Origin: a virus
IMG/VR virus record: IMGVR_UViG_3300035114_000028
Location: 1 to 34,443 of that record
DNA length: 34,443 bases
Strand: one strand, 5' to 3'
Positions 1 through 34,443 of this stretch are shown piece by piece. Under the pieces are notes generated by a model. The model was not told the DNA's origin, searched no databases, and worked only from the letters and a program-made list of their open reading frames with translations. A program made the position numbers and the translations under genes. Position 1 is the stretch's first letter; each line of letters starts with the position of its first letter.

Positions 1-16
1 CGCCACAGACCCCGCC

Positions 17-39
17 TCCCGGGAATAACCACCCCGGGA
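17..39. other. Hairpin at left edge
   Basis: A perfect 7-bp inverted repeat (TCCCGGG at 17-23, CCCGGGA at 33-39) with a 9-nt loop lies upstream of the first plus-strand gene. No T-tract follows, so it may be a processing or weak termination structure, or the end of a gene outside the window. The remainder of bases 1-91 shows nothing else recognisable apart from the purine-rich ribosome-binding site just before position 92. Confidence 0.45.
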
Positions 40-91
40 CAACCGCTGGAGAAGATCCTTCGGCGGCGCCCTCGGCAGGGGGGTTGAATCG

Positions 92-1372
92 ATGACCGCG
101 CCCACCGGCGTCCACGACAAGCCCGAGGTGGCTTTCTGGCGGGCGCTCTCCTTGATGCTGGAGGAGGACAAGAAGCCTCTCCAGGCGGTAAGCGATGGCC
201 GGATGACGGTCGTAGCTGACGACGCCAACGCCCGAGCGACAGCCGCTCGGTACCTCGGGGTAGCGCCCGCGTCGGTAGCCCTCATAACCTTCGGCGTCTC
301 CAGGAACCCGCTGCAGGACTTCATGCTCGGCCTGAGGTCAAGCCAAAATCATCGTCGGCTCGGCGAGGTCACGCTGGCGCTCTACGCCTACCGCTACGAT
401 CCAGACCTCCACGACGAGGCGCGCGCCCGCCTGGTGCGCCAGCTCCGTCACGAGCTGGAAGTGGGCGCCTGGAGCTGCCCGGGGCAGGAGGGCCACGAAG
501 CCTTCGGGCCGAGCCACGCGGGGCACAACCTCGCGGCCGACGCCGCCTTCCGCTCCTACGCCCTGGAGACCAAGGACGCAGAGCTGCTCGCGCTGACCGA
601 GGAGCACTGGCGGCGGCTCGCCGAGTACCTGCGCCTCGCCATGGACGACTTCGGCTACGTGATGACGGTCGGACCGCGGGCCTGGGACGCCACCAAGGCG
701 AAGGCGCAAGGCCAGCCGCGCTCCGGCCGCTCTGCTCAGCTCGACGCAGCGGCGCGCGAAACCTGGAAGCCTGAGATGCGCTTCCAGGACAGCCGCCTCC
801 AGGGGCTCGACATGCTGGGCCCCCGGCTGGTGCGGAAGGGGCTTGGTATCGACTTCCAGCCGGGCGGTAGGCTCCCGGTGACGGTGGACCCGATCGTGAT
901 CCGCCGGACGAGGCCGGGGGCCGGGCCCGCCCGGGCGGTGCTCGTCTACGCGACGACCTGCACCAACCTGATCAACCCGGGGCCGCAGATGGCGGCCCTG
1001 TCCGCGGAGAGCGGGTACTTCTTCGCCGTCGACAAGCGCGCCGGGCTCGACCCCGCCGCCGGCTTTACGGACGCCGCCGCAGACTTCAAGGCCGACGACT
1101 GGTGGGCCTACCCCCTCGCGGAGACCCTGGAGTGGCGCACCCCACAAACGGCCACCAGCGCCCCACAGAAGCCCGAAGATCCCGGGCCTGCCCAGCCCCC
1201 CGCCCCGCCCGAGATCGGCCCGCAGGGGCTCGCTGGTGCGCTGCACGAGGCCATTTCGCGGCTTCGGGACATTGCTTCCCGCCGGGCCGCCGCCCGGGGC
1301 GAGATTCTGGCCGAGGCCGAGCGGCTAGAAGCCGTTGCCACAAGGGTGGCGGCGCTGGAGGCGGGGAAGTGA
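92..1372 (+). CDS. Hypothetical protein, 426 aa, C-terminal coiled coil
   Basis: I do not recognise this protein. It is soluble, with no signal peptide or membrane segment. The first ~290 residues are mixed alpha/beta and contain a His/Gly-rich stretch (GPSHAGHNL, about residues 141-149). Residues ~350-375 are a Pro/Ala-rich linker, and the last ~50 are an Ala/Glu/Arg helix likely to form a coiled coil. The ATG at 92 follows a GGGGGG-type ribosome-binding site. Its stop overlaps the GTG of the next gene (GTGA), so it heads a translationally coupled accessory operon that runs to 5248. A structural role through the coiled coil is possible but unsupported. Confidence 0.85.
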   Translation: MTAPTGVHDKPEVAFWRALSLMLEEDKKPLQAVSDGRMTVVADDANARATAARYLGVAPASVALITFGVSRNPLQDFMLGLRSSQNHRRLGEVTLALYAYRYDPDLHDEARARLVRQLRHELEVGAWSCPGQEGHEAFGPSHAGHNLAADAAFRSYALETKDAELLALTEEHWRRLAEYLRLAMDDFGYVMTVGPRAWDATKAKAQGQPRSGRSAQLDAAARETWKPEMRFQDSRLQGLDMLGPRLVRKGLGIDFQPGGRLPVTVDPIVIRRTRPGAGPARAVLVYATTCTNLINPGPQMAALSAESGYFFAVDKRAGLDPAAGFTDAAADFKADDWWAYPLAETLEWRTPQTATSAPQKPEDPGPAQPPAPPEIGPQGLAGALHEAISRLRDIASRRAAARGEILAEAERLEAVATRVAALEAGK

Positions 1373-1668
1373 GCGGGCACACCCCGGGACCGTGGCGCTA
1401 CCAGGAAAACTCCGACGCCTACACGCACATCGTCCGTGCGGGCGACCGGTTCCTTTGTCAACTCGCGCAAGACACGAGCGGCGAAGCGGAGGCTAACGCC
1501 CGCCTGCTGGCCGCCGCCCCTGCGCTCGCGGATGCGCTGGGCTTCCTCTGTGAGGTTGTGCGGGGCATCCCTGCGGCGTCAATGCCCCCCGAAATCTACC
1601 CGCGCGTGATCGAAGGACTGGACGACGCCCGCGCCGCCCTGCGAGCGGCAAGGAGGGGCGAGTGCTGA
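1369..1668 (+). CDS. Small phage protein of the 'HTPGPW...NARLLAAAP' type, 99 aa
   Basis: The N-terminus SGHTPGPWRY and the helix EANARLLAAAPALADAL are the two signatures of a small protein found very widely in phages and prophages, whose function is unknown. The first half looks like a small beta domain (residues 1-35); the second half is helical. I chose the GTG at 1369 because it overlaps the stop of the preceding gene as GTGA and puts the HTPGPW motif at the N-terminus, as is usual for the family. The upstream extension in this frame is only a shadow of the 426-aa gene. Confidence 0.85.
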   Translation: MSGHTPGPWRYQENSDAYTHIVRAGDRFLCQLAQDTSGEAEANARLLAAAPALADALGFLCEVVRGIPAASMPPEIYPRVIEGLDDARAALRAARRGEC

Positions 1669-1862
1669 TCCGCGACGGCGACTGGAACCGCATCCGCGAG
1701 CGGTTCTCGGAGGCAGAGAAGGCTGGCCTGCGCAAGGCTGTCGGTGGTGGCTGCATATGCCCGGCGGGGGTCTTCGTCGAAGAGGAAGACTTGTCCGGTG
1801 GCCTTCGCGCCAAACTCGACGCTGCCCTGAAGGCGCCAGGAGGGAGGATGGGCGATGCCTAG
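1662..1862 (+). CDS. Hypothetical protein, 66 aa
   Basis: This is a short soluble protein of unknown function. It begins with a GTG at 1662 that overlaps the stop of the upstream gene by 7 nt, and its end overlaps the next start, so it is part of a coupled series. The sequence is charged and helical, with two nearby cysteines (GGCIC, about residues 29-33). A single CxC pair is not enough to call a metal site. It is supported mainly by overlap spacing and codon use like its neighbours. Confidence 0.65.
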   Translation: MLIRDGDWNRIRERFSEAEKAGLRKAVGGGCICPAGVFVEEEDLSGGLRAKLDAALKAPGGRMGDA

Positions 1863-2310
1863 TCCCGCCCCCATCTCCGCAGGCACCGAGGCGGGCTACT
1901 CCGTCGAGATCGGCGAGGACGGCAGGACGACAATCACGGGACCGGCCGTGACGGCGCACCTCGCCTCCCTTGCCGCCGACATGGCCAAGGACACCTCGCC
2001 GCGTATGTGGGAGTGCTTCGGGTTGCCGGGCATCACCGCCAAGATTTTCACCGAGGCCGCCTTTGAGGTGGGCGTCGCGAAGCGCGTTGTTCTTCCCGAC
2101 TTGGCAGTGGACCTCTGGCCCAAAATCGGCGAGGTGAGCGGCCCCGCCTGGCGCGCCCTTCGTGACGCCTGCGCGCGACGCCTAGGCATCCCTGACTACG
2201 AAGCGTGGCGCCGAGCCCGCCCGATTGGAGCGGCTCACGAGCAGTGGCGGACCGACCTGCGCCGATACCAGGCGGAGAAGCGTATCCGAGAGGTCGGTCG
2301 TGGTGATTGA
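1855..2310 (+). CDS. Hypothetical protein, 151 aa
   Basis: A soluble protein without a recognised domain. The ATG at 1855 has a clear GGAGG-type ribosome-binding site upstream, inside the end of the preceding gene. Residues ~25-60 and ~90-150 are predicted helical. The C-terminal part is Arg/Trp-rich (WRTDLRRYQAEKR), which could suit nucleic-acid or protein contacts, but this is a guess. It overlaps the next gene by 11 nt. Confidence 0.8.
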   Translation: MPSPAPISAGTEAGYSVEIGEDGRTTITGPAVTAHLASLAADMAKDTSPRMWECFGLPGITAKIFTEAAFEVGVAKRVVLPDLAVDLWPKIGEVSGPAWRALRDACARRLGIPDYEAWRRARPIGAAHEQWRTDLRRYQAEKRIREVGRGD

Positions 2311-2614
2311 AAACTGGAGCGTTGCGGCTGAGTTCGTGGCTGGTATCCGCGAGGCCCGCGGGGCGGCCCGCTCCGTTGCCACGCTCACGCTGTTGGCGCT
2401 GTGCCTGGTGAGCTGCGGGCCGAGCGACTCCGTGTCGGTGCCGGTAGTCTCGGCAGAGCAAACCAAGGTTCCGGTGGTGCATCTCCCCGACGGCGCCGGC
2501 AACGTCTATCTCATCGCCTTGCCGGACGGCACCTCGTGCGCAGTCTTTAACCGGGTCGGCATCCAGAATGCGTCAAGCGGCATTTCCTGTGGTTGGCCCC
2601 AGGCCCGCCCCTGA
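2300..2614 (+). CDS. Small putative lipoprotein, 104 aa
   Basis: The start is GTG at 2300 (or the adjacent GTG at 2303), overlapping the preceding gene. A hydrophobic stretch followed by LVSC (about residues 28-39) fits a signal-peptidase II lipobox, so the mature protein would be a lipid-anchored peptide of about 65 residues. The C-terminal segment, with 'LPDGTSCAVF' and 'ISCGW', resembles a common small phage protein with two conserved cysteines that could form a disulfide in the periplasm. A charged stretch before the hydrophobic core makes the signal unusually long. Its role is unknown. Confidence 0.7.
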   Translation: MVIENWSVAAEFVAGIREARGAARSVATLTLLALCLVSCGPSDSVSVPVVSAEQTKVPVVHLPDGAGNVYLIALPDGTSCAVFNRVGIQNASSGISCGWPQARP

Positions 2615-2640
2615 CCGCCCGCCCTCACAAAGGAGAAACA

Positions 2641-3543
2641 GTGACAGACAAACCCACCTCCATCGCCTCCGCCTTCGCGGCCAGAGGCCACGAGAACACC
2701 ATCTATTGGCAGGCTCACGGAGTCAAGGGCCATGGAACCATGCGGCCCGAGGTCCACGGCTCACTGGCCCGGTACCTGATGGGGGAGAGCGTGGGCTCCC
2801 TCCAGGGCGAGCACGCCAACCTCGACGTGCTCACGGCGTTCGCCCGGCATCCACAGGGGCTGAACCTCGGCGACGCCTATGTGGTGACGAAGGAAGACCT
2901 GAGCGACGTGGAGTACATCGACGTGGATGGCGTCCCGGCCTACACGTGGATCGAACCGCGGGCCCTGAGGCTCGGCATCGACCCGCGGGGCAACCAGGGG
3001 CCCAAGCCGGAGGAGCCCGACAACAAGGCGCGCATGGCGCTCCAGGCGATCCTGGACAGCGCCGACGACGGGCCGACGCCGCCGGCCAGGGGCGGGGGAG
3101 CGGCCTGGCATGAGGTGCGGCGGCTCCGGTCCTTGATCCAGAAGGAGGCGGCGAAGGGCCTCGCGCTCCTCCTTCTGGTGGTGCTCCTCCCCGCCCTCGG
3201 CTGCCGGTCCCTGCGGGCCCTCATCCCGGGCGGCGTCGCAGCGTCAGACGCCGAGTGGACGGCGGTGGTGACGGCGCCGGCAATCGACATCCTCGCGATC
3301 GTCGCCGAGAACGATCCCAGGGCCAAGGCGGCGCTCGCCGTGGCGCAGTTGCTGGGAGTGCAGACCCCGGTTGGGGTCGCCCTGCTTCTGACGCCGGCCG
3401 GGGAGACGATCCCCAGGCTCGTCCGGTGTGAAGGGGACTTCGAGCAGCGGTGCCGGGCGCTGAAGATCAACGCCACCGTCCACTTCGCGGGCCACCAGGA
3501 CGGCCCGTTGTGGGTACCGTCGGCGATCCGCTTGGTGCAGTGA
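2641..3543 (+). CDS. Two-part protein, 300 aa, with internal lipoprotein-like signal
   Basis: The GTG at 2641 follows an AGGAG site by five bases, so I chose it over an upstream ATG in the same frame. Residues 1-~155 are soluble and unrecognised. Residues ~175-205 are a strongly hydrophobic run ending in LPALGC, which looks like a lipoprotein signal, and the last ~110 residues look extracytoplasmic. An internal GTG at 3115 would give a 142-aa lipoprotein on its own, so the gene may be a fusion of two neighbours or may have an internal start. The hydrophobic run could instead be a simple membrane anchor joining a cytoplasmic and a periplasmic domain. Its stop overlaps the next start (TGATG). 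Confidence 0.75.
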   Translation: MTDKPTSIASAFAARGHENTIYWQAHGVKGHGTMRPEVHGSLARYLMGESVGSLQGEHANLDVLTAFARHPQGLNLGDAYVVTKEDLSDVEYIDVDGVPAYTWIEPRALRLGIDPRGNQGPKPEEPDNKARMALQAILDSADDGPTPPARGGGAAWHEVRRLRSLIQKEAAKGLALLLLVVLLPALGCRSLRALIPGGVAASDAEWTAVVTAPAIDILAIVAENDPRAKAALAVAQLLGVQTPVGVALLLTPAGETIPRLVRCEGDFEQRCRALKINATVHFAGHQDGPLWVPSAIRLVQ

Positions 3544-3704
3544 TGCAATCGCCGCTGAGGCTTTGGGTGGCCGGCGGAATGATCGCAGCGGTCGGACTAG
3601 GGGCGATGTGCGACAGCGTTCCGATCGCCTTGGTGGCAATCGGCATAACCCTGGCGGTAGCAGGCGCAGCGTGGGCGATTGGCCGCTTTAGCGCCGAGGA
3701 CTGA
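3543..3704 (+). CDS. Small membrane protein, 53 aa
   Basis: Two hydrophobic segments (about residues 7-22 and 27-46) with a short turn between them make this a two-pass membrane protein. The ATG at 3543 overlaps the previous stop as TGATG, indicating coupled translation. Size and topology resemble a class II holin, but no endolysin is next to it, so a lysis role is only a possibility. Confidence 0.75.
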   Translation: MQSPLRLWVAGGMIAAVGLGAMCDSVPIALVAIGITLAVAGAAWAIGRFSAED

Positions 3705-3708
3705 GCCC

Positions 3709-3918
3709 GTGAGCCGCAAGAAGTTCACCCTGCGCATCTGGCATCCCGGCTGGAGAGCCATGCACCGGAGCGAGCACTCCTCTCTCGCGGCCGCCAAGCG
3801 GAGGGCCAGCATGGCGCGCTGGGAGTGGCCGCACGGCGCAAGGATCGAGATCTACAACGGCGCCGGCACCGTCGTGGCCCGGAGCGAGGCGAAGGCAATC
3901 CGGCTGATCTGGAAGTAG
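3709..3918 (+). CDS. Small basic protein, 69 aa
   Basis: A short, strongly basic, Trp- and Arg-rich protein of unknown function. The start chosen is GTG at 3709, five bases after the preceding stop. The pattern of short beta strands (KFTLRIW, ARIEIY, TVVARSE) around a basic helix (AAAKRRASMARW) suggests a compact alpha/beta fold that could bind nucleic acid. That is inferred from composition only. Confidence 0.7.
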   Translation: MSRKKFTLRIWHPGWRAMHRSEHSSLAAAKRRASMARWEWPHGARIEIYNGAGTVVARSEAKAIRLIWK

Positions 3919-3944
3919 TCAACCGCACCCCGAAAGGAGCTTCT

Positions 3945-4154
3945 ATGCGCAAGGCCCCCTATCTCGTCATTCCGATCTTCCTCGCCTTCGCTTCCTTGCT
4001 CGCCGCGGAGGGCCTCGCGACCCCGCCCGCCGACGAAGACCTCGTCTCCTGTCAGCAGTTCCAGAACGCGGACGGGACCTGTACCACCATCTGCATCTTC
4101 TACGGGCCGAAGGGCGACCCGACCGGGTACGCGCGGTGGGAGTCATGCAGCTAG
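3945..4154 (+). CDS. Small exported protein, 69 aa
   Basis: The start ATG at 3945 has a strong AAAGGAG ribosome-binding site five bases upstream. The N-terminus MRKA plus a hydrophobic core to about residue 20, then LAT, is a typical Sec signal peptide. The mature part is about 45 residues with four cysteines (about residues 36, 46, 50 and 68), consistent with disulfides in the periplasm. The leader around the ribosome-binding site closely resembles that of the exported protein at 27129. Function unknown. Confidence 0.8.
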   Translation: MRKAPYLVIPIFLAFASLLAAEGLATPPADEDLVSCQQFQNADGTCTTICIFYGPKGDPTGYARWESCS

Positions 4155-4246
4155 ATCGGCTCAACTGCGGGCTCTTCTTCCTGGCCCTGCTGCTCCTGGG
4201 GGCCGTGCTCGTCCTCGTCTTCGGATGGCCAGGGGGTGGGCGATGA
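4145..4246 (+). CDS. Very small single-pass membrane peptide, 33 aa
   Basis: ATG at 4145 overlaps the end of the preceding gene and its TGA overlaps the next ATG (ATGA at 4243-4246). The translation is MQLDRLNCGLFFLALLLLG followed by a Val/Leu-rich tail and a Gly/Arg end, so almost the whole peptide is one transmembrane helix. The tight overlaps at both ends argue that it is translated, although it is short enough to be chance. Confidence 0.55.
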   Translation: MQLDRLNCGLFFLALLLLGAVLVLVFGWPGGGR

Positions 4247-5073
4247 GCGGCAATCCACAGAGCGCGGCGCCATTGCCGCCCGGGCAGGTGCGCCGAGCGG
4301 TGGCCGCGTTTAGCGCAGACCATGTGGCCCACCTGGAAACCGAGGTCGAGCGTCTGGTCGGCGAACTGGCGCGGGCCCACGAGGACATCCAGTTGGGGCT
4401 CGCCCGCGAGGCGAAGTTGGAGGATGCCCGTCAGGCGGCCGGGCGGGAGGCTCTCGTCCAGCGAACCCGAGCGGATGCGGCAGAGGCGGAGCTGGCGGAG
4501 CGCACCCTGGAGGCGGCATGCCACCGATCCGGGACCGCGCAGCAGCGGCGGGCGACTGAGGTCGAGGAGGTGCGCCAGGCGACCGAGCGAGAAGTCTTGC
4601 GGCGCATCGACACTCTCCAGGGGGAACTGACCGCTGCCGAGAGGAAGATTGACGAGCAGGCGAGCGCGCTCTGTTCGGCCGGCCTGACGCTATACCGGAT
4701 CGCCAACAACGACCATAAGGGGTCGTGGCCCGCCGAGGAAGCGCGAGAGGCCCTCGCTCAATCCCGCGTCCTGACCTGCGCCGTCGCGCTGGACCGGGCA
4801 CGGCGGGAGGTGTGCGAGGCAGCCCTCCGATGGCAAGAGAGAGTCGATCGTCGGGACAGGGCGTTCGCAGAGGATGTTGCCGTCGACGAAAGGGAACTGA
4901 ACCCCAGCGCCTCGGCGGAGGCGGTCGGAGAATGGTTGACGCGGAGCGACGCTGTTGGTGCTCGCCGCCACGTCGCGGAGCAGGCCGCTTCTATGGCCGA
5001 GGCTGACCTGAATGCGGGACTCGACCGCCTCCGCGCCGTGGAGGCCAAGGAGGACCGCGATGGCGGGCATTGA
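4243..5073 (+). CDS. Coiled-coil protein, 276 aa
   Basis: The sequence is almost entirely Ala/Glu/Arg/Leu helices with heptad-like spacing from about residue 25 to 150 and again from 180 to 270, so a long coiled coil or helical bundle is expected. There is no membrane segment or signal. The ATG at 4243 overlaps the stop of the 33-aa peptide (ATGA). It overlaps the next gene by 14 nt. A scaffold-like or structural role is possible; no family is recognised. Confidence 0.85.
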   Translation: MSGNPQSAAPLPPGQVRRAVAAFSADHVAHLETEVERLVGELARAHEDIQLGLAREAKLEDARQAAGREALVQRTRADAAEAELAERTLEAACHRSGTAQQRRATEVEEVRQATEREVLRRIDTLQGELTAAERKIDEQASALCSAGLTLYRIANNDHKGSWPAEEAREALAQSRVLTCAVALDRARREVCEAALRWQERVDRRDRAFAEDVAVDERELNPSASAEAVGEWLTRSDAVGARRHVAEQAASMAEADLNAGLDRLRAVEAKEDRDGGH

Positions 5074-5248
5074 CCTGGCGGGGGAGACTCTCCACTTCGA
5101 GGTGCGCTGCGCGGCGTGCGGAGCCGATCTGGAGGTCGAGGAGCACCTTCACGTCCGCCACGGTCGCGTGCTCCAGGTCGCGCCATGCAGGTTCTGCATC
5201 GAAGAGGCCCGGCCATCCCTCCCGGCCGAGCCGGCAGCGCCGGGCTAG
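5060..5248 (+). CDS. Zinc-ribbon protein, 62 aa
   Basis: Two CxxC knuckles, C17-A-A-C20 and C43-R-F-C46, are separated by a short beta-rich stretch, the usual layout of a small treble-clef or zinc-ribbon domain. Such proteins bind one zinc ion and often contact nucleic acid or protein. The ATG at 5060 lies inside the end of the coiled-coil gene. Its TAG stop shares the palindrome CTAG (5245-5248) with the stop of the opposing minus-strand gene. Confidence 0.8.
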   Translation: MAGIDLAGETLHFEVRCAACGADLEVEEHLHVRHGRVLQVAPCRFCIEEARPSLPAEPAAPG

Positions 5249-5637
5249 CGGCCGATGTCGTTCTGCCCGACGCCGCCCACCCGCTGATGATTCGTGCGTC
5301 CGAAGTAGAAACCGATCACCAAGAAGAGGGAGTTGCTCAGCATCGTGATCGCTGAGTTCAGGGTTGAAATGGCCTGCTGGGAAGTGCCGCGCATCCCCTC
5401 GCGCGCCGCCAGGGCCGCCACTGTCAGCGTAATGCCTACGACCAGCATGGCGATCACTGCCTGCGTAACCTCCCAGATCAAATTGACGCGCCGCTGACCG
5501 GCGGTGCGCAGGATGTCGGCCTCAAGCGTACCGCCGGCCAGAAGCGCGGCGGCGGTTCGCTGGCCGCCAGCCTCAAGAACGGCGGCCTCTTCGCCGGCCG
5601 TCGTTGAGCTTCCGTGCCTAGGTGCGGAATCTATCAA
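5245..5637 (-). CDS. Two-pass membrane protein, holin-like, 130 aa
   Basis: Two hydrophobic segments are visible: around IAMLVVGITLTVAALAA (about residues 64-80) and SLFLVIGFYFGR (about 105-116). A polar, Ala-rich N-terminal region precedes them. The ending 'GFYFGRTNHQR' is familiar from small phage membrane proteins near lysis or tail genes. The start is most likely TTG at 5637, which overlaps the stop of the upstream gene (TTGA). No clear ribosome-binding site is seen, so the start is less certain than the gene. A holin role is plausible from size and topology, but no endolysin was found in the window. Confidence 0.72.
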   Translation of the reverse strand: MIDSAPRHGSSTTAGEEAAVLEAGGQRTAAALLAGGTLEADILRTAGQRRVNLIWEVTQAVIAMLVVGITLTVAALAAREGMRGTSQQAISTLNSAITMLSNSLFLVIGFYFGRTNHQRVGGVGQNDIGR

Positions 5638-5795
5638 GGGATCGTGACGCCCTTGCCCGACAAGGCGAAGCAGATCGCGAAGCTGCCCGCCGCAAACATT
5701 ATTCTTCCGGCCTCCGCGACCTTGGGATTGGCGGCAAGGGCCCACAGGAGTAGGCCGACGATCATGAAGATGACGGGGACGACGGCGATGAGCAT
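5634..5795 (-). CDS. Small two-pass membrane protein, 53 aa
   Basis: MLIAVVPVIFMIVGLLLWAL forms one membrane helix and residues ~32-46 (IMFAAGSFAICFAL) another, separated by the motif ANPKVAEAGR. That layout is a recurrent small phage membrane protein of unknown function. The ATG at 5795 lies two bases after the stop of the upstream gene; the longer reading frame upstream of it is basic, low-complexity shadow sequence. It belongs to the five-gene minus-strand cluster of short, mostly membrane proteins and could take part in lysis. Confidence 0.75.
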   Translation of the reverse strand: MLIAVVPVIFMIVGLLLWALAANPKVAEAGRIMFAAGSFAICFALSGKGVTIP

Positions 5796-5797
5796 GG

Positions 5798-6019
5798 CTA
5801 CACCGCCCCACCACGCTGCTCGCGCATCATGTCGGCGACAAAGTCCTCGGCCGCTTCCTCGACCTCCTTGCACGCGGCTACGTACCGCGCACCGATCGCG
5901 CGGTCGGGCTTGTAGCCTTCGCCGAGGCGCCACGGCAGGGTGCCGTTGACGCAGAGAACGTGGCCGACGGCATAGGCGCCGGAGTCAATGATCTCTTTGA
6001 TTTGGTTCGGGTCTGGCAT
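5798..6019 (-). CDS. Small soluble protein, 73 aa
   Basis: A short acidic protein with no signal or membrane helix and no recognised domain. The ATG at 6019 has a GGGAG ribosome-binding site, and the gene starts inside the last 35 nt of the upstream membrane-protein gene. The C-terminal half (residues ~45-66) is a single amphipathic helix. It lies between small membrane-protein genes, so it may be a partner of one of them, but nothing in the sequence proves this. Confidence 0.72.
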   Translation of the reverse strand: MPDPNQIKEIIDSGAYAVGHVLCVNGTLPWRLGEGYKPDRAIGARYVAACKEVEEAAEDFVADMMREQRGGAV

Positions 6020-6299
6020 TTCGCTTCTCCCTTGGTTCAGGTACTGATCTGCCTTCCCAGGACGGGAAGTCGCTGGGTCGGGCCTGTCCGTTTTCTACCA
6101 TGATCTGCTCGATGGCGGCGGCGTGGACCTCCAAGACGCGAATCTCTCGCTCTAACCGTTGCACGTCGCCGCGGTAGAGCTGAAGCACGACGACCAAGGA
6201 CAGCGCTCCGCAGAACGCCATCGCCCCCAGTGTTACCGCAACCCAGGTAGGAAGCACGACACCGCGGATCTCCACCACCCGTAGCTCTCCGCTCGCCAC
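5985..6299 (-). CDS. Single-pass membrane protein with coiled coil, 104 aa (i-spanin-like layout)
   Basis: The start is GTG at 6299, just after the upstream stop. After a short N-terminus there is one transmembrane helix (about residues 16-41), followed by a heptad-patterned helix (DVQRLEREIRVLEVHAAAIEQI, about 45-66, split here by register) and a polar, basic C-terminus. Inner-membrane anchor plus periplasmic coiled coil is the layout of Rz-type inner-membrane spanins. However, no embedded outer-membrane spanin gene was found, so this is only an analogy. Confidence 0.72.
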   Translation of the reverse strand: MASGELRVVEIRGVVLPTWVAVTLGAMAFCGALSLVVVLQLYRGDVQRLEREIRVLEVHAAAIEQIMVENGQARPSDFPSWEGRSVPEPREKRNARPEPNQRDH

Positions 6300-6301
6300 G
6301 G

Positions 6302-6628
6302 CTATTCACCGCTCCGTCGCGCGGTGCGCAGAGCGCGCATCTCGCCCTCGATGTTGGACAGGCGTCGCTCCAGGTGCAGATCGGTCTCGCTGAGTCGCGC
6401 ACCTCCGACCTCCAGGTTTCGCACGGCCGCCTCCAGTCGCGCCAGGTCGTCGTGGATTTCCTTCGTGAAGGCCGGGAATTCGGTCGCCAGGAAGCGGCGG
6501 CCGATCGCCACGATGCCGACCATGGCGATGATGCCGGCCACCGCCTGAACGATCAGCGCGCCCTGGGCAACGTCGACGAGGTGATCCGACGCAGCCTGTG
6601 CGATGAGAAGGAAGACGTTGACCATCAT
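6302..6628 (-). CDS. Membrane-anchored coiled-coil protein, 108 aa
   Basis: A hydrophobic N-terminus and a second hydrophobic stretch (VAGIIAMVGIVAIG, about residues 30-43) are followed by a long charged helix with leucine heptads (about 55-105). It is likely a membrane protein with a coiled-coil tail on one side. The ATG at 6628 overlaps the TGA of the 1846-aa gene upstream (ATGA), so it is probably co-translated with the virion gene series and starts the small membrane-gene cluster. Confidence 0.75.
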   Translation of the reverse strand: MMVNVFLLIAQAASDHLVDVAQGALIVQAVAGIIAMVGIVAIGRRFLATEFPAFTKEIHDDLARLEAAVRNLEVGGARLSETDLHLERRLSNIEGEMRALRTARRSGE

Positions 6629-9600
6629 CGGACGTGCTCCCGAGCGCCGGGGATCCCGAGCATTTCCTCTTCGCCGAGCTGCTCCAGGAAGCCGCCCCGC
6701 GCCTTGCGCTTCCGGGTCTCGATCTCGGGCACCTTGAAGACGCCGTCGACGCCGAGCCCGCCCCAGCCCGCCTGCTGCTCCAACATCTCGGCAGTGGTGC
6801 GGGGCTTCTTCTGGTCAAGGATGCGGGCCGCCCGCTGGACATCGGGTGGAATCGTCATGCCCCGCTCGATCGAGCCGAAGAACTGCGAGGGGTCCTCGCG
6901 CAGGGTCCGTGCGGCGGTGAGCGGTTCCTCGAAGAATGGCACCTGCTCTGCCACGCCCCAAGCGGCGTTCCCAAGCCCAGCGGCGAGCGTCGTCGCTCGG
7001 AACAGCGACGCCCCGATCTGGAGCGCCTCAACGGCGGGATGATGCAGGAGCATGTGCGGGACCGTGACGCCCGCGATGCGGACCTCGCCCGGCGGAAGCT
7101 CGCTCTCCCGACGGTGCTTCCCCGGCTCGTAGTAGCCGCCCGCCTCGACGACGCCGGTGGCCCCCAGGGCGATCAACCCCGCCCCCAGGGAGCCCTTCTT
7201 CAACTGGCGCATGATCTGCTCAGCTTCGGCCGCCGGCAGCTTGTCGAGCCCGTCGCGCACTGCGGCGCCGAGCCGGGCCATCCCCTTGGGGAGCCCCAGG
7301 GCGTAGTCGGTCACCTCCAGGGCGTAGTTCGTCGGCACCTTGACGATGGGCATGAGGACGCGGCCGGCCGTCTTCCCGCCCTTCGCCACCAGCGACTCGC
7401 CGGGCTCGCTCGCCAGGGCCTTATTGAAGGCGCGCACGGCCGCGTTGTCGCCCATGAAGATGTCCCGCGTGGCGTACTCCCAGGCGCGGGCCTTCATCTC
7501 CTCCTGGGCGACCGGATTCAGCAGCATGTCGGCCTCGCCGCGACCGAGGTACCACTGCGCCTGCTTTTCCATCGCGTACTGGTAGCCGGCAACGCGGGCG
7601 GGCCCCTTGAGGGCGGTGTGCACTCTGCCGGGGTACTCCATCCAGGAGGGGACCCTCTCGCCGTAGCCCGCGTGGCTCTTGAAGGCCAGCTCCATCGGGG
7701 TCTCGCGGCCGGCGAGGCCCGCCTTCATCTCCGCCCGTGCCTGCTCGCCGAAGAAGGCCCCGTAGCTCTTGGCGATGGCCGACATCGAGCCGCCGCCCTC
7801 GATCGGCGCCTTGGCGGCGACCTTCGAGACCCCCGGGAGCTTCGAGAGGCCGGCCCCGATGAACTCCTCGATCGGCTTGAAGACCAGTGCCCGCTCTGAA
7901 GCGGCAGCAGCGATCTTCTGGAGGGTCGCAGTCCCGGTCAGCTTCAGGAACCGGCCCCACCCAGCGGTCCAGTCCATTCCCTTCTCCAGGGCGCCCCGGT
8001 TCGCCATCTCTCGCCGGCGGATGATCGTGTCCGCTTGGCGCTGGAGGCCGCGGACTTGGCCTCGGGCTGCGAGTAACTCGGCGTCGGCGGCAACAGGGGC
8101 GCGACCCTTGGGGATGAACTCTCCGGTGGCGATCTGCTGCTGCAATTCCGCGATGCGGGTGGCTACTCGCTTCTTGGCCCCGCCGAGGCGCTCGGGCTCC
8201 AGCATCGGACCGCGCCCCGAGCCAGGGTTTACCAGATCGACTTCCCAGCGCGCCACCTCGCCCTCCAAGAGCTTTCGCGTATCCGGGTCCAGGTTCGGTG
8301 CCTGGAGCCGCTCCTTGGCGTTGGCGAGGGCGGCCCGGACGCGCGACTCCCGGCTCACGAGGACGCCCTGCTCCTCAAGGGTCTTCTCTAGCTTGGCCCG
8401 CAGGGCCTCTGTTTCGGGCGACGTGACGCGCGGCCGGCGGCTCGGGAGGACGCCGCGCTCGGCCCGTTGCAGGCGCGTCTCCAGCGCGGCCTTGACGCGG
8501 GCGAGCCGCTGCTGATCCGTGGCGGCCGGCTTCAGCCGGAGATCTTCGGTCACCTGCTGGAGCTTCGTCCGCAACGCCGCCACCTCGGGGGATGGTGCAG
8601 CATGGGGCGCCGCGGCCGAGAGGCCCTCGCCCGCGTAAATGTCGTCGAGCTTGTTGAGCAGCTTCGCTTGCGACCGGAGGCGCGCATACTCCTTGACCGC
8701 CTCGCTCTGCGCGGCCTTCTGCGCTTTGGGGCCGGCGCCAGCGATGACATCGCGGATGTCCCGGGGCTCCAGATCGGCCAAGTAGGGCTTCGTCTCCTGA
8801 TAGATCCCGTCCACGAGGTCGGCCACGCTGGTCGTCCCGGCCTGCACTCGGTTCTTCGCCATCTTGGCGATCAAGCCGGCCAACTCAGGGTCGAGACCGG
8901 CCCGCGGCGTTGCGGCTCGCTTCGCGAAGGCTTGGGAGAGGGTCGAATATTCCGCGTCGAGATCCTGCCTGGAGGCCGCGCGCTTGCCGCTCCGACCGGC
9001 CTTGGCCGCGGCGCCCTGCTCCGACCGGATCACCCGCAGCGCCTCCAGCTCCTGGGCGCGCTCTTCGGCGGCGGTCGCGCGAGCCTGAGCCAGCTCCAGC
9101 TGCGCCGAGATCTCGGTCAGCTTCTGGCGGATGGGCTCGGGCGCCTCGACTCCTTCGTTCGCCACCCGGTAGCGCTGCGTCAGGTGCAGCGGCGAGTAAT
9201 CCTCAGCGATGAGCTTTTGACGAGCACGCAGCGCGCGGCCCGACTCGGAGCCGCCAAGGTCCAGCGCGCGATCGTTCAAGTCCTTCGCCTGCTCGATCGA
9301 CTGCCGACGGATCCGGGCAAGCGCCAGGGCCTCCTGGTCACCGCTCTGGAGCGCCGCCTCCTCGGCGGCGAGAGCCCCCTTGTGGTCGAGCGTCATCTGC
9401 ATCCGGTCGTGGAGGAGGAGGTCGTTTTCCACGTCGGAGATCGGGCGCGGCTTCGCGGTCAGGTGCTGGGCGAGCGTCCGCGGCGCCTCCGGGTCCTGCT
9501 CGAAGATGGTCTTCGCCTCAGCCCAGGTCGCGCTGTCCTTCTTGGCAAGGTTCTCGATCTCGGGGAGCCCCTCCGCGAGCCTCTCGGCCCGCGTGACGGC

Positions 9601-12165
9601 GTGCTTGGTGCCGGTCGTGAGGCCCGGAGGAGGCGGCTCCATCCCAGGGAGCGGCTCGCTCTCTGTAGGCGGCTCCGGAAGGCGGCGCGGGCCGAGGGCC
9701 GGCTCCGGGCGCTGGATGGTCGGCGCGAGCGGCTCCTCCTGACCCAGGAAGAGGCCCTCGCGGACGATGGGCCGCGGGGCAGGGGACGGAGCCTGGCCCA
9801 GCTCCGCCTCGACAGCGGAAGAGGCCGGCGGGGGCTCCGCGAGGGCGAAGAGGCTGGCTTGGCCGGGATCCTCGGCGAGCGCCTCGCGCAGGAGGTCGAG
9901 CTTGGACGGTGCGGCTCGCCCCCCGAAGAGGCCGGCCTGCTCGGGGTGGCCCACGCCCTCGGCGAGGCTCGCGTAGCGGTCGAGGATTCCCGCCACCCGC
10001 GCGCTGCTGCGACCGTTGGCGTCGAAGATCGCGAGGAGCGCCCGGGACTCGGGGGTCAGTTCGGAGCCGAAGAGCCCGCCCTGGGCGAGGTAGTCGGGGA
10101 CCTTGGTCCCCTCCTGCCGCAGGGCCGAAAGCTTGCGCAGGGCGGCGCCGATGTCGTCGGAGATGTCGAGCGGGTGAAGCCGGCCGGCCGCCACGTCTTC
10201 CCGCAGGCGGGCGAAGCGGGGAGCCTCGCGGAATAGGGCGTTGCCGACGCCGCGGACGTTCGAGTCGGCGTGCTCGACGAGCTGGGCGACCGCGTCGGCG
10301 TCGCCGTAGGCTCGCGCGAGCACCGCGTTCTGAAGCCGGCGGTGGCCCTCGGCCGAGAGGAGCCCCCTGGCGTCGTACATCGCCCCCACCTCGGTCGTCG
10401 GGACCTGCTGGGTGAAGGCGCGCACGAAGTCGCGATTCGCCTGGAAGTTGACCTCGCCACTCTCGGGGATGCGCAGGGAGTCGAGCATCGCGGGCGTGAT
10501 GCGTTGGGCGTCCGCCGCAGCCTGCTCGGTCGCGCTCATCCGGGCCAGTGGCGCCTCGTTGGCCTCCGCGGCGAAGGCGGCGCGGTCAACGGGCGTCCGC
10601 CGCACCCTGACCAGCACCGGCTCTCGGCGGGCAGCTACCTCGACCGGGTCGACCCCGAAGCGCGGCGCGTTCGCCTCCAGCCAGCCCCGGTACCGGTCGG
10701 CGCTCTCGCCGCCCCGGCGGTAGGCGCGCTGGAGAGCGATTGACCGGGCATTGCCCGACTCCACGATCCCGTCCGGGCCGACGATCGGAGCCCCGGTACT
10801 CGCGTGAGGGCTCTTCCCCAGCAGCTCAGGGTTCAACTGCCGTTCGATCCGGTCCACCTGGGCTTCGGACGCCACCCGGGAGCGGTCCCGCGGCTGAAGC
10901 TCGGCAGGATAGTCAGGCCGCGGGCGCATCGCCACGTCGTGGGAGGTCACGAGGTCGGAGGCGTCGCGCACCTCGTAGTCGAAATCGATGGCGGTGCCGC
11001 GCTCGGTAACCGCGCGGCGAGGAACGGGCGGGAAATCGCGCTGTGCGCCCCCAGGCGCCCCGATCTCCGCAGGAGGTGGTGGAGGTGGCGCTGGCTCCGA
11101 AGCCCGCGCAGGGGCCGCCTGGCGTGGCAAGGCGGGGCCTTCAGGCTGTCCGCCCCCTTCCCCCAGGATTTCGTCCAGCGAGGGACGCCCCGCTGGCGGC
11201 GCGAAGTGGCCGGACCCGAGGTCGTGGGCGTAGCGCTCGGTCGCGACCTCCGTAGCGCGGTCGCCAGCCTCGACCGCCTGCGCCTGGATGTCGGCAAGCT
11301 CCGCCGGGGAGGGCTTGGCTTCGTGGAGGCGTGCCAGGGCCGCGTCCACGCTGGCGCGCATTTCGGGGTTGGCCCGGCGCTCGGCGACCTTGACGGCGGG
11401 AGCGGCGAGAGGCTCGACGACCGCGTCTGCCAATTTGGCACCCACGCGGTGGGCCGCTGCGGCACCCTCGCCGAGGGGAAGGAAGGCCCCGAGCCCGAGG
11501 GCGATCGTGTCGGCGGCGGCAACCGTCTCGGGGGCGCCACGTGAGGCGCGGAGCCGCTCGGTCGCCGCATCGGCTTGGCGCCGAATGTCCTCCCGCCCCG
11601 CCTTGAGGTCGAAGAAGCCGCCCGGCTTGCCGATCGTCGGATACTCCGTCGGCACCCGGGACGGACTCTCGCCTCCAGGTCCGAGCCCAGGGTTGATGAG
11701 ATCCTGCCAGGCGTTGTAAGCCTTGGCGCCGACCTCTGGAATGGAGACGATCCAGTCGGCGGCTCCAGTGACGAAGCGGTTGCCGAGGGCGGCGGCGCGG
11801 TCGAGGGGGCCCTCCTCAGGCTCCGCCCCCAGCCCAGGCTCGGCGCCGGGAATAGGCTTCGGCTGGCCGGTCTTCGTGTCGAGGATCCCCACGTAGCGGT
11901 TCGGATGGTCGTCCGCCTTGAAAGTGCTCGGCCAGTGGCCTGTCGCGGGGTCCGGCTCGGCACCAGCGCGGAAGGCGGCGCGGTAGTCGTAGTGATGGCG
12001 CGGATCGTCCGGGTTCGGGTCCAGGTTCAGGCGCTTCGCGCGCTCTGCGTACCAGGCCCGGAAGCGCGCCTCTTCGTCGCTCGCGGCGGAGACGCCATAC
12101 CGGGACTGCCAGCCGGGCGTCGGTTCGGCGGCGGAGCTCCCGAGGTAGCGATCCGTCCAGCTCAC
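6625..12165 (-). CDS. Giant internal-virion / polyvalent-type protein, 1846 aa
   Basis: This is the largest gene of the window. Residues ~34-95 carry FRAWYAERAKRLNLDPNP, YDYRAAFRAG and GHWPSTFK, an N-terminal signature common in large phage structural or ejection proteins. Residues ~395-525 match a DdrB-like ParB domain (SHDVAMRPRPDYP, LQPRDRSR, GPDGIVESGNARSIALQRAY), typical of polyvalent proteins that phages inject with their DNA. It is followed by a helical region with EGHRRLQNAVLARAYG. Pro-rich linkers lie at ~320-385 and ~730-850, and long Ala/Glu/Arg coiled coils fill ~860-1420. The last ~430 residues contain hydrophobic stretches (GLIALGATGVVEAGG, near 1660) that may insert in membranes. 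The GTG start overlaps the upstream stop (GTGA). The virion role is inferred from size, position and domains; no lysozyme or polymerase domain was recognised. Confidence 0.93.
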   Translation of the reverse strand: MSWTDRYLGSSAAEPTPGWQSRYGVSAASDEEARFRAWYAERAKRLNLDPNPDDPRHHYDYRAAFRAGAEPDPATGHWPSTFKADDHPNRYVGILDTKTGQPKPIPGAEPGLGAEPEEGPLDRAAALGNRFVTGAADWIVSIPEVGAKAYNAWQDLINPGLGPGGESPSRVPTEYPTIGKPGGFFDLKAGREDIRRQADAATERLRASRGAPETVAAADTIALGLGAFLPLGEGAAAAHRVGAKLADAVVEPLAAPAVKVAERRANPEMRASVDAALARLHEAKPSPAELADIQAQAVEAGDRATEVATERYAHDLGSGHFAPPAGRPSLDEILGEGGGQPEGPALPRQAAPARASEPAPPPPPPAEIGAPGGAQRDFPPVPRRAVTERGTAIDFDYEVRDASDLVTSHDVAMRPRPDYPAELQPRDRSRVASEAQVDRIERQLNPELLGKSPHASTGAPIVGPDGIVESGNARSIALQRAYRRGGESADRYRGWLEANAPRFGVDPVEVAARREPVLVRVRRTPVDRAAFAAEANEAPLARMSATEQAAADAQRITPAMLDSLRIPESGEVNFQANRDFVRAFTQQVPTTEVGAMYDARGLLSAEGHRRLQNAVLARAYGDADAVAQLVEHADSNVRGVGNALFREAPRFARLREDVAAGRLHPLDISDDIGAALRKLSALRQEGTKVPDYLAQGGLFGSELTPESRALLAIFDANGRSSARVAGILDRYASLAEGVGHPEQAGLFGGRAAPSKLDLLREALAEDPGQASLFALAEPPPASSAVEAELGQAPSPAPRPIVREGLFLGQEEPLAPTIQRPEPALGPRRLPEPPTESEPLPGMEPPPPGLTTGTKHAVTRAERLAEGLPEIENLAKKDSATWAEAKTIFEQDPEAPRTLAQHLTAKPRPISDVENDLLLHDRMQMTLDHKGALAAEEAALQSGDQEALALARIRRQSIEQAKDLNDRALDLGGSESGRALRARQKLIAEDYSPLHLTQRYRVANEGVEAPEPIRQKLTEISAQLELAQARATAAEERAQELEALRVIRSEQGAAAKAGRSGKRAASRQDLDAEYSTLSQAFAKRAATPRAGLDPELAGLIAKMAKNRVQAGTTSVADLVDGIYQETKPYLADLEPRDIRDVIAGAGPKAQKAAQSEAVKEYARLRSQAKLLNKLDDIYAGEGLSAAAPHAAPSPEVAALRTKLQQVTEDLRLKPAATDQQRLARVKAALETRLQRAERGVLPSRRPRVTSPETEALRAKLEKTLEEQGVLVSRESRVRAALANAKERLQAPNLDPDTRKLLEGEVARWEVDLVNPGSGRGPMLEPERLGGAKKRVATRIAELQQQIATGEFIPKGRAPVAADAELLAARGQVRGLQRQADTIIRRREMANRGALEKGMDWTAGWGRFLKLTGTATLQKIAAAASERALVFKPIEEFIGAGLSKLPGVSKVAAKAPIEGGGSMSAIAKSYGAFFGEQARAEMKAGLAGRETPMELAFKSHAGYGERVPSWMEYPGRVHTALKGPARVAGYQYAMEKQAQWYLGRGEADMLLNPVAQEEMKARAWEYATRDIFMGDNAAVRAFNKALASEPGESLVAKGGKTAGRVLMPIVKVPTNYALEVTDYALGLPKGMARLGAAVRDGLDKLPAAEAEQIMRQLKKGSLGAGLIALGATGVVEAGGYYEPGKHRRESELPPGEVRIAGVTVPHMLLHHPAVEALQIGASLFRATTLAAGLGNAAWGVAEQVPFFEEPLTAARTLREDPSQFFGSIERGMTIPPDVQRAARILDQKKPRTTAEMLEQQAGWGGLGVDGVFKVPEIETRKRKARGGFLEQLGEEEMLGIPGAREHVR

Positions 12166-13949
12166 GGGGGCACCGGCCTCCAGCTATCGCGCTGGCGAAT
12201 TCCGAGCACGATCTTGCCGAGCGGCGCGCCGTTTCGGAGTTGCCCGAGCGTCCAGTTGAGCAGGTCGCCCTCGAGGGGTCCGAACTTGGCCTCGATCGCC
12301 TCCAGTTGCTGTCGGGCGCGGCTGTCCAGCGGCGGCTCAAGGTCGGGGGAGCGGTACCCAGGTGGCGCATTCCGCGCGGCATTGACTGCGGTCTCGAAGT
12401 GCGAGCCCTCGAGCTGACCTTTTTCCGCCAGCGAGACGACGCCGTCGCGCATGAAATCAAGGCGGCGCCCATACTCATCATCAAGGCGCAAGGGCTTGCC
12501 CGCCCCCTTGGCGGCCCGCAGCAGCGCATCGGCCTCGTCCGGGGACTTGCCGCCGGCGCGCACCAGGACCGTCCGAGCGGCCTCTTCGGCGCTCTCGCCA
12601 GGGACGCCAAACTTGGCGCGCTGCTTCGGGTCGGACAAGTCCCGCAGCATCTGCCCGACATCGTGGATCTCCAATGGGTCGAGCTTCCCGGGCGCAGCGC
12701 TCCGGGTTGATGGCGCCGCCGTTGGCGTTGGGCGCTGAGGGGCAGCCTTCGCAGCCGGCGACTTGGGCTCCGCCGCCTTCTTGGGCGTCGACGGCGCGTA
12801 ACTGCCAGCAGGGAAGCCCATCGCGGCAGCGGCGAGGCCCGCAGATGACGGCGCTGGAGGCGGGGCCGCCTTCTTTGTCGACGGCGCTGGAGCGCCCGGA
12901 GCCGGCAGATGCCCCTCCTCGTGGAGCTCGACCGGGAAGGCGCCGAGCTGCGGCCGGTTCTTGTCCTGCACGTAGCGCTGCCCGTCGATCGTGAAGTAGG
13001 TGTACTCGCCGACGCTCTGCGGCTGACCGTCCAGGGGGGCGAAGCTGCCGTGCGGGTGTTCCTTGTCGGGCGGCGCGAGCCAGCCCCAGGTTTCGCCCAC
13101 TTTGCCGATCTTTCCAGCGACGCCGCCGGCGCGCGTGGACTCGTGCTTGTCGCGGATCGACTCCACCAGCTCTGTGCGGGCCGCAATGCGATCGAGCGGC
13201 TCGTACTGCGGCGGCTCCCAGAGGACGCCCTTGTCGCGCTGGGCGACGCGCTTCGCTGTCTCGGCCTCGGCGTCGATGCGCGCTTTCTCCTCCAGGCGGG
13301 CCTTCTCGCCCTCGTCCCAAGCCTTCTGATCGTTCAGCCGCTTGGTCTCGGCCTCCAGCTCGGCCCGGATCCGCTCCCCGACCGCGAATGCGTCCGGGTT
13401 GTAGCCCTTGGCCCTGGCGGCGTCGCGCATCGGCCGCTCGGCGTCGAGCTTCGTCAGCTCTGCCATCGAGCCCGCGCGAGCGGCGGTCTCGGCCCGCTGA
13501 GCAAAGGGGCTGTCCGGGGCTTCCCCCTCGGTCACCCGCTGGTACATGCCGTAGAGAGCCGACGCCTCCTGCTGGTGCTTCGCCTCGGCCGACGCTGCCG
13601 CCCGCTGTTCGTTCTCCGCCTGCCACTGCGCTTCCTGCCGTGCATTGGCGCCGGCGAGGGCACGGTCCTGCGCCGCCTGGATGTCGCCGATCCCGGCCAC
13701 GGCCCCTCGGCGATCCCCGGAGAGGTTGGCGCCGAGAGCCGCGAGGCCCGCCCAGAGCGATTCCTGCTGCGCCTGGCGCCGATCCGGCCCCTGAAGGTCG
13801 CGGAGGTTCGTCACCGGGGCGGGGCGGGGGGCGGGAGCCGCTGCGGGCTCGCCGAGAGCGCCTACCAGGTCCTCCAGGGTGAGCTGCGACAGCCGGCGCG
13901 GCGCAGGGGCGCGGTAGGAGGCACCGAAGCCTCCGAGCCCCCAGGCCAT
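12162..13949 (-). CDS. Coiled-coil internal virion protein candidate, 595 aa
   Basis: No enzyme motif is visible. Residues ~55-90 (LWAGLAALGANLSGD and following) form an Ala/Gly-rich helix. Residues ~95-270 are charged helices with coiled-coil character, ~335-430 are a Pro/Ala/Lys-rich low-complexity linker, and ~430-595 form a further helical domain. This design, small hydrophobic N-terminus plus long helices and linkers, resembles DNA-ejection proteins of podoviruses. It lies just upstream of the 1846-aa protein, with a GTGA overlap. The ATG has an AGGAGG ribosome-binding site. Its upstream region is shared with the divergent plus-strand island. Confidence 0.85.
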   Translation of the reverse strand: MAWGLGGFGASYRAPAPRRLSQLTLEDLVGALGEPAAAPAPRPAPVTNLRDLQGPDRRQAQQESLWAGLAALGANLSGDRRGAVAGIGDIQAAQDRALAGANARQEAQWQAENEQRAAASAEAKHQQEASALYGMYQRVTEGEAPDSPFAQRAETAARAGSMAELTKLDAERPMRDAARAKGYNPDAFAVGERIRAELEAETKRLNDQKAWDEGEKARLEEKARIDAEAETAKRVAQRDKGVLWEPPQYEPLDRIAARTELVESIRDKHESTRAGGVAGKIGKVGETWGWLAPPDKEHPHGSFAPLDGQPQSVGEYTYFTIDGQRYVQDKNRPQLGAFPVELHEEGHLPAPGAPAPSTKKAAPPPAPSSAGLAAAAMGFPAGSYAPSTPKKAAEPKSPAAKAAPQRPTPTAAPSTRSAAPGKLDPLEIHDVGQMLRDLSDPKQRAKFGVPGESAEEAARTVLVRAGGKSPDEADALLRAAKGAGKPLRLDDEYGRRLDFMRDGVVSLAEKGQLEGSHFETAVNAARNAPPGYRSPDLEPPLDSRARQQLEAIEAKFGPLEGDLLNWTLGQLRNGAPLGKIVLGIRQRDSWRPVPP

Positions 13950-14098
13950 CAGGCAGCCCTCCTGTGGTAGACTTCTCGCGTCGGGACCCGGAAGTCCAAC
14001 GACGAAACAGGCTCATCCTCCCGGCTCCTCGCGCAAGGCCACGCCTCCTTCCGGGTCCCGTGGCTGCCGAGGACCGGGAGGGTGTTTACGGAGGAGAC
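13950..14098. promoter_or_regulatory. Divergent control region with 13-bp inverted repeat
   Basis: This 149-bp gap separates the divergent starts at 13949 (minus) and 14099 (plus). It contains an exact 13-bp inverted repeat, CGGGACCCGGAAG (13982-13994) and CTTCCGGGTCCCG (14048-14060), 53 bp apart. Each arm itself includes a near-palindrome, CGGG-A-CCCG or CGGG-T-CCCG. A weak -10-like TAGACT preceded by TG lies at 13968-13973 on the plus strand, without a convincing -35. The repeat could be a pair of operator sites or, as RNA, a long leader hairpin in front of the 44-aa gene. Both readings are inference. Confidence 0.6.
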
Positions 14099-14233
14099 AT
14101 GGATCATCCCGCGATTACGCCCGCCGCGGACGGGGCGCGAGTTACGGTACCCCGAGACCTGTTGGACAGCGCCGGGACCGAAGACCACTACGTCCTGCGC
14201 GTGGTCGGTATCCTGGCGAGAGGGGAGGGGTAG
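14099..14233 (+). CDS. Small hypothetical protein, 44 aa
   Basis: The ATG at 14099 is preceded by GGAGG, a strong site. The short product has a strand-helix-strand pattern with the stretch GARVTVPRDLLDSAG, which resembles the DNA-binding swapped-hairpin start of AbrB/MazE-like antitoxins, but it is too short to assign. It is the first gene of the two-gene plus-strand island, and its TAG directly abuts the next ATG. If it is a regulator, the inverted repeat just upstream would be the natural target; that is a guess. Confidence 0.65.
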   Translation: MDHPAITPAADGARVTVPRDLLDSAGTEDHYVLRVVGILARGEG

Positions 14234-16501
14234 ATGGACCGGCACGATTGGACCTACGACGGCACCGATTTCTACGCCGAGGCCGTCCTTGGGAAGCCGC
14301 GTCTCTTCGAGGGGTTCGGCACCACTTCCGCGCCCCGACCGGCCCGGAGCCTTGCCCTGGAAGCGACCGCCGCGGAGATCTTGCACCTCGCCCGGCGCGT
14401 CGAAGACCTTGAAGCCGAGGACGTCGCCACCGCAGAGGGTCAGGAAATCATCGGCGAGCTTTCCGCCGCCCTGGCAGTCCTCGCCGGGGAGAGCCTGAAG
14501 CCCTGCACGGAGCCCTGCCCCGGCCACCTCGGGCCGAAGGCCACGGAGGCGGTGAAGGCGGCCCTGGCGGCGTGGCACGCGCTCCAGGAGGGCAACCGCG
14601 CGGCAGCGGAGAGGATCAAGGCCCTGGAGCGCGAGCGCGAGCAATGGAAGGACGGAGCACTTGGCGAGCGCGACCTTGGGGCGGAACTCCTGGCTGCCCT
14701 CCAAGAGGCGGGACTCGCCCACACCAAGCTCACCGAGAACGTGCGCGCGCTGAAGGCCCGCGTCGCCGAACTGGAAGCCCACGAGAACGCCACCCGCAAG
14801 CAGCTCCGCATCGAATGCGCTGAGCTGGGCGACAACGACTGGCCCGACGATCTCCACCTCGCCGACGTGGTCGAGAAGCACCTGGCGCGGCCGGCGGCGG
14901 CCCGTATCGATGAGCTGGAGGAGGAGCGAGACGACGCGCGAGGGGCCAAGGAACGACTGGAAGGGGAGAACCGCAACCTGGAATCCAGGAACCGCGAACT
15001 GCTGGCGCTCATCGCACAGCAGAAGGAGGACAGCTCGCGGTTCGCTGAAGCTGGCCGCACGATTCGCGATCTGGAGGAGGAGAGCCGGCGCCTGCGCGAG
15101 AGCGAGCGCTCCTGGCGCGAGGCGGCCGAGTACCACAGCGCCGACGTGAAGCGGCTGCTCGCCCCGGAGCCCACCCGGTACTCCCCCGCCGTTCCCATGG
15201 ATCGCCTGCGCGAGGAACAGGGCCGGGTAAGCGCAGCGATGCGGGCCTACCTCGACTTCCAGCCGCGGTTGAGCCGCCCCGGGGCCGACGTGGCGACCTT
15301 CAAGGGCGAGCCCCTCACTCCCGACGGCGTTGACGCCCTCTTCCCGGAGCGCTACGGCAAGCCGCCCGGTCCGTGCACTCACCCCTGCCACACCTACAGG
15401 GGACTCGAATGCCCGCAGTGTGGCGAAGGGCTTGAACACGACGAGCCGGTTGCTCGCCCCGCCGACGGCGAGAAGATCCCCTGCCAGGGACCGCCCCCGG
15501 CCGTCGTCGAGGGGGCCGAGAGCGTCTTCGCGGTGACCGCGCGCGACCCCGCCGACCAGCCGCTGGCGGATGTCGTCGCTGCCATCCTGAGCCGTTACCG
15601 GCCGACGCCAGAAGAAGACGAGCGGATAGCCAATACCCTCGCGGCGAGCGTCCTCGATGGTCGACCGCTCGAAGCGGAGGACCTTGACGATCCCGAGCGG
15701 GACCCCTTCGACCGCGAGCTGGAGCGGCTCCGGAGGCGGGCCACCCGCCTCGACGCCCTGCTCGCCAGCGAGGAGGTGCCGGAGGGGCTGCTTGCCACGC
15801 TGGACGGGCATCTTCCCGAAGAAGATCGGATCAACGGTGGCATGGCCGCCCGTCTCTGCTGGGATTGGTTCCGGGAGCAGTTCGGGGACGAGAAGGTCCG
15901 GGTCGTCGCCCGCGACCCCGAAGAACGGCCGCTCGCCGAGATGGCCGAGAAGATCCTGAACCGCGATCCCGGCGCTCCCGAAATGTGGGAGAAATGGCGC
16001 GCGGCTTCCGAGGCGAGCGAGGTCTACCGGCTGCGGCGCGCCATCAACACCGCGCAGCGCGAGCTTCGGACCTGGGTGAGCGAGCAGCCGATCCGGCCCG
16101 GCTTCCCGGGCGCGATGGACCGGCTGCTGACCATCGCGGACGCGCTTCTCGCGGCACTGGACAGCCCTGCCGACCAAGTGGTCGCCGACCTCTTCGCCGA
16201 CATGGTCGACCGCTCGCGGGCGTGGCGCGCCGCGGATGCCGCCGAGGATCGGGCCACTGCCGAGGCGGTCTTCGGCCCGGAGGTGGCGGAGGCTCTCGAC
16301 GGCGGGCAGGCGACCCGCACCGCGCTCGACGTGGCAAAGAAGCTGCGGGATATAGCGAAGGCCTTGGGCGACACGGAACCTTACGATACTCACACCGCCG
16401 AGCGGAGACTGGCCCGCGAAATCGAGGACGGCACGCTCTGGACCGTCAAGCCTGGGCAGTACACCCCGGGGGTCGCCGCCAAAGAGGATGAGTACCGGTA
16501 G
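14234..16501 (+). CDS. Coiled-coil protein with zinc-ribbon-like motif, 755 aa
   Basis: A large protein of unknown function, coded opposite to the surrounding virion genes. Residues ~100-300 are a long charged coiled coil. C381, C385, C393 and C396 (PCTHPCH...CPQC) form a zinc-ribbon-like site, and a partial echo, CTEPC, lies at C91-C95. Two related segments, VTARDPADQPLA (~434) and VVARDPEERPLA (~557), each followed by a helix, indicate an internal duplication of about 120 residues. There is no signal or membrane segment. The start follows the previous stop directly, with GGGGAGG upstream. It ends 7 bp from the opposing gene's stop. Confidence 0.88.
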   Translation: MDRHDWTYDGTDFYAEAVLGKPRLFEGFGTTSAPRPARSLALEATAAEILHLARRVEDLEAEDVATAEGQEIIGELSAALAVLAGESLKPCTEPCPGHLGPKATEAVKAALAAWHALQEGNRAAAERIKALEREREQWKDGALGERDLGAELLAALQEAGLAHTKLTENVRALKARVAELEAHENATRKQLRIECAELGDNDWPDDLHLADVVEKHLARPAAARIDELEEERDDARGAKERLEGENRNLESRNRELLALIAQQKEDSSRFAEAGRTIRDLEEESRRLRESERSWREAAEYHSADVKRLLAPEPTRYSPAVPMDRLREEQGRVSAAMRAYLDFQPRLSRPGADVATFKGEPLTPDGVDALFPERYGKPPGPCTHPCHTYRGLECPQCGEGLEHDEPVARPADGEKIPCQGPPPAVVEGAESVFAVTARDPADQPLADVVAAILSRYRPTPEEDERIANTLAASVLDGRPLEAEDLDDPERDPFDRELERLRRRATRLDALLASEEVPEGLLATLDGHLPEEDRINGGMAARLCWDWFREQFGDEKVRVVARDPEERPLAEMAEKILNRDPGAPEMWEKWRAASEASEVYRLRRAINTAQRELRTWVSEQPIRPGFPGAMDRLLTIADALLAALDSPADQVVADLFADMVDRSRAWRAADAAEDRATAEAVFGPEVAEALDGGQATRTALDVAKKLRDIAKALGDTEPYDTHTAERRLAREIEDGTLWTVKPGQYTPGVAAKEDEYR

Positions 16502-16508
16502 GCGCACG

Positions 16509-18140
16509 CTATCCGCCCACGTAGCTGGCGTTCCAGTTGACGGGCCCGGAAGTCTGCCCGGAGTAGACCGGGCGGCTGCGGCTCTGGTAGGCACCGGCCA
16601 TCTGGCCGCCGATGGCGGCCCCGGTGAGCGCCGCGCCCGCTGGGCTGGCGTAAGCCGGCGGCGAGCTTGAGCGCGTGTCCCGCCCCTGGGTCGTCTCGGA
16701 GCCATAGGGGCCGTACAGGTTGCCCAGGATCGACGTGTAGGACGAAAGACGGGCGAAGGGGTCGTAGAACTTCTCTCGGTCGAAAGCCAACTCAGCCCGC
16801 CCCAGGCCAATGTTGCCGCGCCCGACGGACTCCGACCCCCTCGCCGCGAGATAGGAATTGCGCGCCTCGTCCGATCCGAGAGCGAGCTGTCCGGCCGCCC
16901 CGAGATCACCCCGGCGAGCGGCGCCGATGTCCGTAACGCCACCCAGGGCCGATCGCTGATCCCCGGACACCAGCCCGGCGAGGTCGCCGAGCGTCGACGC
17001 CTTGCCGAAGCGGCCCTGCTCGCCGAGCCCCAGCATGTCGCCCAGGTAGCCGTACTTGGCGAGCTTCTCGCGGCTCGCAAGCTCGGCCGCCGCCGCCCCC
17101 GCCGATGCGCTGGACGCCCGGTCCCCGGCCGCGATATTCGCCATGCCGAGATCGTACTGCGTCCCAAGCCCCAGGGCATCGCTGAATGCCTTGTAGCGGG
17201 CCGCGCCCAGGGAGTCCGCCAGCTCCTGGTCACCCTGGGCGATGGCGCCCTCCTCCAGTTGCTTGTAGAGGTCCCCGCCGTAGAAGCCGGAGCCCACGGA
17301 GCGCGCTCGCAGCTCGCGGATGTTGGCGGCCCGACCCTCGTTGACCTTCCGCGAGATGGCATCCTCGGCGGCGGTCCAGCCCTGGGGGGCCTCGCCGGCG
17401 ATCAGCTTGCGCAGGGCCACATCGACGCCCGTGCGGCTGGCGGAGGACGACGGGTCGTGCCCGCCCTGGATGACGGTACGGGGCGCCGCCAGCGCCGCCG
17501 CCGCGCCGGTCAGACCGCCCGCCCGCCCGCCGCCCGCAGGGCCCCCGATCCCGAGATCCGCCATCAGCGCGTCCTGGTAGGCCGCGAGCCGCGGGTCCTC
17601 GGCGATGGCGTTGGAGGCGGTCTCGGCGCGGCCGATCAAAGGGTTCGTCGCGTCGCCGGCGAGGGACGAGGTCACGTACTTCTCGCCAGCGCCGTAGAGC
17701 CCCGCGTTGTTCTGGTCGAGCTTGCTCAGGCGGCCGATGATGTCGGCGGTCTCCGGGCTCTGGCCCTTGAAGGGGGCGGGCGCACCGGTCGCAGTCGTCG
17801 CGGGCGCACCGGCGGAGGCCGTGCTCCCCGCCGCGGCTGGCACCCACACCCCGGCCTTGTTGAAGCGGCCGACACCCGGCTTCGCAACCGGCTTCGTCGG
17901 AGCGTTGGGGTCACCCCGCACCGCCGCTGGCGCCGTCGAGGTGCCGAAGAGGGTGTCGTAGGCTGCCTGGCGGCCAGCGTCGAGGTAGGGGTCCATCCCC
18001 GGGGCCGGCGTCCGGGTCGTCGTGGTGTTCACGTCCCCTGCGCCCTTGGCGAGCTTGGCGTTGGCCTTGTTGCTGCTCTTCTGGCCGGCGTAGGAGACCA
18101 CGCCGCCGATGACCGCGCCCGCGACCATGCCCCAGCTCAT
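16509..18140 (-). CDS. DNA-ejection / internal core protein candidate, 543 aa
   Basis: The N-terminus MSWGMVAGAVIGGVVSYAG is a glycine-rich hydrophobic segment followed by a Lys/Asn/Ala stretch (KSSNKANAKLAKGAG). This is the hallmark of small internal-core and ejection proteins of podoviruses (T7 gp14-like or P22 gp7-like in style). The rest is Ala/Gly/Ser-rich with helices, lacks catalytic motifs, and ends in a low-complexity Ser/Pro/Gly tail containing another hydrophobic Gly/Ala stretch (AGAALTGAAIGGQMAG). The ATG overlaps the cupin gene's stop (ATGA). Function is inferred from composition and from its place between tail and large virion genes. Confidence 0.87.
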   Translation of the reverse strand: MSWGMVAGAVIGGVVSYAGQKSSNKANAKLAKGAGDVNTTTTRTPAPGMDPYLDAGRQAAYDTLFGTSTAPAAVRGDPNAPTKPVAKPGVGRFNKAGVWVPAAAGSTASAGAPATTATGAPAPFKGQSPETADIIGRLSKLDQNNAGLYGAGEKYVTSSLAGDATNPLIGRAETASNAIAEDPRLAAYQDALMADLGIGGPAGGGRAGGLTGAAAALAAPRTVIQGGHDPSSSASRTGVDVALRKLIAGEAPQGWTAAEDAISRKVNEGRAANIRELRARSVGSGFYGGDLYKQLEEGAIAQGDQELADSLGAARYKAFSDALGLGTQYDLGMANIAAGDRASSASAGAAAAELASREKLAKYGYLGDMLGLGEQGRFGKASTLGDLAGLVSGDQRSALGGVTDIGAARRGDLGAAGQLALGSDEARNSYLAARGSESVGRGNIGLGRAELAFDREKFYDPFARLSSYTSILGNLYGPYGSETTQGRDTRSSSPPAYASPAGAALTGAAIGGQMAGAYQSRSRPVYSGQTSGPVNWNASYVGG

Positions 18141-18733
18141 GAGGTAGACTCCTCTTGCCGCTCCGGAAGAGACGCCCGCTCGGACCCCTTACGGGAGCCC
18201 GCCAGGATCGGGGGGGCTGCGGCGGCTCCGTCGTGCACGCCCGGTAGGCCCGCCGCTTCCAGTCGCCGCTTGTACTCGCTGAGCATGTCCCGCCCGTCTC
18301 CCCTCTCGCGCTTCCCAATGATCCGCGCTTCGATCAGGGCGAGTAGCTCGGCCTCGCCCAGACCAGCGACGCGACCCGCCTCCTCTTCCGAGGACAGCGG
18401 GTGGCACGTCAACCACCGGCAGTCCTCTTCGATGTAGAGAGCTCGCCGCGTACCTGCCCGGGTGATCCCGACGTGCCCCGCCGCCAGGCGGATGGGTTCC
18501 TGACCGGGGATGCGCACCAGCGCGACCCCCGAGAGCACGACGAAAGGATGCTCCGTCAGGTGAACCCGCGAGGTCAGCACGGTGCCAGCGGGCATGAAGA
18601 TCTCCCGGAGGTAGAGCTGCGGCACGAAGCGGTGCACCACGGGCATGTGTACGACCGGAAGCCCATCAACGATCGCCGCCTCCAGGGCATCGAGGGTCGC
18701 GTGCTCGCGATCGGGATCAAGCAGGGCGTCCAC
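18137..18733 (-). CDS. Cupin-fold protein, 198 aa
   Basis: Residues ~25-115 form a single cupin barrel. The first motif is visible as H58, E61, H62 and G69 (SRVHLTEHPFVVLSG), and the second as G86-HVGITRAGTRR, with H111 as the probable last metal ligand. Phages commonly encode such a protein among tail genes; its substrate is unknown, and metal binding is likely but unproven. The C-terminal ~80 residues are polar and helical. I chose GTG at 18733, which has GGAGG nine bases upstream and follows the preceding stop by one base. It is coupled to the ejection-protein gene by ATGA. Confidence 0.85.
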   Translation of the reverse strand: MDALLDPDREHATLDALEAAIVDGLPVVHMPVVHRFVPQLYLREIFMPAGTVLTSRVHLTEHPFVVLSGVALVRIPGQEPIRLAAGHVGITRAGTRRALYIEEDCRWLTCHPLSSEEEAGRVAGLGEAELLALIEARIIGKRERGDGRDMLSEYKRRLEAAGLPGVHDGAAAAPPILAGSRKGSERASLPERQEESTS

Positions 18734-18734
18734 T

Positions 18735-19298
18735 TTACGCAACCTCCTCGAACGCTGCCACCGCCAGGAGCACGTCCAGGTCATTGGCGTTGGTGTCGGG
18801 GTCGGTGCGCCCCAGGGCGAGCCGCACCACCTCGCGAGGACTCGAAAGGACCGGCGAGCTGGTCAGAACGGCCGAGGTCTTCATGGGGGTGCCGGCCACG
18901 GCGGGCCCCGGGGCGGTCCAGGCGACCGAGAGTCCCGCACCCGCTATGGCACCGCCGGCATCGTGCGTCCACATGACCCCCTGGAACGAGAACGTCGCCG
19001 TGCTCCCGACCGGGGACGTGTACCAGACATTGAACCGTAGACGGGTCCGGGGCCAGAGCGCGCGGCCTGCAACCACGCGGCGGGCAAAGGTCGTGGCGCC
19101 GTTGGGGAAGCGCATCACCAGCGCGTTGTTGACGTCAACCTCAGTCACGGCGCCGAAGTAGGCGCAAGCCCCGGCCGCAAACTCGACGTTGAAGTACCCC
19201 TCGTCAATGACCCGGTGGAGCACCCGCTCTTTCTCCGAGCGAATCGAGTCGGCGGTCTTCACGTCCTGGGCTGGGAGCGACAGGCTGATCGGCTTCAC
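18735..19298 (-). CDS. Virion beta-rich protein candidate, 187 aa
   Basis: The sequence alternates short hydrophobic and polar strands (RLRFNVWYTS, TATFSFQGVMW) and lacks charged helices apart from the N-terminus, suggesting a beta-sandwich, as in phage fibre or decoration proteins. No family is recognised. The GTG at 19298 overlaps the stop of the upstream tail gene (GTGA), and the cupin gene starts one base after its own stop. Its position points to a tail-associated or appendage protein. Confidence 0.8.
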   Translation of the reverse strand: MKPISLSLPAQDVKTADSIRSEKERVLHRVIDEGYFNVEFAAGACAYFGAVTEVDVNNALVMRFPNGATTFARRVVAGRALWPRTRLRFNVWYTSPVGSTATFSFQGVMWTHDAGGAIAGAGLSVAWTAPGPAVAGTPMKTSAVLTSSPVLSSPREVVRLALGRTDPDTNANDLDVLLAVAAFEEVA

Positions 19299-20842
19299 CG
19301 CAGCACGTCCTCGTCAAGCCAGACGCCGAGGAAGTTCTCGAGCAGGGCGGGCGATAGGAAGATGCGGAGCCGGAAGAAGCGGCCGGCGAGCTGGAACGGA
19401 TACCAGCCGCCGACCGTGTCCCGCTGCGAGTAGGTGCGCGGCCCTTCTGTCGCAAAGCCGGTCTGAAAGGGGTCGAGGGCTGCTTCCAGGTTGACCGAGG
19501 GCTGCGCTGGGGAGCTGCTGAAGGGGGCTTCCTTGCTGAAAATCGGGAGAACGCCGCGGATGATCGACTGCGCCTGAGTCCCTACCTGCTCGAAGTTTGC
19601 GGAACGAAAGCGCAGCTCCAGGATGATCTCCTGGTAGTCGCTGACGTTCGAGCCGTAGGAATACCGGGCATATCTTGTAGTCGGCTCGTTCCACGTGAAG
19701 GCGGAGACCGAGTCGTAGAGGTCGCCGCCGCCCTTGCGGCTGAGGAAGGCGCCCAGGAACTGCGGCTGCGCGTCGCCATGGCCCCACCGCTGGGAGACCG
19801 GGTCGTAGAGGAGGACGTGCTCGGAGCCGATCCCGACAGCGTCGTCGCGCGTGCCCCAGCCGATCAAGGGCAGGCCAGCGAAGCAGAACGCCTCGGCCTG
19901 GGTGTCCTCCTCCCAGGGCTCGACGCCGCGCGGCTCGATCGTGAAATTGGTCGCGAGCAGGAAGTTGTCAACGCCCGGCGGCGAGATCTTGACCGGCGCC
20001 GAGAGCCCGGAGATCTGGTAGAAACCGTCCGGCCCCAAGAAGAAGACCCCGTAGCGGGTGCGGATGATCGAGGCCGGGAAGGCGCAGCCGATCGAGTCGG
20101 AGAGAATGTCGGGCCGCAGAACCTGCGTCGTCCCGGTGTATTCGAGATAGAAGATCCCGCCGCGCTTGAAGGCCAGCCCGTACTGCCCCCCGAGAAGGCC
20201 GGTGATTTGACCCGGGATCGAGGTCAGCCGCTTGGACCCGGCGATCGAGGTCGAGGTCGCCGTCGGCGGGTCGAAGTTCAAGGCATTATCGGCGTCGCTC
20301 CAGACGACCTCGTCCTGAAAGCGCCCAGCGTTCGTCAGGTTGGCCGCCACGAGGTGCTCGCGGATCGGCGCGATGAAGCGGGGGATGGGCTTGAAGGTCG
20401 ACGTGAAGGCGTCGGCGAACGCGCCAGTGTTGTTGGTGCGGCGCTGGGCAGCGTCGAGCCAGTTGACCGCGAAGACGTCGTTCCCGACACTCGCGTAGCG
20501 CCAGCCAGCCGGCGAGCCCGCCGCCGAGTAGCCGCCGCCCCGGGATAGGTTCGTGAAGGCCCCCGTCGCCGGATCGACGCTGTAGAGCTTCGTCTTCGAC
20601 CCGGTGAAGAGGGTCTGCGCATCGGGCGTGTACGAGGACGACGCCAGCCCCGAGGCCCAGAGGTGCGAGTAGGAGCCCAGCATGGGCCCGTCGGCGACCC
20701 CGGATCCGACCTCCGTGAATTTTCGCCACGGACGCCCCACAGATCCGAAGCCGGGGTAGAGGTTCGAGGCGACCGCCCAGCCCTCGCCGAAGTAGCCGCC
20801 CCCGGGGCTCCATCCATCGAATCCGATCCAAACCGGAGGCAT
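19295..20842 (-). CDS. Tail nozzle / beta-propeller-like structural protein, 515 aa
   Basis: It contains repeated short beta units such as LGSYSHLWASG, TKLYSVDPATG, VVWSDADNALNFDP and GVFFLGPDGFYQISG, the type seen in podovirus tail nozzle (tubular protein B-like) and other propeller-fold tail proteins. WSDADN...F and GPDGFY are recurrent in that class. It has no signal and no membrane segment. The correct start is ATG at 20842, which overlaps the upstream stop (TGATG). A longer open frame upstream has an Arg/Pro-rich composition that is clearly shadow. It probably attaches below the adaptor, but assignment rests on motif style and position. Confidence 0.85.
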   Translation of the reverse strand: MPPVWIGFDGWSPGGGYFGEGWAVASNLYPGFGSVGRPWRKFTEVGSGVADGPMLGSYSHLWASGLASSSYTPDAQTLFTGSKTKLYSVDPATGAFTNLSRGGGYSAAGSPAGWRYASVGNDVFAVNWLDAAQRRTNNTGAFADAFTSTFKPIPRFIAPIREHLVAANLTNAGRFQDEVVWSDADNALNFDPPTATSTSIAGSKRLTSIPGQITGLLGGQYGLAFKRGGIFYLEYTGTTQVLRPDILSDSIGCAFPASIIRTRYGVFFLGPDGFYQISGLSAPVKISPPGVDNFLLATNFTIEPRGVEPWEEDTQAEAFCFAGLPLIGWGTRDDAVGIGSEHVLLYDPVSQRWGHGDAQPQFLGAFLSRKGGGDLYDSVSAFTWNEPTTRYARYSYGSNVSDYQEIILELRFRSANFEQVGTQAQSIIRGVLPIFSKEAPFSSSPAQPSVNLEAALDPFQTGFATEGPRTYSQRDTVGGWYPFQLAGRFFRLRIFLSPALLENFLGVWLDEDVLR

Positions 20843-21234
20843 CAGTAGGAGAAGCTGTTCCCCAGGATGTCGCCGCGGCCGTCTGCCCGCTCGGCCTCGG
20901 TGCGCAGCTCGCCGACGACGGTGTAGGTCAGGGTGGGGTGCCGGATCTGGAGGGCCGCCGGGTCCGAGCACACCTCGTAGGCGCCCCGGAAGAGGCCGTC
21001 GATGGTCTTGTTGGGGCAGTAGACGGTGAAGCGCTTCGTGTAGGTCACCCCGAAGACGACGCGCGTCTCCTCGTAGGTCAGCGTGCAGTACTTCTCCGTC
21101 GAGGGCTGGCGCTGGAGGGTGTCCTCGACCGAGCATTGCCGATCCACGAGCTTCCCGGCGACCGTAACCGTCGCGGCGCCGAGCACGGCGGGGAAGAGAC
21201 CGAGAAAGGTGACAACGGCGAAGAGTGGACGCAA
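20842..21234 (-). CDS. Exported small protein, 130 aa, TTG start
   Basis: A perfect AAGGAGG site seven bases upstream of TTG at 21234 fixes the start. Residues 1-~20 (RPLFAVVTFLGLFPAVLGA) are a Sec signal peptide. The mature part is beta-rich with four cysteines, including VDRQCSVED and VYCPNK. A signal peptide in the midst of tail genes is unusual and suggests that the product goes to the host envelope rather than the virion. Function unknown. Confidence 0.82.
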   Translation of the reverse strand: MRPLFAVVTFLGLFPAVLGAATVTVAGKLVDRQCSVEDTLQRQPSTEKYCTLTYEETRVVFGVTYTKRFTVYCPNKTIDGLFRGAYEVCSDPAALQIRHPTLTYTVVGELRTEAERADGRGDILGNSFSY

Positions 21235-21249
21235 CGACAGCCTCCTTTT

Positions 21250-21618
21250 CTAAGCGCTCACCAATAGAAACGTGAAGTCCACCGTCGCGGCGCTCGCCTT
21301 GACAACGGGCTGCGTAACGGTCGAGAGGAAACGGAAGGGACCCGCGGTCTCCCCGGGCTGCACCTCGATCAGGTAGGCCGCCCCGGCCGCCGGCGCCACC
21401 AGGAGCTTGTTGGTGATGTCCCGGTTGCGGCAGATGAACCAGGCCGAGCCCGCCGGGACCTCGCCCAGCACGAGCGGCTCCTCTGTGGTTCCGCAGGTCT
21501 GCCGGCCACGCTGGGCTTTCGTGCCGGTCATGTTGGCGGTCAGGTCGCCGAGGTCGAACGAGTCGGCGTCGTCTTTCTCATACGACAAGCGCCCGCGGTA
21601 AGTGATCTCGTTCGCCAT
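21250..21618 (-). CDS. Small virion protein candidate, 122 aa
   Basis: A short beta-rich protein with no membrane segment. The stretch AWFICRNRDITNKLLVAPAA followed by YLIEVQPGETAGPFRF resembles small phage structural proteins that carry a jelly-roll or Ig-like fold. The ATG at 21618 has an AGGGGG site. It sits between an exported protein and a membrane protein gene in the tail region. The exact role is unknown. Confidence 0.8.
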   Translation of the reverse strand: MANEITYRGRLSYEKDDADSFDLGDLTANMTGTKAQRGRQTCGTTEEPLVLGEVPAGSAWFICRNRDITNKLLVAPAAGAAYLIEVQPGETAGPFRFLSTVTQPVVKASAATVDFTFLLVSA

Positions 21619-21627
21619 CCGCCCCCT

Positions 21628-21894
21628 TTACTTCACCAGCTCGTCCAGCTTCCGTTCAATGCGGTCGAGCCGGCGGAAGGTCTCGTCGCGCTGCGAGTTC
21701 TGGATCGCCTCGATCGCTGCGATCCGTGCCGCCTGGTTGTTGAGCCGCTCGGACTTATCCTGCACCGTCACCTCCAAGAGGTCGATCCGGTGGACATCGC
21801 CCATGCGCAGGACGCCCAAGAGGCTGAGAGTCGCCGCGATGGCGGCAAGCGTCAGCCAATCCTTGAACTTCGTGAACGTCGAGATCTCAGCCAT
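21628..21894 (-). CDS. Membrane-anchored coiled-coil protein, 88 aa
   Basis: One transmembrane helix (WLTLAAIAATLSLLGVL, about residues 12-28) is followed by a heptad-patterned helix to the C-terminus (RLNNQAARIAAIEAI, RRLDRIERKLDELV). I prefer the ATG at 21894, four bases after the upstream stop; a GTG at 21918 inside the upstream gene is the alternative. Layout and size resemble the two membrane coiled-coil genes at 5985-6628, so it may be a third paralogue-like member. The role is unknown. Confidence 0.72.
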   Translation of the reverse strand: MAEISTFTKFKDWLTLAAIAATLSLLGVLRMGDVHRIDLLEVTVQDKSERLNNQAARIAAIEAIQNSQRDETFRRLDRIERKLDELVK

Positions 21895-21898
21895 GGCG

Positions 21899-22255
21899 TC
21901 AGAGGACACCCTGGTCACCGTACCAGGACACGCGGAACTTGCCGGTTCCGAACACCGAAAAGGTGGCGACGCCGCCCACGTTGAACAACTGCGGCCCGTC
22001 CGACGCCTGGATCACCCAGGAGGCCGAGCCGTCGTTCGAGCCGTCCATCGTGTCGGCCGCAGGATCGGTCGCCGTGGCGTTCGAGTTGATGTTCATGTCC
22101 GCCGTCACCTTGATGAGAGCGAACAGCGTCTTGGCTGGAACCGTCACGGTCTTCGCCACGCCCGCCATGGCGAAGTTGTCGACCTTCTTCGGCAGCGGCA
22201 GGACTTGCCGCACCAGCTCGACCGGGGCCTTCGGGGCGATTGTGACGACAGCCAT
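21899..22255 (-). CDS. Small virion beta protein candidate, 118 aa
   Basis: The sequence is beta-rich: VTVPAKTLFALIKVTADM, then a polar loop with Asp/Asn/Ser, then GVATFSVFGTGKFRVSWYG. It lacks a signal peptide and membrane helices. The ATG at 22255 has an AAGGAG site. Given its place between the adaptor candidate and the tail genes, a head-tail completion or decoration role is possible. No family is recognised. Confidence 0.8.
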   Translation of the reverse strand: MAVVTIAPKAPVELVRQVLPLPKKVDNFAMAGVAKTVTVPAKTLFALIKVTADMNINSNATATDPAADTMDGSNDGSASWVIQASDGPQLFNVGGVATFSVFGTGKFRVSWYGDQGVL

Positions 22256-22264
22256 GGAATCTCC

Positions 22265-22999
22265 TTACCGGGCGCCAGGAAAGATCGTCTGGAGGCGCGC
22301 CGAGGGCGAGGCGCGGTAGTTGTCGAAGGCGTTGGGGGTGCAGACCACGGCGTTCATGGCCTGGCGCTTCTTGCCCGCCTCTCGTAGGCGCTCAAGAGCG
22401 ATCTGTGCCGAGTTGCCGTGAGCGTCCGCCATCTCCGGCCGCTGGTCGGGCGAGGTCATGAAGTAGTCGGCCCAGACGAGATGGCGGAGGGCGACCTTGC
22501 CCGTGGTGAACCAGGGGTTGGTTGCGGCGCCGTCGCTGACAGTGATGGTCGTGCCGGAGCCCGCGTCCTTCGTGGCGTCGAGGATCACGTCCCACTTGAC
22601 GGTGTAGGCACCGGCCGGGGCTGGCCCGAACTGGAGCCGCTCCTCGTACCAGCAGGCGCGGATCGGGTACGCCTGGGAGGGCCGCTCCTGGTAGGCGCGG
22701 ACGGTGTCGGGGTCGACTGGATCGATCGGACGAATGGTCGTGCCGAGGTCGTAGTAGAGCCGCTCGAAACGGAGCAGCCCCTTGGGGAAGCCAGCGTCGC
22801 CGTGCTCGTAGCTGGCCTTGTCGAGGACGGTCAGGAAGCTCCCCGACTTCTCCATGAAAGGGATGATCTCGGGGGCGAGGTTGCTGAGCTGGCGAACGAC
22901 TGCGGCCGCAAGAAGGGACCGGGTGGAGGGGTGCGAGTTGAGCACCCCCGCCACCAGGCCATCGGGAGAATCGAGCAGGGCCGCGAAATCGTCGGGCAT
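22265..22999 (-). CDS. Head-tail adaptor candidate, 244 aa
   Basis: The protein begins with a helical domain (residues ~1-60), has a mixed middle with Trp/Tyr/Arg stretches (RACWYEERLQFGP), and ends with a helix and polar tail (ALERLREAGKKRQAMNA, then FDNYRASPSAR). This pattern resembles adaptor or head-completion proteins in podovirus-like phages, where a helical bundle docks on the portal. Its position two genes after the capsid gene fits that role. Similarity is of style only; no diagnostic motif is present. Confidence 0.78.
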   Translation of the reverse strand: MPDDFAALLDSPDGLVAGVLNSHPSTRSLLAAAVVRQLSNLAPEIIPFMEKSGSFLTVLDKASYEHGDAGFPKGLLRFERLYYDLGTTIRPIDPVDPDTVRAYQERPSQAYPIRACWYEERLQFGPAPAGAYTVKWDVILDATKDAGSGTTITVSDGAATNPWFTTGKVALRHLVWADYFMTSPDQRPEMADAHGNSAQIALERLREAGKKRQAMNAVVCTPNAFDNYRASPSARLQTIFPGAR

Positions 23000-23005
23000 C
23001 CAGCC

Positions 23006-23476
23006 TCAGACCCAGAACGGCATCACGGTCAGGTTGGCCGCGGCCGGAGTAGCCGCCGCGACGCCCACCTTGAAGATGAGGTGCCCCCTGGCATCGTCGG
23101 CGGCCGGCAGAGTGAGCCGCTTGGGGTGCCACTTCATCGCGATGGCGGCGGAGAACAAGCCCGCCACCGAGCTGTCGTAGACCACTACGTCGGTCTGCAC
23201 GACAGCGTTCAGGGTGTAGCGATAGACGATGTCAGCGTCGAGCGCTGGAGTGCCGGTGTCCATGTCGCCTGCCGTGATCCAGAGACCGAGCAGGCGCCGG
23301 TTGCCGGTGAAGGGCAGCGGCATGAGGTAGTGCTCGTCGAGCCCATCCGTGACGGTCGTCGCGATGGTCTCGTTGAACTCCTCGAAGCTGGGGTGCCCCG
23401 TGGCTCCGAAGGGTACGACGCCGGCCTTGATCGAGCCGTCCGAGTTGTAGAAGCGAGTGCTGTAGGTCGTTGCCAT
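23006..23476 (-). CDS. Virion protein candidate next to capsid, 156 aa
   Basis: A soluble, beta-rich protein (AATTYSTRFYNSDGSI near the N-terminus, LLGLWITAGDM, RYTLNAVVQTDVVVYD) without catalytic motifs. It lies 12 bp downstream of the capsid gene with a GGGAG site before ATG 23476. The gene directly after a capsid gene is often a decoration or head protein, so that is the likeliest role. No family is recognised. Confidence 0.8.
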   Translation of the reverse strand: MATTYSTRFYNSDGSIKAGVVPFGATGHPSFEEFNETIATTVTDGLDEHYLMPLPFTGNRRLLGLWITAGDMDTGTPALDADIVYRYTLNAVVQTDVVVYDSSVAGLFSAAIAMKWHPKRLTLPAADDARGHLIFKVGVAAATPAAANLTVMPFWV

Positions 23477-23488
23477 GGCTCGTCTCCC

Positions 23489-24661
23489 TTACACGCTCGG
23501 CGTCGCCGCGGTCACGTAGTAGCTGATGGTGGCCGAGCCGAACCGCTGAAGGTTCCCGGCGGGACCGGCGATGGTGGCGACGGCGCCGGCGTGGGTGAAG
23601 AACTTCCAGCCGGTGCGGAGGTACTCCTCGTGGAAGCTGGCCTTGATGTGCGCCGACTCGGCGTCAAAGCCTTGCCCCCACTTGTGGTGCATCGCCATCT
23701 GACCGAGCAGCATCAGGCGGCGAACGTTGCCGATCTGGGTGCCGGCGGTCGTGGCGCCCGGGGTCGAGCCGGACTGACCGAAGGGCGTGTAGTCATCCAC
23801 CAAATACAACACCCGCCGCGTACCCTGGAAGCCGCTGTTTGCCTGCATGAAGCTCGCGACCTTGTCCGGAGCGTTGCCGCCCTGGATTTCCGCCAGCGTC
23901 AGGCTCATGATGCGGTTGGTGGTCGAGTGCCGGGTGAGCTGCTCCATCCCCTCGCTGTCGCAGATCGCGACGAACCAGGTGCCCCAGGGGGTCTTGGCGG
24001 GGACGAGCGGCGAGAGGACGCCGGAGGCCCGATTCTGGAGGGCGGTGATGACGGTCTCGACGTACTCGACCGTGAGGATCGCCGATGTCGTTCCCGCCAC
24101 GCCGCTGTCGGAGGTTTGACCCCCCGTCCAGAACCTGTGTTTGGTGTCCATCTCGGTCACGTCGTTGCCAAACGGCGAGACCGGCCAGAGCGAGCCGGAC
24201 GAGTTGTAGGCCGTGATGCCGGCCAGGTGGTAGTACTCGCTGCGGCAGATCAACTCCGCCGCCTCTGCGCCGCAGTTCTGGAGCTCCTTGCGCTCCAGCG
24301 GCACATTGGTGTAGGTCTGGCCCGCGACGAGGTTCTCGAAGAAGCAGGACGACAGCTCCTGCGCCTGCATGTTCATGTCCTGCTCGTAGACCGGGCGCTG
24401 ACCGGTCTCCTGACCGAAGCCGGTGCCGCCCAGGGGCTTGGGGGCGAGCTGCTGACCGCGGAAGCGGTCGCCGTAGTAGAACGTCACCTTCGAGGCCCGG
24501 CCGTCGTTGTTGCCGACCTCCTGCCTGTCCTCGGTGACGATCACGCTCTCGTCGCTCTTGCCGTAGAGCTTGGGCGCGAGGCACAAGTTTTCGGCGAAGT
24601 TGGTCACCCTCGCAGCCCACATCTGCTGCACGAGGACCGAATTTTCTGGAATTGCGGCCAA
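23489..24661 (-). CDS. Major capsid protein, 390 aa, TTG start
   Basis: The sequence has the style of the N4 gp56-like / DUF4043 type capsid proteins: PENSVLVQQMWAARV at the N-terminus, TFYYGDRFRGQQ, an alpha/beta core with NRASGVLSPLV and RRLMLLGQMAMHHKWG, and a C-terminal beta strand (SATISYYVTA). Position between scaffold-side and adaptor-side genes supports the call. I chose TTG at 24661 because GGAGG lies exactly eight bases upstream (24670-24674). The earlier GTG at 24682 has no ribosome-binding site and adds only MRLEDSP. The capsid promoter is unmapped but must lie in the 264-bp gap before it. Confidence 0.85.
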   Translation of the reverse strand: MAAIPENSVLVQQMWAARVTNFAENLCLAPKLYGKSDESVIVTEDRQEVGNNDGRASKVTFYYGDRFRGQQLAPKPLGGTGFGQETGQRPVYEQDMNMQAQELSSCFFENLVAGQTYTNVPLERKELQNCGAEAAELICRSEYYHLAGITAYNSSGSLWPVSPFGNDVTEMDTKHRFWTGGQTSDSGVAGTTSAILTVEYVETVITALQNRASGVLSPLVPAKTPWGTWFVAICDSEGMEQLTRHSTTNRIMSLTLAEIQGGNAPDKVASFMQANSGFQGTRRVLYLVDDYTPFGQSGSTPGATTAGTQIGNVRRLMLLGQMAMHHKWGQGFDAESAHIKASFHEEYLRTGWKFFTHAGAVATIAGPAGNLQRFGSATISYYVTAATPSV

Positions 24662-24925
24662 GGGGGAATCCTCCAGGCGCACGTTGCGCCGGTTGATCCC
24701 GTGCTGGAAGTTACCCTTTCAGGCCAGCGCGCCGGGGCGGGGAACCCGCGGCCCCTCGGTCTGCCGCGCGGTCGAGAGATGAGGCTCAAGTCGAGCGGTG
24801 ACGGGTCGCTCGGGCTCTCGCGCGGTGCCGGTGTGTTGGCGGATAGTGTCGCGCCATATTGGCACGAGTGTCTAGCGGGGTGCGGGGGCTGGACACGGGC
24901 ATGGCGCTGGCCGTACTATGGCGGC
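24662..24925. promoter_or_regulatory. Divergent capsid / island control region
   Basis: This 264-bp gap lies between the divergent capsid (minus) and regulator (plus) genes. It contains AGTGTC at 24845-24850 and again at 24867-24872, 22 bp apart, flanking the near-palindrome GCCATATTGGC (24853-24863). An inverted GACAC at 24892-24896 lies inside the candidate plus-strand -35. A GC-rich hairpin (GCGGG/CCCGC, 24737-24749) lies in the probable capsid leader. A weak capsid-side promoter could be TAGACA (24869-24874, minus strand) with CACTAT (24843-24848), but the spacer is 20 bp. The repeats look like an operator for the regulator at 24926. Confidence 0.55.
24890..24919 (+). promoter_or_regulatory. 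Candidate sigma70 promoter for the island operon
   Basis: TGGACA (24890-24895, one mismatch to TTGACA) and TACTAT (24914-24919, matching four of six bases of TATAAT) are 18 bp apart. A start site seven bases after the -10 would fall on the A of the ATG at 24926. No ribosome-binding site precedes that ATG, so a leaderless mRNA is predicted. This is sequence reading, not a measured start. Confidence 0.5.
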
Positions 24926-25105
24926 ATGAGTGACAAGGATCGCTTCATCCTCCGTCTCAACCCGACGCGACGCGCCCGATGGGACCGAGCCCGCGGCAAC
25001 CTGGCCCTGTCGACCTGGATCAAGCTCCTGTGCGACAACGCTGCGGACGCCACCCTCGGGAAGGGCACGGCGCCGCAGCCCGACACCCAACAGCGCCCGG
25101 CATGA
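24926..25105 (+). CDS. Ribbon-helix-helix-type regulator candidate, 59 aa
   Basis: The beginning RFILRLNPTRRARWDRARG followed by LSTWIKLLCDNA has the strand-helix-helix spacing of Arc/MetJ/CopG-like DNA-binding proteins (strand about residues 6-11, helices 13-25 and 28-40). Such proteins act as dimers, with the strand in the DNA groove, and often repress their own operon. It is the first gene of the plus-strand island. Direct and inverted repeats lie just upstream. It may start leaderless from the promoter at 24890-24919. The next gene overlaps by ATGA. Regulator function is inferred. Confidence 0.72.
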   Translation: MSDKDRFILRLNPTRRARWDRARGNLALSTWIKLLCDNAADATLGKGTAPQPDTQQRPA

Positions 25106-25497
25106 AGCTTCAAACGCTTCTTCTCGCGGCCATCTTGGTCGTCGACCTCGCCTGCGTCGGGACCGCCCTCGCCCTGCTCGGCGACCTCAAGGCCATCGAG
25201 CGCGAGGTTACGCGGCGGCTGGACGAATGCGAGTCCAGGATCAGGGCGCTGGAGCGGGACGCACGGCGACCATGGTGGCAGCTCCTGATGATGATCCCGC
25301 CGCCGGGCCTGCCGCCGTTTTCGCCACTGCCCAGCCATGGCTCGTGTCCGCCTGGACCGCCCGCGCCGGCGTGGACTGCGATCCCGTGCGCGGCAGTCGC
25401 CGTGCTCCTCGCCGCGGGGATGCTTTTCGTGCTGACGCAGCTCGTTCGCGACATGTGGCAATGGTGGCACGTGGACCGGAAGGAGGAGCGGCGATGA
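25102..25497 (+). CDS. Two-pass membrane protein, 131 aa
   Basis: The first membrane helix is at residues ~5-27 (LLAAILVVDLACVGTALALL), followed by a charged coiled-coil-like helix (IEREVTRRLDECESRIRALERD), a Pro-rich loop (PPPGLPPFSP), and a second membrane helix at ~92-115. The C-terminus is charged and Trp-rich (RDMWQWWHVDRK). The loop between the helices is large for a holin, so a sensor or envelope-modifying role is equally possible. ATGA overlaps join it to both neighbours, so it is a member of the island operon. Confidence 0.75.
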   Translation: MKLQTLLLAAILVVDLACVGTALALLGDLKAIEREVTRRLDECESRIRALERDARRPWWQLLMMIPPPGLPPFSPLPSHGSCPPGPPAPAWTAIPCAAVAVLLAAGMLFVLTQLVRDMWQWWHVDRKEERR

Positions 25498-25892
25498 GCG
25501 AGGGCTTCTGGCAGATCGATGAAGACGCCCTCACGGGGCCTATCCTGGCAATCGTCACCAAGGCCGTGGACGAGGAGATCTACTGCGCCATCCGGGATCT
25601 GCTGACCACCGACAACCCCGATTTCCTGCTCTGGGGGTTCAGCGTTCCAGCGGGGCAGGAGGAGCCGCTCCTGATCTTCACCGTCGAGGGACGTGACCGG
25701 CCAGATATCGAGCGGTCGTTCAGCCTCAAGGCGATGGTAGACAGCGCGCTTGAATGGTGCCCCGTGGACGGCACCGATCACCCGGACGAGGAGAGCGAAG
25801 ACCGGCGCGGCCTGGAGGCGATGCGGGCCGCCCTGCTTCGCGAGGCTCGCCGGATCGAGGAGTTTCTGGTGCGGGCGGCGGAGCGGGCATGA
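25494..25892 (+). CDS. Acidic hypothetical protein, 132 aa
   Basis: A soluble, acidic protein with no recognised domain. It has an alpha/beta look: helix at residues ~13-43, strands such as LLWGFSVP and PLLIFTVEG, then a C-terminal helical segment (~105-132). The ATG at 25494 overlaps the previous stop (ATGA), with GGAGG upstream, and it overlaps the Thg1-like gene by four bases. Because it is encoded directly before that enzyme in one operon, it could be a partner protein, but nothing in its sequence shows this. Confidence 0.75.
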   Translation: MSEGFWQIDEDALTGPILAIVTKAVDEEIYCAIRDLLTTDNPDFLLWGFSVPAGQEEPLLIFTVEGRDRPDIERSFSLKAMVDSALEWCPVDGTDHPDEESEDRRGLEAMRAALLREARRIEEFLVRAAERA

Positions 25893-26593
25893 CGACCCTT
25901 CCCCTCTCCGACCGCATGAAGCGCTACGAGCAGGCGCAGGCGCTCCACCTGACCCGCAGGGTGCCGGTCATCGTGCGCGTGGACGGCCGGGCCTTCCACA
26001 GCTTCACCCGGGGCTGCCAGAGACCTTATGATCCCCACATCACGGGTTCCATGGTCGCGGCCACCAGCGCGCTTGCCAGAGAGATGGACGGATGTCGACT
26101 GGCCTATACCCAGAGCGATGAGGCGAGCTTCCTGCTGACCGACTTCGCCCGCCTGGAGACGGAGCCCTGGTTCGGCTACGACCTCCAGAAGGTGGTGAGC
26201 TTGGCGGCAGCCGGCATGACGGGACACTTCCTCCTGCACCACGCCGACCAATACGGCGTAGGCCGCGCCACCTTCGACGCTCGCGCCTTCAACCTGCCGC
26301 GCGAGGAGGTCGCCAACTACTTCCTCTGGCGAGCCCGTGACTGGCATCGGAACAGCGTTCTGATGTTCGCGCAGGCGCACTTCTCGCCGAAGCAGATGCA
26401 CGGGAAGAAGCTCCCCGAGCAGCACGACATGCTGCACGAGATCGGCCGGAATTGGGCGACGGACACGAACCCGCAGGAGCGCAACGGCACTTTCATCCTT
26501 GACGGGGAAGTCCTGACCGACGTGCAGCCGACCTATGCAGCGATCTCGCCGCTGGTTGAGGCGGTCATGGGTGCCCCGGGAGAGTCAACGTGA
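25889..26593 (+). CDS. Thg1-like 3'-5' nucleotidyltransferase (TLP), 234 aa
   Basis: The protein carries the diagnostic features of the tRNAHis guanylyltransferase / Thg1-like protein superfamily, which adds nucleotides to the 5' end of tRNA in the 3'-to-5' direction. RVDGRAFHSFTRG supplies the first catalytic Asp (D32). YTQSDEASFLL supplies D77 and E78, the second metal-binding pair. A later block, FDARAFNLP (129-137) and FLWRARDWHRNSV (145-157), corresponds to the WR...D...RN region of the family. Length (234 aa) is near the usual 230-270. It lies fourth in a plus-strand island in a phage genome. Bacteria usually encode the G-1 of tRNAHis, so its target may be damaged or truncated tRNA 5' ends; that is inference. 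Confidence 0.93.
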   Translation: MTTLPLSDRMKRYEQAQALHLTRRVPVIVRVDGRAFHSFTRGCQRPYDPHITGSMVAATSALAREMDGCRLAYTQSDEASFLLTDFARLETEPWFGYDLQKVVSLAAAGMTGHFLLHHADQYGVGRATFDARAFNLPREEVANYFLWRARDWHRNSVLMFAQAHFSPKQMHGKKLPEQHDMLHEIGRNWATDTNPQERNGTFILDGEVLTDVQPTYAAISPLVEAVMGAPGEST

Positions 26594-26928
26594 AGGTGCC
26601 CAACCGCCCCACCCCGGAGGGCCGGGAGCTGGGCGAGAACCTGGCGCGCTTCACGGAGATCGAACTGGCTCGCCTACGCGAGAGGTTCCCCGTTCACGCC
26701 GAGCCGTGCGGCACCTGCGCCTTCCGCCGCGGTACGATCCCCAACGGCAGCCTCGCCACCGTGGGGGACGCCCTGAAATGCGCGATGGAGGGCGTGCCCT
26801 TCATGTGCCACGAGAGCCTGGGCGGGAACGAGGGGAAGCCGAGCCGAGCCTGCGTCGGCTGGTGCATTCTGTCCGGTGCCGCCTCGGGACGCCCGGTCGA
26901 GTGCCCCTGGCCCTTCTCAGAGGAGTAG
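26590..26928 (+). CDS. Cysteine-rich putative metal-binding protein, 112 aa
   Basis: C40-G-T-C43-A-F-R-R-G, C64, C73-H74, C88 and C92 form an evenly spaced set of ligands, with 'CGTCAFRRGT' and 'PFMCHE' as recognisable blocks of a widespread phage protein of unknown function. Zinc or an Fe-S cluster could be bound; the sequence does not decide which. The start is GTG at 26590, overlapping the stop of the Thg1-like gene, so the two are translationally coupled. The first ~35 residues are a charged helix. Confidence 0.82.
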   Translation: MKVPNRPTPEGRELGENLARFTEIELARLRERFPVHAEPCGTCAFRRGTIPNGSLATVGDALKCAMEGVPFMCHESLGGNEGKPSRACVGWCILSGAASGRPVECPWPFSEE

Positions 26929-26932
26929 CCCC

Positions 26933-27124
26933 ATGATCCTTCACGAGCGCGACCTCTTCGACCTCTCCACGGCGGACCCGACGTTCCACGATCTGACCGT
27001 GCCGGGCAGCTCCTACCTACCGCTGATGCTGGCGATCCGGCGCGAGGACCGGCGGGCAGCCGGCCTGGGTAGGCGGGAGATCCAAGATGGCTTAGTCGTC
27101 AAACCCAAACCGGAAAGGAGCTAG
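26933..27124 (+). CDS. Small soluble protein, 63 aa
   Basis: A short protein without a known domain. The ATG at 26933 follows GAGGAG and the preceding stop by four bases. The central part (YLPLMLAIRREDRRAAG) is one amphipathic helix; the tail is Lys-rich. It is the second-last gene of the island. Function unknown. Confidence 0.7.
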   Translation: MILHERDLFDLSTADPTFHDLTVPGSSYLPLMLAIRREDRRAAGLGRREIQDGLVVKPKPERS

Positions 27125-27128
27125 AAGA

Positions 27129-27383
27129 ATGAGGAAGGCATCGTTCGTGTGTGCGTTGGTATCGTTCGCGATCCTGTTCTCGGTAGCGCCGCCGCTCCAC
27201 GCCGCCGACACGGAGGACATCGGCTATCCTCCGATCTGCGGCCTTCAGGAGATCGGTTGCCAGGCCGTCTGCGGATTCATTATCGTTCAACCTGAACGGT
27301 GGGCGTGTTGGGATCAGTGCGAGGCGCAGTACGAGGCGTGCATGAGCAAGAATTATCCCGACCAGTACAAGCCGCCCGCTTAA
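27129..27383 (+). CDS. Exported cysteine-rich protein, 84 aa
   Basis: The ATG at 27129 is preceded by AAAGGAG eight bases upstream. The N-terminus MRKASFVCALVSFAILFS with AxA-type ending (PPLHAA, about residues 20-26) is a Sec signal peptide. The mature protein, about 58 residues, holds six cysteines (GYPPICG, IGCQAVCG, ACWDQC, EACMSK), so disulfides are likely. It is the last gene of the plus-strand island. Its leader resembles that of the exported protein at 3945, but the mature parts do not resemble each other clearly. Confidence 0.82.
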   Translation: MRKASFVCALVSFAILFSVAPPLHAADTEDIGYPPICGLQEIGCQAVCGFIIVQPERWACWDQCEAQYEACMSKNYPDQYKPPA

Positions 27384-27411
27384 AACCCGGTTAAAACCTG
27401 GTAAAAACCCC
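27379..27411. repeat. Three tandem 11-bp repeats
   Basis: Three consecutive 11-bp units, CTTAAAACCCG, GTTAAAACCTG and GTAAAAACCCC, begin at the stop codon of the exported-protein gene and run into the intergenic gap. Units are spaced by about one helical turn, and the tract is A-rich in an otherwise GC-rich sequence. This could be an iteron-like protein-binding array, an A-tract curvature element, or a recombination scar. Nothing nearby proves which. Confidence 0.65.
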
Positions 27412-27414
27412 CGA

Positions 27415-27454
27415 GCGCGGCGCCTGCCGAGGGGGAGACCATCCCCCGCCGCGC
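27415..27454. terminator. Long stem-loop between convergent genes
   Basis: An inner stem GGGGGA (27431-27436) with loop GACCA and TCCCCC (27442-27447) stacks on an outer 7-bp stem, GCGCGGC (27415-27421) and GCCGCGC (27448-27454), with a 9-nt bulge on the left side. It lies between the convergent genes ending at 27383 and 27472. There is no T-tract, so a factor-independent terminator is uncertain, but the position suits a bidirectional transcription stop. Confidence 0.55.
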
Positions 27455-27471
27455 CCGGGGTACCAACCGTC

Positions 27472-27645
27472 CTACCGCTGCCGCTTCCGGTACGCCCGGA
27501 GCGGCGGCACCTTCGCTCGGCCCTCTGCCCGCCGCTCCGCGTTGGTCACCCGCGCTGCGATCTCCTCGGCCCGCGGGTCGCCCTTCAGGCTGGCCTTGAC
27601 GTGCTCGTACTGGCGCTCGTCCTTCTTCGAGAAGTAGCTGGGCAC
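27472..27645 (-). CDS. Small conserved basic protein, 57 aa
   Basis: A GTG at 27645 with an AAGGGG site gives a protein beginning VPSYFSKKDERQYEHVKASL, followed by DPRAEEIAARVTNAERRAEGR. This is a small protein found in many phages and bacteria, of unknown function. The sequence is strongly helical and basic at the C-terminus (RAYRKRQR). It follows the scaffold candidate by four bases. It is the last gene of the right-hand minus-strand block. Confidence 0.82.
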   Translation of the reverse strand: MPSYFSKKDERQYEHVKASLKGDPRAEEIAARVTNAERRAEGRAKVPPLRAYRKRQR

Positions 27646-27649
27646 GGCG

Positions 27650-28852
27650 TCACCCCTTCGACATCTCCTCGATGAGCGATCCCATCAGCTTGTCGGCGGT
27701 GGCGGCAACGCCATTCGCCTCCTCCAGGCAGGCAGCGTAGAGCGCCTTGTGGTCGCGGACCCCGCCGCGGTAGAGCTGGATCGCCTTGCTGGGGGCCGCT
27801 CCCACGCCACGATCGGCTACCCGCGGCGCCGCGTTGCCAGTGGTGGCGGTTCGCGCCCGGACGGCCTGAAGTCGAGCCGTCTCCGCCTGGGCAGGCGAGC
27901 CGCCGTTACCGTTGGCGGGGGCCGAGTAACCCCCGGTGGCGCCCGCAGGCGCTGGAGGGGCCGCGGGCGCCGTGCCGTCGTCCTCGAAGGGCGGGATGTT
28001 GATCCCGTCCATGGCGAGGTCCCGCCGCACCAGCTCGTAAAAGCCCCGGTAGAGCCCGTAGCCGAAGCTGTCCATCGCAGCAACGCCGTTGTCGCCCACC
28101 GCGTCGGCCCCCTGCGCCACGGCCGCGAGGTGTCGCGTCGCCAGGGCCTCCTGGAGATCGGGCTCGTCGACGCCGGCGAATTTGAGGGCATCGGCGAAGA
28201 CGCCCCGGAGCGTGGTGTATCGGTCTCTGGCGCCGACCGCCAGGTCCGGCATTGCCTCCTGATAGTCGTGCTCCCAGCGAAGGTATTGCTGCATGATCGC
28301 CTGCTGCCGTTCCTGTTCCTCGGCCTGGGTGGCCCGCTGCTGCTCGATCTGGGCGAAGCGCTCCTCTTGGCGCTGCGCGGCCTCCATGACCGGCTTCAGG
28401 GCCTCCTTGATGGCGCCCTCCTGCTTGGTACTCCACCACTGCATAAAGGCGGTGGACTCGGTGACCGGATCCGGGATCGTTTCGTCGGGGACAACGGTCT
28501 TGTAGCTCTTCAGGGCCTCGACGGCGGTCCTGAGAAGCTCGTTGTCCTTGGCGCGCGCCTCGTTGAAGCGCTCCTCGTGCTGCCGGCGCCAGCGCAGCTC
28601 CTCGCGGAGCCGCTCCTGGCGGCCGCGGTAGCCGCCCTGGAACTTGCGGACGCCCTCCCCGAAGTGGATGGCCTGGCGCGGGGGGGCGGGGGCTGAGGGC
28701 GCCGCAGCGGGCTCTGCGGCGGGCGGTGGGCCGGTCTCCGGGGCGCCGCCGCTGGTCTGGTCGAGCTGGTCGGCGAGCCCCTGGGCGGCCTCCTGGAGGA
28801 CCGGGTCGGGGGTGGTTTCGAGGGTACTGGTGCTGGCAAGCGGGTCAGACAT
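27650..28852 (-). CDS. Scaffolding protein candidate, 400 aa
   Basis: An acidic N-terminus rich in Pro/Ala/Ser (about residues 1-65) is followed by a long helical, coiled-coil region (~75-230) with no catalytic motif, a second helical part, and a Gly/Ala/Pro-rich linker (~285-335). The C-terminal stretch is helical with a small basic part. Capsid scaffolding proteins share this composition, and the gene lies between the portal side and the capsid gene, as expected. The ATG at 28852 with GGGAGAG overlaps the upstream gene by eight bases. The island 24926-27383 separates it from the capsid gene. Confidence 0.82.
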   Translation of the reverse strand: MSDPLASTSTLETTPDPVLQEAAQGLADQLDQTSGGAPETGPPPAAEPAAAPSAPAPPRQAIHFGEGVRKFQGGYRGRQERLREELRWRRQHEERFNEARAKDNELLRTAVEALKSYKTVVPDETIPDPVTESTAFMQWWSTKQEGAIKEALKPVMEAAQRQEERFAQIEQQRATQAEEQERQQAIMQQYLRWEHDYQEAMPDLAVGARDRYTTLRGVFADALKFAGVDEPDLQEALATRHLAAVAQGADAVGDNGVAAMDSFGYGLYRGFYELVRRDLAMDGINIPPFEDDGTAPAAPPAPAGATGGYSAPANGNGGSPAQAETARLQAVRARTATTGNAAPRVADRGVGAAPSKAIQLYRGGVRDHKALYAACLEEANGVAATADKLMGSLIEEMSKG

Positions 28853-29159
28853 TGGTCTCTCCCTTCAGTGCGGTGTCGAGGTCGACGCCAACCAGCCGCG
28901 CGACCGTTCGCAGGACCGCCATCTTCTCTTCAATCTCACATTCCGGTTCGCCGTGTTGCTCGTCGTAGAGCTTCGCACGCTTCAGGAGTGAGACCATCTC
29001 ATCGACCTGGCGCTTCAGCTCGTCGAACTCCTGCCGTGAAACGGTCGGCGGCGCTACGTACTGCTGAAACACCGGACTAGGCTGGACCGGGAAGACCTGC
29101 GGCCACTCGCGGCGCAGCTTGTCCCCGTAGTGCTCTCCGATCATCGATACGACGCACAT
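28845..29159 (-). CDS. Conserved phage protein with coiled coil, 104 aa
   Basis: The N-terminus MCVVSMIGEHYGDK, a Pro-rich linker, and a C-terminal helix (EFDELKRQVDEMVSLLKRAK, then YDEQHGEPECEIEEK) match a small protein that recurs in phages, often near portal or capsid genes. It has no known function. The leucine heptads suggest a dimeric coiled coil. ATG at 29159 is chosen, with an AGGGGC site; M6 is a possible second start. Its end overlaps the scaffold gene start. Confidence 0.82.
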   Translation of the reverse strand: MCVVSMIGEHYGDKLRREWPQVFPVQPSPVFQQYVAPPTVSRQEFDELKRQVDEMVSLLKRAKLYDEQHGEPECEIEEKMAVLRTVARLVGVDLDTALKGETNV

Positions 29160-29171
29160 GCGCGCAAGCCC

Positions 29172-29528
29172 CTACGCCGGCACGAAGACGGTGGCCTGCG
29201 AGAGCGCGTAGCTGCCGTCGGGGTTGCGCCGCCGCGTCTCGGTCTGGTAGATGGCGCCGTTGGAGACAGCCATGCGCCGGGTGACCTTCCGCCAGCTCTC
29301 CTCTTTCGATTCGGCGCTGGCCACCACCTGCCAGCGGTTGTCGGGGTCGCCGACCTTCTCGATAGCCGCCTCCTTCGCGGCCTCAGCGGCGGCGGCCTTG
29401 GCGGCCAGGGCCTCTTCCTTCGCGGCAGCCTTCTCGGCCAGCTTCTCCTCGGCAGCGGCGGCTCGCGCCTCGCTCTTGGTCTCCTCGGCGGCCAGCTTCT
29501 CTTCCTTCTCGGCGGGGTGCTTGTTCAT
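29172..29528 (-). CDS. Ala/Glu/Lys-rich helical protein, 118 aa
   Basis: Residues 5-60 are almost only A, E and K (AAEEKLAEKAAAKEEALAAK), a long charged helix of low complexity. The C-terminal ~55 residues (RWQVVASAESKEESWRKVTR, then beta strands to FVPA) look like a small folded domain. It lies between the portal and a conserved small gene, with GAGGAGG before ATG 29528. It may assist head assembly; no family is recognised. Confidence 0.8.
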   Translation of the reverse strand: MNKHPAEKEEKLAAEETKSEARAAAAEEKLAEKAAAKEEALAAKAAAAEAAKEAAIEKVGDPDNRWQVVASAESKEESWRKVTRRMAVSNGAIYQTETRRRNPDGSYALSQATVFVPA

Positions 29529-29543
29529 GGTGCCTCCTCTCGG

Positions 29544-31685
29544 TTATTGAATTTGCTGCGGGGCCTGCGGCGGCGAGCCGCTCTGTGGGCCGGTGACGGC
29601 TTGTCCCGCCTGCTGCACGAGTTCCAGGGCTTTCTCGAAGTCCATCTTGGCGAGCTGGGCGATGAACTGGAGCCAGCCCTGCTCGGTCGCGGCCTCGGCC
29701 TGCTGGCGCTGCTGCTCCTCCTGCTGCGCGAAGAACTGCTCCGCCTTGGTCGTGGTGTCGGCCATGACGGAGTCTTCCCCGAAGACCTTGAGGAAGGCGG
29801 GCGCGACGATCGAGCCGGGGAGCCCGAGGTCTTGGAGCGCCTTGGGGATCCCGTGCTGGCTCCAGTACCCGGCCGTCGCCATGCGCTCGACCGCCTCGGC
29901 CGGCCGCAGCCCGAAGCCCACGTCGTTGTCGAAAATTTCACCCGCATTCAACTTCAGGTATAGGCCGGTCGTCAGCGGCACCGGCTCGCCCGTCTGGGGG
30001 TCAGCGACCATGATCGGCACGAGCATGCCCTGCTCGTTGCGCTGACCGGTGATCCCCTCCCGAAGCGGCTGGGCTCCGATCAGCCGGTCGATGTCCTTCG
30101 CGTCGAAGCCCTCCAGGAGCAGCCGGCACATGGTGACCGCGCCCTCGGCCAGATAGTCGGTGAAGGCGCTGGTCAGCCGGCTCTGCATCTGGATTGACGA
30201 CTCCAACATGGTCGAAAGGAACTTCGCAGACCGGTCCTCGGAGAACGTGCCGCGGTTCATGTCGGAAATGCCGAGCATGTGGGAGACGAGGTCGATGCTC
30301 AAAAACTTGAACATCTCCCGCATCGAATTAACGTGCGGCGTCGGGATCGCTGGCGTCGGGTGGATTTTCTCGGCCGAGCCGTCCGGGATCTGCCCCCACG
30401 AGCCGGGAACCGCCTTGCTGTCCGCCCAGAGCCGGAACTCGGCGTCGCTGTTGAAGGCGCTCTTCTCGACATCGCCGCCGCTGCGGTTCTGGCGAGCCTC
30501 CTGCTCCAGGTAGATCCGGATCGCGACGGAGACCAGCCGCTGGAGCCCGAGGAGGACGCGGCCGAAGCCGAAGTAGCGGGTCTTGAGCACCTCCCCGTCC
30601 AGATACTGCTCGGGATAGCCGGTCAGGCAGCGGATGAGGCGGCGGTTGCCCTGAATGGGCTCCGCCTTCTTGACCACCAGCGGCCCCCCGCCTCCCCCGC
30701 GCACGAGGATTCGGGCTCGGTACCAGGTCGCTTGCGCATAGGGCAGGGCGCGTGGGCGGGTGAAGGGCTGCCCAGCCGCGATGGCCTGCTGCTCCGCCTC
30801 GTCAACGCTTGCCGCAAACACTTCGGCCGTCGCTTCGACCCAGGCGCCGTCGGCCCCCTGGAAGCTGACCAGGTCTTCCCAGTGCTGGAACTGGAAGTCG
30901 TCGATCGGGATCTCCCGGAGCCGCTTCGAGGTTGAAGCGCCCCCGCGCGAGCTGCCGTCCGCGGCAGAGACCGACACGGAGATCGCGGGCCCGCCGAGAG
31001 AGCGGGCGCCCTCGCCAGGCGCGCCCTTGGCCCCTCCAGCGCCGTACTCCATGCCCATGGCGCGGATGGTGTCGGCGTGCTCCGGGAATCTCGCCGCCGC
31101 CTCGTCGACGCCGTAGCGGTGCCGGCGGTTGAACTCCTGGGCATCGACGCGGTTCTTCTCGTTCGCTCCGGGGTCGAACCAGATGTCGGAGAGTGGGATG
31201 TAGCGCTCCTTGGGGCGGAACGGCGGCCGGCACTCGGTTTCCAGGAACTCCTCTACGAACGCATTGCCGGTGATGATGTGGTCGGTCAACGCCTGCTCGT
31301 CGACGGCATCGGAGCCCGCCCACCGGCGCGCCGCCTTGATGAGAAGGTTCAGCATCTCCCCGATGACGGTATCGCTCGGCGATGAGTCATAGCCCGGGAA
31401 GGCGGGCTCCTTCCGGGAGCTGACCAGCGAGCCCCAGAAGGTGTTCACGTTGGAGAGGAGCATCATCAGTTCTGGTGGATGGTCTCCCCACACCTTCTGA
31501 AGCTCCGCGAAGTCCTGGCCCTTGATGCTGTTTCCGCCGTAGGCCGCGTAGTAGTCGGCCGTCTCTTTCACGAGTCGGTCATGCTCGGGCGCAGCGTCCG
31601 ACATAAAGCGGCGATAGCGCTTGACCACTTCCTCGTCGGAGAGGGGGTCCGGGCGACCGTCGGCGGCGGTGGCGGTGTCGCTCAT
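29544..31685 (-). CDS. Portal protein, 713 aa
   Basis: A large soluble protein with the content of podovirus portals: an N-terminal helical part with 'FMSDAAPEHDRLVKE', a wing/stem region containing YIPLSDIWFDPGANEKNRVD and FNRRHRYGVDEAAARFPEH, an acidic middle, and a Gln-rich C-terminus (FFAQQEEQQRQQAEAATE, then LELVQQAGQAV) that could be the barrel or a disordered tail. It lies directly after the terminase gene, as portals do. ATG 31685 overlaps the terminase stop as ATGA, so I chose it over the GTG 15 bases upstream. Confidence 0.92.
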   Translation of the reverse strand: MSDTATAADGRPDPLSDEEVVKRYRRFMSDAAPEHDRLVKETADYYAAYGGNSIKGQDFAELQKVWGDHPPELMMLLSNVNTFWGSLVSSRKEPAFPGYDSSPSDTVIGEMLNLLIKAARRWAGSDAVDEQALTDHIITGNAFVEEFLETECRPPFRPKERYIPLSDIWFDPGANEKNRVDAQEFNRRHRYGVDEAAARFPEHADTIRAMGMEYGAGGAKGAPGEGARSLGGPAISVSVSAADGSSRGGASTSKRLREIPIDDFQFQHWEDLVSFQGADGAWVEATAEVFAASVDEAEQQAIAAGQPFTRPRALPYAQATWYRARILVRGGGGGPLVVKKAEPIQGNRRLIRCLTGYPEQYLDGEVLKTRYFGFGRVLLGLQRLVSVAIRIYLEQEARQNRSGGDVEKSAFNSDAEFRLWADSKAVPGSWGQIPDGSAEKIHPTPAIPTPHVNSMREMFKFLSIDLVSHMLGISDMNRGTFSEDRSAKFLSTMLESSIQMQSRLTSAFTDYLAEGAVTMCRLLLEGFDAKDIDRLIGAQPLREGITGQRNEQGMLVPIMVADPQTGEPVPLTTGLYLKLNAGEIFDNDVGFGLRPAEAVERMATAGYWSQHGIPKALQDLGLPGSIVAPAFLKVFGEDSVMADTTTKAEQFFAQQEEQQRQQAEAATEQGWLQFIAQLAKMDFEKALELVQQAGQAVTGPQSGSPPQAPQQIQ

Positions 31686-33553
31686 GCCCATGACATCCAC
31701 GTCGTGCCCGCAGCCCGGCCCGACTGGCCGAGCAGCTCACCGCCGGGCACGCCCCAGGGGTTGCTCGTGGTCGCCTGGGGATACTCGACGCCGTTCAGGC
31801 TGAAGCCGCCGCCCTTGCGCGGCCGCCGCATGGCGTCGCGGAACTTCGGAACGGTCAACTGCGCCTCGGTGTCCAGGCAGTCGTCGAACTGCGGCGCCTC
31901 GCCAAGCTTCATCCGGTCGAACTCGTCCTCGAGAAACTGCTTCAGGGTGTCGCGCCGATCCTCCCCCGACAGGCCGTGCAGGGAGCCGTGGCCGAAACCG
32001 CCTTCCCACCCGCCGGCCAGGGTTTCACGGAACCGCGGATAGAGCGCATGGCCGCCCTGATAGTGGGTGTCGAGATCCTGGATGTTCAGGATCTTCGTGG
32101 AGTCCCGCGACCGGTGGACGGTCGGCCAAACCTCGATGCGTGGTGCCCGGCCGCCGTTGAAGGTGACGTGCCGGAGCCGGATCGACTCCTGGAAGTCCGC
32201 CTTCCAGTCGCCGTTGCCGCCGTCGTCGAACCACACCGTGAGCTCGCGGTCGTAAGCCATCCACTTCTCGACCACGCCGACGCCACGCGGGCAGTACCAG
32301 TCCTCGATCCACTTCGAGGTCGGATCGGACTTGTCGCGCCCGAGGAGGATCTGGAAGATCGCGGACTTCCCGATCCGCTCCCGGATCAGGTCGAGCGTCG
32401 CCCACTGCTCGTGCGTCAGCCAGGTCACCACGCGGATGATCGAGAAATCGCTCTTCTTCTTCCCCTTGGCGCCGTCGACCAAGATGTGGATGTGCGGCGC
32501 TGCGGCGGCGAGGTCGTGCGCCGGCATGTCGTAGGTCTTCAGCCATTCTCGGGCGAAGAGCTGGCCGCCGCCCTTCCTGAACTCGAATTCCATCTGCGCG
32601 AAGTAGAGAGAATCGTTGCGGGTGTCCTTGCGGACCTTGCGAAAAAAGGATGCGGTATGAAGGTTGGGCTCGCCCTTGGGGGTGAACCCCTCGGAGACGA
32701 CGACGCCATCTTCGATCACCCGGCCGCCCGAGGTCGCGGTCTGCTCGATGACCCAGGAGAACCCGCCGTCCCGGGCGCGGCTCATGAGGGGGCCGCTTTC
32801 GTCCCAGGGAGTATTCGCCACCACGAAGGTCGACCCCGGCTGCTGCATGAGGGCGATGGCTGAGATATTGTCGCCGATCTTCGCGATCATGCCGGGGTTG
32901 TTGCGTGTCTGGTCAGTCTCAACGTCGTCCAAGAAGAAGCGCTTCGGGTGGAGCGACGCCGTCGAGGTCGCGATCGAGAGAATGGCGAGCGATTGATCGC
33001 GGGGGCCGGGCGGCCGGTCCACCAGGAAGCCCTGCTTCGTCCCCTCTTGGAGCTTCCGATACTGCGGCCAATGGTCGCGCAGCTCGTCGGTCTGGAGCTG
33101 CGCCAGCAGGCCGCTGCCCATGCCGCTGCCGATCTTGTCCTCCTTGTGGGTCCAGAGCCCGATCGTATCGCTCTCGTCAATGGCGAGGAGCCAAAGGATC
33201 GCGTCGAGGAGGATGGTGGTCTTCAGCCCCTTGCGGTGGATCTTGAACCACACCCAGCCGTCCGGCGGGTCCACGAGCGAGCGCTGGAACCAGCGACAGA
33301 GCCAGAAGACGAACGGGTGCTCGATCCAGAGCTTGCCCGCGAGCGGATGGCGGGGCTCATCGATTCGCCATGTCGCAAAGGGCGTGAAGCGGAAGCAGAA
33401 CCACCAGAGATCTGCCTCCGCCGTCGCGGCGTCCATGCACATCCCCTCCTCGACCAGCCGATCGGGCCGCTGGCGGAGGAGGTGCTCGATGGCCCGGAGG
33501 CGCTTTACGTAGCGCGGGTGATCCAACCGGTCGGGAAGGAAGTTGAACTCCAT
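31682..33553 (-). CDS. terL: Terminase large subunit
   Basis: This is the DNA-packaging motor: an N-terminal ATPase that powers translocation into the procapsid and a C-terminal nuclease that cuts concatemers. A Walker-A-like loop is at residues 107-113 (RKGLKTT, a divergent form), Walker B is FFLDDVE at 206-212, and VVANTPWDE at 244-252 fits the coupling motif. The nuclease domain starts near HILVDGAKGKKKSDFS with D360 and D369. Length (623 aa) is usual for the family. The small subunit was not recognised in the window. It is coupled to the portal by ATGA. Confidence 0.95.
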   Translation of the reverse strand: MEFNFLPDRLDHPRYVKRLRAIEHLLRQRPDRLVEEGMCMDAATAEADLWWFCFRFTPFATWRIDEPRHPLAGKLWIEHPFVFWLCRWFQRSLVDPPDGWVWFKIHRKGLKTTILLDAILWLLAIDESDTIGLWTHKEDKIGSGMGSGLLAQLQTDELRDHWPQYRKLQEGTKQGFLVDRPPGPRDQSLAILSIATSTASLHPKRFFLDDVETDQTRNNPGMIAKIGDNISAIALMQQPGSTFVVANTPWDESGPLMSRARDGGFSWVIEQTATSGGRVIEDGVVVSEGFTPKGEPNLHTASFFRKVRKDTRNDSLYFAQMEFEFRKGGGQLFAREWLKTYDMPAHDLAAAAPHIHILVDGAKGKKKSDFSIIRVVTWLTHEQWATLDLIRERIGKSAIFQILLGRDKSDPTSKWIEDWYCPRGVGVVEKWMAYDRELTVWFDDGGNGDWKADFQESIRLRHVTFNGGRAPRIEVWPTVHRSRDSTKILNIQDLDTHYQGGHALYPRFRETLAGGWEGGFGHGSLHGLSGEDRRDTLKQFLEDEFDRMKLGEAPQFDDCLDTEAQLTVPKFRDAMRRPRKGGGFSLNGVEYPQATTSNPWGVPGGELLGQSGRAAGTTWMSWA

Positions 33554-33554
33554 A

Positions 33555-33905
33555 TCACCGCTGACTGAGTCCCCAGGCGACCGCCGCCAGCCGCAGGCAG
33601 AAGACCGCGCGCCAGGCCCGGATGCGGGCGCGGGCCGGCGCGTGGCGGAGGCCGCTCCTTATCGCCAAATGGCTGGCTGCGGTGAAGCCGAAAAGCCGCG
33701 CGTCGCTCGGGCGCTTGCCGAGGAGGGGGTTGGCCTCGACCGCGCCGTCCCGGAGTGCCTGGGCGGTCACGGCGGCGTCGAGAGCCGAGGCTCCGAGCGC
33801 CAGTCGCTCCCACCGCTGGGCACAGACCTCCTCGCTCGGCATGGAGGCGCAGCCGAGGGCGAAGAGGAGCGCGACCGCGATGGGAATGACCCGCACGGCC
33901 GCCAC
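33555..33905 (-). CDS. Putative lipoprotein / membrane protein, 116 aa
   Basis: The start GTG at 33905 directly follows the upstream stop; a second GTG three codons on is possible. VIPIAVALLFALGC (about residues 6-19) looks like a lipoprotein signal with C19. Residues ~40-65 contain ALDAAVTAQALRDGAVEANPLLGKRPS, resembling the D...T...G..E.NPLLG pattern of small DUF5658-like membrane proteins. A further weak hydrophobic helix lies near the C-terminus. It ends one base before the terminase start; an envelope protein immediately upstream of the terminase is unusual. Function unknown. Confidence 0.75.
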   Translation of the reverse strand: MAAVRVIPIAVALLFALGCASMPSEEVCAQRWERLALGASALDAAVTAQALRDGAVEANPLLGKRPSDARLFGFTAASHLAIRSGLRHAPARARIRAWRAVFCLRLAAVAWGLSQR

Positions 33906-34145
33906 CTACGTCCCCTGGGCCGCGTTGCAGGCCGCAACGATCGAGGCTCCCGAAGCGGGGTAAGCACCGGACTGGAAGCCGAGCGATGTCTGGAAGCGCA
34001 CGGTGCTGGTGTCGTCTCGCACCTGATAGTCGACGGTGACCTGGGTTACCGTGCCGGCCGCGTTCAGGCGGTCGTGCACCACCCGCAGGATGTCGGAGGC
34101 CGCGACGGGTACCTGGGTATAGCCGGCGACGGACCTATTGGGCAT
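33906..34145 (-). CDS. Small hypothetical protein, 79 aa
   Basis: A short soluble beta-rich protein (TQVTVDYQVRDDTSTVRFQTS). No family is recognised. The ATG at 34145 has TAGGAG upstream. It lies between a tail-fibre-like gene and a membrane protein gene. A small virion or appendage part is possible. Confidence 0.75.
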   Translation of the reverse strand: MPNRSVAGYTQVPVAASDILRVVHDRLNAAGTVTQVTVDYQVRDDTSTVRFQTSLGFQSGAYPASGASIVAACNAAQGT

Positions 34146-34154
34146 GGCCTGCTC

Positions 34155-34443
34155 CTAACTGTCCACCGTCCAGGTGCCGACGACCGAGATGGGCACCCAT
34201 TCCGTGGCGTTGATGGCGACAAGGTGAAGGACCGAGCCGACCGTAGCGTTGCGGACGAAACCGGCCGCTGCGGAGACCGAGGCGCCGATCCTGATGGTGT
34301 CGCCCGCGCTGGCGACGACGCGAATACCGTCCGCGTCCTGAACGTAGAAGACGAACTCCATGCCGGCAGCAGCGCTCGGCAGGGTGTGGTAGTTCTCGGC
34401 CGTCGCTCCCTCGTTGGTGAGGAGCTTCCGGGTCTCGGTCGCG
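34155..34443 (-). CDS. Tail-fibre or appendage protein, C-terminal part only
   Basis: The open frame continues without a stop from the TAG at 34155-34157 to the right edge, so the 5' end lies outside the window. The visible ~95 residues include KLLTNEGATAENYHTLPSAA, AGDTIRIGASVSAAAG and VGSVLHLVAINATEWVPI. This pattern is common at the C-terminal end of phage tail-fibre-like and carbohydrate-binding structural proteins. An internal ATG at 34361 should not be taken as the start, because the family pattern already begins before it. Confidence 0.82.
   Translation of the reverse strand, partial: ATETRKLLTNEGATAENYHTLPSAAAGMEFVFYVQDADGIRVVASAGDTIRIGASVSAAAGFVRNATVGSVLHLVAINATEWVPISVVGTWTVDS

Follow-up and report, generated by a model that had tools for sequence, protein, structure and literature searches.

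The window analysed here, a stretch of 34,443 nucleotides of viral DNA, ends a series of late genes with an open reading frame (ORF) for a giant protein, and the question raised is what such a protein, carrying a DdrB-like ParB domain within its chain, does for the phage. An earlier note, made from the DNA letters, had seen in it a ParB-like domain borne by a probable ejection protein. The answer that we consider likely is that the ORF encodes a polyvalent protein of phage type, which serves a podophage-type phage as an internal virion (ejection) protein; its body (about residues 820-1846) is common to close relatives and its DdrB module (about residues 385-769) is an optional cassette. What was observed in favour of the polyvalent-protein reading is the domain itself, a predicted fold of ParB type, a setting among late genes and a syntenic relative that lacks the module, the circular phage contig G001 (127-base terminal overlap). 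The idea of DdrB-ParB inside injected phage proteins is not new, having already been proposed by Iyer et al. 2017 (PMC5512222).

The giant ORF and its late-gene neighbourhood

The following genes of the window were used to place the giant ORF:

31682..33553, minus strand: terminase large subunit (phrog_38, E 7.1e-14)
29544..31700, minus strand: P22-type portal protein (PF16510, E 1.5e-09)
23489..24682, minus strand: major head protein (phrog_334, E 8.4e-05; 63% identical in G001)
22265..22999, minus strand: adaptor-like gene (SU10_adaptor, E 0.0075, below the cut-off)
19295..21136, minus strand: virion structural protein (phrog_3287, E 1.7e-17)
16509..18140, minus strand: pilot-like gene, 543 aa (phrog_8693, 'pilot protein for DNA ejection', matched weakly at E 0.0016)
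12162..13949, minus strand: 595-aa gene directly upstream of the giant ORF; in G001 its homologue immediately precedes that contig's giant gene
6625..12165, minus strand: giant ORF, 1846 aa, GTG start overlapping the upstream gene's stop codon in the sequence GTGA

The frame was found to be open throughout from its GTG start, so the 1846-aa protein proposed in the earlier note is real; the strand, which had been left unstated, is the minus strand, as the plus strand at the same coordinates is broken by stops. Several distinct parts are joined in the one chain, namely an N-terminal module, the DdrB module, a helical middle and a C-terminal family. Where hydrophobic C-terminal stretches had been described, a single one (residues 1659-1677) was recovered, because the Kyte-Doolittle mean exceeded 1.2 in only two 19-residue windows, at residues 214-232 and 1659-1677.

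The giant ORF closes a podophage-type series of terminase, portal, capsid, adaptor and pilot genes and is the last and largest member of the ejection gene cluster, following the 543-aa pilot-like and 595-aa genes. Its product probably resides inside the virus particle of a short-tailed phage, represented here by environmental DNA. The claim of an ejection protein was upheld as far as genomic context reaches: the position at the end of the late-gene series and the relatives of the DdrB module in epsilon15 gp16-like proteins and in the head protein DdrB of phage P1 are all consistent with a putative ejection role. A cytoplasmic, non-virion protein that merely happens to be encoded last in the structural operon is distinctly improbable. 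Such a protein would suit an ORF that ends the series and adjoins small membrane and lysis-like genes (recognised by eye), but the ORF directly overlaps the upstream gene of the series, the synteny is conserved in G001, and relatives of the module occur in known head or ejection proteins.

The DdrB module and its predicted fold

Two parts make up the DdrB module:

10600..11001, minus strand: ddrB-ParB domain (PF18763), residues 389-522, ParB-type alpha/beta fold (profile, model and structure match)
9859..10599, minus strand: helical second half, residues 523-769, conserved and beyond the Pfam model (PHROG 5143 and model)

In profile searches that covered residues 390-530, the interval singled out in the earlier note, PF18763 matched at residues 389-522 over profile positions 2-120 of 121 (E 1.1e-35), and its 122.8 bits, against a curated cut-off of 27.6, strongly support the DdrB-like ParB domain. 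ParB_N (PF02195) had no match in the window record. The conserved module continues past the end of PF18763 to about residue 769, with PHROG 5143 covering residues 385-769 (E 2.1e-87), and conserved positions in its helical half include N536, E547, D552, R610, Y620, E631 and Q695. QPR, GN[A/G]R and N536 were invariant. All 43 aligned modules, a count in which the window figures twice, have R474 of GNAR (471-474) and Y492. D465, kept in 42 of 43, may be the Asp/Asn that closes strand 2 in ddrB-ParB domains. R474 is presumably the conserved pocket arginine meant in PMC5512222, which also gives as a ddrB-ParB trait an extra helix with a conserved tyrosine between the terminal helix and strand. Y492 occupies this position: in model numbering it falls within the helix at 107-123, which follows the helix at 92-104 and precedes the strand at 136-142.

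An AlphaFold model of the module (pLDDT 89.9) combined a ParB-type first half with an all-helical second half. In a VIA-align search, ParB, Noc, KorB or PadC domains filled the top 12 rows, with Z from 7.2 down to 5.6 against 4.7 for the row that followed, the best of them aligning 90 residues at 2.8 A and 17% identity with Z 7.2, a value below the 8 under which, as the tool cautions, a match can reflect a common arrangement. Foldseek with the same model returned nothing at E<=0.001, and hhalign of the module alignment (A4) against two chromosomal ParB sequences gave a local score that was not significant and a global alignment that was uninformative. In the non-significant local alignment, N536 fell on the N of ENIQR and MSATEQA on LNPIEEA, a register also suggested by where the structural match begins and ends. 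Profile searches of the PDB yielded seven chance-like rows for A4 (E 0.089-0.9) and one row for the C-terminal alignment A5 (E 0.035). The ParB motifs GERR and ENxQR were both present in the ParB sequences compared here. The predicted fold of the DdrB module resembles that of the CTP-binding N-domain of ParB, Noc and KorB, but the full motifs are absent from it: GNAR stands at 471-474 in place of GERR, ENxQR is reduced to N536, and the sequence similarity is not significant.

It is unlikely that the module acts as an injected DNase that nicks or degrades host or rival DNA, an option in Iyer et al. 2017 (PMC5512222). Nuclease activity is reported in that study for other members of the ParB/Srx superfamily, and the retention of the pocket arginine R474 in every aligned module would fit such an activity. 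However, a metal-binding acidic cluster was not identified, the rows closest in structure are not nucleases but clamp domains that bind CTP, and P1 ddrB is listed as a nonessential gene that takes part in the incorporation of DarB.

The module was found in 37 of 50,697 phage records, all matches listed lying within residues 384-769, and complete ORFs with it encoded a protein of at least 800 aa in 29 of 33 distinct cases. Pfam domains found alongside it in 21 giants were ART-PolyVal (4), LPD5 (2), LPD1 (2), SLT (2), LPD38 (1) and MuF_C (1). The structural module of G001 is syntenic with the window (TerL 60% and MCP 63% identical) and the contig encodes the same giant body, but the DdrB module had no match in its giant protein with filters off and none in the whole record. 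Because the syntenic G001 has the giant body without it, the DdrB module behaves as an optional cassette, a result new in this analysis, and the window and G001 together suggest a clean comparison for the effect of the module.

The N-terminal module and the body of the protein

The remaining parts of the giant protein are:

11857..12087, minus strand: N-terminal module, residues 27-103, about 75 aa, F..WY..PDDP..YDYRAA..AG..GHWPS.FK..HPNR
8362..9702, minus strand: middle region, residues 822-1268, charged, probably helical, common to three relatives
6628..8238, minus strand: C-terminal region, residues 1310-1846, undescribed family, mostly helical, in four phage contigs including the window

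The N-terminal phage signature reported earlier proved to be real and virus-associated. A degenerate DNA pattern for YDYRAA(F/Y)..AG was run against the viral collection and against bacterial and archaeal genomes totalling 257 Gb; it matched 34 viral stretches, with the flanking motif recognisable in all 34, and two bacterial or archaeal stretches, with the rest of the motif in neither. An alignment of the module (A8; 23 sequences) held 14 invariant columns. Elsewhere the module is found free-standing, next to genes for terminase and portal, and as the front part of giant proteins otherwise unrelated to each other. Nothing significant was found in Pfam, NCBIfam or the PDB for the members scanned, and a PDB profile search with A8 gave no rows up to E 10. 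With tblastn against the 50,697 phage records, the N-terminal queries from the window and from locus L212 gave no match at E<=0.01 and that from L187 none at E<=1, while the query from L198 gave two (E 0.3-0.5). One of these was a T7-like uncultured phage with a 90-aa stand-alone protein that fits the model of the module; the model did not recover the other, Burkholderia phage Bm1. A looser motif search of other loci gave one unconvincing match.

This conserved front end of the giant protein appears to be undescribed, although the family is known. It is conceivable, if doubtful, that in this module tailed phages have a tag for virion docking or packaging, so far undescribed and able to transfer between proteins. 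As a small protein encoded beside terminase, portal and head genes it would serve the head, and when fused it would recruit unrelated giants and their cargo (here DdrB-ParB) into the particle; the docking role is a guess. Were it a packaging tag, its sequence would offer a way to find proteins taken into cells by uncultivated phages.

Behind the DdrB module, residues of about 850-1310 are charged and probably mostly helical. Residues 822-1846 had no match at E<=0.01 in the phage records, and no homology to T7, P22 or epsilon15 gp16 was found outside the DdrB module. This result, the single hydrophobic stretch near the C-terminus and the lack of a recognised metallopeptidase weigh against the ejection-protein reading. 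Profile searches of the C-terminal region, including the residues 1400-1846 proposed for such a check, matched no Pfam or PHROG family, and its structural model was of low confidence (mean pLDDT 46.6). A single-sequence C-terminal scan of viral contigs returned seven stretches, none of them a relative. LPD38 was dropped as a candidate identity of the region, as hhalign of A5 against the LPD38-bearing end of the protein from L020 gave a probability of 2.2% and Pfam gave no match.

Proposed mechanism and known systems

Under the ejection-protein reading, the giant protein would be built into the head and would exit with the DNA, so that the DdrB module would meet nucleotide and DNA at entry. Among the mechanisms considered, nucleotide-gated binding of DNA or a partner ranks as the likeliest, if tentatively. 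The first half, with its invariant QPR, GN[A/G]R and N536, would bind nucleotide, and the helical half would then alter its contact with DNA or partner proteins; the incoming DNA might thereby be held or guarded, or other cargo seated in the head, as by P1 DdrB with DarB. A role against host defences, as evoked in the earlier note, would be conjecture; for DdrB-ParB, Iyer et al. 2017 favour NTP sensing or degradation (PMC5512222).

Somewhat less probable than nucleotide-gated binding is an assembly adaptor only, which would help internal proteins into the head and have no role after entry. In PMC9024508, mass spectrometry places P1 DdrB in the head (39 peptides) and its listed role is 'Aids DarB addition to capsid', and the long conserved helical half (523-769) resembles an interaction surface. 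Against this, the predicted nucleotide-pocket residues, needless for a pure adaptor, are near invariant across unrelated carriers, and none of the ten window proteins scanned (Pfam, PHROG) was recognised as DarB-like. The probability that remains after gated binding, the adaptor and the DNase falls to some other mechanism.

P1 DdrB (YP_006491.1) shares PF18763 with the window protein, and its module is 36.9% identical over window residues 385-765. It is, however, a protein of 995 aa with an N-terminal module (ParB domain 36-167), whereas the window protein has 1846 aa, the module in mid-protein, another body and no recognised metallopeptidase part. In epsilon15 gp16-like 'tail protein' genes the DdrB module is carried next to pilot genes. 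Those of Alcaligenes phage Piluca and Acinetobacter phage TPWB-05 occupy an internal-virion gene position as in the window, and their modules are 42.3% and 40.8% identical to that of the window; the proteins are shorter (949-956 aa) and have N- and C-terminal sequence not common with it. An SLT transglycosylase precedes the module in both of these two proteins scanned, below the curated cut-off in Piluca. The phage-type polyvalent proteins of PMC5512222 differ in that no ART or LPD domain was detected in the window protein, nor, in a Pfam scan, the metallopeptidase that forms the hub of the class, and in that its body belongs to an undescribed family; they resemble it in being giant and multidomain, in carrying DdrB-ParB and in their late virion context.

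The giant gene and its late-gene setting

The 1846-aa open frame that the earlier note had placed without naming a strand was found on the minus strand, translation of the plus strand across the same interval being broken by stops. The features concerned were as follows:

6625-12165, minus strand: giant ORF, 1846-aa open frame
11857-12087, minus strand: N-terminal module of about 75 aa, also found at loci L184-L217 and L222-L298

The giant gene starts with GTG, a codon that overlaps the upstream gene's stop in the sequence GTGA, and is the last of the minus-strand structural series. When ten window proteins were scanned against families, the order on that strand was terminase large subunit, P22-type portal, major head protein, a weak SU10-type adaptor, virion structural protein, tail-fibre-like protein and a weak pilot-like match, family matches which point to a podophage-type late region. 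Exact terminal repeats of at least 13 bases were absent from the 34,443-base record. The structural series is split, between the pilot-like gene and a 595-aa gene, by a 755-aa charged ORF, probably coiled-coil (14234-16501, plus strand). A gene for a Thg1-like tRNA(His) guanylyltransferase (25754-26593, plus strand), whose best solved relative was 4kgk (E 1.5e-44), is likewise encoded opposite to the structural genes.

A module shared by short and long viral proteins

Residues 1-110 of the giant protein matched no Pfam, PHROGs or NCBIfam family. The N-terminal phage signature claimed previously proved to be a real motif, as the degenerate pattern YDYRAA(F/Y)..AG matched 34 viral stretches, all 34 carrying the flanking elements F..W and PD to some degree and most carrying HWPS.(F/Y)K and HPN, against two stretches in the genome collection, neither of which showed the remaining elements. 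With a profile to guide the scan, 87 of 92 stretches were confirmed as the module. In 115 ORFs, the profile then picked up 75 distinct versions of the module, 61 of which lie in complete ORFs (35 of at most 300 aa, 20 of at least 700 aa and 6 in between); leaving out two doubtful genome matches (L218 and L219) gives 73 distinct and 59 complete, or 34, 20 and 5 by size.

The module stands at the front of long proteins and at the end of two proteins of about 520-530 aa (L263, L265), and two copies in one locus were not seen. Among tagged long proteins compared by blastp (1e-4), the module region was nearly the sole common sequence, the exceptions being L191/L217 (same sequence), L212/L214 (229 aa shared, including the module) and L207/L211 (a second short segment). 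Neighbours of stand-alone copies (60 scanned) included terminase, portal, head closure and internal virion proteins, and a scan of 84 neighbours of all tagged genes gave a similar picture, most families in both scans being seen once. The tagged giant L212 also matched an 'internal virion protein' PHROG (E 3.6e-17), and a 90-aa stand-alone relative in the T7-like uncultured phage MedDCM-OCT-S45-C18 (L220, 5950-6222) was placed between a capsid assembly gene and minor capsid protein 10.

Pfam gave no significant match for 23 members, solved structures gave none for the module, and PHROGs gave one weak match for one member (phrog_5787, E 9e-4). The module was not found in the records of G001 (a syntenic circular phage contig), L022, L102, L020 and L021, in a search that had no positive control and so shows little. 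A text search for the strings YDYRAA and GHWPS, with figures and most subscription papers outside its reach, found no paper. The module of about 75 aa is considered undescribed.

The DdrB module as an optional cassette

The DdrB-like ParB domain reported by the earlier note was borne out by a PF18763 match over residues 389-522 (122.8 bits against a cut-off of 27.6), while the hydrophobic C-terminal stretches that it also listed found thin support. A match to PHROG 5143, of unknown function, reached further (residues 385-769). The residues N536, E547, D552, R610, Y620, E631 and Q695 were kept in 40-42 of 43 aligned modules (the window counted twice), and conservation therefore extends beyond the Pfam boundary.

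The nearest relative of the giant-protein body was found in G001, whose 127-base identical ends indicate a circular contig. The two records share 60% (TerL), 54% (portal), 63% (head protein) and 56% (adaptor) identity and keep the order of 595-aa upstream gene, then giant gene. The G001 giant protein matches window residues 822-1846 (51%) and 112-238 (52%), with only a short linker in place of the DdrB module; an unfiltered profile search found no such module in this protein, and none was found anywhere in the G001 record. The C-terminal region had two more relatives. One, L022, carries a DdrB module (47% identity) and a body of 29-32% identity; the other, L102, lacks the module. Present in two of four related bodies (the window counted), the DdrB module appears, from these sequence comparisons, to be an optional cassette of the giant protein. 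GC3 was alike along the giant protein (0.80-0.92), so nothing points to a very recent gain. The N-terminal part of the G001 giant holds a stretch that, by eye, resembles the C-terminal end of the separate 595-aa protein in the window (GAPIGKVI vs GAPLGKIV), which suggests a shifted gene boundary or fusion.

Predicted fold, likely mechanism and known systems

An AlphaFold model of the DdrB module (33 sequences, mean pLDDT 89.9) has an alpha/beta fold as far as about residue 522, followed by a part made of helices alone. Foldseek alone gave no significant match. When VIA-align was run on Foldseek's list, the first twelve rows were all ParB-family, led by M. xanthus ParB with CDP (Z 7.2, 90 residues, 2.8 A, 17% identity; a Z below 8 may reflect a common arrangement) and including Noc, KorB, C. 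crescentus ParB and PadC; the next row had Z 4.7. This order of the rows agrees with the independent Pfam assignment. Q424-P425-R426, G471-N472-R474 and N536 may be equivalent to ParB nucleotide-pocket motifs; compared by profile with two ParB sequences, the module had N536 over the N of ENIQR, with a non-significant score. Most likely, the giant protein would ride in the head and exit with the DNA, and the DdrB module would then bind DNA or partner proteins in a nucleotide-gated manner. The presence/absence pair of window and G001, together with the undescribed N-terminal module, makes a clean follow-up possible.

The DdrB module is encoded in at least 574 stretches of uncultivated viral contigs (574 of 600 candidates), with at least 42 distinct modules once near-duplicates were dropped; 33 of the distinct modules listed were in complete ORFs, 29 of which were of at least 800 aa. 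Pfam co-domains in 21 long DdrB-bearing proteins were ART-PolyVal (4), LPD5 (2), LPD1 (2), SLT (2) and, once each, LPD38, Glucosaminidase and MuF_C. In two DdrB-bearing giants (L022 6995-14533 and L025 7109-14050), N-terminal stretches resemble M15-type peptidoglycan peptidases by eye, an assignment unreported by Pfam at E<=0.01.

With the whole giant protein as tblastn query, 37 of 50,697 phage records matched, and among the matches listed all fell within residues 384-769. They include P1 ddrB and, from Alcaligenes phage Piluca and Acinetobacter phage TPWB-05, two epsilon15 gp16-like proteins; these two have a transglycosylase SLT domain ahead of the DdrB module (Piluca scoring 19.6 bits, below the cut-off of 21.3). 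The earlier note's interpretation is reasonable and already published, as virion delivery of DdrB-like ParB domains is proposed by Iyer et al. 2017 (PMC5512222), who prefer NTP sensing over pure nuclease action. The carriers of the DdrB module belong to the polyvalent protein world that these authors described.
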